From: Sipunculus nudus
Lineage: Eukaryota > Annelida > Sipuncula > Golfingiida > Sipunculidae
Reading direction: 5' to 3'
Assembly (NCBI GenBank): GCA_026874595.1
Contig: CM049314.1
Location: forward strand, 76,088,300-76,152,299
Length of the DNA stretch: 64,000 nucleotides
Of the stretch, positions 1-64,000 are shown piece after piece. Below the pieces are notes generated by a model. It saw nothing but the letters and a program-made list of their open reading frames with translations, did not search any database and was not told where the DNA came from. Position numbers and translations under genes: made by a program. The stretch's first letter is position 1. Each line of letters begins with the position of its first letter.

Positions 1-1
1 A

Positions 2-550
2 ACTGTCGTCAATTTTGAAAATGATGCTTTGCGCATCAAGCTGAAGAAAAGAGTTAAGAAAGTTTCATCAGTTTCAGTAAATACTGTATCTGTGGAAGAT
101 GAACAGGTCAAAATTCAGTCACTTGAATTAGCAAATGAAGAGTTAGTCCAGGAAACAGAGAAACTAAATGATAGATTGGTTGTTTTGGAAAGAGAATTGG
201 ACAGATCAAAACACTACAACAATCAATTAGAAAGAAATGCTGACATTCAAGAAGGGTTGATAAATGAACTTACCAAAAAATTGAAATCCCATATTAAAAC
301 CATAAGACAGTTAGATCAGCTACTAGCACCTCAGGTCAATAATATATCAGTTCAGGGAGGAAGAGGTCACTACCAAAGACAGAATTTTAATAGGCAAAGA
401 AAGTGTAAAATGGAAAAGTGTAAAAATAGGGTCCAACATTGTGAAATGTGCGGTAGATCCATAAGAAACAATTTTTGTAATATCTGTAAAGCAGAAACAA
501 ATGAATGTACCCTTTGCATGTATATTGTAAACAGTGATGACGGAGAGTAA
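2..550 (+). CDS. Partial coding region: coiled coil plus C-terminal Cys-pair cluster, unknown protein
   Basis: The frame is open from the window edge to a TAA at 548-550, so the true start lies upstream and no initiator is assigned. The N-terminal two thirds is rich in E, K, L, Q and N with heptad-like spacing, as expected for a coiled coil. The last ~45 residues hold eight cysteines spaced C-x4-C-x6-C-x2-C-x8-C-x2-C-x6-C-x2-C. Three CxxC pairs suggest a small zinc-binding module. A basic, Gln/Arg-rich linker joins the two parts. I do not recognise the family. It could be the last exon of a host gene or a transposon-borne ORF, since repeats start 220 bases downstream. No AATAAA is evident just after the stop. 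Confidence 0.45.
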   Translation, partial: TVVNFENDALRIKLKKRVKKVSSVSVNTVSVEDEQVKIQSLELANEELVQETEKLNDRLVVLERELDRSKHYNNQLERNADIQEGLINELTKKLKSHIKTIRQLDQLLAPQVNNISVQGGRGHYQRQNFNRQRKCKMEKCKNRVQHCEMCGRSIRNNFCNICKAETNECTLCMYIVNSDDGE

Positions 551-770
551 ATCCCTAAGTATAATAGGCAATAGTATTTACCATCTATTTAAAATATATA
601 CCATAGTATATATCATGTCTTATTTTTGCAATAATAGTCCAGTGTGTTTATTACAATATACATGTATAGGAAATGTATATACTGACTTGTAAAGACTTAT
701 GCCTTTTGGCACAAAATTGAGAAAAGAAAATGGATAGGTTTACATGGTTATTGGTAGTAATGAAGTATAA
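551..770. other. Intergenic, AT-rich, no feature seen
   Basis: Short AT-rich stretch between the stop codon at 550 and the first repeat boundary at 771. I see no open frame, hairpin or polyadenylation signal of note. Confidence 0.5.
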
Positions 771-953
771 CAAGTGACCCATGGGTCATGATGCTCAGCT
801 GACTAGGAAGAGATTCGCAAAAGGAAATTTTATCACCAGAATGGTAGTATACACCCATTCAACTGAAGCATCAAACAGATTAACCAACAGGCCAAGATTT
901 AGTCTGTATTTATATATCTCAAAAATAGAGAAAAATGTGTAAACTTTTAAAAC

Positions 954-2114
954 CAGAATACAGGTAACCGACAAGTAACTACATGTATCTGCCAAAATCG
1001 GATAGTGAGGCATGGATTGAGTGGCAAGGGGAAATAGAGTGAGGTATGTTGCATATTAGCATGGATGTCTGCAGCCTAAATGTGTATGTAGGTTGTGCCA
1101 CCTACCACAAATCCAGAAATCTGTCCAAGTTGTATACACCTGCAAAATTTTAGGCAGAAAAGTCAAACCACTACATGTATATGAGCGATTTTTGCCCATG
1201 GCAGACAAACAGACAAACACTGTGCAAAAATCTTTGCAGGTAACCCCTCCAGTTTTGTGTATGATAAAGACCTATGTGAGATCTAAACACATGCACAATT
1301 TTGGCCCAATCGGTCATATGGTTCCTGAGATATGAGCTTGGATGTGTGCAGCGTTAACTAGAATGTAGGTGGCGCCACCTGTCATAAAATCAAGAAAGCT
1401 GTCCACGATGTATAAACCTGCAAAATTTTAGGCAGTTATGTCGAACCACTACAGAGAAATGAGTAATTTTAGGCCACGGCAGACTAACAGACAGACGCTG
1501 TGCAAACATTGTTACAGGTGGCGCCACCATTTTTTGTGTATGTTACAGAGCTATCAAAGGGCTACATTTGTATAAATTTTATTTCCTGATCGGTCAAACG
1601 GTTCCCGAGATATAAGCTTGGATGTCATCAGCGTGAACGTAAACGTAGGTGGCGCCACCTGTCATAAAATCAAGAAAGCTATCCTGGATGTATACACATG
1701 ACGAATTTCAGGTGAATTAGTCAATTCACTGCAGAGATATGAGTGATTTTAACCCAAGGCAGATGAACAGATGGACACTGTGCAAACATGGTTACAGGTG
1801 GCGCCACCATTTTTTGTGTATGTTATAAAGCAATCCAAGGTCTACATTTGTATCAATTTTATTTCCTGATCGGTCAAACGGTTCCCGAGATATGAGGGTT
1901 TATGAGTGGAAACAGACCCACAAATGGACACTGGATAGAGAGGAAAGGTCAGAGGTCAATGCAAATTGGTTAGGCACCAGTTCACATGTGACCCGATAGT
2001 TTGGGAAAAATCGGTCCATTAGTCTCCGAGGAGCTCTCTGGAAACGAACGCCGCCACGGCTGAGGAAATCGGTCAGAAACATAGTATCCGCAAAACTTAG
2101 TTTTGGCGGATACA
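954..2114 (+). mobile_element. F2 element nested inside E1
   Basis: This second hairpin-ended family interrupts an E1 core repeat. Flanking core sequence stops at about 950 (AAAAATAGAG...) and resumes at 2114 (AAAAATACAGGTGG). The 5' end carries AGAATAC, then ACTACATGTATCTGCC. The 3' end is a hairpin at 2084-2113, whose 3' arm TTTTGGCGGATAC is the inverse of the 5' subterminal motif. The body holds ~280 bp repeats, each with two GGTGGCGCCACC palindromes (1369, 1518, 1650, 1797). The same insertion is present in E2, so it predates the E1/E2 duplication. Confidence 0.6.
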
Positions 2115-2724
2115 AAAATACAGGTGGCTCCACCAGTCTGCAGAAACTAATAAAAACACTTAATGGTCAATATCCATGCAAAAAATCATGGTGATCTCTG
2201 CATTAGTTGTTCAGATACTTCAGTTTTTGTATCAAATTGTCCATTATTCTGAGGGATACTTCAGAGTCCTATAGCTTGAAGGATATGGGTAACAGAGAAC
2301 TAATTTCAAGTTTCCACAGGCACCTTTCATGGGCCTCCTTGCATGACAAGAATGAAGATTCTAGGTCCAGTTGTTGCGATTTGTACCCTGTTGACAGATA
2401 ACCACATCTTTAAAGGTCTCAAAAAAAAGAAAAAAATTCGTAAAAATTTGAAAAAAAAATAGAGATGGCACACCCAGTCTGCAGAAACTGATGGAACAGC
2501 TCATGATCAATATGTATGCCGAAAATCATGACCATCAGTGTTGTAGTTATTGAAATACTGCAGTTTTTGTATCAAATTTTCCATTATTCATGGGGGGGGG
2601 GGGGGTATTTTGGACCCATACAGCTTAAAGAATATGGGTAACAGAGACCTAATTTCAAGTTTCCATGGAGACTTTTCATGGGTCTCCCTGTGTGTCAAGA
2701 ATGAAGATTCTTGGTCCAGTTTTT

Positions 2725-2753
2725 AGCTCAGCTGACTGAAAGTCATCTGAGCT
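2725..2753 (-). repeat. 3' terminal hairpin of E2
   Basis: 13 bp stem with one mismatch and a 3 nt loop. On the minus strand the stem arms are AGCTCAGATGACT and AGTCAGCTGAGCT. Confidence 0.75.
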
Positions 2754-2763
2754 ATAGCGATCA

Positions 2764-2826
2764 CTCTTTGTCCGTCGTCCGTCTGTCCGTCTGTCTGTCT
2801 GTCCGTCTGTCCGTCTGTCCGTCCGT
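2764..2826 (-). repeat. (GTCY)n microsatellite of E2
   Basis: Run of GTCC/GTCT tetramers next to the terminal hairpin. It mirrors the GGAC/AGAC run at about 7527-7589 in E1. A tetranucleotide tract beside the 3' hairpin recurs in E3, E4 and E6. Confidence 0.75.
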
Positions 2827-4799
2827 TAACCAGGCACAAATCGTAACCGCTGGACCTAGAACCTTGTAACTTGGGATTCTGAGAGGTCCATAAAAAATCT
2901 CCTTGGAAACCAGAAATTAGGTCTCTGTTACCCATATCCTTCGAGCTATGTGGCCCGAAAGTACCCCCCAGAAAAGTCAAAAATTTCATACAAAAACTTC
3001 AATATCTCATTAACTACTTGACTGATGGTCATGATTTTTGGCATACATATTGATCATGAGATGTTACATCACTTCCTGCAGACTGGTGGCGCCACCTGTA
3101 TTTTTCGATTTTTTACGAATTTTTTTCTCTATTTTTGAGACCTTTAAAAATGTGAACATCTGTTAACAAGGCACAAATCATAAAGACTGGACTTAGAATC
3201 TTAATTCTTGACACACTGAGAGGTCCATGAAAAATCTCCGTGGAAACCAGAAATTAGGTCTCTGTTACCCATATCCTTCGAGCTATGGGGCCCCAAAGTA
3301 GCCCCCAGAATAGTAAAAAATTTCATACAAAAACTTCAATATTTCAATAACTACATCACTGATGGTCTTCATTTTTGGCATACATATTGATCATGAGATG
3401 TTCGATCAGTTCCTGCAGACTGGTGGCGCCACCTGTACTGTTTGATTTTTTACGATTTTTTCCTCTATTTTTGAGACCTTTGAGGATGCTGTCATCTGTT
3501 AGCGTGGCACAAATCGTAATGACTGGACCTAGAATCTTCATTTTCGACACACTGAGAGACCTATGAAAAGTCTCCATGGAAACCAGAAATTAGGTCTCTG
3601 TTACCCATATCCTTGGAGCTATGGGGCCCAAAATTACCCCCCAGAATAGTCAAAAATTTCATACAAAAACTTCAATATCTCATTAACTACATCACTGATG
3701 GTCATGATTTTAGACATGCATATTGATCATGAGATGTTTCATCAGTTTGTGCAGACTGGTGTCGCCACCTGTATTTTTCAATGTTCACGAATTGTTTTCT
3801 CCATTTTTGAGACCTTTAAGGATGTAGTTATCTGTCAACAGGGTACAAATCGTAACGACTGGACCTAGAATCTTCGTTCTTGACACACAGGGAGACCCAT
3901 GATAAGTCTCCATGGAAACCTGAAATTTGGTCTCTGTTACTCATATCCTTTGAGCTATGGCACTCCAAAGTACAGCTCAGAATAATGGAAAATTTGACAC
4001 AAAAGCTAAAGTATCTGAACAACTAATGCAGAGATAACCATAATTGTTTGCATGGATATTGATCATGGAGTGTTTCATAAGTTTCTGCAGACTGGTGGCT
4101 CCACCTGTATTTGTTCGTTTTTTTTTACGAAATTTTTCTGTATTTTTGAGACCTTTAAAGATATGAACATCTGTTACCAGGGCACAAATCATAAAAACTG
4201 GACCAAGAATCTTCATTCTTGACACACAGGGAGACCCATGAAAAGTCTCCATGGAAACTTGAAATTAGGTCTCTGTTACCCATATTCTTTAAGCTGTATG
4301 GGTCCAAAATACCCCCCCCCCTCCCAGAATAATGGAAAATTTGATACCAAAACTGCAGTATTTCAATAACTACAACACTGATGGTCATGATTTTCGGCAT
4401 ACATATTGATCATGAGCTGTTCCATCAGTTTCTGCAGACTGGGTGTGCCACCTCTATTTTTTTTCAAATTTTTACGAATTTTTTTCTTTTTTTTGAGACC
4501 TTTAAAGATGTGGTTATCTGTCAACAGGGAACAAATCGCAACAACTGGACCTAGAATCTTCATTCTTGTCATGCAAGGAGGCCCATGAAAGGTGCCTGTG
4601 GAAACTTGAAATTAGGTCTCTGTTACCCATATCCTTCAAGCTATAGGACTCTGAAGTATCCTTCAGAATAATGGACAATTTGATACAAAAACTGAAGTAT
4701 CTGAACAACTAAAGCAGAGATCACCATGATTTTTTGCATGGATATTGACCATTAAGTGTTTTTATTAGTTTCTGCAGACTGGTGGAGCCACCTGTATTT

Positions 4800-5970
4800 T
4801 TGTATCCGCCAAAACGAAGTTTTGCGGATACTATGTTTTTGACCGAGTTCCTCCACCGCGGCAGCGTTCGTTTCCAGAGAGCTCCTCGGAGACTAATGGA
4901 CCGATTTTTCCCAAACTTACACCTATTATCGGGTCACATGTGAACTGGTGCCTAACCAATTTGCGTTGACCTCTGACCTTTCCTCTCTATCCAGTGTCCA
5001 TTTGTGGGTCTGTTTCCACTCATAAACCCTCATTTCTCGGGAACCGTTTGACCGATCAGGAAATAAAATTGATACAAATGTAGCCCTTGGATTGCTTTAT
5101 AACATACACAAAAAATGGTGGCGCCACCTGTAACCATGTTTGCACAGTGTCCATCTGTTCATCTGCCTTGGGTTAAAATCACTCATATCTCTGCAGTGAA
5201 TTGACTAATTCACCTGAAATTCGTCATGCGTATACATCCAGGATAGCTTTCTTGATTTTATGACAGGTGGCGCCACCTACGTTCACGTTCACGCTGATGA
5301 CATCCAAGCTTATATCTTGGGAACCGTTTGACCGATCAGGAAATAAAATTTATACAAATGTAGCCCTTTGATAGCTCTGTAACATACACAAAAAATGGTG
5401 GCGCCACCTGTAACAATGTTTGCACAGCGTCTGTCTGTTAGTCTGCCGCGGCCTAAAATCACTCATTTCTCTGTAGTGGTTCGACATAACTGCCTAAAAT
5501 TTTGCAGGTTTATACATCGTGGACAGCTTTCTTGATTTTATGACAGGTGGCGCCACCTACATTCTAGTTAACGCTGCACACATCCAAGCTCATATCTCAG
5601 GAACCATTTGACCGATTGGGCCAAAATTGTGCATGTGTTTAGATCTCACATAGGTCTTTATCATACACAAAACTGGAGGGGTTACCTGCAAAGATTTTTG
5701 CACAGTGTTTGTCTGTTTGTCTGCCATGGGCAAAAATCGCTCATATACATGTAGTCGTTTGACTTTTCAGCCTAAAATTTTGCAGGTGTATACAAATTGG
5801 ACAGCTTTCTGGATTTGTGGTAGGTGGCACAACCTACATACACATTTAGGCTGCAGACATCCATGCTAATATGCAACATACCTCACTCTATTTCCCCTTG
5901 CCACTCAATCCATGCCTCACTATCCGATTTTGGCAGATACATGTAGTCACTTGTCGGTTACCCGTATTCT
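4800..5970 (-). mobile_element. F2 element nested inside E2 (inverted counterpart of 954-2114)
   Basis: Inverted counterpart of the F2 copy in E1. On the plus strand it begins with the hairpin 4802-4831 (GTATCCGCC...GCGGATAC) and ends with GTATTCT at 5964-5970. The GGTGGCGCCACC palindromes lie near 5119, 5266, 5398 and 5546, mirroring the other copy. Confidence 0.6.
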
Positions 5971-7603
5971 AGTTTTAAAAGTTTACACATTTTTCTCTAT
6001 TTTTGAGATATATAAATACAGACTAAATCTTGACCTGTTGGTTAATCTGTTTGATGCTTCAGTTGAATAGGTATATACTACCATTCTAATGATAAAATTT
6101 CCTTTTGCGAATCTCTTCCCAGTCAGCTGAGCGTCATGACCCATGGGTCACTTGTTATGATTTGTGCCCTGTTAACAGATGTTCATATCTTTAAAGGTCT
6201 CAAAAATACAGAAAAATTTCGTAAAAAAAACCGAACAAATACAGGTGGTGCCACCAGTCTGCAGAAACTTATGAAACACTCCATGATCAATATCCATGCA
6301 AACAATTATGGTTATCTCTGCATTAGTTGTTCAGATACTTTAGCTTTTGTATCAAATTTTCCATTATTCTGAGCTGTACTTTGGAGTGCCATAGCTCAAA
6401 GGATATGGGTAACAGAGACCAAATTTCAGGTTTCCATGGAGACTTATCATGGGTCTCCCTGTGTGTCAAGAACGAAGATTCTAGGTCCAGTCGTTACGAT
6501 TTGTACCCTGTTGACAGATAACTACATCCTTAAAAGTCTCAAAAATGGAGAAAACAATTCGTGAACATTGAAAAATACAGGTGGCGCCACCAGTCTACAG
6601 AAACTGATGAAACATCTCATGATCAATATGTATGTCGAAAATCATGACCATCAGTGATGTAGTTAATGAGATATTGAAGTTTTTGTATGAAATTTTTGAC
6701 TATTCTGGGGGGTTATTTTGGGCCCCATAGCTCGAAGGATATGGGTAACAGAGACCTAATTTCTGGTTTCCATGGAGACATTTCATAGGTCTCTCAGTGT
6801 GTCGAAAATGAAGATTCTAGGTCCAGTCATTACGATTTGTGCCACGCTAACAGATGACAGCATCCTCAAAGGTCTCAAAAATAGAGGAAAAAAATCGTAA
6901 AAAATCAAACTGTACAGGTGGCGCCACCAGTCTGCAGGAACTGATTGAACATCTCATGATCAATATGTATGCCAAAAATGAAGACCATCAGTGATGTAGT
7001 TATTGAGATATTGAAGTTTTTGTATGAAATTTTTTACTATTCTGGGGGTACTTTGGGGCCCGATAGCTCAAAGGATATGGGTAACAGAGACCTAATTTCT
7101 GGTTTCCAAGGAGATTTTTCATGGACCTCTCAGTGTGTCAAGAATTAAGATTCTAAGTCCAGTCTTTATGATTTGTGCCTTGTTTACAGATGTTCACATT
7201 TTTAAAGGTCTCAAAAATAGAGAAAAAAATTCGTAAAAAATCGAAAAATACAGGTGGCGCCACCAGTCTGCAGGAAGTGATGTAACATCTCATGATCAAT
7301 ATGTATGCCAAAAATCATGACCATCAGTCAAGTAGTTAATGAGATATTGAAGTTTTTGTATGAAATTTTTGACTTTTCTGGGGGGTACTTTGGGGCCACA
7401 TAGCTCGAAGGATATGGGTAACAGAGACCTAATTTCTGGTTTCCAAGGAGATTTTTTATGGACCTCTCAGAATCCTAAGTTACAAGGTTCTAGGTCCAGC
7501 GGTTACGATTTGTGCCTGGTTAACGGACGGACAGACGGACAGACGGACAGACAGACAGACGGACAGACGGACAGACGGACGACGGACAAAGAGTGATCGC
7601 TAT

Positions 7604-7632
7604 AGCTCAGATGACTTTCAGTCAGCTGAGCT
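7604..7632 (+). repeat. 3' terminal hairpin of E1
   Basis: Stem AGCTCAGATGACT, loop TTC, stem AGTCAGCTGAGCT (one mismatch), followed by AA. It is the mirror of 2725-2753 and marks the outer right boundary of the composite. Confidence 0.75.
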
Positions 7633-7634
7633 AA

Positions 7635-9790
7635 AAACTAATTAACACAATGATGAAGACTTGCCTGAGTAGAAAATTAACGTATATTGCTTAATTTAAT
7701 TGCACTTGGTGCTACTACTTTGTTTCAGCTTGTACTTTCACAAATTCTGGATGCATATTATTTAGCTCACTTATTTCATTTCATTCAAAGTGATCACTGC
7801 CTTGAATTTGTCTTTTGTCTATATTCATATGTCATTTTTTTTATCAAAATTAAGGATCCAACAGTAAGGACTAAATTATTAGATAAAAGGCAAAATCTCT
7901 GGCAGGTCCATCGTTCACAAAATTAGAATCATGTCAATTATGCACTTCATCTCACGAGCCAAATGTATGCATCACTTAACAAACGAAAGGGGCAATGGCA
8001 TGTTCTCATACTTTGTTATTTTAGTTTTTGTTCATTTTACTACATCAGAATATTCACTTTGATTGTATGTAGCATATTTACTATGTTGATGAGGATGATT
8101 ATACTTGTTTTTACATTAATCCTATTATATCAAATTCAAGTGTTTCCATGTGATGTAAGTTTAAATTAATGACAGCTAAGGTAATTTATATTGTGTAATT
8201 CTAACAATATAGTTTATTTTTGTTTGTTTGTTTTGACTCAGGAGAGTCAATTTCTTGACGGAAGGGCAACTATCACCAGTGTGATAAATTTATGATAATT
8301 CAAATCATTATATTTTACCAATTATAAGGTGATCAGTCCTATGGAATGAAACAGGTATTTAGTAGACTTCTGTGCAGGGTAACTTTCTAATTACATTTCA
8401 GTTTATTATTTAACTGCCAGCCCTTTGATTAGTGTTCACAGAGAATTCATTAATAAGCATGTTCATACATTTGACTGGGTTTACTCTTAAAGTGACAGGC
8501 ACAGATAAAGTAATTAATTAACTGTTTAGACATAGGTGTTCTCAGAAGGGCAAGAAAGGTGTTGAATGTATTACACAATATGTCTTGTATTAATGCTTTA
8601 AGAAATTCCTTAATTGCCATTATTATTTTGGGCATATGTATAAATAGAGATATTGGCTACTGAACCAGGGAGTGAAGGTCAGAGCTAAAGAGAGGGGAGT
8701 CGAAGAGTTAGAGAACTAGGAAAGAGAGAAGAGACAGGAATAAGAACAGGAGTTAATACACAGAGAGAGAGAGAGAGAGAGAGACAGAGACAGAGAGAAC
8801 AGAATCAGTTAAGTGGAAAATAGGGAAACTAGCAGAATATATATATTGGACATTTGTTATTGTTAACTTTGATTGAATAAACTTGAAAGTAAATTACATC
8901 TGGACTAAAGAATTTCTATCTGAGAAAATCAGCAATCTGTGAATAAAAGCACATAAACAACTGGACGGTGATAATATATTACTCACAGAGAAGTAATATT
9001 TTACTACTAGCCATACACATGTGACTTCGATCTGCATTATCTTTCATAATATAATGCATGAAGCCAGAACTGAGAGGCCTCTCTTGACCGTAGTCAGGTT
9101 TTCTCTTTGTTTAAAACTCAGAGTTTAACATTCAGTTGTGATGTCAGTGACTTCAGTAAATATACTACATGCACTACTGGCATACAAACTGAGTGATATT
9201 TGGTGTATACCAACTGACCTAGCCGCACTGGGTGTCCTTGACCTAGTAATACCACTAGCTGACACTATAGTGGTCAACTTCAGTATGCCAGTGTCAACCA
9301 ACATGTTCAAAAGTTTTGTGAGGCATCTAACTTTCCTCTGATATATGGCCTAGAACAGTATATATAAAGAGACAATTCATGCATGATAATTTAAAATACC
9401 AAACATGGCTTAAAATGCCTTATTCTGAACTAAAAACTGTATCAGCAATTCTGAGTTAGCCACATGCGTTTATTCATGAGCAAATCAGGTAATGTTTACA
9501 GACAGATTTCTCATGTTCATTCTCCATATTGAGGATAAATATCAATATATACAAATAAATTTATGTTTTGAATACTCACCAACAGAGATGCAAAGGCTGA
9601 TGACTCCTCTTCTATAAGATTTTAGGTGATTAGAATGTAGGTCACTTCTCCTGTTTAAGATGAGACAGCAAGATGGCTGCATGAAATCCCTCACCAGCAG
9701 TGTGTAGACACTGGTGTCACGTGATAGTTATAGTTTTGAAACTGGCTGAGCAAGTCACCAACACATTTTACAAGTGACTTTTGTTCCAGG
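7635..9790. other. No convincing gene; possible old LTR-like promoter/poly(A) signals and a (GA)n tract
   Basis: No open frame here looks coding. A TATA-like TGTATAAATA at 8637-8646 is followed by a purine-rich stretch, a (GA)n tract at 8761-8800 and AATAAA at 8876-8881. That order would fit the U3-R part of an LTR, but I found no matching second copy and no clear TG...CA ends, so this stays weak. Confidence 0.3.
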
Positions 9791-9799
9791 CAAATCCAG

Positions 9800-10160
9800 G
9801 CAGTGACTTTGTCAGAAAATGTCATCAAAAGTGGTCCATGCATGATCCATGCAAGCTCAATTCTGGCTAACCAGGCTAAATCAGTAGAGTTTATTTTACC
9901 CATGCATATTCCATGCAAAATCCATGCATATCCAGGCACATTCAGACACCTGAAAAGGTGTCTGAAAATGTGTTACCCTGTTTCCCAGGCAAGTCCAGTC
10001 GATATCCATGCAAGTCCAGGTGATATCCATGCATGTTCCATGCATATCCATGCATGTCCATGCACACTGAAAAAAATAGAGTTTTTACCCAGGCGTGTTC
10101 CAGGCAAGTTCCATGCATGATCCATGCATCCAGGCGCTTTCCAGGCGTGTTCCATGCATA
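9800..10160. repeat. Degenerate CCATGCAT / CCAGGCA repeat
   Basis: About 350 bases packed with near-decamers built on TCCATGCAT and CCAGGCAAG, most regular at 9990-10150. CATGCATG is self-complementary, so both strands give open but repetitive translations (IHA / MHG-like), which I do not regard as genes. Confidence 0.6.
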
Positions 10161-10169
10161 AGTTTCGGT

Positions 10170-10735
10170 AAGGGTGTGTATTTGTCATGAAATTTCATAT
10201 TTTTCATGAAATTTTCTATGTTCAGGAGCCGTAAAACGGTCAAAAGTGGGTCAACCAGGACAAAACGCAAACTCCATCTGTAACTGGTCTATATCTATCC
10301 ACACACCAAAAATTAGGCCAATATCTGCAGGCATTGTGAAATAAAGTCTGTACATGTGTATCTGTCATGAATATTTCTATTTTTCATGAAATTTTCTAAT
10401 TTCTTAGTTTAGGAGCCGTAAAACATTCAAAAATAGGTCAACCGGGATGAAACGCGAACTCGATCTGTAACTGGTCTATATCTATCGACACACCAAAAAT
10501 CAGGCCAATATCTGCAGGCACTGCGAAAAAAATTCCGTACATGTGTATCTGTCATGAAATTTCATATTTTTCATGAAATTTTCTATGTTCAGGAGCCGTA
10601 AAACGGTCAAAAGTAGGTCAACCAGGACAAAACGCGAACTCGATCTGTAACTGGTCTATATCTGCTCACACACCAAAAATCAGGCCAATATCTGCAGGCA
10701 TTGCGAAAAAAAATCCGTACAACTGTTTGATTTCG
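10170..10735 (+). repeat. Tandem ~180-186 bp repeat, three copies (F3 core)
   Basis: Successive copies each contain AGGAGCCGTAAAAC (near 10224, 10410 and 10590), ACACACCAAAAATCAGGCC and ATATCTGCAGGCA. Diverged copies in the opposite orientation occur at about 37110-37480 inside E6. Confidence 0.65.
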
Positions 10736-10804
10736 GAAGACGGAAGGACGGAATGACGGACATGGGTAAAACTATATGCCCCGGCCACTTTGTGGCGGGG
10801 GCAT
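10736..10804 (+). mobile_element. 3' end of a third hairpin-ended family (F3)
   Basis: A (GGAC/ACGG)-like tract (10736-10765) is followed by a hairpin at 10777-10803: stem TGCCCCGGCCAC, loop TTT, stem GTGGCGGGGGCA, one mismatch. The order core repeats, tetranucleotide tract, hairpin repeats the plan of E1-E4, so F3 is probably another HINE-like family. I could not place its 5' end. Confidence 0.45.
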
Positions 10805-11285
10805 TAAAATGCAGTGAAATAATACTGCAGAACACAGGAGATTATAGTCTAAATGCTGAAAAATACAGGAAATTAGTTTTCCTAAGGAAAATACAGTATA
10901 AATAAATATTTATTGGAGTCACAGGACACCCTGAGATTATAGTTAGGATGGTAACCTCTCTCTAGGTTTATTACAAGATCTGACAGCTTTGTGCCGTTAG
11001 CTTCCTTAAAATTGTGTTTTCATATGCCTTTTTGTGCACCCTCTTGGTACACAAATATGCCTTTTAGTATAATTTAGAAATGTATGTAAACAAGGCCTAC
11101 AGGCCTAATGCGAACCTGTGCAATGAGATTGCACCAGGTATAATGCTTCAATGCTGGACCATTTCTTTTTAAGAACATGTGTAACATGTATATGAACAAT
11201 GCAAGTACTAAACACTTAGAACAATAAACAATTAAACAAACATCACTGCTGAAATTCTAGCATGGATGCACACAACACAAAAACT
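10805..11285. other. Non-repetitive intergenic stretch, no gene seen
   Basis: AT-rich sequence between F3 and the nested F2a element. There are no credible open frames or structured repeats. Confidence 0.4.
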
Positions 11286-12567
11286 ATAATACAGATAGTC
11301 AACAAGCGAATACTTGTATCCGCCAAAATCAGAGTGGGACGGTTGAAGTGAGGCATGGATTGAGTGGCATGGGGAATAGAGTGTGGTGTGTTGCATGATA
11401 GCCTGGAATGTCTGCAGCCGAAATGTGTTTGATGGTTGTGCCACCTACCACCTACCATGTTTATACAAAGATTTATAAACATGCAAAATTTTAGGCAGAT
11501 AAGTCAAACCACTACTGAGATATGAGTGATTTTATCCCACGGCAAACAAACAGACGGACACTTAAAAAATGATTATAGGTGGCGCCATCAGTTTTGCGTA
11601 TGATAAATACCTATGTGAGATCTATAAACATGCAAAATTTTGGCCCAATCGGTCAAATGGTTCCAGAGATATGAGCTTGGATGTCTGTAGCATTAATCTG
11701 AATGTAAGTGGCGCCAATTGCCATAAAATCAAGAAAGCTGTCGAGGATGTATAAACCTGCAAAATTTCAGGTGGAAAAGTCAAACCACTTCCGAAATATG
11801 AGTGATTTTATCCCAAGGCAGATGAACAGATGGATGCTGTGCAAAAATGGTTGCGGGTGGCACCACCAGTTTTGTGTATGATAAAGTGCTATGGGGGATA
11901 TATACACATGCACAATTTTGGCCCAATTGGTTAAACGGTTCCCGAGATATGAGCTTGGATGTCTGTAGTATTAATTTGAATGTAAGTGGCACCACCTGCC
12001 ATAAAATCTAGAAAGCTGTCAATGATGTATAAACCTGCAAAATTTCAGGTGGATAAGTCAAACCACTGCCGAGATATGATTGATTTTATCCCAAGGCAGA
12101 TGAACAGATGGACACTGTGCAAAAATGGTTGCAGGTGGTGTCACCATTTTTAGTGTATGTTATAAAGCTTTCCAAGGGCTACATTTGTGCAAAATCTTTA
12201 GCCTTATCAGTCAAACAGTTCCGGAGATATGTGGGTCTATGTGTGGAAACAGAAGCACAAATGGATGCTGGGCAGAGAGAAAAGGTCAGAAATCAACCAA
12301 AAATGGGGATGCAGCAGTTCAAATGTGACCAATCATAATTCCGAATTTTAAACAAGGGACCCATGGGTCACATCGCTCATCTTAATTTTGGAAAATATTA
12401 GTAACTGCAAAATATTTTTATTTCTTTTGGTTTTTCATATATGTTATCATTAGAAAAGCTAGGAGAAAATGGCCCTGCTAAGATGAAACTCTGTAAATTA
12501 TAGAATAATGGACATGAGCTAAACTATTTAGTGATGCTTCAAGGGAACAAATAGGCCTTCAGTAAGT

Positions 12568-12571
12568 GTTA
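12568..12571. repeat. Target-site duplication GTTA, left copy
   Basis: GTTA lies immediately outside the left terminal inverted repeat and matches GTTA at 22164-22167 outside the right one. Confidence 0.65.
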
Positions 12572-12612
12572 GGGCCATTTTCACAAAATGTGACAAATAA
12601 CGGTAAAGACAT
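12572..12612 (+). repeat. Left terminal inverted repeat of the transposon
   Basis: Perfect inverse of 22123-22163. Its inner part contains one copy of ATAACGGTAAAGAC, the motif repeated in the subterminal regions, so the TIR probably includes a transposase site. Confidence 0.85.
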
Positions 12613-15600
12613 GTCCATGATTTTAAAACACTCTAAAACCAATAAAACTTCCTTTTTAAGCATGCAGTCATTTGAAAATCAAAGTTTCATACTAGAAAAA
12701 AATAGAATGAGTATTTAAGAACATTTTTTTAATGACTTATGGCAAAATCAATAATCAAAATGTCCTTACCGTTATGTGTCCAAACTGTATACCACAATAT
12801 GAAAACACAAAATTTTAAGTTTTGAGTCTTGTGACCACTTGATTTTGCACATATTATGTTCAGGTATTATCTGAAAAAGTGCACAATCAATCCTGTATGA
12901 GATTAATATAAACTATTTTTTGTATAGAAGCTGTTTTTCATGTGGCAAAGAACTGAGAATAGATGTGTCTTTACCGTTATCATATTATAATTTGATCAAC
13001 TGGTGGCGATAGTTTTTCAAAAAGCTGACAGAGGGCAACACCTACAAAAGTACCAGGATGTAAGGCAGCCATATTGAACAGAAGAGCAGAAGCATGCTGG
13101 TGTATTTGTGCTGAAAAGTTGCAAGTAAGTAAAAATTTTTGATGTGTCACAAGAATAGAATGTCTTTACCGTTAGCATTAACAAATATACTATCAGTAAA
13201 AATAAAAGGAAGAGTCTTTCACAGCTGGAAGTGCTTTATATATAGGTCATTTTGAAAAACTTTTGCCAAAGGTGTCCTTCATATCCACATTCCCAAGGTC
13301 ACTTGTGTGTCTTTACCGTTATCTGGATTTGTCTTTACCGTTATGGAGTAGTCATAACGGTAAAGACTTGTATTGACAGAGTGTCACACACATGGGAGTA
13401 TTTTCACAGTTGGTAGGACTAATATAAAGATTTGTCAGACACTTTGCCTTTTGCCAAGTTTAGTTAGGCTGTAGTGTAACCTTGTGTAGTTACATCATAT
13501 CTCACAGTCTGGGATAAACTCTGCTCAGTTAATAAAAATTAACCCAAAACAGATTTTTTAATATATGGAGAATAGATTGTGACCTTTAGAATGAAATTAT
13601 TTTCAGCTCAGTATATAATATAAATTGTGAAAAGGGTAACATGTAAAGAAACTGTCCATGTTCTGCATAAGACTTAGTTATTCCATACTATCTGTGATAA
13701 ATCATTGCATAACAAATCAACAGCATCAGATATCAAAAGAAAATGAGCTGTCATAATTTCAGTAAATGTTAGGTGGTTGAATCCATGTGTTGATAATGCA
13801 GCTTCTACATTAATGTTGAAACCACATTTTAATTTCAAGTGAACTGACCTGTGTTGTGTCATGGATAACCCATATTAAACATTTTTGTCACCAATGTCTT
13901 ACAAACAAATATAATTTCTCTCCATATAAGTTATAAATATTTGATTATAAGATGTTGGTGTTACATTATAATTATATACCTAACGAAAGTATTGCAAGCA
14001 TCTAATGTGCTGAGGTAGTTGAACCAGATATTATTCTGCTTTCAAGATTTTTGGCTCTTTTTCTGTTGGGGGAATAATTGTTTGTACAATTGAACAGGAG
14101 AAGGGGAAATTTTATGAAAAACAAATTTCAGAAGGAACAGGAATAAGACCCTAATATAGATAGAACAGTCCCTTTGAATCCATATATTTTATAAATGTGG
14201 GTCCCCTTTTGTGCTCTTATATATGGCCCAAAAGGTGATCATCATAATAAATACATTGATCACACATTTGTATTGAGATAATACAAGTATCATTCTATCT
14301 TTGTAAGAGTGAATCATATATAGTGATAGAGGATTTACTGCATGGAGACATTTCACAAAATAAGAGCCTACATACATTTGCTTACAAATGAACGAGAACA
14401 TATATTTGCCATGTTTCCCAGATCAGACGCTGGGCCTTAAATAGTTGTCTTCTATTTGAAATAAATTGTTACCTACCAAAATATTGCCCTGAAACCATTT
14501 GCTAACACCTGTACATGAGTGTAAAAACAGTGGACTGGGCACTCATGACAGGCGACAACATAAACACAGCGCCTGGGACTCTGTGCATCCCAGAGCCACA
14601 ACACCTGTCATATCATGAGATGCCCTGTCTGACTTGGCCTCAAAAATGTAATACATATTCCTTCTGGCTGTAACAGCATTACACAGGCCTGGGACCGAAT
14701 ACACGACCTGTGCTACCTGGGTCATTTCCATTGAGGCCTGTGGACCTATCCTGCAAATTTATCTGTTGCAACAGGTTTTACAATGAATTTACATTGGCCC
14801 ATAGACTGTAATGTCCATCCAGCAGAAATATATCAGAGGACATGAAGGTGCATGTGTAGACTTGTTTGGACTACACTTAGTTTAGGATCTGTTGCGCATG
14901 CACAAATAGGACCTCAGTCACATGGCCTTGTTATTGTAAACAGACACACATGGGCTGTTTACTAACAAGCAAAACCATAATAAGGTGTTAAACAGCTCAA
15001 AAGGAGGTACTGAGACCTTGTGCTGAGATGGTTTTGTCTTGAAACTTTGTATAAAGTAAAAAGATGGTGTAAAAGAAAAGACATATTATTACTCCTGATT
15101 GTGTCCCTTTAAATTGACGCTGATTTCAGAGGTCGGATACCAAAGTGAAAATTAATAACCTGATCTTGAGAGCTTGCACGGACAGACTCTTGTGGATAGC
15201 TGCAAAATCCCTTGTTGTGATTCCCTGTTAATTCATATTATGATATGCAATTGCTGAGATTCCATGTACATGTTTGTGTCCCATATCCCTATGACTATTA
15301 TATTTCATAAACACAACCCATTTACTGGCCATGTTTTCAATATCATCTAAAAGTAGTAACCACTGGGTTTATTGTTTTGATGAGTTTTCTGGTGCTTTTA
15401 TCTCGCAAGCCTGATAACATATTTCTTAATAAATGCCTGCTCGCTGGCCTTAAATAGAAGCCTGCTTAGTTTAGATGCCGAGTCAGAGCATTGTCTGAAA
15501 AAATCCCCCCCTCCCCCCCCCCCGCATTTGATCACAAGGAAATACTGTATATATATTTTATCACTCAAGGACAGGTGATGCCTACACTAATTTTGAGGAA

Positions 15601-15790
15601 GGCATAATTGCTTAACATGGGTGCGAGGTTTCCTATCAGATTTCACAGTGACATCTTGCCTGACCTGAACCAGTGAGTGCTCTGTCCTTCTGTGTTAAAC
15701 CTCCTTGGTCATACTAACAAGAAAAGTCCTTATACTTTGATTTGAGAATCTGAAGTCATGTATTTTATTTCATTTTAGCTGCTATCCTGA
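12613..15790. other. Transposon left interior without a clear gene
   Basis: Beyond the motif cluster, open frames are short and not persuasive. A C-rich run sits at 15505-15523. A polypyrimidine stretch ending TTTCATTTTAG at 15768-15778 is a good 3' splice site 13 bases before the transposase ATG, so an upstream non-coding exon probably lies in this interval. Confidence 0.45.
12762..13367. promoter_or_regulatory. Left subterminal cluster of GTCTTTACCGTTAT motifs (candidate transposase sites)
   Basis: Copies lie at 12762-12775 (GTCCTTACCGTTAT), 12967-12980, 13162-13175 (last base changed), 13309-13322, 13331-13344 and 13354-13367 (inverted), besides the one in the TIR. The last three start about 22 bases apart, roughly two helical turns. 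Binding by the transposase is inferred from position and repetition only. Confidence 0.6.
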
Positions 15791-15791
15791 A

Positions 15792-18607
15792 ATGGCACCC
15801 AAAAAGTCAAATGCTGAAGCAATGCGAAAATGCAGAGCAAAATTGAAAGCAGACCCAGTAAGACACCAAGACTACCTCAGAAAAGAGAGAGAAAGATACA
15901 GAAGAAGAAAAACTGAAGGAAAGATAAAGACAATACATGAACTATCAATGAGGGATCAAAGAAATATGCGCCGGATATGGAGGTCAGAAAAGAGAAATCA
16001 AAGAAAGAACATCCATAAAACTGATAGTGCGTGTAGTCTTACTCCGCCACAGACACTTGATGCAGGTTCAAACCATCAGTCACATCAGATAAAAGTAGGG
16101 AGAAGAAAAGTGAGACGAGAAAACCGAAAATGTTATAGAACAATTGTGAAGCAAAATCAAACCATGAAATGCCTTAAAAAAAAAGTGCGGTCTATGCAAA
16201 GATACATTCAGCGACTTAAAGCTGACAAAGTCTGTCAACAAGCCAGCTCAGCTCATGTCAATAATGATTCTCCAGCTGCAAAAGCTGAAATACTGATTCA
16301 CAGGGCTGATGTGGGCAAAATAAGAAGAGAACTAACATTTGGATTTGCTCTGCAAAAGGAAGTCAAAACAAAGTTGAAACAAAATGCTAGAAAACACAAA
16401 GAAAGAAATGCCATCCACAGGGTGGTTATTGGACCCATACTGAGAAAGTACCGCCTCATAAATAAAGTTAAGAAAGATCTGTCAGTTTCACTGTCAACAA
16501 AGCAACTTGAGCACACAAAAGAAAATGCATGTTCCAGGTCATTGCTGACAACACTTAGGAAAAGGAAAACTGGATTGGGGAAAGTAGCAAATGCAGTTAA
16601 AACATTTTTCCTGGAGGACAGGAATAGTACTCCCACAGCTGGGAAAAGAGAGACTGTCACTGTAAACAAACAGAAGAAACAAAGACGTTACCTATGTGAC
16701 AGTATGTTCAATCTATACAAAAAATTCAAATCGGAAAATACATCACTGAAAGTTTCTTACACTTCCTTCACTCGCTTGCATCCATTCCATGTGCTGATCC
16801 CTTCAGTGAATAACAGAAATACAAACAAGTGTAAGCTTCATCATAATTGTGAAATGAAAGCTGCGAAACTCTACAGCCTTGGCTTGCTTCCTTCTTTAAA
16901 AACACAGACTCTGATTTCATCAGTTGTTTGCTCAACAAAAAACAAAAAATGCATGTTTGGCCAATGCACAAAATGTAAGAAAATACAGGATCTCTTTATC
17001 ATCAGTGACAACAAAGCTGCTACAGACAGAGTGAATTACTTTGAGTGGGGGCAGACAAATCAAATCCGGAAAACAAACAAAGGAGAAATGACAATCAAAG
17101 TGATGACCAAACTCGAAAAATGCAGCACTGTAAGCAGCCTGTGTGATCTATCTCAGCTGGAGTTCAGGAAACTAATGAGCCATGAATACAGAATATTCCA
17201 TCAATATGAGGCTGTAAGGTCAATAAAAGAAAAGATGTCCAAAACAGAGTGCATCTTGCAAGTGGACTTTAGTGAGAACTATGCATGTAAATCACACACA
17301 GAAATTCAGTCCATGCATTTTGGGGGGCAGCAGAAGACAGGTGACTTTGCACACATGCCATGCCACCCTGGTTAATGAATCAGGTCAACAGTATAAAAAG
17401 TGTTACTGCACAGTCAGTGAAGACAACCGCCACAGTCCCATCGCCATTTGGGCTCATCTTGTACCAGTTATAGATGACCTGATAGAGAAAGGAATAGATA
17501 CAATCCATTTTGTCTCAGATGGGCCAACAACTCAGTATAGGAACAAGGCCAATTTTTACCTTATGGCCACCCTTCCATTTGACCGATGGCATCTATCTCA
17601 TGTAACATGGAATCTCCTTGAGGCTTCCCATGGAAAAGGTCCAGCTGATGGGATCGGAGCTGCCGTCAAGCCAGCAGCTGATAGGCTTGTAGCAACAAAA
17701 GGTGATGTGCTGACTTGCCAGCAACTTGTGCATGTGGCAGAGACCCTGAATGTCCAAATATCTGAAATCAACTCCAAGGAAATTGATTCTATTCAGGAGG
17801 ATCTAGATCAGCTTTCACCACTTACAATAAAAGGGACAATGCAAATTAAAAGGGACAATGCAAATTCACCAGCTTGTAATTCCATCCAGGGCAACAATTT
17901 TCCACCGTGAGCTCTCATGTTACTGTGCTGCAAGTAACCGCTGTGGACGTTTCTGTGAATGCCATTCACCCATTAAAGTTGAAGTCCCTTGTAAAGTGCA
18001 AATAGCAGTTAATGGGATCGAAAGTCATCTCACAAGGGAACAAATCCTAAGATTTGAAAAGCGACTGCTTGAAGGTCATGACATAGAAGTTTTGGACTTG
18101 TCAACATTGAGTTCTGAAGAAAAGAATGAGTACATTTACTGGAAAGCTTGGAAAGCTGCTAAGTTGTATCATAAACCAGATGATGAATCCAGTGGTGATG
18201 AGGCACAGGTGGTAAAACTAAGTGAAAAAGGTTCAGGAGATCCAGACTGGGAACCACCAAACAGAAATGATGATAAGGACCAATCAGACAAACTGAACCT
18301 GGTTCAGAGTATCACTGTGAAACAAGACAGGTACTATGCTGTTTTTTTTCTATTACGGAGGAAAGTGACATTCTACATAGGGCGTGTCACTGAGGTTCAA
18401 GATGCCATGGTTACAATGAAGTTCTTAGAGCGTAAGTTAGTTGGAAACCAATTTGTTTATGACTGGCCACGTCGAGATGACATTTGCTGTGTTGAGAAAG
18501 ATGTTATTCTTCAAGAGGTTAATTTTAAAAGACCACCACCATTTGCCCTTGAAGAAAGTCAGATGAATATTATTCTGAAGTGTGTGGAGGGGATCCAGCA
18601 AACATGA
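15792..18607 (+). pseudogene. Broken DDE-type transposase gene, family unassigned
   Basis: Three consecutive open frames (15792-17375, to 17910, to 18607) form one ~930-codon gene broken twice. The N-terminus is highly basic (MAPKKSNAEAMRKCRAKL...), probably DNA-binding. Candidate catalytic acidic residues sit in VDFSENYAC (about 17262-17288), FVSDGPTTQYRN (near 17509-17544) and LLEASHGKGPADGIG (near 17614-17658). A Cys-rich stretch CYCAASNRCGRFCECH follows at about 17920-17970, and the C-terminal part is acidic. Lesion one: an extra base in the G6 run at 17322-17327. Lesion two: a 19-base tandem duplication (17829-17847 and 17848-17866). Each shifts the frame by one. A splice acceptor at 15777-15778 suggests a 5' UTR intron. 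It sits inside intact TIRs. The DDE role is inferred from motif layout. Confidence 0.7.
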
Positions 18608-18984
18608 AGTCAAATACTGTTTCAAAGTGAAAATGTAAACAATTAAGATCCTTTTAATATCACCAAAGTAAACATTTTCCACTGGTTCATATAAACTGGA
18701 AGATTGGACTTGGTTCGTGTCATGATGTAACATCTCAGTTATGCCAAGCCAAGAAAATTCTTCCAAATGGGAAAACTTACACACATTAACTGGCTATATA
18801 GGTACAACCAGTAATCATAGTAATGTCCCATGTTTACATAAGTGACTTGAAATTTGATGTGCATATGCATGTACCAGCATTAACTTTGTATACTGCCAAA
18901 TTTATAACAAATACCAGTTTATCATGTTTACATTTGGCTAGTGGTCACACACAGATTTGTCATTTAAAAACTTGTTTAGGCATC
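18608..18984. other. Transposase 3' flank
   Basis: Non-coding stretch after the transposase stop. No AATAAA was found close by. From about 18820 degenerate CATGTTTACATAAGT words herald the minisatellite. Confidence 0.4.
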
Positions 18985-20700
18985 AGACCGATACACACAG
19001 GTTTGTCATGTTTGCATAGGTCAATGGTCTGGTCAGATTGATACTCACAGGTTTGTCATATTTGCATATAAGTTAAAGGTCAGACTGATACTCACAGGTT
19101 TGTCATGTTTACATAAGTTAGAGGTCAGACTGATACTCACAGGTTTGTCCTGTTTACATAAGTTAGAGGTCAGGCTGATACTCACAGGTTTGTCATGTTT
19201 GCATAAGTAAGAAGTCAGACTGATACATACAGATTTGTCATGTTTGCATAAGTTAGAGGTCAGGCTGATACACACAGGTTTGTCATGTTTGTATAGGTCA
19301 ATGGTCTGGTCAGACTGATACACACAGGTTTGTCATGTTTGCATAAGTTAAAGGTCAGGCTGATACACACAGGTTTGTCATGTTTGTATAGGTCAATGGT
19401 CTGGTCAGACTGATACACACAGGTTTGTCATGTTTGCATAAGTTAGAGGCCAGGCTGATACACACAGGTTTGTCATGTTTGTATAGGTCAGTGGTCTGGT
19501 CAGACTGATACACACAGGTTTGTCATGTTTGTATGGGTCAATGGTCTGGTCAGACTGATACACACAGGTTTGTCATGTTTGCATAAGTTAGAGGTCAGGC
19601 TGATACACACAGGTTTGTCATGTTTGTATAGGTCAATGGTCTGGTCAGACTGATACACACAGGTTTGTCATGTTTGCATAAGTTAGAGGTCAGGCTGATA
19701 CACACAGGTTTGTCATGTTTGTATAGGTCAATGGTCTGGTCAGACTGATACACACAGGTTTGTCATGTTTGCATAAGTTAAAGGTCAGGCTGATACACAC
19801 AGGTTTGTCATGTTTGTATAGGTCAATGGTCTGGTCAGACTGATACACACAGGTCTGTCATGTTTGCATAAGTTAGAGGTCAGGCTGATACACACAGGTT
19901 TGTCATGTTTGTATAGGTCAGTGGTCTGGTCAGACTGATACAAACAGGTTTGTCATGTTTGTATGGGTCAATGGTCTGGTTAGACCAATACATACAGGTT
20001 TGTCATGTTTGCATAAGTTAGAGGTCAGACTGATACTCACAGGTTTGTCATGTTTACATAAGTTAGAGGTCAGGCTGATACTCACAGGTTTGTCATGTTT
20101 ACATAAGTTAGAGGTCAGACTGATACTCACAGGTTTGTCATGTTTACATAAGTTAGAGGTCAGGCTGATACTCACAGGTTTGTCATGTTTACATAAGTTA
20201 GAGGTCAGACTGATACTCACAGGTTTGTCATGTTTACATAAGTTAGAGGTCAGGCTGATACGTACAGGTTTGTCATGTTTACATAAGTTAGAGATCAGGC
20301 TGATACGTTCAGGTTTGTCATGTTTACATAAGTTAGAGGTCAGGCTGATACGTACAGGTTTGTCATGTTTGCATAAGTTAAAGGTCAGGCTGATACACAC
20401 AGGTTTGTCATGTTTGTATAGGTCAATGGTCTGGTCAGACTGATACACACAGGTTTGTCATGTCTGCATAAGTGAATGGTCTGGTCAGATTGATTTAGGT
20501 GTCATGTTTACACAAGTGAATGGTCAGGTCAGACTGATACTCACAGGTTTGTCATGTTTGCATAAGTTAGAGGTTATGCTAATACACAAAGGTTTGTCAT
20601 GTTTGCATAACTGAATGGTCTGGTCAGATCGATACAGGTGTCATGTTTACACAAGTGAATGGTCTGGTCAGACTGATACTCACAGGTTTGTCATGTTTAT
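18985..20700. repeat. Minisatellite with 45 bp and 50 bp monomers forming a higher-order repeat
   Basis: The 45 bp monomer reads AGGTTTGTCATGTTTRCATA, then AGTTAGAGGTCAG, then RCTGATACWCAC. A 50 bp variant has GTATAGGTCAATGGTCTGGTC in the middle. Between about 19270 and 19990 the two alternate as a 95 bp higher-order unit. From 20000 to 20370 the 45 bp type is homogeneous. Degenerate copies continue to about 21170. Because 45 is a multiple of three, long repetitive open frames appear on both strands; these are not genes. Confidence 0.8.
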
Positions 20701-21890
20701 GTACATAACATCATAAGTGCATAGTCTTGTCAGACTGAGACACAGGTTTGTCATGTTTATGTACATAAGTGCATAGTTTTGTCAGACTGATATACACAGG
20801 TTTGTCATGTTTGCATAACTGAATGGTCTGGTCAGATTGATACAGGTGTCATGTTTTTTACACAAGTGAATTGTCTTTTCAAACTGATTCAGGTCTGTCC
20901 TGTTTGCATCATCCTAGTAGTTACAACCAGGATTGTCATCATAAAACATGTGTTGGGCTCAGACTGATACACACAGTGTCATGTTTACATATGTGTATGG
21001 TCTAAGTCAGACTGATGTATATATACACACCGGTTTGTCATGTTAATGTAAGCAGGTTTTGTGGACAGACTGATTCACACAGGTTTGTTGCACGCGAGTT
21101 AGGGGATCACACTGGTACAACCCAATTTTGTCATGTTTGCACAAGTTAAGTGGTCAGAGTAGACCACCAATGTTTGTTGTGTTTACAGTTGATGAGTTTT
21201 AAAATTAAGACTTAAAGGAGTCATGTTGAATTTTGAGGTAAGCCTGCAGTTGCAATTCGGACTTAATGGTATTATCTGAGAATAATGTCATCCTTTGAGA
21301 CATAGATCAGCAACAAGTAACCTTTGAATAATGTGGGGGTACTAATTATTCTAATTTCCATAAACAATTTTTAAACTGGTCTAGTAGGAATTCAGTTGCA
21401 GTTTCTCAAAATCTTCTATCTCTAAATCTCCTTAGAATTTAACATGGTATATTTTTATTTTTTGCTTTATTTGCCAAATACATCACATCATAAAGACTGG
21501 GTTAGCTCATAATTTCCATTTGTAATTACAAACATCCAGGGATACTTGTTCTTTGAATAAAATTCAGCATTGAACACACAGAACAATTGACCATGATGAT
21601 ATTTAAAATATATGTCATCACACATTGTATACTATTTTGAGGATCTCATAGTTTATAGTTTGGAAACAGTAACTTGAATGTAGTCATTTAAATGCAGCTT
21701 TTATCAGTAGTTGCATGGTGTATTTGTAAACTTATGATAAGTACAATTCCTATTGATCAGGAGTTCATAGGTTCCTTTAAACTGTGAAGTTTTACATAGG
21801 GTTATTAAAGATCTTTAACAAAAATATTGTCTTATTTTGAGTCATTAAAGAACATGAAATTGTTTTAAATATGAAACCCATGATATCTTT
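20701..21890. other. Degenerate minisatellite then AT-rich transposon interior
   Basis: Decayed repeat copies to about 21170, then unique AT-rich sequence up to the right motif cluster. No gene seen. Confidence 0.45.
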
Positions 21891-21984
21891 ATAATGGTAA
21901 AGACATAGCACGTCTTTCCTGTTATTTCCATAACGGTAAAGACGTAGCGCATGTCTTTCCTGTTATTTCCGTAACGGTAAAGAA
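21891..21984. promoter_or_regulatory. Right subterminal cluster of ACCGTTAT-type motifs
   Basis: Copies and variants lie at 21891-21904, 21912-21925 (GTCTTTCCTGTTAT), 21930-21943, 21953-21966 (variant) and 21971-21984, in alternating orientation about 20 bases apart. The right cluster is denser and shorter than the left. Confidence 0.55.
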
Positions 21985-22122
21985 GAACAGGGAATTATTT
22001 TTTGGGTAATATTTCAGTTATTTTTTAAAATCCAGCTTTGCTGTTTCTGCTGTTCATTTGTGTGCACACATTCTTCAAAACAAAATGTAAAAAATTGAAT
22101 TCCTCAAAGATTTTTTTTTTAA

Positions 22123-22163
22123 ATGTCTTTACCGTTATTTGTCACATTTTGTGAAAATGGCCC
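22123..22163 (-). repeat. Right terminal inverted repeat of the transposon
   Basis: Perfect inverse of 12572-12612, followed by GTTA at 22164-22167. Confidence 0.85.
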
Positions 22164-22167
22164 GTTA

Positions 22168-23631
22168 TATAAAAGTATATTTCATGAAGGTGTGAAGGTA
22201 ATTAAGTTTTTAAAAGTTAAATATATGGCCATAAGAGTTAAAAATTAATCCCACAAAGTTTGACCAATATTCCTAATTTTAATACTAAGTTAACAGTGTT
22301 ATTCACACCTAGGCCCCGCCAACTTTAAGAGATATAAATAAAATGCTAAAAAGTATTTATATCTTCTTAAATCTTGTCAGTTAGCACTTACATTAGATCC
22401 TAATATTTTATCACATTTGAATATTAGGATTAAATTCCTGAAATTTTTTTCTTTATAAAAATCAAAATTGTCCAAGTCTCATCAAAAAGAATTTATTTAA
22501 CATTAAAATTCTAAGATTCATCTTGTTTATTAGTCCTGTGTATTGAAGGGGTGGGTGGGGGGAGGGGTCTCCGTTGTTACTGCTCGTTGCTGAAAAAAAT
22601 ATTAATTTTAAGATTCATCTAGTTCATAGTACAGGTCTGTCAACAGAATGGAAAGGGGGGGGGGGGGGGGGGAGCGAGGGTTGCCAGAGAAAAAGGCTCC
22701 CTGTGGTATGGTATTAACTGCAGACAGCCTGATCAAGCTCAATTCAGTGGAGAGAGCTGCACAGAATGACCAACAGTCACCAAAGTGGACTGCTTGACAA
22801 TGTAAGGGAATACAACAAGAGCCTCCAAAATAAATTCAATTACTAGACTAATTTTGCAGCTTTTATTTTCTAATTTCAGATTTTAACAGATTAAATCCTT
22901 ATGTGCACATGCTGTGAAAATTATATCCACAGTACTTACAGGAAAAAAACGTGCCGTGGCCAAAGTTGGGCAAAATTTAAGGTACCAATTTTTTATTTTT
23001 GCTAATATTTGAAAAAATTTAAAAGATTTTGATCTAATTTTGGGTATACAATTTAATTTTGATCAATTAAAGTTATATTACTGGAAAAAAAAGTCCTTAG
23101 CTTAAACATGTTTTGTGTTAAGCGATCAAATATCTTTTCTGATTTTTTACAAAATACATTATGTTTGAGCCCATAACTTTTTTAAATAATATAATACAGA
23201 CCTTATTTCTGGCATGTATATAGGAACTATATAGAGGAATATTTATGATAAATATGAGGAAAAACAGATAAGTGGTTTAGATATTAGGCAGTCCTGAGGT
23301 GTGAAAATATGTTTTTAATAAAAAATTGAGGTTTTTCCTTAATTTCTCAAAGGAACAAATTTGCAAAGACCCAGTTTTCAGCTCGGTAGGAGATCTTTTA
23401 GACATCTAACATTATGCCAACAGCCTGGGGAGCATAGAGATATGGACTGAATGACCTACAGTCACCAGAGTTGATTGCTTGACAATGTAAGGGAATACAA
23501 CAAGAGCCTCAAAAAAAACTCTATTACTAGCCTAATTTTGCAGCTTTTATTTTCAAATTTCAGATTTTAACAGGTTAAATCCTTTATGTGTACATGCTAT
23601 GGAAATTAAATCCACAGTACTTAAAACAAAA
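22168..23631 (+). repeat. E3 interior with core repeat copy
   Basis: AT-rich sequence with an 18-base G run at 22655-22672 and a G-rich tract at 22547-22567. It is followed by a core repeat (about 22870-23400) containing AACGTGCCGTGG and GGCAAAATTTAAGGTACC. A second core begins at about 23440 and is cut at CCACAGTACTTA by E4. Its continuation (ACATGCCGTGGC) is found at 27859, after E4. Confidence 0.5.
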
Positions 23632-26600
23632 CAAGGGACCTATGGGTCACGACGCTCAGCTGTTATATATGATAAAAAATATTATTTAGAAATAAGGCAC
23701 ATGCTGGTTTTGTGTGGTAATAAATATAAGCTGTATTATGAGTTGTTGTTGTTTAGCTTATGTATGATTTTGATAGTACCTTTGGAGACAGGGAAGAGGA
23801 TTGATTTCATTTATTTTATTAACAAATGGAGTACTATTGTCACACAGATTTTGACTTGGCCATATAACTTATAAGCAGAACATATAATATAAGAGTTTAA
23901 CTATTTATTAAAAAAATTACAAATATTGTCCCAAATATAATTTTTATTAAAAATAATTAGAGAATCATATGATTTTTTAAAATGAAATATAACTGATATG
24001 ATTATTAAAATAATATCAAAGAATATATTCATGAATGCATTCATGAATACATTTTGAAAGTATTTACACGAGTATTCATTACTTTCATTTTTACCTGAAT
24101 TCCCATTCTTTATGCAAGAAATTTTATAATGGAGTACATAATCATATTCGTATTTAAATACAATTACAAAGTATTCGCACCATGTCTGGTATTTATTCAG
24201 TTTTCACCAAACAATGATGTTTAGAATCCAGAATATACAAAATTCACACATTTAAATAATGATCATAAGTACCTGGTTTTATGGCTTTTATTTATATTAA
24301 AAATAACTGTAAAAAATTCATTTTGGACTAATTTCACATCAATGTACACACTAGACACAGTAGGAATCTAGATTAATATTATCAACTGCATCTTTGTCTA
24401 TCATTAATTTCCTTCATATAATCCCTAATGATTAGTAATGAATAATATGATTTACTTCTTTATTATTAAAATTGAACTGAAAAATGCCATAGGTGACTGC
24501 ATGGTGTTATTTGGAATATGTGACATTCTACCCATCGATACAAGATTCTTATATCATCAGTAACTGCAAGTTAATTTCCTGTTATTATAAACTAGCAAAT
24601 TCCTTTTCTATTTTTCTTTAATCTGTTATTAAACACCAATAAAAATTTATTAATTTATTGTTTATTGTTATGTTGTTGGTTAAAACTACTAGATGAGTTG
24701 GGTTGGACACCTGGATCGACTGTGGCTGGCCATAAGCTGCCTGGATTCTCGCCTCAAGCGTGCATAATTTGATGAAAGGTCAACAAGGTCAACATACAGG
24801 TGACTCAAGAGGGGCTGGAGAGAGCCAAAGTCTGACAGGGTCTCATAAAAAACATGAATAAAAGCTACAATTTTTGCCCAATTTCTTTCAGCTTTCTAAA
24901 CTAAAAAGCTGAAATCCTTATGTGTGCATGATATGAAAATTATATCAACAGTGCTCACAGGAAACAAACGTGCCATGGTCACAATTGGGCAAAATTTAAG
25001 GTACTAATTTTATATTTATACTAATAACTTATAAAATTTGAAAAATTCAGAACTAATTTTGGGTATTCAATTGAATCTTGATTAAATAATGTTACATCCT
25101 TGACAAAAAAATCTCTAGCTTCAGCAATGCCCTTGTTAAGGGAGTAAATATATTTCTTGATTCTTTACAAAGTGCATTATGTTTGGGCCCATAACTTAAA
25201 ACAATTACGCAATACTGACATCATTCTGGCATGTGCATAGAGAATGAAAAATATGTATATTATTTATGATTAAAGTCAGATCAGTGGTTTTGATATTAGG
25301 CAGTCTTGAAGTGTAACAATGGGTTTTTAATGGAAAAATGAAGTTTTTCATTAATATCTCGAAGGTATTAAGTCCAAGTGACAAAATTCTTGGCATGGTA
25401 GGGGATTTTTGAGACATCTAACTGTATGCCGAATTTAAGGAACTTAGAGCTGAAGCTGGGGAGCTGAGCTCTTGCAAACTGCATAACACTAGCTTGATGT
25501 AAACAATATGTTACATGGTGCTTGAAAACTTGATTAAAATCTACAGTTTTTGATCAACTGGTTTAAAATTTTTGGTGTTAACAGTTGAAATGCTAACAAA
25601 AACATGCTGTGAAAATTAAATCCACAGTACTTACAGGAAAAAAACGTGCCATGGTCAAAGTTGGGCAAAATTTAAGTTACCAATTTTTTATTTTTATTAA
25701 TATTTTAAAAAATTTAAAAGATTTTACAAGTTTTATAAATTTGTATTAAAAAAAACACTTAAAATATAAGTTAAAATATTAGAATTCTTAGTTGCAATCA
25801 TTATACATCCAGAGTGTAGCTCATATTGGGTCATATTATGCATACACATATATTTTTATTTTTTTTAAATCACAATTTTTTAAACTGAATTTAAAAGAAA
25901 ATAATGCCACAACATGGCATCTACAAGATTATTCCTTGAATCACTATTAAAACGTTTTGCACATTGGAGTTTTCAGTACATGCTTAATCTTATTCACCAA
26001 AATAAAATAAGATTCTGTAAATTTGGTAAAATAAAAACATCTTTTCAATAAAGTATACACATTGTTGGTTGAATGAGGGACAAACAATATCATTATGCTA
26101 ATTACAATCTAAGCTTTAATTTATTCCTGGAATTAATAGTCAATTTCACACCTGGTGAAGTTTTTACTCTTCTCAAGGAAGGAATTACTTGTCTGATGCA
26201 CATCCACACTTTCATAGCAATACGCCACTTTGTGGACACAATTAAATGTGCATTTTAATCATTGTAACCCTGGTGGTAAATACATAATCTAAAATGTAGC
26301 ATAGCCAAGAATAAAATGAAATACAGAAAATTATAACATTCATCTAGTTAATGCATCATCTAGGGGGGGGGGGGGTGGGCAGGGCAGAGGGGAAGCCTGC
26401 TAGTAGTGGCCCAGTTGAGCCAAGACAAGCTGCCTGGGGTGGGTTACATAATGCAAGTGAAGGCTTTACTACTAGGTAGGCTAGATGTAAACAACACTTG
26501 ACATGGTGTATGAAAACTGGAATAAAAGCTACTCTTTTCAATCAATTCCTTTGAAATTTCAGATTTTAAAAGATTAAATCCTTATGTATATACGCTGTGA

Positions 26601-27856
26601 AAATTAAATTAACAGTGCTTACAGAAAAAAAACGTGCCATTGCAAAAGTTGGACAAAATTTAGGGTACTGATTTTTTTATTTAAGCTAATAACTTGAATA
26701 ATTTGCAAAATTCAGATCTAATTTTGGGTAAACAATCAAATCTTGATTAAATAAAGTTATATTCCTGACAAAAAGTCTCCAGCTTCAGCAATTCTCATCT
26801 TAGGTAAGTAAATATATATCTTGATTTTTAAAAAAGTGCATTATGTTTGGGCCCATAACTTAAAAAAAAATACGCAATACTGACATCATTTCTGGCATGT
26901 GCATAGCGAATGTATAGAAAAATATGTATATTATATATGATCAAAGTCAGATCAGTGGTTTTGATATAAGGCAGTCTTAAAGTGTAACAATGGGTTTTTA
27001 ATGGAAAAATGAAGTTTTTCATTAATATCTCAAAGGAATTAAGTCCTAGTGACCAAATTCTTGGCATGGTAGGGGATTTTGGAGAAATCTTACTGTATGC
27101 CAAACTTAAGGAACTTAAGAGCTGAAGCTCGGAGCTGAGCTCTAGCAAACTGCATAGCAATATGTGACATGGTGCTTGAAAACTTGAATAAAATCTACAG
27201 TTTTTGATCAACTGGTTTCAAATTTTTGGTGTTAACAGTTGAAATGCTAACAAAAACATGCTTTGAAAATTAAATCCACAGCAGTTACAGGAAAAAATGT
27301 GCCGTGGTCAAAGTTGGGCAAAATTTAAGGTACCAATTTTTTATTTTTGCTAATATTTTAAAAACTTAAAAGATTTTGATCTAATTTTGGGTATACAATT
27401 TAATTTTGATTAATAAAAGTAATATTACTGGAAAAAAAGTGCTAAGCTTTAACAAGTTTTGTGTTAAGTGATAAAATTTCTTTCCTGATTATTTACAAAA
27501 TGCATTATGTTTGGGCCCATAACTTTTTTAAATTATATAATACAGACCTAATTTCTGGCATGTACATAGGAATTATATAGAGGATTATTTATAGGAAATA
27601 TGAGGAAAAACAGATGAGTGGTTTTGATATTAGGCAGTCCTGAAGTGCGAAAATAGGTTTTTAATAAAAAATTGGGGTTTTTCCTTAATTTCTCAAAGGA
27701 ATGAAGTCGCAAAGTTTTGGCTTGGTAGGAGATCTCGGGGACATCTAACATTATGCTGAATTTTGGATTCCTAGGTCTTACGGTTTCAAAACGTGCCACA
27801 TCTACGGATGGACTGACGGACGGACGGACGGACGACGGACAATGGACCACGACTAA
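23632..27856 (+). mobile_element. E4: pearl/HINE-like element inside E3, terminal hairpin lost
   Basis: The 5' end is CAAGGGACCTATGGGTCA, then ACGACGCTCAGCTG, at 23632. The body has ~1.2 kb of AT-rich sequence and several core repeats (about 24900, 25600, 26580, 27260) of the E3 type. A GGAC tract at 27813-27845 is followed by GGACCACGACTAA, where E3 has GGACCACGACTTTAGC and the hairpin. The hairpin appears to have been deleted between short CT repeats, leaving CTAA. Sequence after 27856 continues the E3 core interrupted at 23631. Confidence 0.5.
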
Positions 27857-28098
27857 AAACATGCCGTGGCAAAAGTTGGGCAAAATTTAAGGTACCAATT
27901 TTATATTTTTGCCAATATTTTAAAAAATTTAAAAGATTTTAATCTAATTTTTGGTATACAATTTAATTTTGAGTAATTAAAGTTGTATTAATAAAAAAAA
28001 AGTCCCTACCTTTAACACTTTTGGTCTTAAATGACCAAATATCTTTCCTGATTTTTTTATAAAGTCCATTATGTTTGGGCCCATAACTTTTTTAAACT
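27857..28098 (+). repeat. E3 core repeat, resumed after E4
   Basis: Contains AACATGCCGTGGC, then GGCAAAATTTAAGGTACC. It runs to AACTTTTTTAAAC, where F2b interrupts it. An uninterrupted equivalent reads across this join in E4 near 27520-27560. Confidence 0.5.
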
Positions 28099-29278
28099 AG
28101 AATACGGGCAGTCTACAAGCGACTACGTGTATCCGCCTAAATCAGAGTGGAACGGGTGAAGTGAGGCATGGATTGAGTGGCAAGGGAAAATTGAGTGTTG
28201 CATATTAGCATGGATGTCTGCAGCCAAATTGTGTATGTAGGTTGCCCCCCATACCACAAAATCCAGAAAGCCGTCCAAGTTGTATACATATGAAAAATTT
28301 AAGGCAGATAAGTCAAACCACTACATGTATATGAGTAATTTTAGCCCGTGGCAGACAAACAGATGGACGCTGAGCAAAATGGTTGCAGGTGACGCCACCA
28401 GTTTTGCGTATGATAAAGAGCTATGTGAGAACTATACACATGCAAAACTTTGGCCCAATCGGTCAAACGGTTCCCAAGATATGAGCTTGGATGTCTGCTG
28501 CATAAACTAGAATGCAGGTGGTGCCAGCTGTCATAAAATCAGAAAAGCTATCCAGGATGTGTATGCATGCCAAATTTCAGGTGAATTAGTCAAGTCACTG
28601 CAGAGATATGAGTAATTTTAACCCAAGGCAGACGAACAGATGGACACTGTGCAAACATGGTTGCAGGTGGCGCCACCATTTTTGTGTATATTATAAAGCT
28701 CTCCAAGGGCTACATTTGTGCAAAAAAATTTTCCTGATCGGTCAAACGGTTCCCGAGATATGAGCTTGGATGTCTGCAGCATAAACGTGAATGTAGGTGG
28801 CGCCACCTGTCATAAAATCAGAAGAGCTATCCAGGATGTATACGCATACAGAATTTCAGGTGAATTAGTCCAGTCACTGCAGAGTTATGAGTGATTTTAA
28901 CCCAAGGCAGACAAACAGATGGACACTGTGCAAACATGGTTGCAGGTGGCGCCACCATTTTTTGTGTATGTTATAAAGCTCTCCAAGGGCTACATTTGTG
29001 TAAAAAAATTTCCTGATCGGTCAAACGGTTCCCGAGATATGTGGGTTTATGTGTGGAAACAGACGCACAAACGGACGCAGAGCGCAGAGGAAAGGTCAGA
29101 GGTCAAAACAAAATCGGGGCGCAGCAGTTCACATGTGACCTGAACATAATCCCGGGTTTCGTAAAATTCCGCCCAGCGGTTACGGAGGAGTTCTCCGGAC
29201 ACCTACGCCGCGGCGGCGGCGGCGGCGGCGTGCAGCTGAAAACATAGTATCCGCAGAACTCTGTTTTGGCGGATACAA
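28099..29278 (+). mobile_element. F2b: complete F2 element inserted in E3
   Basis: The 5' end is AGAATACGGGCAG, with GTGTATCCGCC about 25 bases in. The 3' hairpin at 29247-29276 has arms GTATCCGCAGAAC and GTTTTGGCGGATAC. Core repeats carry GGTGGCGCCACC near 28667, 28797 and 28946. A (GGC)n run at 29211-29230 precedes the hairpin. The flanking E3 core is interrupted exactly, giving clean boundaries, and this is the best reference copy of F2 in the window. Confidence 0.65.
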
Positions 29279-29643
29279 TTAAATAATACTGACTTAATTT
29301 CTGGCATGTACATAGGAATTATATAGAGCAATATATATGGTAAATATGAAGACCAGATGAGTGGTTTTGATATTAGGCAGTCCTGAAGTGTGAAAATAAA
29401 TTTCTTATAAAAAATTGAGGTTTTCCTTAACATCTCCAAGGCACGAAGTCCTATTGGCGCAAATTTCGGCAAGGAAGGAGATTTTGGGGACATCTAACAG
29501 TATGCCAAATTTCAGATTGGTAGGTCCAATGGTGTCGAAACATGCCAGTCTTACAGATGGACGATGGACAGACAGACAAATGGACGGACGACGGACAATG
29601 GACCACGACTTTAGCTCAGATGACTTATAGTCAGCTGAGCTAA
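29279..29643 (+). repeat. 3' part of E3: core remnant, GGAC tract and terminal hairpin
   Basis: Core text (CTGGCATGTACATAGGAATT and onward) is followed by a GGAC/AGAC tract at about 29555-29600. The hairpin 29613-29641 has arms AGCTCAGATGACT and AGTCAGCTGAGCT, loop TAT, then AA. Confidence 0.65.
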
Positions 29644-29752
29644 AAATTCTGCCCAGTGGTTATGGAGGAGTTCTCTGGAAACCTATAAAGTGATCTGCAT
29701 CCGACTGAAAACATACCGGTAGTAAGCGCAAAACTCTGTTTTGTCAGCAACA

Positions 29753-30080
29753 ATGATTGTAGCTGGCACCACCAGTCTTATATACAACAAAGAGATATAT
29801 AGATATGCCCAATGTCAGACTGATATGTCAAACCCCTCCTGTGAAATAAGAAGGGACATACACTTTGCAAAAATGATTGTAGGTGGCTCCACCAGTCTTG
29901 TACACTACAAAGCTATTCAATATGTATAAACATGCCCAATTTTAGGCTGATGTATCAAATTCCTCTGTAGAAGTAAGCAGGCCCATACACTGCAAAAGTC
30001 AATGTAGGTGGCGACACCTGTCTTGTAAATGAGATTACCATCAAAGACGCATAGACAGGTCAAAATATCAGTCCAATACA
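29753..30080 (+). repeat. Tandem ~125 bp repeat with GTGGCNCCACC-like motif
   Basis: Three units each carry a diverged palindrome (GCTGGCACCACCAGTCTT, GGTGGCTCCACCAGTCTT, GGTGGCGACACCTGTCTT) about 120-126 bases apart. It looks like a diverged relative of the F2 core. Confidence 0.5.
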
Positions 30081-30360
30081 TCAAATTTCCCCAGAGTTTG
30101 ATGCACTGAGCTGACAAGGCTTAGGTGAGTAATGTAGTTGCCCCCGAGTGACCTGTGACAAATTGCTGCCTCAAGCTACTGCACTGAGTGAACTCTTGAC
30201 CTGCACCTGGCTGACTGAGTGAACTTTTGACCTGTACCTGGTTGCACTGAGTGAACTCTTGACCTGTTGCATAATCTGATACAGTTGGCATTTTGCCAAA
30301 GCTATAAATAGATTCAGGCTGAACTTTTGTGCCAAATATGATGCAGTGAGCAGTCTGCCA
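30081..30360 (+). repeat. Short tandem repeat GAGTGAACTCTTGACCTG
   Basis: Three copies around 30185-30270 of a ~32-35 base unit built on CTGAGTGAACTYTTGACCTG and CACCTGG. The rest of the interval is unremarkable. Confidence 0.5.
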
Positions 30361-30364
30361 AAGC

Positions 30365-30790
30365 TATAAATAGAATGCACTACTGATGTATAAACCTGCA
30401 AAATTTCAGGTGGATAAGTCAAACCACTGCCGAGATATGAGTGATTATAATCCAAGGCAGATGAACCGATGGACGCTGTGCAAAAATGGTTGCAGATGGT
30501 GCCACCACTTTTGTGTATGATAAAGAGCTATGGAAGATCTATACACATGCAAAATTTTGGCCCAACTGGTCAAACGGTTCCTGAGATATAAGCTTGGTTG
30601 TCTGCAGCTTAAACGTGATGTAGGTGGCACCACCTGTCATAAAATCAAGAAAGCTGTCCAAGATGTATATACATGGAAATTTCAGGTCGATAAGTCCAAC
30701 CAATGCAGAGATACGAGTGTTTTTATCCCAAGGCAAATGAACAGATGGAGGCTGTGCAAAAAATCTAAGAAAATGCAGTTCCAATAATCT
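30365..30790 (+). repeat. F2 core fragment
   Basis: Contains the F2 core phrases CCTGCAAAATTTCAGGTGGA, GGTCAAACGGTTCCTGAGAT and GGTGGCACCACCTGTCATAA, but neither the 5' end nor the hairpin end, so it is a truncated copy. Confidence 0.5.
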
Positions 30791-33154
30791 GGGAATTTTG
30801 CGTCTAGACATTGTGTTTAGACATCTAGACACCTGCCAGAGCCAGGTCAGTTGCCATGGTGATGTCTGAACCCCACCTGGTTGTAATGAATGACCTCTTG
30901 AATTGTCTGCTGAAACTCAGCATGTTTTCAAATCTGTTTTCAAACACAAAAAGCCTTTTTTAATTGGCTACAATGCTTTTTTAAAGCTGTATTTACCCTA
31001 TCTATTCTTATAAAAATTGTAGAACACTACCATCGAATACTTCTTGTAAAGTTTAAACCAATCAGCTTAACAGTTTCATCATAAATCAGTGTATAAGCTA
31101 GAAGTGTTTAAAATTACATTTTCGCTTGTAAAAAACAGATCAATGTAGGTGGCGCCACTAATACCTCAATTTCAGATATGACATATGTGACCAACATTGG
31201 CATAAAATTTGGTGATTATAGCTCTAGCCATAACTCAGATTTTAATTTAAGTGTACTTTTTTGGACAGATGACTAAGTTCAACCTCCTGTAATTCAGCCA
31301 AAAATCTCTGAACTGGAATCATTCGAACAAACTTGAGAGAAATTGTTCCAGCGATCATTTCTGTGAAATATTGGACATTTTGGCTGTAAAGTTTCAGAGA
31401 AGAAGATTTTTACAGCTTTTTCCCTATAAAATCTGAGAAAATGCAGCTAGAAATAAATAAACAAAATCCGATAAAGTTTTTTGGATTATTGATTATTTGC
31501 AAAATATTTGGTGATGCTAGCTCCTGCCGTTTTTGAGATAGCTATGGTCAACGTACGATGCCGCACAATCGCATAATCTCACAGGTTCGCTATAAAAGAA
31601 ATCAGGAATATACGTAAAATTATTACAGATGCATACTGAATGCAAAATTAAAATACAGATATATCTCATTGATGGCAAATTCTTGAATTAAGTTGAGCAG
31701 GGATACCAAAAATTTATAATCCATGTAAAGTTGTCTTTATATAGCCACAGAGAGCTGAATATCCATGATTGTAACATTGCCCGGTATGATATATAACATA
31801 TATCTAAATTTTTAAAAGCTTTTAAAAAAACTTTCTTGTTAATATTAACCAAAGATAAACTGAAATCTAAATGTCTAGTGGCATGATGTATTAGATGCTT
31901 ATAAACTGGTGCCAGTTTAGCATCACACAGCTAACATATATGGTAAAATGACTCAATATAATCTCCATACTTCAGCCAAAAATCATTCATGTGGAACCAT
32001 TAATGACAATTATTATAAGAATTATTGTAGGGATTATTCTTGTAAAATATCTAACAAACTAGCTTCAGTGGCATGAGTCGAAAAATGTTTCCCAGGTTTA
32101 TAACTCTTATAGGAAGATACAGCAAACTGGCTAAGTTCAGCTTCCTGTAACTCAGCCAAAAAGCACTGAACCAAAACCATTTGAACAAATTTGAATTATC
32201 AACTTCTGAGGATAATTAAAGTGCGAGATTTAAGAATTTGGCCCAGTTGTTTTTGAGAAGAAGATCTTTGTAGCCACTGAGCTAATGTTAGGGCATATGA
32301 CTAAATTCAGCTTCCCATAACTTAGTCAAAAGTCTCTGAAAAGAGACCATTTGAACAAACTTCAGAAAGCACTACCCTAGGATATCTCTCTGTGATTTGA
32401 AACATTTTGGCCATATGGTTTCAGAGAAGTAGTTTTTTGTAGCCCTCAGTGTGATACAGGCACTAATGACCCCATACAAAAAAAGCTGATGCAGGTGGCG
32501 CCACCAATACCTCAATTTCAGATATGACCTATGTGACCTATCATTTATGTGAAATATTGGACATTTTGGTTGAACAGTTTCGGAGAAGAAGATTTTTAAA
32601 GCTTTTTGTGCTTGTTCCCTATAAAATCTAAGAAAATGCAGTTAGAAAAAAATAAACAAAATCCTATATAGTTTTTTGGATTACTGATTATTTGCAAACA
32701 ATTTGGTGGTGCTAGCTCCTGCTGTTTTTGAGATAGCTTTGGTTAATGTACAGACAAGGCACGACACAAAGCACGACACACATCAAATAAGCTCACAGGT
32801 TCGCTAAAAAAGTGTAAAGAGAAAAAAATCAGCTACAATTCCCCATTTTGTTTTTCACAGACTGAATGAAAATTTGCTTCACATGCTATGCATGTGTTTA
32901 TACATTAAACCCCCCAAAGTCAGAAATATATGCATGTTGCACATGAATATGTGCAAGAAGATAGAAGCATTTTAAAGTTCCAACACAAAAGTGCAATAGT
33001 ATAACATTCTAACCCATTGCAACTGGACTGTCTTGGCATGAGAGCAATAGTATATCTCAGAACTCTTCTACGGAAAAAAGAGAGGGAAAAGTGAAATAAA
33101 GAGTAATAAGTTTCATTTTCAGCATATCCTAAAGAAAAGACAGACACTTTTAAA
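30791..33154 (+). repeat. Fourth tandem-core repeat family (F4), at least two long direct copies
   Basis: 31140-31605 and 32490-32815 are direct repeats. Both start near GCAGGTGGCGCCAC / GTAGGTGGCGCCAC plus ATACCTCAATTTCAGATATG and end at CTCACAGGTTCGCTA. Between them ~150-190 base sub-units with TTCAGCYTCCTGTAAYTCAG and CATTTGAACAAA recur near 31270, 31960, 32120 and 32300. I found no terminal hairpin. Sequence 30800-31130 and 32820-33154 is otherwise unremarkable. Confidence 0.5.
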
Positions 33155-33456
33155 CAAGGGACCCATGTGTCATGGTAGCTGATTAAGTGGGCCTTACAGG
33201 TAAAAATCTAAAATGATAATAATTTAAGATAAAGTATAAGAGGAAGAGGTAATATTGGTCATGGTTGGTTGTTTCAGTAAGATCCTAGTATTTTTTAGTA
33301 TACTAGTTTTTTTTTTTTTTAATTCATTAAAAATATTATGTAGTTGCAATAAAACTTTTGTCCCCAATGTGCAGGTGCAAAAACTCAATGGCCAGGACAG
33401 AAGACAAACAATGAATCATAAATATAGCTCAGATGACTTATAGTCATCTGAGCTAA
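33155..33456 (+). mobile_element. E5: 302 bp mini-element with E1/E3-type ends
   Basis: The 5' end is CAAGGGACCCATGTGTCA at 33155. The 3' hairpin at 33426-33454 is a perfect 13 bp stem (AGCTCAGATGACT / AGTCATCTGAGCT), loop TAT, then AA. It has no tandem core and only a hint of the GGAC tract (CAGGACAGAAGACAAACAA), so it shows the minimal end modules of the family. Confidence 0.6.
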
Positions 33457-33887
33457 AATGAGTGATTTGGCAGGTCTATGTGCTGGCAAAGCACAAAGTC
33501 TGTGTGCAAGCAAAATGTAACAACATTGCCATTGCCACCGCTGACTGGCTCTACTACTAGTACCAGCCTGTAGGGTGGGCCTCACAGGGCTGGTATCCAT
33601 TCTGCTGTTAACAGGAAAATGGCTACAATAAAATATTCTAAATGTCACAACAGCTCAATTAAGTGGGAACAAAGTCTCACCCCTGCAAAGTTAACTAAAA
33701 AATGTCTTGCATCGTATGTATAATTTTAACATTTTTCATAAAAATTCATAAAATTCCAAAAATCATTTAAGTGTGACCAAAACCCAATCAGCTCTGGAGA
33801 CCCTACAGATGCACCTGATACTATAAAGATCAAAGTAAAACTTTCGAGATATTGCGTAGCATAACAATTGTTTTGGGCCGGACAGAC
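33457..33887. other. Intergenic, no gene seen
   Basis: Mixed-composition sequence with no convincing open frame or repeat. Confidence 0.4.
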
Positions 33888-34105
33888 CAGAGGCCGATCC
33901 AGGATTTGGGAAAAGGAGGGGTCCAACCCAGGAGGGCTAATATTATGAGTAATGTCATAGCCTAAAATAGCCTAAATATAGGCTAAAAAAGGTCACAAGG
34001 TCCAGAAAAGGTGGTTCAGGCCGCAAAAAAATTGGTCTGTAACCCTTAGAAAAAGGTTGCGGCGGCTGAAAAAGGGGATCCCCGGATCCGCTTCGGCAGA
34101 CGGAC
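33888..34105. mobile_element. Small MITE-like element with imperfect inverted ends
   Basis: The left end GAGGCCGATCCAGGATTTGG and the inverse of the right end GAAGCGGATCCGGGGATCCC are related. Between them are A-rich runs and a TAGCCTAAAATAGCCTAAAT internal repeat. Boundaries and family are uncertain. Confidence 0.35.
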
Positions 34106-35040
34106 GGAGCTTATCACAATACTCAATTGACAATGCCAATGGTCCCCCTGGCTCCGCTGAGGCGGTGGATAATCAAGTAATCCTAACAAGAACGGAAGTA
34201 TAATCTTACAGTCCGAGTACTCCAAACAACGAAATGGACTAGAAAACAAATCTATCACGAAGAAGTTACACTGATGAACAATTATGCTCTAAATACCGAC
34301 AAAACACCAGGACGTCTTTCACGGCTCGTTCCCTCGGCTGACATGTTCCATTTAGGCGGGAGGGAAGTTCCGCGTGTCACGTGAGCAGTGAAGAAAACCC
34401 GAAATCACGCATTCCGGACCTGGAAAAAATATTTTCTCTTGGTTGGGGTTGTTTTAGTTAATTGTATTTCCCCCCAACCCCCCTTCGGTGGGAATCGGTA
34501 GGATCAGATGTTACAGCTTAAATCTTTTACAAGCATTGGGAGGAGTAGGGCTGTTCCACGCAAAATGTAATATGCTTTAAGCCCAAAATAGACTAACGCG
34601 CGCGTCACGCGTCACGCGTGCGCCACGCGACAAATTCAAAACACACTATCGCGGCTACAACGCGCACGACATGCGTATGATTGGAAGGTATTAACCAAGC
34701 ACCTATTGCATTTTTAATATTATCTTTGAAAAAATAGTAATTTCGATAGGCCCTAATCAGCGTTGGATTACTTGTATACAAATATATATCTTTTGTGACC
34801 TGTTCTAAATCCGACAAACTTAGCCATTATTCTGAACGATATGTATATATCTGTGTTGCTTTGTTTCATGTTTTCTATCCAGACACCAATGAATAATAAT
34901 AGTTCAATGAATTACAACAAACGTTTCATCCGGGGTTTTATATAGAATTTGAGTGCTGGGGAGGGAAACCCTGTATTTAGTTATGTCACGGTTTTGCATT
35001 GCTAGCGGACATATCATATGTGTAGTAAATCTGTCCCCGC
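34106..35040. other. Intergenic; clustered CGCG palindromes
   Basis: Near 34594-34630 the words ACGCGCGCGT, CACGCGTCACGCGTG and GCCACGCGAC form a compact CpG-rich patch in otherwise AT-rich DNA. No gene seen. CCCCGCAG at 35033-35040 could be a 3' splice site for the recombinase fragment that follows. Confidence 0.35.
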
Positions 35041-35417
35041 AGATCTATACGACGTGTGCACAACTGGCTGAACTGCTGGACGAAGAAGTCAGGTTCTACA
35101 GGTCATCGACCTTCGCAGACATCACAAAACAAACATACTATATGTACACAAGAGGGCATATTTGAAAATATGGACTTTGATATACAACCAGTGCCTAATA
35201 CAAATGACAACTTATGTAGATATGCTGCATTTCTGGCCCGAGGGAGAAGATTTAACACAGTGAAACAGTATCTAAACATTATACGAATCCTCCATAGGGA
35301 GGCAGGATTTCCTAATAAATTAAAAGACAATTTTTCCTCCAGTCGGTCTTGCTTGGCATCAAGCTCGTGGAGAGGTATACATAGTAGATCAAAATATACC
35401 TATTACTCCATAAATTT
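35041..35417 (+). pseudogene. Tyrosine recombinase, N-terminal core-binding part (broken, cut by E6)
   Basis: Translation in shifting frames gives CAQLAELLDEEVRFYRSSTF, then NTNDNLCRYAAFLARGRRFN, TVKQYLNIIRILHREAG and FFLQSVLLGIKLVE. This is the pattern of the SAM-like core-binding domain of tyrosine recombinases carried by DIRS/Ngaro/Crypton-type elements. A TGA plus frameshift occurs near 35163-35170, another shift near 35335 and two adjacent stops near 35387. The sequence is then interrupted by the E6 hairpin at 35418. The catalytic half resumes at 37782. The function would be strand exchange for element integration, but this copy is dead. Confidence 0.6.
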
Positions 35418-37781
35418 TTAGCTCAGCTGACTTTCTGTCATGCTGTGCTATAGCGATCGGTCTTTGTCCGTCGTCCTTCCGTCTGTCCGTTAGCAGGGCA
35501 TTCAATTGTAACCGTTAGGACTTGGATCATGAATCCTATGCAGTCCTTGAGGTTTTAAAAAGATCTCCTTGGAAACATGAAATTAGGTCACCTATATTCT
35601 ACGAGTTACGGGGTGCGTTTGCACCCCCTAGAATTAATTCTTAGAGCAAAACTTTTCATCCCACAACTTTCTATCTTTCACATATGGGTCACCTACTAAC
35701 AGGGATAGAACCATAATTATATTGAGGTCACAAGGTCAAAGGTCAAGATCAAAGGACCCACTGCTTTGAAAAGCTTATTGATGCATTTTAAGTTAAACCT
35801 TTCATCCCAAACCTTTGATCTATCACTAATGGCTCACACGAAGTGGAAAAAGAATTCTATAGGTTTTGAAGTCACAAGGTCAAAGGTCAAGGTCACAGGA
35901 TCCACGTCTTTAAAAAGGTTGTGGAAAAATTTCAAGTTAGACTTTTCTTCCAAACCTCCCAGCATTGACATATCGCTTCTCTGCCATCAGGGAAAAAGAC
36001 CTGTTGATTTTGAGGTCAAAGGTCAAGTTTACCACACCCACTTCTTATGTGGCGTCATTTTAAGCATTTTAAACATCAGGGATGTTCACAATAAAAACTT
36101 ACTTTGTAGATCATCTCAATTTTTTCTTGTATTTACCATTGCACTCCAACTAATACATCTCACTGTGTGGCCGTAATTGTGAGCGACACTTGTGATATGA
36201 TTCCCTTTGTATCAGCCCTTTCAAAGATAAGAACATAGTTAGTGCATAACAAAAACACTCCGTTGCCCGAGGTAGGCTAAGACGTAGAGTATTGTATTAT
36301 GGTTTAGCTACTGATTTAAAAGATGATGGGATCATATTTGCAGTTTGTTTTATGGAATCATAGCAATAAACTTAGTTTCTTAGATATGTCAATATTTTTA
36401 TACAAATCATCAGATATACCAGCAAATGTTTGTTCTGATAAATTGTGGGTGTGTACCTGGATTTAGGATGGCTTTATTTGTTTACAAGACTTTTAGTGAT
36501 GTTTGCTGCATTTCTTTTCTTTAAGGTTTTGTAGTTTACCTACCCTGCTGACAAAAGCAAGGTGATAATTAAAAAAATATTGCAAAATATGATATGAGAG
36601 CTCTCCAACCTGATTATGCCTTTTGAATTTTATTGGACATTCATTAATGTAACATTCTATGGAGAAATGGCCAAATGTTTGGTCTCTTATTTGAGGATGT
36701 GTGATATCGAATGTCAGACTTGCCAGAAATCCAATATGTCTGCTGGGTAGCCACCTTAGAAAACCTTTTGTCAGTGCATTTTTCTGTGATTTTTTTTAAT
36801 GTTTGGTCGCTTTAAGAGGATGTTTGTTGTCGGATTTCAGACCTGACAGAAATCCAGTTGTGGCCACCAGGTAGCCATGTTAAATTCCTTTTGAACATAT
36901 TATCTCAAGAACTGTTAAAGTGAATTCAGTTGGACATATTATCTCAAGAACTGTTGAAGTGAATGCATTTGGACATATAAATGTAATCGTGCAAAGGATT
37001 GGATCAAAGATTCCTGTAAAAATATGACCATTTTTATTAAAGTGGGTTTGTATTGCATTAAAATTCATACAGAAGCATCCGTTTCTCAATAATTCTTGCT
37101 CGGATTTTCTTTATTTTTTATGCTCCTGAACATAGAAATTCCATAAAAATTGAAATTTTCATGATAAATGCACAATGTACAGACTTTTTTCGCAATGCCT
37201 GCAGATATTGGCCTGATTTTTGGTGTGTGGGCAGATAATGACCACTTACAGATCGAGTTTGCGTTTGAAAAAATAAAAATTTTTATGACAAATGCACATG
37301 TACGGCCTTTTTTCGTAATGCTTGGAGATATTGGCCTAATTTTTGGTGTGTGGGTGCATAATGACCACTTACAGATCGAGTACGACTTTTGACATGGTTC
37401 ACCTACTTTTGACCGTATGACAGCTCCTGAACATAGAAAATTTTACAAACTATAACAAATATTTCTAATTTGCTCCAGGCGGGGGCATTCGTGTCGTTCC
37501 GACATATCTAGTTTACTATATATGTTGACCTTTATTTGGCCTTTGTGGTGTTCCTTTTTAGAGAGATGGGTATCTATCTGATTATAGTTCAACAACCATA
37601 CATTTTGCTTCAGGCCATCAAGTCACCGTGATTTAACCGGACATATATGATAAATATATTTCTATAATCATAGAAAGTTTCAACAAAAAAGGCAAATTGG
37701 TTCTTCAGAAGTTGTGAATCTCATCCAATGATGTCGCAGGTCATGCTTGGCAGCTGAGCGTCATGACCCAAGGGTCACTTG
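35418..37781 (-). mobile_element. E6: minus-strand pearl/HINE-like element splitting the recombinase pseudogene
   Basis: The 5' end (minus) is CAAGTGACCCTTGGGTCA, then TGACGCTCAGCTG, at 37781. The 3' end is a degenerate hairpin at 35420-35449, with a GTCC/GTCT tract at 35466-35490. The core near 35720-36030 consists of ~140 base units carrying CACAAGGTCAAAGGTCAAG. A diverged F3-type ~180 bp repeat in inverted orientation occupies 37110-37480. The length is 2364 bases. The recombinase frame on both sides shows the insertion point lies in a T run. Confidence 0.6.
37110..37500 (-). repeat. Inverted F3-type repeat copies inside E6
   Basis: Two units contain TGGCCTGATTTTTGGTGTG / TGGCCTAATTTTTGGTGTG and CAGATCGAGT, the inverse of the 10170-10735 repeat, including CTCCTGAACATAGAAA. 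GGCGGGGGCATT near 37480 resembles the F3 hairpin arm, but no full hairpin is present. Confidence 0.5.
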
Positions 37782-38335
37782 TATTGAGAGTTCGGCCCCT
37801 TTGTAGTTTGTCACAGCCTGAAGATGGGGCTTTCTGGGGTTCTTGTTTAGTCGTCTTTTTAGGCTTTTTAGGAAAGGGGACATGATGGTTTCTTCACTTT
37901 ATAAATTCGATCCAAACTCCCATTTGACAAGGATAGATTTTTTAGTAACTGATCGAAGCATCCTAGTCAGGGTCAAGACAACAAAGACCACCCAGTTTCA
38001 CCAGCAACAACTTACTTTTCCCTTTACCATATCTGAAGGTACATCCACTCTGTCCGACTCATGCTGTGATTAATGCATTTAAACTGGTCACACCATCATC
38101 AGATAATATGCCACCTTTTCTGATCCATGATGCCCCAATAAGAATTTTGACCAAGTGCATGTTTGACCGGAAACTGAAAGCTCTGTTATGAAAGCTGGGA
38201 CTTGATATTTCAGCAGATTCAGGTCTAAGTTTTAGGAGGGGAGAAACTTCATGGGTTCTCAAATGCGGATTATCAACAGATATAATTCGGATTATGGGTG
38301 ACTGGAAGAGTTATAACGCCTACACAAGATACAGG
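37782..38335 (+). pseudogene. Tyrosine recombinase, C-terminal catalytic part (broken)
   Basis: Continues the 35041-35417 fragment beyond E6. Visible blocks are RLFRLFRKGD (box I arginine), RVKTTKTTQF (probable catalytic lysine), then after a frameshift near 38045 PTHAVINAFKLVTPS, an in-frame TGA near 38190, and SGLSFRRGETSWVLKCGL, IIRIMGDWKS and AYTRY ending at 38335. These match the R...K...HxxR...W...Y layout of tyrosine recombinases. The usual His of HxFRRG is Leu here (LSFRRG), while the final Tyr is kept. At least one stop, one frameshift and one active-site change show decay. Family-level placement (DIRS, Ngaro or Crypton) cannot be made from this fragment. Confidence 0.65.
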
Positions 38336-40269
38336 TCTCCCTCCCCCCCCCCCCCCTCCCCACTATAAATATTCGTACATTATGGGCTCTTCCATGTCAA
38401 CAACTTTAAATCTGTGGGGTATCTTGGGGGTTCTTTTGATAGAAACTGATGTGCAGCAATAAAGGCCCCCCTTGAAACTCGGCTGATTTTATTATCTTTA
38501 ATTTTATTATTTGAGGGTGCTACCAAACTAAAGTGATACTTAAGTGACCAATTTAGACTGGTATTTTAGGGAACCAATAAGAAAAGGGTTCGGGGGCGGG
38601 GCACGTCACAGTGGAAAAATAAGCTTTCATATTGTATTAGTATTCAGGCGTGCGGGAAACATAGACTCGGGAAATTTTATGTTGTTTATGACCGGGGTGT
38701 CAATGGTCCGTTGATTTTGTCTTATGTATTTTTTCCCTTAGAATCCATTGGGCCCAGGGGCCCTTTTGTATTTGCATATTTAATGAGATAATTTGCATAT
38801 TTAAATACATTAGCGGAAATAAATAATAAAGCAATAAATTCAGAATTTGGCATAGTTTATTGGAAACGAATTATTCAACTTTTATCACATATAACATAAG
38901 TTCATTCAAAATTAAGGTTTCAGATAAAAAAAAGCGAATAAATTATGCAATTTAGTAAGATTTTCAAGTAAATTGTGTGTTAAAATGTTTCCTCTTGATA
39001 GGACATTACAAAAAAAGATTGATGCTTTTATTGACTCAAACTTAATATGTTGTACATTTAATATCACCATGTATAAAGTTAATTTACACATTATTTTATC
39101 AACTTATTTGCGTATGTATGTAGGTAATATGTTCATCATGAAAAGTAATACATTTTATAAATATGAAATGGATCTCACTAGTTGACTTCTATTCAATGTG
39201 AATTAAATTGTAAGTCTACTTATTTAGGTGTCATGTTGTCAAGAGGGACGGGTTAAATCATGATTTTCGCATTCATGTCTGTAAAATATGCAAGAAGCAC
39301 ATGCTCTCATGGAATTCTGATATAAAAGAACTCATTTTTACATGTTGGGCGGCAATTTATAACGTTTAAGTTATACTTCTGCACAAATACAAGGATTTAT
39401 TTTAATACCGAACATATGTACTGGTGGGAATAAGCGGAAATAAAGATGAACTCATATCATGTTCTCTTGTTTTTGTTAAAAGAGAAATTTACATATCTAG
39501 TGTGAATAAAATTGTTCGTTTAATTTAATAGGTGACATGTTGTATTTGATCTTCCCCCATATATTGTCCAATGAATAAAATAATTGCATATCTGATGAGC
39601 GGGGGTTTAAATCATGATTATCATAGTTTTGCGTTTAAAATAATCAAACAGCACATGTATCCAGATGTCCTCACTAACCACTCAACCACTATTTTTACTA
39701 AAAAATAGGTCCCCCCAGCTTTATAAAACAAAAGCATAGAAATCAAGCAGTGTATATCGTAATGTAGTACAACATGGGGAACAAATCATTGTCAAAGTAA
39801 TTTTTCGACAACAAAAAAATCAAAGTTAACAAGCATACATGCAACCACAACATGGATGGAAGGTGGCGGAAAAAGTATGGTTTCTTGTAACGTCTGCTCC
39901 GCAGGATGGCGCAAGCGAAAAGTCTTGATTGTCATATGTTGAACCCGACGACGATTCGTGCGCATGCGCAGAGGAGAACTTATCAAGTGTGATATATTGA
40001 CATCCAATCAGGTTCCTATGTCTCTCTTTCTTCTGTACATGCTCGATCACTTTGCAGTGCATGAGAAACTCAAATAAAAAAAACACCCAATAAGTGTGAT
40101 GCTGTATAAATACTTTAATGATCCTTGTATATTGAAAGGTCATGAAAGTTCCTCTACCCGACCTAAGAGAGGTGGAGTGGCACTATTATTTGCGGTGGTA
40201 AATCTTGATTCCAGACGAACATTTTAATGGTAAGGTTTGGAGAGAGAAATGGCCAGTATATATGTTATC

Positions 40270-40270
<1 letters not shown>
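38336..40270. other. Intergenic, no gene seen
   Basis: Begins with a pyrimidine-rich C run (38339-38361), then AT-rich unique DNA. The open frames are short and compositionally ordinary. Confidence 0.45.

Positions 40271-40348
<78 letters not shown>
40271..40348. repeat. (TA)n microsatellite
   Basis: About 78 bases of alternating TA. Apparent open frames across it (YIYIYI) are artefacts. Confidence 0.95.
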
Positions 40349-40349
<1 letters not shown>

Positions 40350-40606
40350 GCACTTATAGGGTTGATATGGGGAGCGGGAAGTATATTACGTACAATCCTG
40401 TACAGGAGAATATACTAACTGTACATGGAGGAATGCTGGTACTCCTTTTATGAAAAGGAAATAATGGAGGATAATCGGATTACCTTTGCTTTGGAAAAAA
40501 AACCACATAAACCTATAGTTTTTATTTATTATTTTTAATCACCAATATGTAGGATGCCAAGGTTTTCCTTATTATTATATTCCTTATTGTTGTTGGAAAT
40601 TTAATT

Positions 40607-40620
40607 GGGGGGGGGGGGGG
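40607..40620. repeat. Poly-G run, 14 bases
   Basis: Uninterrupted G14. Comparable G or C runs are at 2592-2605, 22655-22672, 26363-26375 and 38343-38356. Confidence 0.9.
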
Positions 40621-40700
40621 TACGTGGGGTGCCTGCCTGGTACATGGTTTATTTTCCCTGGGAGCAAGGTAGCGCTCGTGAAAAGGAGATGTTTTTCGAC

Positions 40701-40898
40701 TGTTACTCTATATAACCATCAAATATGTATTGAGTGGCAAACAATAGTGGCTCACGCATGCGAGCGGAGTGACCTATTGGGGATTCTCCATGCACAGACT
40801 CGGTCAGTGAACCAGTGATATCTACGCGGCAAAATAAACTGTTCAAACACAGGCAGATAAACAGGTGTTCCAGCGAGGAGCTTAAACATTATACAGTC
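40701..40898 (+). promoter_or_regulatory. Candidate promoter and 5' UTR of the CUB-like gene
   Basis: CTATATAAC at 40708-40716 is a good TATA-box match about 185 bases before the first ATG. It lies in a stretch richer in GC than its surroundings. The transcription start is not otherwise marked. Confidence 0.35.
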
Positions 40899-42756
40899 AT
40901 GTGTTTAAACCTGACGGTTACTATGGCGACAGTCTGGCTGACGGTATTGGTGTTCATGGCAGTCGTGAAACTTTTGTCTGCAGGTAAAAGTATATATTAT
41001 ATATACTTCGAAGTATGAATATTCATCAATGAGTATTACATACATGCATACTTATCTCTATTCAATTGTCTGTATTTATATAATTTTGTATTACGTTGCC
41101 TTTTGATGCTTCACTCATTATAATTAATTTAGTAGTACTGTTTCTGCTTTTTTGTGCAGTCTGTCCTAATTACTTATTACCCAGTGGTCATACACGCTGT
41201 GTTCTTTCTTGGACTCATTGCTTGCTATGCGGGATTGGCTTGATTTCGCCATGAGGCGGGTTGGCACATCGCCAACTTGGTAAAGAATAATATTGTCAAT
41301 GAGAGTGGGGTTCTGCATTTCGCATTCATTTGAAACCAATTGCTTTAAGTCATTGAAATTTTGTTCAGTTACAGCTCGTATACATACCGAGCATTAAATC
41401 CCATTCAGTTATACCCAGTGACTATAAATGTATATACCGGTATACATGTACGTATATTTCTGTATCATTTAAGGTGATCCGTTATGGGTATAGATGTGCC
41501 AGTGAATGTTAAGTCTCGATTTTACTTATCATTAATTTATTAGTTACAAAATTCTTCATGGTAGCCTGCGCCAGAAGAACACTTCCGTTGTCATCAGGGC
41601 CCTGTTCCAGGCATAAAGTACAAGGAATCTATATATATAATCTACATGACAATAAAATGAAAATACAAGATAATACCAATTTAAACGACATACTAAGACT
41701 GTAAAACTAATACAGAATGATATATTATACGATAAAACTTTAGGTTATCATGTATATTTCGGTACTGAGAGGGATAAGATAGCAACGAGCAAATGACTAT
41801 GCTAGATAAATTTTATTTATTTTCCACAGACGTGAGAACTGTAAGCTTCACTAAGTTCGGACCAGTTTAAGTGTTAAAAATCAGAAGAAACTGTGGTATT
41901 CGTTGGGGTTTCTTTGCATTTAGGCGAAGCATTTACAAAGAAAAAATCCTGCCAAGTGTCGGAAATATTTGTTATTGGAAAATTAAACACAGACTGTCAA
42001 AGATACTCGGGAGCGTGCACAGTCAGCGGACGACAAGTTTTCTCTGGATGTTGATACGCCGAATGGACTGCGCAGTATATTTGCATATCACGTGATGACC
42101 TGCACGTGTTTTGTAATGGGACTTACATTTTACGACATTCAGAGGGTGTCCTCCTCAGTCCAAATTATCCAAAAATACCACCAACCACAGGACAGTGTGT
42201 GGCAAATATATGATAAGACCTCTTGATTGTGCATTTAAGGTTTTAATAAACGATTATACCTGCAACCGTTATAACCAGGAAGCTATTCATGTTTTGAACG
42301 ACACGTTTGAGGTAGAATACATACTACGAGAATGGCGGTACGAAGGAGTACTTCTGTATTATCGAGGTATGGTGCAATATATAATATATAAAATATAAAA
42401 TACAAAAAAATCCGGATACATGATCACGTAAATTCGCGGTTGTAAAGTTCTTTTGCAAAATTTCGCTAGATTGGCACACGCATTCATATATATGCTGCAA
42501 CATGAATAAATAAATGACCTATATATAAAATATTGAAATAGTGAATTGCACTAAATGATTTATTTCAGCGGTAGAAACTGACGAGGTTACGATCTTTCCT
42601 GAAACAGCAGTGTCTGGAGATGGACAGGTAAATATGTATTTTATGATGCTAGATTCTGGGGAAACTTGCAAAGTTTGTGTCTTTTTCTCTGTAAAGTTTT
42701 CTTGTACACAAGCCACATAAAGATATCTCTGAATGAGAAACCATTATATATTCACG

Positions 42757-43110
42757 TTATCACGACCACGCTGCTAAAAGAAACGTAAACACAAGCACGC
42801 TGTTAAAAGAATATCCCATTATCACGACCACACAAATGAAAGAAACTCGAGATAACACGACCACATAGGCAAGAGAAAACCTCGCTTACACGATTACAAC
42901 GCTGAAAGAGATCCCCGCTATCACAATCATACTGCTCAATGAAAACCCCGTTAACACGACCACACCGCAAAAGGAAAATATCGACAACACGACCACAACG
43001 CTAAAGAACACCTGCAACCACACCGCTAAAGAAAATCTATCAACACACGATCGGAATTTTATAAGAAAACCCCTCAAACCAACATCAGTGATAAAAAAAA
43101 AACAAGCACG
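42757..43110 (+). repeat. Degenerate minisatellite in the last long intron of the CUB-like gene
   Basis: Irregular ~30-40 base units built on AACACGACCACAACGCTAAA and GAAAACCCCGCT. The units are strongly diverged and differ in length. Confidence 0.5.
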
Positions 43111-43362
43111 ACCACAATGATATGATGATAATTCTCCTTTTATCCCTGGAATATCATGCAACACCATCCTGCGCAACCAACCATTTTCTCTTGGTGCAAA
43201 CGGGACTTCGTGTTAACAAGCAGTTAATGCATCACCTATTTATTTGTATTACCATATTTGTTTCAGGTGTTTTTGCCAAGCAAATATGTGGTATAAGCGG
43301 CGAATATTATATCCCATAATGACGTGACTACGATCCGTGCAGAGATTATGAGAAAAATCAAG

Positions 43363-44331
43363 GTAAGAATAAGTGACCTGCTTTCAAATTAATATAATAA
43401 ATATATGTGCAAAATATTGTGTAAATTCATAAAGTCAAATCCAGTCTATACCACCAATGTACGTAATAATTTTGAAAACAAAATTTTAGGCCGATCTTCA
43501 CATTTAATGATGATGCTCAGACTTTCATTTTCTGGATTGGTTACCACGTGACAGCAAGATATTCCACGATGCTAAACAAGCGCATTTTCCATAAGGACAA
43601 TAGCACAAAAATGGCGTCATCATATTCAGTTTGCTGCCATCTTTGTCCAATATACACGTTTACACAATTTTGCGAGAATATGATTTGCCAATATTTTAAC
43701 AAAAAGTGTAACACTGACGACACACGACTTACGGGAGGCCCGGTTTTAGTTATAGCTCACAATTTAATCCGTCTCTTTTGAGGAATACTAAGTATACTTT
43801 AAAAATAGCCGCAAATACATTTCAACTATATAGTACGTTTCACACCCTGCTGTCCACCTGTTTTCTTTGTAGATAATTTTCTTAAAAGTTCATATTTTCC
43901 CAATAATTTCCTAGAAAATTACATATGGAAGTGACAACCTAATATGGCAATAAATAATTTTTACAATAAATCCCCAGTTTATGTTTCACAACTTTTTAGT
44001 CTCTCCACAATGATCTGGCAGGTATAATTGTGTCCCTGAACGAGTAGCCATCTTTGTGTTAGCTGGTTATATTTTTTAGTGTGTTTACATGACATCATCC
44101 AATCAGCAGCTGTCAACTGAAGCTGTTTTTGCATACGGCCAAAGACCATGACTGCCATATGTTGGGCTGAATTGTAGTAAAATGTAGACGGATTTCTTCC
44201 ATCTTCAAATATTTCTGTTTCTAACAAAAGGTATAAGGTAGGTATACACCTGGTTAAAAAATTAGGTCCTTTAATCCTCTACTCAACACTATGATTGTTT
44301 CCCTTGAAATGTGACTAATAAACTTTTCTAG
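43363..44331. other. Intron-like or intergenic stretch, no gene seen
   Basis: No convincing coding frame. If the last exon at 44332 is real, this is its upstream intron. Confidence 0.35.
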
Positions 44332-44402
44332 CGAAAAACAGGTGGACATATGGAGACGAAACGGACTATATTTACATCAACCAACCCGGCATGACATACT
44401 AA

Positions 44403-45367
44403 TACTTCTTAAATTTCGATACACATTTTTTACAATATAAGTCGGAAAACGACTATAGGTTACAACCTTTAGGCTTTACAGTCACTGGACTCTGAATGTG
44501 CATGGCTGCCACTTGGCCACAGTAAAAAATCCGTTATTATTTATTAACTTTTCGTGGTTTTATTTCCAGGCATCCTGCAAATTGTAAAAAAAAAAATGGT
44601 TCAGCGGACCAAGTGTTACGTCAGTGTGACTGTGACGTCATACATTTGGATTATGAAGCATTTTTTTCATGGTTCTAAACAGCAGCTTTGTTCATCACTT
44701 CTCCACCGGAGGCATGTACCGCACACATCACGATGCGGAACTACGATGCATAAAGAGAGATAATTATGACGTCACAAAACAACTGCGTAGTGAAACTGAT
44801 TGGTTTAATTGATTACTGTTATGCCCTTTGATACATTAGAGTAATATAAAAACGTGCAGGGTTTTAGTTTTAAGAGTTATTTGTATACGTCACTAAAGTT
44901 ACTAATATCGAGGGTATAAAGTCTGAGCGAGAGTTTTATCAATAAGAATGAAAATCAAAGCTTATCTATAAATAAAAAGCAATACAACATGGGTTATGCA
45001 TTAAATCCATCTACATATATATAATTTGAGATTTCCTGTGACGTCATGAATGCATATTTCAATAAACTTCACATTTGGCCTGGATACCGGTGTCTGAAAC
45101 TATACACTTGGCACTACCGAAGATGACAATGGTTAAAATCAGGAATACCAACTATAATTTAAACTAGATTCTTTTTTTATTATATCTTTTGTATTTGATG
45201 GACCTATGGTCATTCTAAATCCTGTACGGATTTTCTTTTCAATTTTTTTTTCGTCTGTTAGATATTTTAAGCTTCTTTTCACGTTTTTTGTTTCTCGTGT
45301 ACCTACTTCCAGAAGAAGATTTTTTATTCAGGAATAAAAATCCCCAGGTCCATAGTTCTAAACACGC
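44403..45367. other. Intergenic, no gene seen
   Basis: AT-rich with a few TGACGTCA-like words (44635-44641, 44767-44775). No coherent frame. Confidence 0.4.
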
Positions 45368-45387
45368 CTTACCCAGCCAGCATGCAT

Positions 45388-45560
45388 ACGTTGGGCCAAC
45401 GTAGGATATACGTTGCACGTATGTTGGAATGTTGGATATTGGTTGGGGTTGGGTGCACAACGTTGGGCCAACGTTGGATATACATTGCACACATGCTGAA
45501 TCTTGTATGTTGGCTCAGGTTGGACGTGCAACGTTGGGCCTATGTTGGATAAATGTATTC
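45388..45560. repeat. Left array of ACGTTGGGCCAACGT-type palindromes
   Basis: Full palindrome ACGTTGGGCCAACGT at about 45388-45402, another ACGTTGGGCCAACGT near 45460 and a partial at 45530, alternating with GGATATACGTTGCACGTATG-like text. Confidence 0.7.
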
Positions 45561-45840
45561 TTAATGGGATAAAAAAATATAGTTTTATCAACATTTTAAA
45601 GTGACGTTAATGTAATGTATTGAAAAGTGTTATTTCTCAAACAGCTTTCATTACATTGAATTATATATAAAAAAGATATTTAAAGAACTGTAAAGTCATT
45701 TATTGAAAAAAAAATTACAAACAGAGTCTTGTAAATAGGGACTAAATTTGTTACTATTCTGACGTTATAATTACCATATTCTTGCAAAGTACTATATGTC
45801 ATGTGTTAGTGTCAAAACCTTTTATAGATAGTGACTATTT

Positions 45841-45865
45841 AATAATAATAATAATAATAATAATA

Positions 45866-45900
<35 letters not shown>
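45841..45900. repeat. (AAT)n(ATT)n perfect palindromic microsatellite
   Basis: About 28 bases of AAT repeats run straight into about 30 bases of ATT repeats, giving a potential ~28 bp stem with no loop. Confidence 0.9.
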
Positions 45901-46037
45901 ATGTATTTATAAAAATGAAAATTATAATACATTTTTTACATTAATATAACCTATATATGATATAATATCTACATATATGAACAATTTATAATATATTATA
46001 TATATAACCTATAATATATTATTTATATATATATACG

Positions 46038-46040
<3 letters not shown>

Positions 46041-46096
<56 letters not shown>
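46041..46096. repeat. (TA)n microsatellite
   Basis: About 56 bases of alternating TA. Confidence 0.95.
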
Positions 46097-46099
<3 letters not shown>

Positions 46100-46649
46100 C
46101 ATTCATTTCTTTTCTTAAATAGGTATTTTCAGGTATTATGAATAAAAACGCATGCCTGCTGAATAAAAATACCTATTCTTATTTATATAGACACCAATTA
46201 TTGATTATGCCTGCATGAACAGATGATCTTATGCTCAAATGTCATGCTTTTAATATCTATAAATACTCTTCTTGTAATAAGCCAGTTATCTAAAAAATAA
46301 CTGAAATCAAGCATATTTCTGTAATAAATATCTTTTAAAATAGTCCTTTTAAAAGGACTGGTACAAGCAGCGCCATTAAAATCAACAAGAATCCTTTTCT
46401 TGGACATTATTCTTACGTCATATTAATAAAATGGACTTTTAAAAAGAATTCATGGAAGATGTTTTTATTCAAACTCCTGAAGCCTTAATTCCCATGAACG
46501 TGATTTTTCTGCGTTTAATTAATGATGTTTCTTGCGTTGACGTTGAATGATGAATTAAGGATTGCTCTGGTGCTTCAAGGCGTTGAACCCTTCGCCAGAA
46601 ATCACTATATCTGCGTGCCGCAAAGGAGTATTTTAAGCTGTGTTTTCAC

Positions 46650-47130
46650 ATGCATGCGAACGATTTATGAAGGATGCGAACATCGAAAAAATGGCATTCG
46701 CATTTTGTGCTTAAAAGTTTTCCTAACAGTTCGCCGACAATGCATGGGGATTCACATGCGTTGCAAATTGCAATTTCCGTCACATGCGAACCCCCGCGCA
46801 TTGTTGGCGTACCCATTTCGGGCGAACCCCGACCGCGCATTTTCGGCGAACTTTTTGAGCATAAAATGTAAATGCTGGACTTTGCCGTGAAAACACTGCC
46901 TAAGTAAACGTCAAGAGTACAGGCACGTGATGCGCGCATCATTCGCGGCGTACGCGGAAGTTTCAATGACAGTGATACAGTGGCATTTTTTTACTGATTT
47001 CACGGGGTTATATGCAGGCGAACGTTTTACGAAGGATGCGAACATTGAAAAAAAAAATGGCAAAATGCAGCATTTGCATATTTTTTAAAAAAAGGTTGCT
47101 AGAAATACGCGGCAGTTCGCATGCAAGTTG
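46650..47130. repeat. Direct repeat pair around GAAGGATGCGAACATTGAAA
   Basis: GCGAACG, then AAGGATGCGAACATCGAAAA, at about 46658-46695 recurs at 47028-47062 as GCGAACG, then AAGGATGCGAACATTGAAAA. Further TGCGAAC and TTCGC words lie between. Open frames here look like repeat by-products. Confidence 0.4.
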
Positions 47131-47940
47131 TCTCCTTATTTAATTTATCCAGTCTTTTAATAATCATATATATATATTATATATATACGGTCGATACTGG
47201 GAAGACTTTTATATAACAAATGCTTATCAGGATGCAAGTAACATTCAATATACTTTAAGTGAAACCTTTTAAAGAAAAACTTATAAAATTATGTTATAAC
47301 ATTCATGGCGGTTTTTGTTGTGATTGCCGTGTTTTCAGCCATCTGATGATGTTTAAGCTGACTGAGTAATTTGACTGTTGTAAGTAAATTTATTAGGTGC
47401 ACAATCGAACGACTGAACTGCAGTATTCACATGGGTAAAATGACCTTAATTTTAACTGCAGTTTCATTAAAGTTGTATAATAACATTTATATTTTACTTT
47501 AAAAAATAAAAATATCTTAACATGTTTTCAAAACCTCTTACCATCTTTTAGATAATAACAGTTTTTTTTCTGTATTTTATGGGTATAGTATTAACAATAC
47601 ACCTACATGCATATACAAACAAAATATTTTGTAAAACACTTTTGTTAAATTTAAAATTTAATCACAACAGAATTTTTTTAATCATTGGCGATGTTTTAGA
47701 AATTAATTGAACAGATTTTTTATATTCTGAAGACTCGTCAGTTATATATTATCTGATTTTCCATGCAAATCAAGTTAGCGGTAATTCAGATATAAATTAG
47801 TACATATGACTAAAAATCTATAACCAGAAAAAAAGAAAAACCAGAAAACATTTTTTTTAATTGATATATTTGTGTGATTCTTACCCTCTTTCCTTATGAT
47901 ATATTGACATGCAAACGGTGTCTTTAAATTGTTCATTTAA
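47131..47940. other. AT-rich interior, no gene seen
   Basis: No persuasive frame; (TA) patches at 47169-47187. Confidence 0.4.
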
Positions 47941-47949
47941 ACAATATTT

Positions 47950-48229
47950 CAACAAGCAAATGGTTATGTGTATTGAAGATATGTTGAAATTACGTATCAC
48001 CCTGATTACAACTAGCATTTCACCTAACTGTGAAACAACATTAAGTGTCCCCTGGCAATCCCTGTCACATCTGGGCCATCTGGTTTGGCTTGACCCTGAG
48101 ATGACCCCTATGAGTGGACAGACTGGAGCAGGTCTATTAAAGCATTGCTGTGGCTGATGCAGGTTCTGAACAGGCCGTCGCATTGATTGAAGCAAACACC
48201 ACTCCACTGATTCAACTGAATATCGCAAG
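47950..48229 (+). CDS. Exon-like segment, unknown protein (uncertain frame)
   Basis: One frame reads MVMCIEDMLKLRITLITTSI, then SPNCETTLSVPWQSLSHLGH and LVWLDPEMTPMSGQ. A different frame further on reads AGSEQAVALIEANTTPLIQL and ends at GCAAG/GTAAGC, a good 5' splice site at 48229/48230. The change of frame near 48125-48165 means either an intron, an indel or chance. It lies in the possible 45368-52290 element, upstream of two better segments. I do not recognise the product. Confidence 0.25.
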
Positions 48230-49216
48230 GTAAGCAGGATATATAAATTTAATAATAAATTTATAAATAACATGTATACTGATTTTCAATCTGTTGCTAA
48301 ACATTTTACAGGCAAACAGTTATGTGGTCAGTCCCATATGTCAGGATATGCTAAATGACCTATATACATAGCTTGGGTAGGGTAGCCATATTGTGTTGAA
48401 TGAATGGCCGGCTCTCAGTTCCTTAAATAATTTTACTGGTCAAAATTCAAAGCTAGGCGTACAGTTAGGGACTCCACGAGGATCCTCCCGTTTTTACTGG
48501 ATTTTACTGAAGTCAGTATCTTCAAGTTGCTTATTTTTATAAGTGACCAAACTCTTAAATTTCAGTGGGTGTGAATCCATTGTTGCTATGACAGGATCAG
48601 GGGTGCATAAATATAATGAATAAAACTTCAAGTAAACTTCAAACATAATCCAACTGAATCTAATGTAAGGAAGCAGCATCGGCCCCACTTGATAATCAAT
48701 AATGGTACAAAAGACTCACAACGTCATACACAAATTACAAGTTTAATTTTAAGTAGAATATTTTTGTATAAAATAAGCAATTTTTAATGCACTTTGGTTG
48801 ATATCCATTTCACCGTGTTTCAATGTGCCAGTGAAACACGTTTAAAGTACACGAGCTGTCAAACAGGCGGCGCAGGGATTACATTCCCATCACACATCGG
48901 ACACTGCTAAATGCCAGACCCAAAAATTGTTTAGGGAGAGTGTATGGTTCATTAGCCTTCAGGTAACATTGGACCCACAGGTGTTACAGTGCCTGTACCC
49001 GTAACACAGTATATTAGACTTGATGGATTAAATACTTTGGGTAACAAGTGGTAAAACTGAAAACCAGTTAATTTACAAAACTAAAATACTACAATAACTA
49101 TGAATAATTATTTATCAACAGTTATATCATTATGAAAATGTAAATCTTGCTGAATGGTCATTGGATGTATATATATGAATAGATACGGCAAGAAAGAATA
49201 TGGTTGATATGGAAAT

Positions 49217-49220
<4 letters not shown>
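48230..49220. other. No gene seen
   Basis: Intron-like or intergenic AT-rich sequence between two exon-like segments. Confidence 0.35.

Positions 49221-49294
<74 letters not shown>
49221..49294. repeat. (TA)n microsatellite with one GTA interruption
   Basis: About 74 bases of TA with a single ATGTAT break. Confidence 0.95.
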
Positions 49295-49298
<4 letters not shown>

Positions 49299-49403
49299 TT
49301 AAATAATTATCAAGTATTAGTCACAGATATTTGTCAATTATACATGATTGATACATGGAATATGATATAAACCTGAAAAATTCAAATGAAAATACAGGTG
49401 CAA

Positions 49404-49407
<4 letters not shown>

Positions 49408-49471
<64 letters not shown>
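49408..49471. repeat. (TA)n microsatellite
   Basis: About 64 bases of alternating AT. Confidence 0.95.
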
Positions 49472-49475
<4 letters not shown>

Positions 49476-49521
49476 TTCATCAAATATCTATACATATGTC
49501 AAGTGCCATCATCAGATCTGA

Positions 49522-49592
49522 CCTATCTTAAGATGGGTCTGACCAAATAACCGATCGGATATTGGGTTAACCATCTTAAGATGGGCCGCCCA
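49522..49592. repeat. Paired CATCTTAAGATGG palindromes
   Basis: CTATCTTAAGATGGGTC at about 49523 and CCATCTTAAGATGGGCC at about 49571 are each self-complementary and lie about 48 bases apart. Confidence 0.6.
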
Positions 49593-50133
49593 AACAGTAA
49601 CCATGATTCCACCTACACTGTACTAATCTACCAGTACTATCAGTAACATCATACTGCCATGTTTCATTAAAAGATATTCAAACATTGAGAACTTGTGTTT
49701 GCAATAGTTAAAGTAATCTATAACTTTAAATATTTGAAATCATAACAACAGCTACTTTTTTCATATCCTGTATTATTCAGTCTGTTTTTATTGATTTTTA
49801 CAGCATATTAGTAACACATAGATTTAAGAAAACCCTACTAATGTCATACCATTAACAAAATCATTCAGTGTGTCCTCATAAGGACATGAACACCCTGTAT
49901 TCTGGAATTATTCATGTGTGCAAAAGCAGCCTCTTTCTAGTTCTAAAGGTTTATTATCTGTCTATGACTTTTGGAATTTTTATTTGAGCACTTTTGATTT
50001 AGTTACTCAAATTGGTTGTGAATATAAAATTAAATATATATATAAAATATATATTATTATAGTATATATAATATATATAATATGTTATCAAAACCTGTAT
50101 GATTTGCAGTTATGTAATTGGTATAATCCACAG

Positions 50134-50313
50134 GTCTATCATCTATCAAAAGTTGGTGGAACAAACATCAGCGAGGTAGTGAGGGGGGGTCCTCAGGTCA
50201 CTGATGACCAATGCTGTGGCAAAAGGACTGAACTGGGAGGGCAGATGCCGGAATCCTGCCGCGGATTCACCAAGAAATACCGGCAGCATTACCCTCCCTG
50301 GCATTGTGTCAAT
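50134..50313 (+). CDS. Exon-like segment, 60 codons, unknown protein
   Basis: Bounded by CCACAG at 50133 and AAT/GTGAGT at 50313/50314, this gives exactly 60 in-frame codons: VYHLSKVGGTNISEVVRGGP, then QVTDDQCCGKRTELGGQMPE, then SCRGFTKKYRQHYPPWHCVN. The composition (Cys, Gly, Trp, charged residues) is unlike translated AT-rich background, so I think it is coding. The family is not recognised. It may pair with the exon at 50660. It lies within the possible 45368-52290 element and could be part of its own gene or a host gene. Good splice signals are the main evidence. Confidence 0.45.
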
Positions 50314-50659
50314 GTGAGTATATTTTTATGGACAGTATCCATCAAAGCTAACGAAGAAATTCATTTCAGGCTCTTACTTTAATTTATGCTGACTTTTCTT
50401 AAACAGAAACTGAACTGTGAATATCATGATAAAAATTACATTTTTCAGGGCAATAGTTAATCAAATATTAATGAAAAGCTAGTGAAACAATGTTTAAATA
50501 TATACTGGGGGAGTCTTAATTAATATTTGTCACCATAGGTTAAATATGGTTATATCTGCATATGTTCACGTCCTAGTAATTACAGTCACAGCAATACAAA
50601 ATGAAAATGTAACCTTCCAAATATGAACTAATTGACACGGTTCCTTCTATGTTTCCCAG

Positions 50660-50817
50660 GTGCTGTGAGAGAGAATCCACTGTCGAAAGACGCCACAGTG
50701 GACCAGGTAAAAAATACAGTGCAAAGCTGGCTGCGGTTTACTGGTGACCGTGACGGAGGGAAGAAAGACAGAACCTCAAAAAAAATTGAAAAGAAGGCAC
50801 AGCAGGAGAAATATTAG
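50660..50817 (+). CDS. Terminal exon-like segment, unknown protein
   Basis: Follows a good acceptor (CTATGTTTCCCAG, 50647-50659). The frame reading GAVRENPLSKDATVDQVKNT, then VQSWLRFTGDRDGGKKDRTS, then KKIEKKAQQEKY and a stop is helix-forming and strongly basic at the end. Joining it to the exon ending at 50313 in the phase that keeps both open needs one extra base, so there is an unseen exon, an indel, or a different acceptor. Unknown function. Confidence 0.35.
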
Positions 50818-51994
50818 GAAATATTGCAGGAGCCAGAAACCTTTTATTTAAAATCTCAGATTTCAAGGAATTTATTGAAAAGAGTAGCTTTTATTCGATT
50901 TTTAAACTGTAGGTATTATTTACATCAGTGAAATCAGGTTAGCATAGCTGCACTTTACCTTGGTCTAGCTTAGCTTGGCTTCTCTTCTGTGCACTTCAGT
51001 GGAGTTATAATTACATGCAAGACAACCTGTCATTACCTTACATGTTTTGTTTATTTAAGTTATTGTAATTAGAGTATCAGATTATTTTTATAGACATTTC
51101 AGAGATATAAGGGGGTATTATGAAAGGTTGTTTTTGAGTTCATGCCTTTTTTAAAGTCTGACAGTCATTGTGAATTTGTACCTCCTTAAACTTTGTAAAA
51201 TGCTAAGTTGAAATTATGGCCTCAAACATTGATCTTCTACTGTAAAGACTAAAGTAGTTGGTTGTTGATACACATTTATCCAAGTTTTAAAATAATGACA
51301 CTGTGACAGGCTCTTGTAGTTGTAAGATCTCAATTTTATTTCAGTTTGCAACACATAAAATGAGATTGATATGCATTTATATACATCTGTTCTGTTTATG
51401 TTTATTTAATTTAACACAATGTTTACATAAGGATGTCATTATTTAACATCTGAAATTTCAAGGATTTTTTTTAAGAGTAGGTTTTATTCAAGTTTTTAAA
51501 CAATAGGTGTTATTTACATCAGTCCCACCTTCAACTTGGTCTAGCTTCAGCACTTTAGATTAGTGTAATTATAATTACATGTAAGACAGCCTATCTTTAG
51601 TTATCATTGTTACTTAATTTTGTAAATAAACAATTAAAGTATATTATTCAATTTCATGTCTTAATTATATTGATTGCTTACCAGAGGAATTCATGGGTAA
51701 CACCTCCTGTTTATTTCCTTAAGAATTTGAAAGGGACATGAATCTGAGAACATGCAATGTAAATTATCATAAGTGAATGAACACAAAGCACTTTTTTTAA
51801 TTAAATAAATGAATTGGACATTGTATATATGGTTGTTGTGGATTATCCTGAATATTGTTATTCTAAATTGGCACAAGATTGGTCCTACATATAAATAATA
51901 TTGCAAGTTTTTCACTACACAGTTCAACAAAGGACATACACTTATTCTTCTTTTTGTGGATTTTACGATAAATTGGTCCTTCAATGTTCTACAT
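50818..51994. other. 3' flank, no further gene seen
   Basis: AT-rich sequence with an internal direct repeat: GTTATTTACATCAGTGAAATC near 50915 resembles GTTATTTACATCAGTCCCAC near 51508, each followed by CTTGGTCTAGCTT. Otherwise unremarkable. Confidence 0.4.
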
Positions 51995-52262
51995 ATGAAT
52001 AATTGCAATTACATTTGCCCGAATTTGTCCTACATATATCTAGAATACCAATACATCAGTCCTACATTGGCCCAACATAAGTCCTACGTATATATAGTAT
52101 ACCACTACATCGGTCCTACATTGGTCCTACATTGTCCCTACATTTTTGCCAACGTTGGCCCAACGTATATCCAACGTAGGCCCAAAGAGCAACAATATGT
52201 AGGGCCAACGTAACTCACCAACGTTGGTCCTACATAACATGCCTACGTTGGCCCAACGTTAG
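51995..52262. repeat. Right array of TGGCCCAACGT / GGTCCTACAT repeats
   Basis: Units of GTCCTACATTGGCCCAACAT, CCAACGTTGGCCCAACGTAT and CCTACGTTGGCCCAACGTTA, more degenerate towards the interior, oriented opposite to the left array. Confidence 0.7.
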
Positions 52263-52290
52263 TCCAACCAACCATTGCCAGCTGGGTAAG

Positions 52291-52858
52291 CTCCTCAGGT
52301 AACTTATAATTATCATTATCGGTGTACCAGAACAGTAAAAAACTCAATGCATTTGGAAAAGTGCAGTAATCTAAAATATAATCTCTAGACATTCTCCGGT
52401 AAGCATGCTGATACCACGCCAAGTTTTTTTTTTCTGGACAAGACAAGTGCTGTTGAGCGTTGTCGAGGGCTTGGCGATGGACACCAGTTGATCTTCATCT
52501 CTGGCCTGGCAGAAGAGGTTGTGATCAAAGGTCTTGGCACAGTCACTGGAATCCCTATTTGCGGGTGTGATTCTGTCAACATGGACGAAAATGTGCACTA
52601 AATGAGCACATGACAACACGTGACATATAGCGATTCTAGCCCGTCATTCAAGTTATACATACTCCAAACATACAGCAGTTTTCTGAAGGACATCAATTTC
52701 AACAGTGTCACACCCCGAAGGATTGGACGACCAGGTTCATTTAAACGGTAAACCAGACCAGCTGAAACTCTCACATACACTCCAAAAGATAAAAAAATCG
52801 TGTAAACAAACAATAAAATATGTTTAAATATACTTACATTTCTCTGTAGAGGTGTTCC

Positions 52859-52889
<31 letters not shown>

Positions 52890-52999
52890 ATATCGATTGT
52901 TACTACAGTCCACATAATTAAACACATTTGCTAACACTGGTATACTGCTTCGGTATTCACTGCATTCGAAGTTTACATGTTTAAACTTCTCCCGATCAC
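52291..52999. other. Intergenic, (TA)n at 52858-52893
   Basis: No convincing gene. Minus-strand frames at 52371-52927 include translated TA repeat and lack recognisable motifs. Confidence 0.4.
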
Positions 53000-53320
53000 A
53001 TGATCGAAGCGCCCACTGTATATATACAAGGGGACTCGCCGGCGCCTCAATCTACCAATCAACACAATTCCTTACTGAAACACGCGCTTGTCCCTCAAGG
53101 CAAAGTTGAGAAAGCTTTCACAGACAGGCTCATAGCCTCCTCTGTAGGATTACTAAAGAAATGTCACTCACAGCTGATGTTACCTGGATTCATCCAGTAC
53201 GATATGACTGAATATGCCAAAACTCAAGAAGATATTCAGTGTCACTATAGGTCATGTGAATCGCCATGGATGCACACACGGTTGATACATATCGTCGGAT
53301 TACCAGTCCGTCGGCAATAG
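53000..53320 (+). CDS. Possible small ORF, 106 codons, unknown
   Basis: ATG at 53000 to TAG at 53318-53320. The protein (MIEAPTVYIQGDSPAPQSTN, then QHNSLLKHALVPQGKVEKAF and onward) has balanced composition and no repeat, which is why I list it. I recognise no domain, see no splice signals that fix it and no TATA or poly(A) signal close by. It may be chance. Confidence 0.2.
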   Translation: MIEAPTVYIQGDSPAPQSTNQHNSLLKHALVPQGKVEKAFTDRLIASSVGLLKKCHSQLMLPGFIQYDMTEYAKTQEDIQCHYRSCESPWMHTRLIHIVGLPVRRQ

Positions 53321-54639
53321 CGATATCCACTCTGAAGTCCGTAACCGATGTATCTACGGGGCCGTCCTTAGATTTCGACGCTCTAGTTCAGCAACATCGT
53401 CTTCTCAGCTGTTTCAGACACAAAACAAATTACCACAGACTGTAGACAGCCGTCAAACTACATCTGACTGGCGTTGACTCAGGCGTTTGTAACGAGGTCC
53501 TGCTATCTATGGGTTATATACGCCTGCTGACGTCACAAGTTTTGACCGTCTTTTGACTAATCATTTCACAGAACTACACGGCTTGTCATTAACTGCATGC
53601 ATGAATACTCAAATGGACACGTCTCAAGAGATCAAACCCTAAAGAAATGCAAAATAAGCAGGTGCGATGCTTTTGGTGGCTGCAATAACAAATGTTGCTA
53701 TAGGAACCTTCAAGACATAAACCAGTTCTCGCCGATTTAAACTGTACAGATATTAATATCAAATGAGGCACCTGCGTTCTCTAACGTAAGTTCTCACGCT
53801 AACATATAAATCTGATACTCCATTTTAATTCACAATATATAAAAACTAAACATCTAGTAATACTCCTTACTTAAATATACAATAAAATAACTAAGTCACA
53901 GTCCTAGTGACAAACAGCGTCCAGAAACAAGATTTCAGAGTTAGTCTGTTGGCATATCGCAATCATCAGGTTCATTTCATATTGAGACCATCCATCCTCA
54001 GGGGTTTCAAGGTTAAGTAAACATAATAGCCCGTTGCAATGTTATTTGCATGTCTTCTAGATTTCATTCCAGAACAGAGACTGGGCCCTGATTTGATTGA
54101 CTGGTGCAAAGTGTTAGATTACAAGCAAAATTACTTAGAAATGACTTGAATCAAGCAATTCATGTTGTTTTTATTTTTCCCTAAAATTCTGGAGCTGACA
54201 GTGTAAGAAATTCAAAGATTTTGATGATATCTGCTAAACATTGGCATAAAGGATGTAAAAAGAAATACTCTGTGAACTGTATTTTTGTGATACGTCATAG
54301 TATCTTTAGAACAACAAAACTTTTACGCCTATTGTGACTTTATTTCTTCCTTGGGGGGAAATACTGGACGAAATTGTAACTTCCATCCCAGAAGACATAA
54401 CCTGCATGTCAAGCCTTGTTTTATTTATTACCAATCTCCTCAAACGCAGACTAGCGCGGACCCCTAATAAATATCTTTCAAAGTCCAGTCTTAAATTTTT
54501 TTCATACCTAATTTTTTTTTTTAATTTTAATTATTAAGTGGAATTTACGATTAAACTGGGAAATAAACTAGAATATAAATATGTCAGCGCTATTGGACAT
54601 TGGTCCGCTTTATCCACCGAGAGAAATGAAGTGGTCCAC
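53321..54639. other. Intergenic, no gene seen
   Basis: Mixed composition to 53770, then AT-rich. No persuasive frame or repeat. Confidence 0.4.
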
Positions 54640-54950
54640 GTAAAGCCCCAGTCCCATATACGTGCCGGATCAACACGGATCACATCCGGCACGATCCGGC
54701 GTGTGAACCGTGAAGCCGTCGTGATGGTCCGCGGCGATCCCTGTTGGTCCTGGAACGTCTGGGAAGGTCTATGGGGCTCCAGGAGGCCAACACGGCAGTT
54801 TTAGGAAGTTCAAAACAGCCGTGTTCGTCCGTGACGGTCCGGGGAGATGGCGACATCCGGGCTGGTCCGTGTAGCCGCCGCATAGGAATCCCGGCGGCCT
54901 TATCCGGGGCAGCCGTGTTCATCCGTGCTTATATGGGACTGGGGCTTTAC
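54640..54950. mobile_element. 311 bp GC-rich MITE with 21 bp perfect TIRs
   Basis: 54640-54660 (GTAAAGCCCCAGTCCCATAT) is a perfect 21-base inverse of 54930-54950. The interior is GC-rich with repeated CCGTG and GATCCG words, in contrast to the flanks. The 8 bases outside each end (TGGTCCAC and TGGCCCGA) agree at 5 positions, which would fit a decayed 8 bp duplication as made by hAT elements. Open frames over it are artefacts of composition. Confidence 0.75.
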
Positions 54951-56002
54951 TGGCCCGAAGACGTGCTATGCCAGGGGCAGGTCCAGGAATTTTAACAGGG
55001 TGTTGTCAGACCAAGGTGACTAGAAGGAAAACCTGAATATGGGACGAGAGCCGAATATACCTTCTTTAAAATAGGCCCGGGGCCAAAAACACCGAAGTTG
55101 GACTGAATCCAGACCCCATGAACCTCATATTATCCCCCAGATTCGCGACTGTATATGTTTGTTGTTGTTTCAATTAACTTTAATTAAAACAACAACAACA
55201 ACAACACCATGTAAAATTATTTTATTTTTCCAAAATTTTCTGTATATGTTAGATAACACAGTAGGAATAATAACTGCATATATTATATAACGGACGTCCA
55301 CCAAGCTTTGACACCTATTGCTGAAATGACACAATATAATCATTTCATAATGTAAGAACTCGCTCTTAAGTCCTGAATCTTTAAAATAATATTAATTAAC
55401 ATAACATCTTATTAATGTTAAAAACTTATTGGAAAAAAGCCGATTTCAGTTTTTACAAGCTTTTAGATTACACAAAACGTGTTCGTACAACGAAGCTTCA
55501 TTACTAGGAAAATGAGTATAAGGTGTATGTTCTGTTTTAGACTGAACATGCAGAGGCAAGGTGGCTCGAAGATACAGCATAGAAAGAGGATTTAGATCTC
55601 CCTGTCAGATGGCGTTCCGGCCATTTTAAGTGTTTGTGTAAAACCTTTGCGGATGATGAGAGTACTACTTCGATAATAAATGTTAACAAGAAATATGAAC
55701 ATTTTGTAAAGACCTTAAAATATGGAGGAGAAGAATTTAACCTTAACAGGATTTATTTTTTTGTAATGAAATATCTGACCATTTCTCAATTCATATCCAC
55801 GATGTCAGTTATCCACATACCAACATTTACAGAAAGCATAACACATGCCCAATCAATAATAAATCAGATTATATTGATGAACAAACCGCCTTTGGATAAA
55901 GCAAAAGGTTTTAATGTCTTCAGTTGTCACGGAACCTAATATAACAGATCACGTATGCGTAATGAACACACATTTTGTAATGGAGATAAAAAAATCAGAT
56001 TC
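54951..56002. other. Intergenic; (GTT)n/(AAC)n inverted pair at 55157-55206
   Basis: GTTGTTGTTT and AAAACAACAACAAC flank a short AT loop. A 101-codon frame at 55634-55939 has no recognisable motif and AT-rich composition; I do not call it a gene. Confidence 0.35.
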
Positions 56003-56698
56003 TGTAACACAAGGCAGCGGGAAAGGTCTAGTGGAATGAATAAAGAAGTCAGTGGTTTTTTGTTAACAAATAACTATAATTTATTCTTAAAACAACCCTA
56101 AAAATACAATACACTAAATCAATATAATTATACAGTGAAACAGCGGTATCGCAAAAAGTCAATACAATCACACAAAAAGATAATGGTACAATACCTGAAT
56201 ACCAACAGTGTCACCAAAATATAAGTCCTTTGAATGTAAGCTCTCGGAGAATGACAGTCCAGTGGAAAGTTCTTGCGACAACACAGAAAGTAAACTGAAG
56301 TCCAATGTATAAAATCCAGGAAAGTTCTTGAAATTTCTATAATTGCCGCATTCGTCGGATAAGGTCTTAGAATCTAACACGCTTCTGCGTCCGCTGGTAT
56401 CTGCTCTGCTGTCTGCCTGCTGGTTCCAAGCAACAGCCCTTTATATACCTTCACACCCTAAGCCGGGAACCTTCTACTTCTCGAACAGTCTACAAAGTAC
56501 CCTACTCCACAGTAAACACGCGTTTCAGGAATTCTCTAGAAAGACATAGCCGTGTGTCTCCACGCATACCAGGCTAATCACGTGACCCACAACCAAGCGT
56601 GAAAACCCAAGGCCCACATGACAACGAGAGTTCAACCAGTACGGAATGTAACAACAACACGAGTTACGCCCGTTTCACATAATAGAGCACCTGTAACA
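56003..56698 (-). mobile_element. Solo LTR of an LTR retrotransposon
   Basis: On the minus strand it begins TGTTACAGGTGC at 56698 and ends CTTGTGTTACA at 56003, so it has TG...CA ends with a 7-base inverted TGTTACA. Inside is a TATA box (GTATATAAAGG, around 56438-56450) and downstream AATAAA (near 56072-56077), the order expected of U3-R-U5. No matching LTR or internal coding region is found nearby. The flanking 5 bases (GATTC and CAGTT) do not match, so a target duplication is absent or decayed. Confidence 0.55.
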
Positions 56699-56782
56699 CA
56701 GTTAATGGCTTGACTTGCATATCCTCAATGATTCCTTAAAATTATCTTGGATTAAACGCTATAAGTTTGGAAATGGGTCCCA

Positions 56783-57190
56783 ATGGAAGTGCATTTTTAT
56801 TGTGTTTTCAGTTATCGTATTCTAAAACCTTCGGACCTGTTTCTTTGTTGCTGTAATGGCCTATATAATGAGGACATTCTATATTTTTATCAAGATTTGC
56901 TTATCGCCTTAAATACTTTTTATGACATGCGGGAAATTACAAATACAGAGCATGTAAAAAAAAAAAAAGAAATGGTCTGGTACAAAAATTATATTAGGAT
57001 TAAAAACAAAACTGTATTTTATCCTAAATGGTATAAAGCCGGCATAAAGCGTGTTGATGACATAGTGGCTTATCAGGGAACAATTTTATCTCCAACTGAA
57101 TTAAAAAGAAAATATGGGCTCGAATTTTATTTCCTGGAATATATGGCAATAAAAAGCTCAATACCTTTTTGCTGGAAATTATTTTGCTAG
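56783..57190 (+). pseudogene. LINE-type reverse transcriptase ORF, C-terminal fragment
   Basis: The frame ends with WYKAGIKRVDDIV, GTILSPTELKRKYGLEFYFL and EYMAIKSSIPFCWK. This is the block typical of the region downstream of the polymerase domain in non-LTR retrotransposon ORF2 proteins of marine invertebrates (a W-Y-K-G-I..V-D-D-L, F..KY.L..-FL.Y..L..AIP..W pattern). The polymerase motifs themselves are absent, so this is a 5'-truncated or internally cut copy. An A-rich run at 56956-56970 adds lysines. No function is expected. Confidence 0.45.
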
Positions 57191-57743
57191 CCTCCTATAT
57201 ATGTAAGGGTCGGCGAGAGAACAGTCTGATCAGTGGTGAAGAATTATCTTGTGATTTATCGCTTCTTTTGGGTAAAATTTTTACTATAAAATTATTATTA
57301 TTAATATTATACAGTCTAACCTGACTGGATATCAGTCCCTTTCGAAATTCCGTTATATTATCTATAGATAAAATCTGTAAAATACGACTACCTGACTTTT
57401 ACAGACCACGAGCAGTTTTCCCCGACCAAAGTGATATATTACTAATCAATTGACCTGCAAAAATGCGGGCACTCTTTGTGCTAACCACTGACCAGCGTAC
57501 GCTCTTTACACAACGCTTTACCAATAGGCCAACTACCTATATCGTAAGCGCTGTTTGTTATGACCTTGTATCCTGAATCTCTACCTTAGAGGGGAGCACT
57601 GTATTTTGGTCAAATCAGATGAGACCCTGTGCTAAAGACAACACGGTTTACCAGCCAAGCGAGGAATACACGGAGCCAATGTCGTTCATTTCGTTTTATG
57701 TGACAGCTCATCGACCCGGCGACAGTTTGAACAGGCCACAGGC
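57191..57743. other. Intergenic with pogo/Tigger-like TIR fragment and tRNA-like words
   Basis: CAGTCTAACCTG at 57312-57323 and AATACGACTACCTGAC near 57381 resemble the pogo-like MITE at 58528. Text near 57480-57530 (GCTAACCACTGACCAGCG, CGCTTTACCAATAGGCC) resembles antisense tRNA 5' halves, but no cloverleaf can be drawn. Confidence 0.3.
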
Positions 57744-58142
57744 TCAGAGAGAATTGCCGCACACGTGGTTTCTGGGCGGAGCTTGATGCCTGTCGAGTGT
57801 TTGTTGACTTGCATTTGGTTGGTTGCTCGTCCCATCAGCATTTTTATTTTCAGCAGACAGGCCCATCACCACAACCTCGTGTTTTAATGCATCATAAACT
57901 GTCAAAGCAGGCAGCGCGAAAATCTGTAGCTTCTTTAGAAGCGCAAGATTCCCGCTGCCTCGGGAGAGTATGACCAGCGCTAAACGGTCGGTTGATTGAC
58001 CATGCGTGAAGCTGCGGTCAGTTGCACCACTGTCTGTTTGTTTTACTGTTTTATGTGTGTACGGAGCACAGGCTCGTTTTTTGGGAGGACCCTGGGCCGA
58101 CCCTTGGCCAGGAGCCCCAGGTGGGCGACGTGACTGGCTCAC
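57744..58142 (-). CDS. Possible host first exon or small gene, unknown protein
   Basis: The minus-strand ATG at 58142 opens 132 codons: MSQSRRPPGAPGQGSAQGPP, then KKRACAPYTHKTVKQTDSGA, later LVILSRGSGNLALLKKLQIF and ALPALTVYDALKHE. The local GC content is clearly higher than its surroundings. The N-terminus is Pro/Gly/Arg-rich and probably disordered, and the middle is hydrophobic and helix-like. I do not recognise it. It could be a first coding exon that continues beyond this point by splicing; I see no strong donor. No TATA box is obvious upstream (above 58142). Confidence 0.3.
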   Translation of the reverse strand: MSQSRRPPGAPGQGSAQGPPKKRACAPYTHKTVKQTDSGATDRSFTHGQSTDRLALVILSRGSGNLALLKKLQIFALPALTVYDALKHEVVVMGLSAENKNADGTSNQPNASQQTLDRHQAPPRNHVCGNSL

Positions 58143-58527
58143 TAGATTGTTTTATTAATCCTCATGAATGGAGATCCCATAATTTTCATCTTTGATCTGT
58201 GCCACTGTGGTTTGTCTTTCATCTATTCAGTGCATTACATGAAGGCTCTAATGCAAAGAGTGGATAACATACCATGTTCCTAACAAGCAAGTGATGTTAG
58301 TAACCAGTTACGCCAGCAAACAATTTTGAGTCGTTCATATGAGCACATCGTGTCAGAAGAACCTCTATACATATGAGTACGAAGAGTATCTTATCAGAAT
58401 TCGTTTAGCGATTGACTTACACAAAACTCACCATTATATTCCACTGTAAATTTCACGCTATAAAGATGGTCTAATATGTATATTTCCGCACCAAATTTCA
58501 TCTAAATTTGTGCAGTTCCTTAATGTT
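58143..58527. other. Intergenic, no gene seen
   Basis: Upstream flank of the minus-strand frame. Unremarkable AT-rich sequence. Confidence 0.35.
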
Positions 58528-58611
58528 CAGAACCTGTTTAATACGACCACCTGATTATTAAGACCACATTTTCCCAGTCCCATGGGTGGTCGCATTAGAT
58601 AGGTTCGACTG
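58528..58611. mobile_element. 84 bp pogo/Tigger-like MITE
   Basis: Left CAGAACCTGTTTAATACGAC and the inverse of the right end CAGTCGAACCTATCTAATGC are imperfect inverted repeats, each followed by a CACC word. CAGTCGAACCTGTCTAATAC-type ends are common in pogo-like elements; the TA target duplication is not preserved. Confidence 0.5.
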
Positions 58612-58859
58612 TATTTAAGTATCGCATATGGAAAAACGTGTTTGTCACTTGGTTATAAAAATGCATAAAGGTTTAAATATCACAATTTTCTACATTTATA
58701 TAAAGGTTTCTTTAAGCCTTAAAAAAACATGGGTGTTTAGAAATGTCAATTTTTGGATGTGTATTTTTGTGAATTTATCTTGTGACTGCATTGATGATGA
58801 GACATGCTGTTAAAAAAACATAGAAAAAAATGCCAATAGATCTAGTATACTTCCATCTC

Positions 58860-59056
58860 GTACTCAAGACTGTTGGCACCACCTGCAAAAGTTTTAACGT
58901 GGCGTCCATCCGTACGACTGCTTTCGATGAAAATTGCTCATATCTCAGGGGTGGTTCAATGTATTGGTCTGAAATTTGGCATGTTCATCCACCTCGAAGA
59001 ATTTTCTCATAGACCAGACACATACACGTAGTCGCTTATCAACTGCCCGTATTCTA
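58860..59056 (-). repeat. F2 5'-end remnant
   Basis: The inverse reads AGAATACGGGCAGTTGATAA, then GCGACTACGTGTATG, the F2 5' end, followed by core-like text with TGAGATATGAGC and GGTGGTGCCA. The rest of the element is missing. Confidence 0.5.
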
Positions 59057-59070
59057 TTTTTTTATAACAT

Positions 59071-59465
59071 TAGCCCAATTTACACTAGAAAAATGTGGCG
59101 CGCTAGACCGGTTCAGAAAAATGTGCATTGAGCAGGCTACATTTAAATTTTCGTTCACACTGTGCCGGACCAAGTGACCATGTAAAGCGCGTTACCCTGT
59201 CAAGTTAGGCTGCATTGCACTTATCCCAGCCTAGAATCTGCATTGCGTTTACGCGCTCCACTTATGTTAACACACATTCGAAGCATAAATGTAGGCCGCG
59301 CCAGACTGAGTCTAGCGCGCGCTAGAATCTGGAACCGACTCAAACCGGTGGTTAAAATATAGCGCGCTCCAGACCAAAAATCCTCGAAATCTGACGCGTT
59401 TGGGGGTCTTGGCGCGCGCTAAACGATGTAGAGCGCTCCAGAAAAAACGTGTGTAAATGGGGCTA
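59071..59465. mobile_element. ~395 bp MITE rich in GCGCGC, imperfect TIRs
   Basis: The left end TAGCCCAATTTACACTAG and the inverse of the right end TAGCCCCATTTACACACG match at most positions. The flanks allow a TA or ATT target duplication. The interior has AGCGCGC / GCGCGCT words at 59098, 59312, 59360 and 59410. No coding capacity. Confidence 0.6.
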
Positions 59466-62400
59466 TTACCGCACGTTATGGCTGAAAAATGGTGCCACTT
59501 TACACATAGAATTGAAGTGTAGTTTGATTAAAAAAATAGAACTAATCGTGTGTTTTTACTACTGGAGATCCTTAGAGCCAGCTGTTCACCTACCTTGATT
59601 ACAGAATGTATGTGATTTCTGGCTTACCAAAGGTACATATTATTGAACACCAGGTTATTCCTGTTGAGAGTTCTTAAATACCTCTGTGACAGATGTATGA
59701 TTTTGTATCTAAAAGCTGTTAGTAAACAAAGAAATACTAACAAATCGAAATACCATGTAAGGTGGATGATTGCATATTTGCAGAATTTGAAAGGTGATTA
59801 ATTGCAAAACTTTGATTCGTTTGACTTTCCGCCAGATATCCGTGTTGAATGTGTCTAGGTTATTTTGGCGGGCCTCATATACGTTATAACCACGTGAATA
59901 TAAACAAAATAAAAATTAAAAACGAGTAATTTACTGAATTTTTACGAACAAAAAAATACCTGGAAATCTGGAAGAGTCTACTTACCGAAACCATAGGTGA
60001 TCTTGAAGAGTTTACTTACCGAAACCATTGGTGCTGAATGGGAGAATGCGCTTTTTCTGTGACACCAATGTTCCCCCGGAACCCATGTTCACCAGCAGGG
60101 AACATATTAATATTTATATCATAATAGCAATATTAATAGAGAATCCCCGTTTTTTAAATCGTCAAGTGAGCACATGTTTTTTTTTTCTGGAAGAAGGAAA
60201 TGTTATGATGTCCCCTGATAAATAATTAATAGAATTTCACTTTCTAAGTTTTTTAGGAATAGCTTTATACCTTCAAAATGCCAAAACTTTTGTTATTTTT
60301 ATGATTAAAACCGATAAAAGTTTTTTAATGGCAAATTAATTGTATAGATCTTTGGAACATAGGTATACAGGAAAACATAGGTACCGGAGAACATCTTGGG
60401 CTAATTAAGTGCTGTTAAGAATACCGTATATGCAGATTGTGTGGGGAACAAATTCTTTCAAAACCAACGGTACTCCATAAATTTGAATACAGATATATAT
60501 GAATTAGTACATTAAAGAAATTGATTTAATATACAATGTAAGTAACTATAAATGCAACAACAAGAGGGTTATTGACTATAATACCACACCACAGTGCAAC
60601 TAAACTATTTCAACAGATGTCTTTCCAAAGGTCAGTTACATGATTTATTTTTGCAACTGAACAGCTGGTTTGACAGTTAAAAGACCCTGTTCACACCGAG
60701 ACACACAAAGGTCCGGTACGGCTGCATCGGTAAAATCGTTTACCGCTAAAATGCAATGAATATGGTGCCGGTCATCTTAGCAGCAATATTAAATATGGAG
60801 GTACCCTCCCCCACCCATTCACCTCTCCGACTATAAACTAGGTCGATTTGAAGAGTCAGGTTTTCAGCATGATTGACATCATCATTTTATTTAATGGTGA
60901 ACTGTTTTGACCTCCCTACTGTTATACAGGTACTACTTTTTTATCGCATAAGTAAATGCTAGAATTGTGGTGTGAGTCTACATAAAGGCCTATACATATA
61001 CTCGTACTAGTAAACCCCATAAACCCATTCCCTACACTATAATTGGACTCGCTCATTAATGCGAATGCCCGTAGGATAAATCGCAGCCAGTGTGTCAGAG
61101 AGGGGGCATCATCACATATCTAGCTAGCGGGCCTAGGGTGTAGACCTTACTAGTACCTTATGGCTCGTAAGTCACTTATAGTCAGTAGCTAGGGTCTCCG
61201 CGTATTTAAGGAGTTGGAGGTACAGTCATATATTATATAGAAGCATCGGCGAAGTTGAGTAGCCCGCAACCCTCCACATCTTAAATAAAGCGTACACCCC
61301 ATGCATATAGACTGGCAGTATACTGTTTTGGCATATAACTGATAATTTTATCATTCTAAATTGGGACATGCTTTTTGGCCATTTGATGATGTTTCACTTA
61401 AATTCCTGTGTTGTTTTATATTATCTGTCGGGAAAAACCTAAACTATACATGTTCCTTATCATACTGAAAACAAAATGTGTGTCACGCTGTTCGTCAACT
61501 CCCATGCATGGTTTCATCACAGGTGAGCTCTAATAACCAAAGGGATCCTTAATTCCAGTGAACGGTGCTAGCCTACGGCCGCTGGGGATGAATTGGTATA
61601 TAAAATACTTAAAATTAAAAGCATTTGATTTTAATCCATATAACTCGATCATTTCAAATTTAATGGTCTGTTCCATGGGTTTAACTATATATATACCCCT
61701 CCACAAATTTCATCAACATTTAGTAATAGCTTTTTTAGCCAAGTTGTTTAACTAGACGTTAAACCAAATAATCAGAAGGGAAACTTACCAGTAATACTGG
61801 CATACTGCGCCACCTGGCGGAGGTATTTGTACTTATTAATTGTGAGCGGCAGCCACTAGACCAAGTTGTGACTGTAAATTACAATAGAGCCACAACTGGG
61901 TCTACGGCAGCCATCAGCTTCGTTAGAATTGAACAGGCCTAACAGCCATTAAATTAAAGCACGAGGTGGCTTATGTTTGTAAACAGGTTTGTTCATCAGC
62001 AGTATGTAATTGAAGTCATGTATTTTGATAAAATATTTACAGAATATATCTTCTCATAAGTCTATGGCAGGAATACCTTGTCTGGGAAAAAAAAACAAGG
62101 GAAATGTGGACAGAATTTCGGGGTCCATGGCCCGTACGATTTGGGTTTTACATGATGACATCCACGACAGCAGGCTCCACACAAACGTCAGCTATTGGGC
62201 TTATAGTCTGTGATATAGCAAACCCGCATATGTGTGGAGGTTGGCACGCGAGAACCAATGAACCGGAAGTTTGAGCGACAATAAGAGACGCAAGGATATA
62301 TCCAAAAATTTGATGCGCCGTAGTTTGTAATTTAGTCTTGGTTTCTAAATATTTCAATTATTCCTGAAGTGCGCTGATGGATTTTTTGGAAGACGGGGAA

Positions 62401-63202
62401 ATAGGTAAGATTCATGTATTGTTTAAGACTTCTCTTGTATGTAAGGCTGACCGTAAACTGATAAACATTTTGTCACTGAACTGAAAGTGAAACGAATATG
62501 TCACTTGTCAGTGTCACTGTCAAGTATGATCGCGAGGGTCTCCCGAAACAACCAAAACACCGGTGTTTTGGGTAATTTTTGACGAAACACCACGAAACAC
62601 CTACTTAACCTCAACAGCGAAGCTGAATATTCATTCCATTAGATAAATAATCATTTGGGGAATCTTTTCATGAAATATGGATGCGTAATTATCTATTTTA
62701 AAGTTGTACGCAAGTGTTTCGTGTTGATGTCAGTTCAGACGTTGAAGGAGGTCGCCAATTTGATAGCGTGGTTGCTGCCACCTGGTGGCACTAAGGGGAA
62801 TCATACTCAGCCAGGGTGTTTTCGGTGCAGTGACGAAACACTGCGGTGTACATACGTTTGAAGGAATAATCAAACATTTGACACAGAGAATATGAGAGCC
62901 AATAATAATAATTATATTCCCATGCAAATCATACTATCATACCTACTGTTCTAAATCATATTAATTATATTATTATATAAGGCCTATTTAATAAAAACTT
63001 TTCATTTCAATTTTGTATCAGGTGCATTACACCTCAAGCAATAAATAAAAATATACTATATAAATATAAAATATACTACAAATCAATAAATAAAAATATA
63101 CTGTATAAATATAAATATAAAATATACTACAAATTAAAATGTTGACACTCAAAAGATCATGCAATTATATTCCAACAGTAGCGATTATTATATTTTTAAT
63201 AG

Positions 63203-63204
<2 letters not shown>
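59466..63204. other. Long intergenic stretch with no supported gene
   Basis: Mixed AT-rich DNA with no frame I can support. Minor structures: an imperfect inverted repeat AGACCAAGTTGTGAC / GCCACAACTGGGTCT at about 61858-61903; a palindrome CAAAACACCGGTGTTTTG at about 62555-62572 followed by dispersed GAAACACC words to 62855; and a TCACACC-rich start at 60685. Confidence 0.35.

Positions 63205-63272
<68 letters not shown>
63205..63272. repeat. (TA)n microsatellite
   Basis: About 68 bases of alternating AT. An (ATT)n run follows at about 63339-63363. Confidence 0.95.
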
Positions 63273-63274
<2 letters not shown>

Positions 63275-63491
63275 CAATTTCAATATGAACATTTTAGTGT
63301 CATACCTTGGTAAAGATCATGTTAATAATATGATAATGATTATTATTATTATTATTATTATTAATTATATGCATTATGAATTTAATTATTACAAAATAAA
63401 CAGGCACGAAAATAAAATTTTGAAATGCAATGTAAAACTCATTTTAAGTGTATTTTACACCATATTTTGATTACCATCAGAACCTTCTCAC

Positions 63492-63686
63492 CTGAAAGAG
63501 GTCGAAAGTCGGGGAAAACCGACCCTTTGATCATCCACCACCTGACACTTGCTGCACTGCAGCCCTGCCTTTGTGACATAATTAATTAGTTGAGTAATGA
63601 GATTAGGAGTTGTTACGCAATACGCTGAACCGTTACCTTCTCGCAGGTGATCTATGATGTCCACTGTTGCTTGTTGTGTGCTCAGC
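63492..63686 (-). CDS. Probable internal coding exon of a host gene, unknown protein
   Basis: On the minus strand it is bounded by GATTAG (acceptor, above 63686) and TTTCAG/GTGAGA (donor at 63492/63491). The 195 bases read without a stop: LSTQQATVDIIDHLREGNGS, then AYCVTTPNLITQLINYVTKA, then GLQCSKCQVVDDQRVGFPRL and STSFR. The composition is balanced and it contains a CSKC motif. An in-frame ATG just upstream (near 63700) would also allow it to be a first exon. I do not recognise the family. The neighbouring exons would lie beyond 64000 and below 63200. Confidence 0.5.
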
Positions 63687-63841
63687 CTAATCTTTATCAT
63701 TATACAGTGTCACTTTATTTGCAAGACATAATTCGTTGAGCAGTACGCACATTAACAAAGACCCGATCCCAATGCTAAAAAAAAGCAGCAAAAATAAATC
63801 AAAGTTATATGCCATGGTAATGACGAAACTTCTGATTATAA

Positions 63842-63875
63842 GGAGAGAGAGAGAGAGAGAAAGCGAGAGAGAGAG
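63842..63875. repeat. (GA)n microsatellite
   Basis: GAGA run with two interruptions, followed by AT-rich sequence and a short (TA)n at 63931-63946. Confidence 0.9.
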
Positions 63876-64000
63876 CAATAGAAATAACAATAAAATCCAT
63901 AAGTTTAGACAATATACATTATAATTGATAGTATATATATATATATTTATATATTTCTAAATATATATGAATAACATGAATACAATATTTAGGAATATGA

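Follow-up and report, generated by a model that had tools for sequence, protein, structure and literature searches.

Shared junctions suggest that much of a transposon nest in Sipunculus nudus was built earlier and moved as ready-made packages

Several described systems come close to the locus reported here. Cg_HINE elements of the Pacific oyster are described as having flank modules that bear inverted repeats close to the ends, together with a terminal palindrome, a 4-nt microsatellite and satellite-like central arrays, and as inserting into T-rich sequence with no duplication of the target; double arrays occur in two Cg_HINEs, and recombination, capture of an array junction or insertion of filler was offered as their source (PMC7492417). 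Helitron2 is reported to have a 5' inverted repeat at its very end, within a hairpin, to have a partner repeat 20-30 bp from the 3' end that precedes a palindrome, and to insert after TTTT without duplication (PMC3627910). In maize, helitrons insert into helitrons, and composites containing inner ends are later mobilised, resulting in several ends (PMC3288121), while nested, shuffled Helitron/Helentron loci with mixed arrays have already been described for the oyster in a review (PMC12628747). REannotate and similar chronologies take nesting level to give insertion order (PMC2672092).

We analysed a 64,000-nucleotide stretch of the Sipunculus nudus genome, hereafter the window, which contains a real nest of transposons inside transposons at 11-30 kb. 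The families involved, H, F2 and E, are new, whereas nested Helentron loci and multi-ended helitrons were already known. E and F2, likened here by description, resemble the oyster HINEs in end structure, microsatellite, arrays and T-rich sites; their tandem cores have units of 280, 336 and about 680 bp, compared with an average of 140-180 bp for oyster HINEs, and are accompanied by ACGG-type microsatellites (PMC7492417). Unlike the proposals for the double arrays of Cg_HINEs, whole foreign elements with both ends lie inside the elements described here and appear to be copied along (PMC7492417). On the opposite strand, E1, E2 and E6 have ends that agree with the description of Helitron2, although Helitron2 is defined by a protein tree and E and F2 are characterised here by ends and repeats (PMC3627910). 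Maize helitrons are canonical and carry gene fragments, whereas these elements are satellite-bearing and Helentron-like, with up to three levels in each putative package (PMC3288121). Elements within elements with mixed arrays occur here as in the oyster loci, and the passages of the review on those nested loci contain no test of junctions common across copies (PMC12628747); nor was a comparable junction-sharing test found in the literature on nested Helitron-type elements, as represented mostly by listings and passages. The logic of REannotate, which can misdate insertions when the outer element already carried passengers (PMC2672092), is also that of a preliminary description of this stretch, in which F2a was placed first, then E3, then three insertions into E3.

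Architecture of two nests

Within the nest, H encloses F2a, F2a encloses E3, and E3 encloses T, E4 and F2b. The outermost element, H, was absent from the preliminary description and is characterised here from its left end only. Its left part lies at 11090-11282 on the minus strand, with an end, ACAAGGCCTACAGGCCT, that was found at 7 places, and its right part, made of about 120-bp repeats and recognised by comparison with other H copies, at 29753-30384 on the same strand. In the window H breaks off at 30384, while all nine other H copies examined continue, and F2 core repeats without F2 ends stand exactly at this break (30385-30762). F2a, also on the minus strand, consists of a larger part with a 280-bp tandem core (11283-12351; self-BLAST, repeat analysis) and a smaller part with a decayed end hairpin (29646-29752; self-BLAST, alignment, fold). 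Between them, E3 (12352-29645, minus strand) measures about 17.3 kb with its passengers and about 2.3 kb without them. On the minus strand, the terminal hairpin of E3 (29610-29645) forms the element's 5' end, and the last four bases on the right (29642-29645) may represent target TTTT read on the complementary strand. E3 contains T, a 9592-bp DNA transposon on the plus strand (12572-22163), followed on the minus strand by an intact tandem unit 1 of about 685 bp (22751-23435; self-BLAST, alignment) and a unit 2 that is interrupted both by E4 (23631-27856, minus strand), a second E-family element lacking a terminal hairpin, and by F2b (28097-29278, minus strand), an F2-family element recognised by alignment and by its recurring junction.

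Self-BLAST of the window and end-to-end alignment of joined flanks bore out the earlier count of at least five nested elements, whose boundaries had been placed correctly to within a few bases. F2a at 11281-12343 matches F2b at 28094-29154 with 80.4% identity and continues at 29643-29685, aligned to 29163-29205. Unit 2 of E3 matches unit 1 with 88% identity on either side of E4 (22751-22949 with 23436-23634 to the left, 22945-23186 with 27855-28096 to the right), and the unit split by F2b stands whole at 27293-27535 plus 27531-27854. Three of the four joins claimed earlier (E3 in F2a, E4 in E3 and F2b in E3) match such uninterrupted copies in the window, the joined flanks and intact copies aligning end to end in all three cases. 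When the true right flank was swapped for random window sequence, 0 of 5000 replacements reached the observed score at each of these joins; the best random scores came close to those observed (82 vs 89, 112 vs 116 and 118 vs 120), which we put down to the sampling of related units.

Another nest built from these families, unmentioned in the earlier account of the 11-30 kb nest, lies at 770-7636. E1 (770-7636, minus strand) contains an F2 (about 945-2113) and is interrupted by E2 (2721-6155, plus strand), which has the opposite orientation and the same F2 inside. With E2 excised computationally, E1 is 98.2% identical to E2 over 3421 columns, and F2 occupies one and the same position in both (98.0% identity for F2, 98.6% for the arrays and 96.0% for the first 175 bp). 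Since these twins hold one F2 at one place, F2 was evidently copied together with the E around it. The flanks of F2 in E1 align with one 336-bp unit, at a score equalled by 13 of 5000 random flanks, and the E2 join at a score equalled by 3 of 5000, these nonzero matches being attributed to related units among the draws. Both sides of the F2-in-E1 junction were also seen in one locus elsewhere in the genome (L022; such loci carry the prefix L throughout) and its left side in another (L014). The A-B-A'-B' pattern at 767-7639 was also considered as a circular permutation, a view rejected because E2 is inserted in E1 in opposite orientation.

Ends and repeats of E and F2

Judging from their sequence, E and F2, whose cores are tandem repeats, resemble non-autonomous elements of the Helentron (HINE/Helitron2) type; E, F2 and H would then move by a rolling-circle mechanism and with a helper enzyme. 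Six E copies lie in the window, E4 alone being without a hairpin end. One end common to the family is ACAAGGGACC.ATGGGTCA, with variants, and the opposite end is a hairpin closing with TGAGCTAAAA. Read as rolling-circle elements, the E copies lie on the strand opposite to that described earlier, and the earlier orientation was rejected because the published end structure fits the opposite strand. Exact inverted repeats occur in E1 (12 bp), E2 (13 bp) and E6 (9 bp), with the partner 23 bp from the 3' end, and inverted repeats of 10 bp or more arose by chance in 35 of 20000 cases; two of the three copies bearing them are nearly identical. These asymmetric inverted repeats were absent from E3, E5 and E4 (in which that end is missing), and are thus present in 3 of 6 copies. 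Among the five E copies folded, the 5' hairpins of E1, E3, E5 and E6 each beat all 200 shuffles, that of E3 with -14.0 kcal/mol and 0/200 shuffles as good, whereas no hairpin was found for E4 (184/200 as good). A 3'-end palindrome, GACCCATGGGTC, was seen in three of the six copies and nearly so in the rest, but the E3 end folds no better than shuffled sequence (45/200 as good). No target duplication was found at the E2, E3 and E4 joins, and TTTT adjoins the 5' end in all five E copies that keep that end.

Among the F2 copies, which have a tandem core of 278-280 bp, F2b has an exact 10-bp inverted repeat located 31 bp from the 3' end, the copies in E1 and E2 have an exact 7-bp inverted repeat, and F2a has none of note. 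Among the three F2 hairpins folded, those of F2b and of the F2 in E1 beat 200/200 shuffles, while that of F2a was not better than shuffles (-4.6 kcal/mol, 41/200 as good).

Several further features of these families were observed in the window. A 12-bp palindrome, GGTGGCGCCACC, taken with at most one mismatch, occurs 29 times between 1368 and 32505, where 0.01 occurrences would be expected; the 280- and 336-bp repeats contain most of these, and H has it too. E4 lacks a whole end hairpin and inverted repeat (27842-27860), having been either cut short on insertion or deleted later, and contains a 753-bp filler (25727-26479) that replaces a missing part of a tandem unit and weakly resembles the stretch before the E3 array (55 bp at 71%). 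E5 (33154-33458) comprises 305 bp with both ends, a strong hairpin and almost no interior, and its head resembles, by eye, that of the E in L044. E6 (35416-37782), an E-family copy of about 2.4 kb, holds part of a 336-type repeat.

Private insertions and shared junctions

Each junction of the nest was compared with the host assembly (1.43 Gb, 153 contigs). Junction counts refer to the best 40 candidates scored per DNA search, which favours places keeping both sides of a junction, and 20 E3 loci were fetched from the 39 other places holding matches to the E3/F2a left query.

T is a cut-and-paste DNA transposon, with terminal inverted repeats identical at 41 of 41 bp and flanked by a GTTA duplication at 12568-12571 and 22164-22167. 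The window has no T-free copy of that part of E3, and the comparison was taken from the genome: in all 20 fetched E3 copies the sequence runs through the site without T, GTTA being present once in 18 of them and GTCA standing there in the other 2, and all 39 other E3 copies scored among the best 40 candidates stop at the T edge. T is private to this E3 copy among the copies scored. The fourth join claimed earlier, E3 broken by a 9.6 kb transposon, was thereby confirmed by the inverted ends, the duplication and the T-free sites elsewhere.

The first open frame of T (15792-17375, plus strand), of 527 aa, likely encodes a transposase and is broken; a second (17272-17910) and a third (17858-18607) open frame overlap in succession on the same strand. 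Protein relatives of T in the genome include long ones that are 35-38% identical and short fragments up to 47% (first frame), and since the long relatives reach only this level, T is without a close second copy among the matches scored. The T frames had no Pfam match above the curated cut-off, the first frame had no relative among solved structures, and structure models of two open frames had mean confidences of 32.5 and 41.8; as Pfam, solved structures and the two models gave nothing usable, naming a superfamily for T was dropped. No relatives of the T frames were confirmed in viral-contig and genome-contig collections. We take its 4-bp target duplication to fit Sola, among others. T combines identical ends with a broken open frame, yet its genomic relatives have open frames of up to 955 aa (at C3:60.80 Mb). 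It also contains a 19-bp tandem duplication at 17828-17866 and a minisatellite with 45- and 95-bp periods at 18983-20909. A motif, CTTTACCGTTA, is repeated in both orientations inside T near both ends (12597-22138) and occurs nowhere else in the window, in an arrangement resembling that of putative transposase binding sites.

E4 looks private and young as well. At 33 of the 39 other places scored for the E4/E3 junction, only the E4 side matches (97-99% identity), which makes E4 one of a close subfamily, and six cross the junction. Four of these crossers (L048, L049, L050 and L052) are 92-95% identical on the E4 side and two (L051 and L053) are 76-78% identical on the unit side, values on which we take the six as separate insertions at a preferred site. 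In all four fetched relatives of E3 that contain F2b, the E4 site is empty and the sequence reads straight through into F2b, which places E4 after F2b. The part of the earlier chronology that put T and E4 later than E3 holds: T is missing from every other scored E3 copy, and the E4 site is empty in the F2b-bearing relatives.

F2b behaves differently. The left E3/F2b junction is crossed at 39/39 other scored places with 87-96% identity, 37 of which run to the query end, indicating that the E elements which multiplied already contained F2b; the placement of F2b after the arrival of E3 at this locus is unsupported. These crossings also bear on the possibility that preferred A/T-rich sites were struck repeatedly, such that common junctions need not mean common events. 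E4-type heads occupy one unit position although the units themselves are of two kinds or more (L051 and L053 vs L048, L049, L050 and L052), which speaks for this possibility, and the E4 site in the E unit has probably been struck more than once. Similarly, in L012 and L026 the position of F2b is occupied by an F2, but in unit 1 rather than unit 2, with the unit side 83-84% identical. However, in the four fetched relatives of E3 with F2b the unit side (93-95% identical to the window) is nearly as close as the F2 side (95-99%), as expected for one event, and E3 lies elsewhere in many unlike flanks, so E does not need the site it occupies in F2a. Repeated strikes at preferred sites thus seem a rather unlikely general explanation of the shared junctions, and we infer that recurring junctions represent single events.

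The junctions between E3 and F2a are shared to a lesser extent. Both sides of the left junction are found at 3/39 other scored places. At the right junction, between the E tail and F2a, the match extends 40 bp or more into F2a at 22 of the 39 other places scored, with 18 reaching query base 277 or beyond, and at 17 it stops at the junction. Since an E-in-F2a junction is present at other places, it need not have formed here, and the precedence of F2a over E3 stands as ancestry and not as an event at this locus.

Copies of the outer layers extend this sharing. L009 and L010 match the window in H (both sides), F2a and E3, and are without T, E4 and F2b; their identity to the window is 94-95% in the left part of H (over 116 of 202 bp in L009), 93-94% at the E3 start and 91-94% in the right part of H. 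L011 contains E3 in an F2 that extends to both of its own ends, with no H around it. Among 11 right-junction loci, one of which (L031) is the same place as L011, 7 traverse F2a and continue in H as far as base 30384-30385. Conversely, L010 also holds, at 6228-6723, an H copy without F2a in which the insertion site reads straight through. That copies with F2a and E inside have H in common too is a further argument against independent strikes at preferred sites. The left end of H was found at 7 places, 5 of which continue into F2a (window, L010, L042, L044 and L047), and we read these places, from their sequence, as putative separate insertions of a package. Duplication of genomic segments containing one nest, as opposed to package transposition, would also yield several copies with the same internal order, and a repeat array outside H is common to the window and L041. 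Yet the copies lie on different contigs, 270-bp flanks at the 7 left ends of H give no pairwise match, the 300-bp flanks outside H give a single 25-bp match (window vs L041), the shared array, of 180-bp repeats, lies farther out at different distances from H in these two, and L011 is cut at F2's own ends. Segmental duplication is therefore very improbable.

Assembly history and its implications

Taken together, these results suggest that much of the nest was built earlier and moved as ready-made packages, and that nesting alone gives no local insertion order. We consider it likely that this locus is a HINE-type nest plus T, in which packages were amplified and E4 and T were added here later. 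Rolling-circle elements would copy everything between two ends, so that inserted elements would be copied too. An F2 would have landed in an H and an E in that F2, after which H with F2 and E, as well as F2 with E, would have spread as ready-made packages. Separately, an F2b-type F2 would have landed in an E tandem unit, and E with F2b would have spread in turn. The H, F2a and E3 package in the window would then have come to hold an E3 with F2b, presumably by direct insertion into F2a or by exchange between E arrays, and E4 and T would have inserted last in the window copy.

A competing account is sequential insertion at this very place, with F2a first, then E3, then T, E4 and F2b. It has the nesting logic in its favour, as well as the apparently private T and E4, and in L009, L010 and L011 the E3 inside F2a contains none of T, E4 and F2b. 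F2a is also more diverged than F2b (terminal branches of 0.152 vs 0.081, with a difference above 0 in 500/500 bootstraps), although such three-taxon branch lengths favour an older F2a and give no insertion dates. Against this account, the E3/F2b junction recurs at every other scored place, the E/F2a junction is also present elsewhere, and the empty E4 site in the F2b-bearing relatives makes F2b older than E4. Strictly local assembly is accordingly improbable, and of the earlier chronology from F2a to E3 to three insertions, the part concerning T and E4 survives, that concerning F2a and E3 survives as ancestry only, and that concerning F2b is not supported.

The history by packages is itself qualified by the heads of the E elements. 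At the same F2 position, E3-type heads are found in the window, L009, L010 and L011, and E4-type heads in L043, L046 and L047, while the heads in L042 and L044 belong to neither type. A single ancestral package would not lead one to expect such differing heads, which would need an exchange of parts or a preferred site; they slightly lowered our confidence in packages and slightly raised the standing of preferred sites, and the probabilities that we attach to the explanations overlap and are not to be added to one. In a tree of 18 E3 sequences, the window E3 groups with L012 (support 89), an E3 with F2 aboard that does not lie in F2a, and not with L009-L011, so E3 may have arrived here by another route. 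A tree of the F2a/H right flank is nearly a star, with support values of 15-84. More tentatively, and at odds that we would not favour, H, F2 and E could form a modular system, stacked, copied as packages and exchanging heads, as if rolling-circle copying switched template within parts common to E elements and thereby swapped heads; the E elements at that F2 site in the H package differ in head sequence while having ends and arrays in common. If this were true, modular head exchange would be a general way in which satellite arrays are combined and spread.

Copying of passengers inside packages, which we consider the likelier history, would offer a concrete route to two-array elements, a choice left open for the oyster HINEs (PMC7492417). 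More broadly, this genome indicates that an outer rolling-circle element can bring inner elements along, so that nesting alone may misdate insertions. Establishing which junctions the copies have in common repairs the inference of order, and we regard this as the chief useful result of the analysis.
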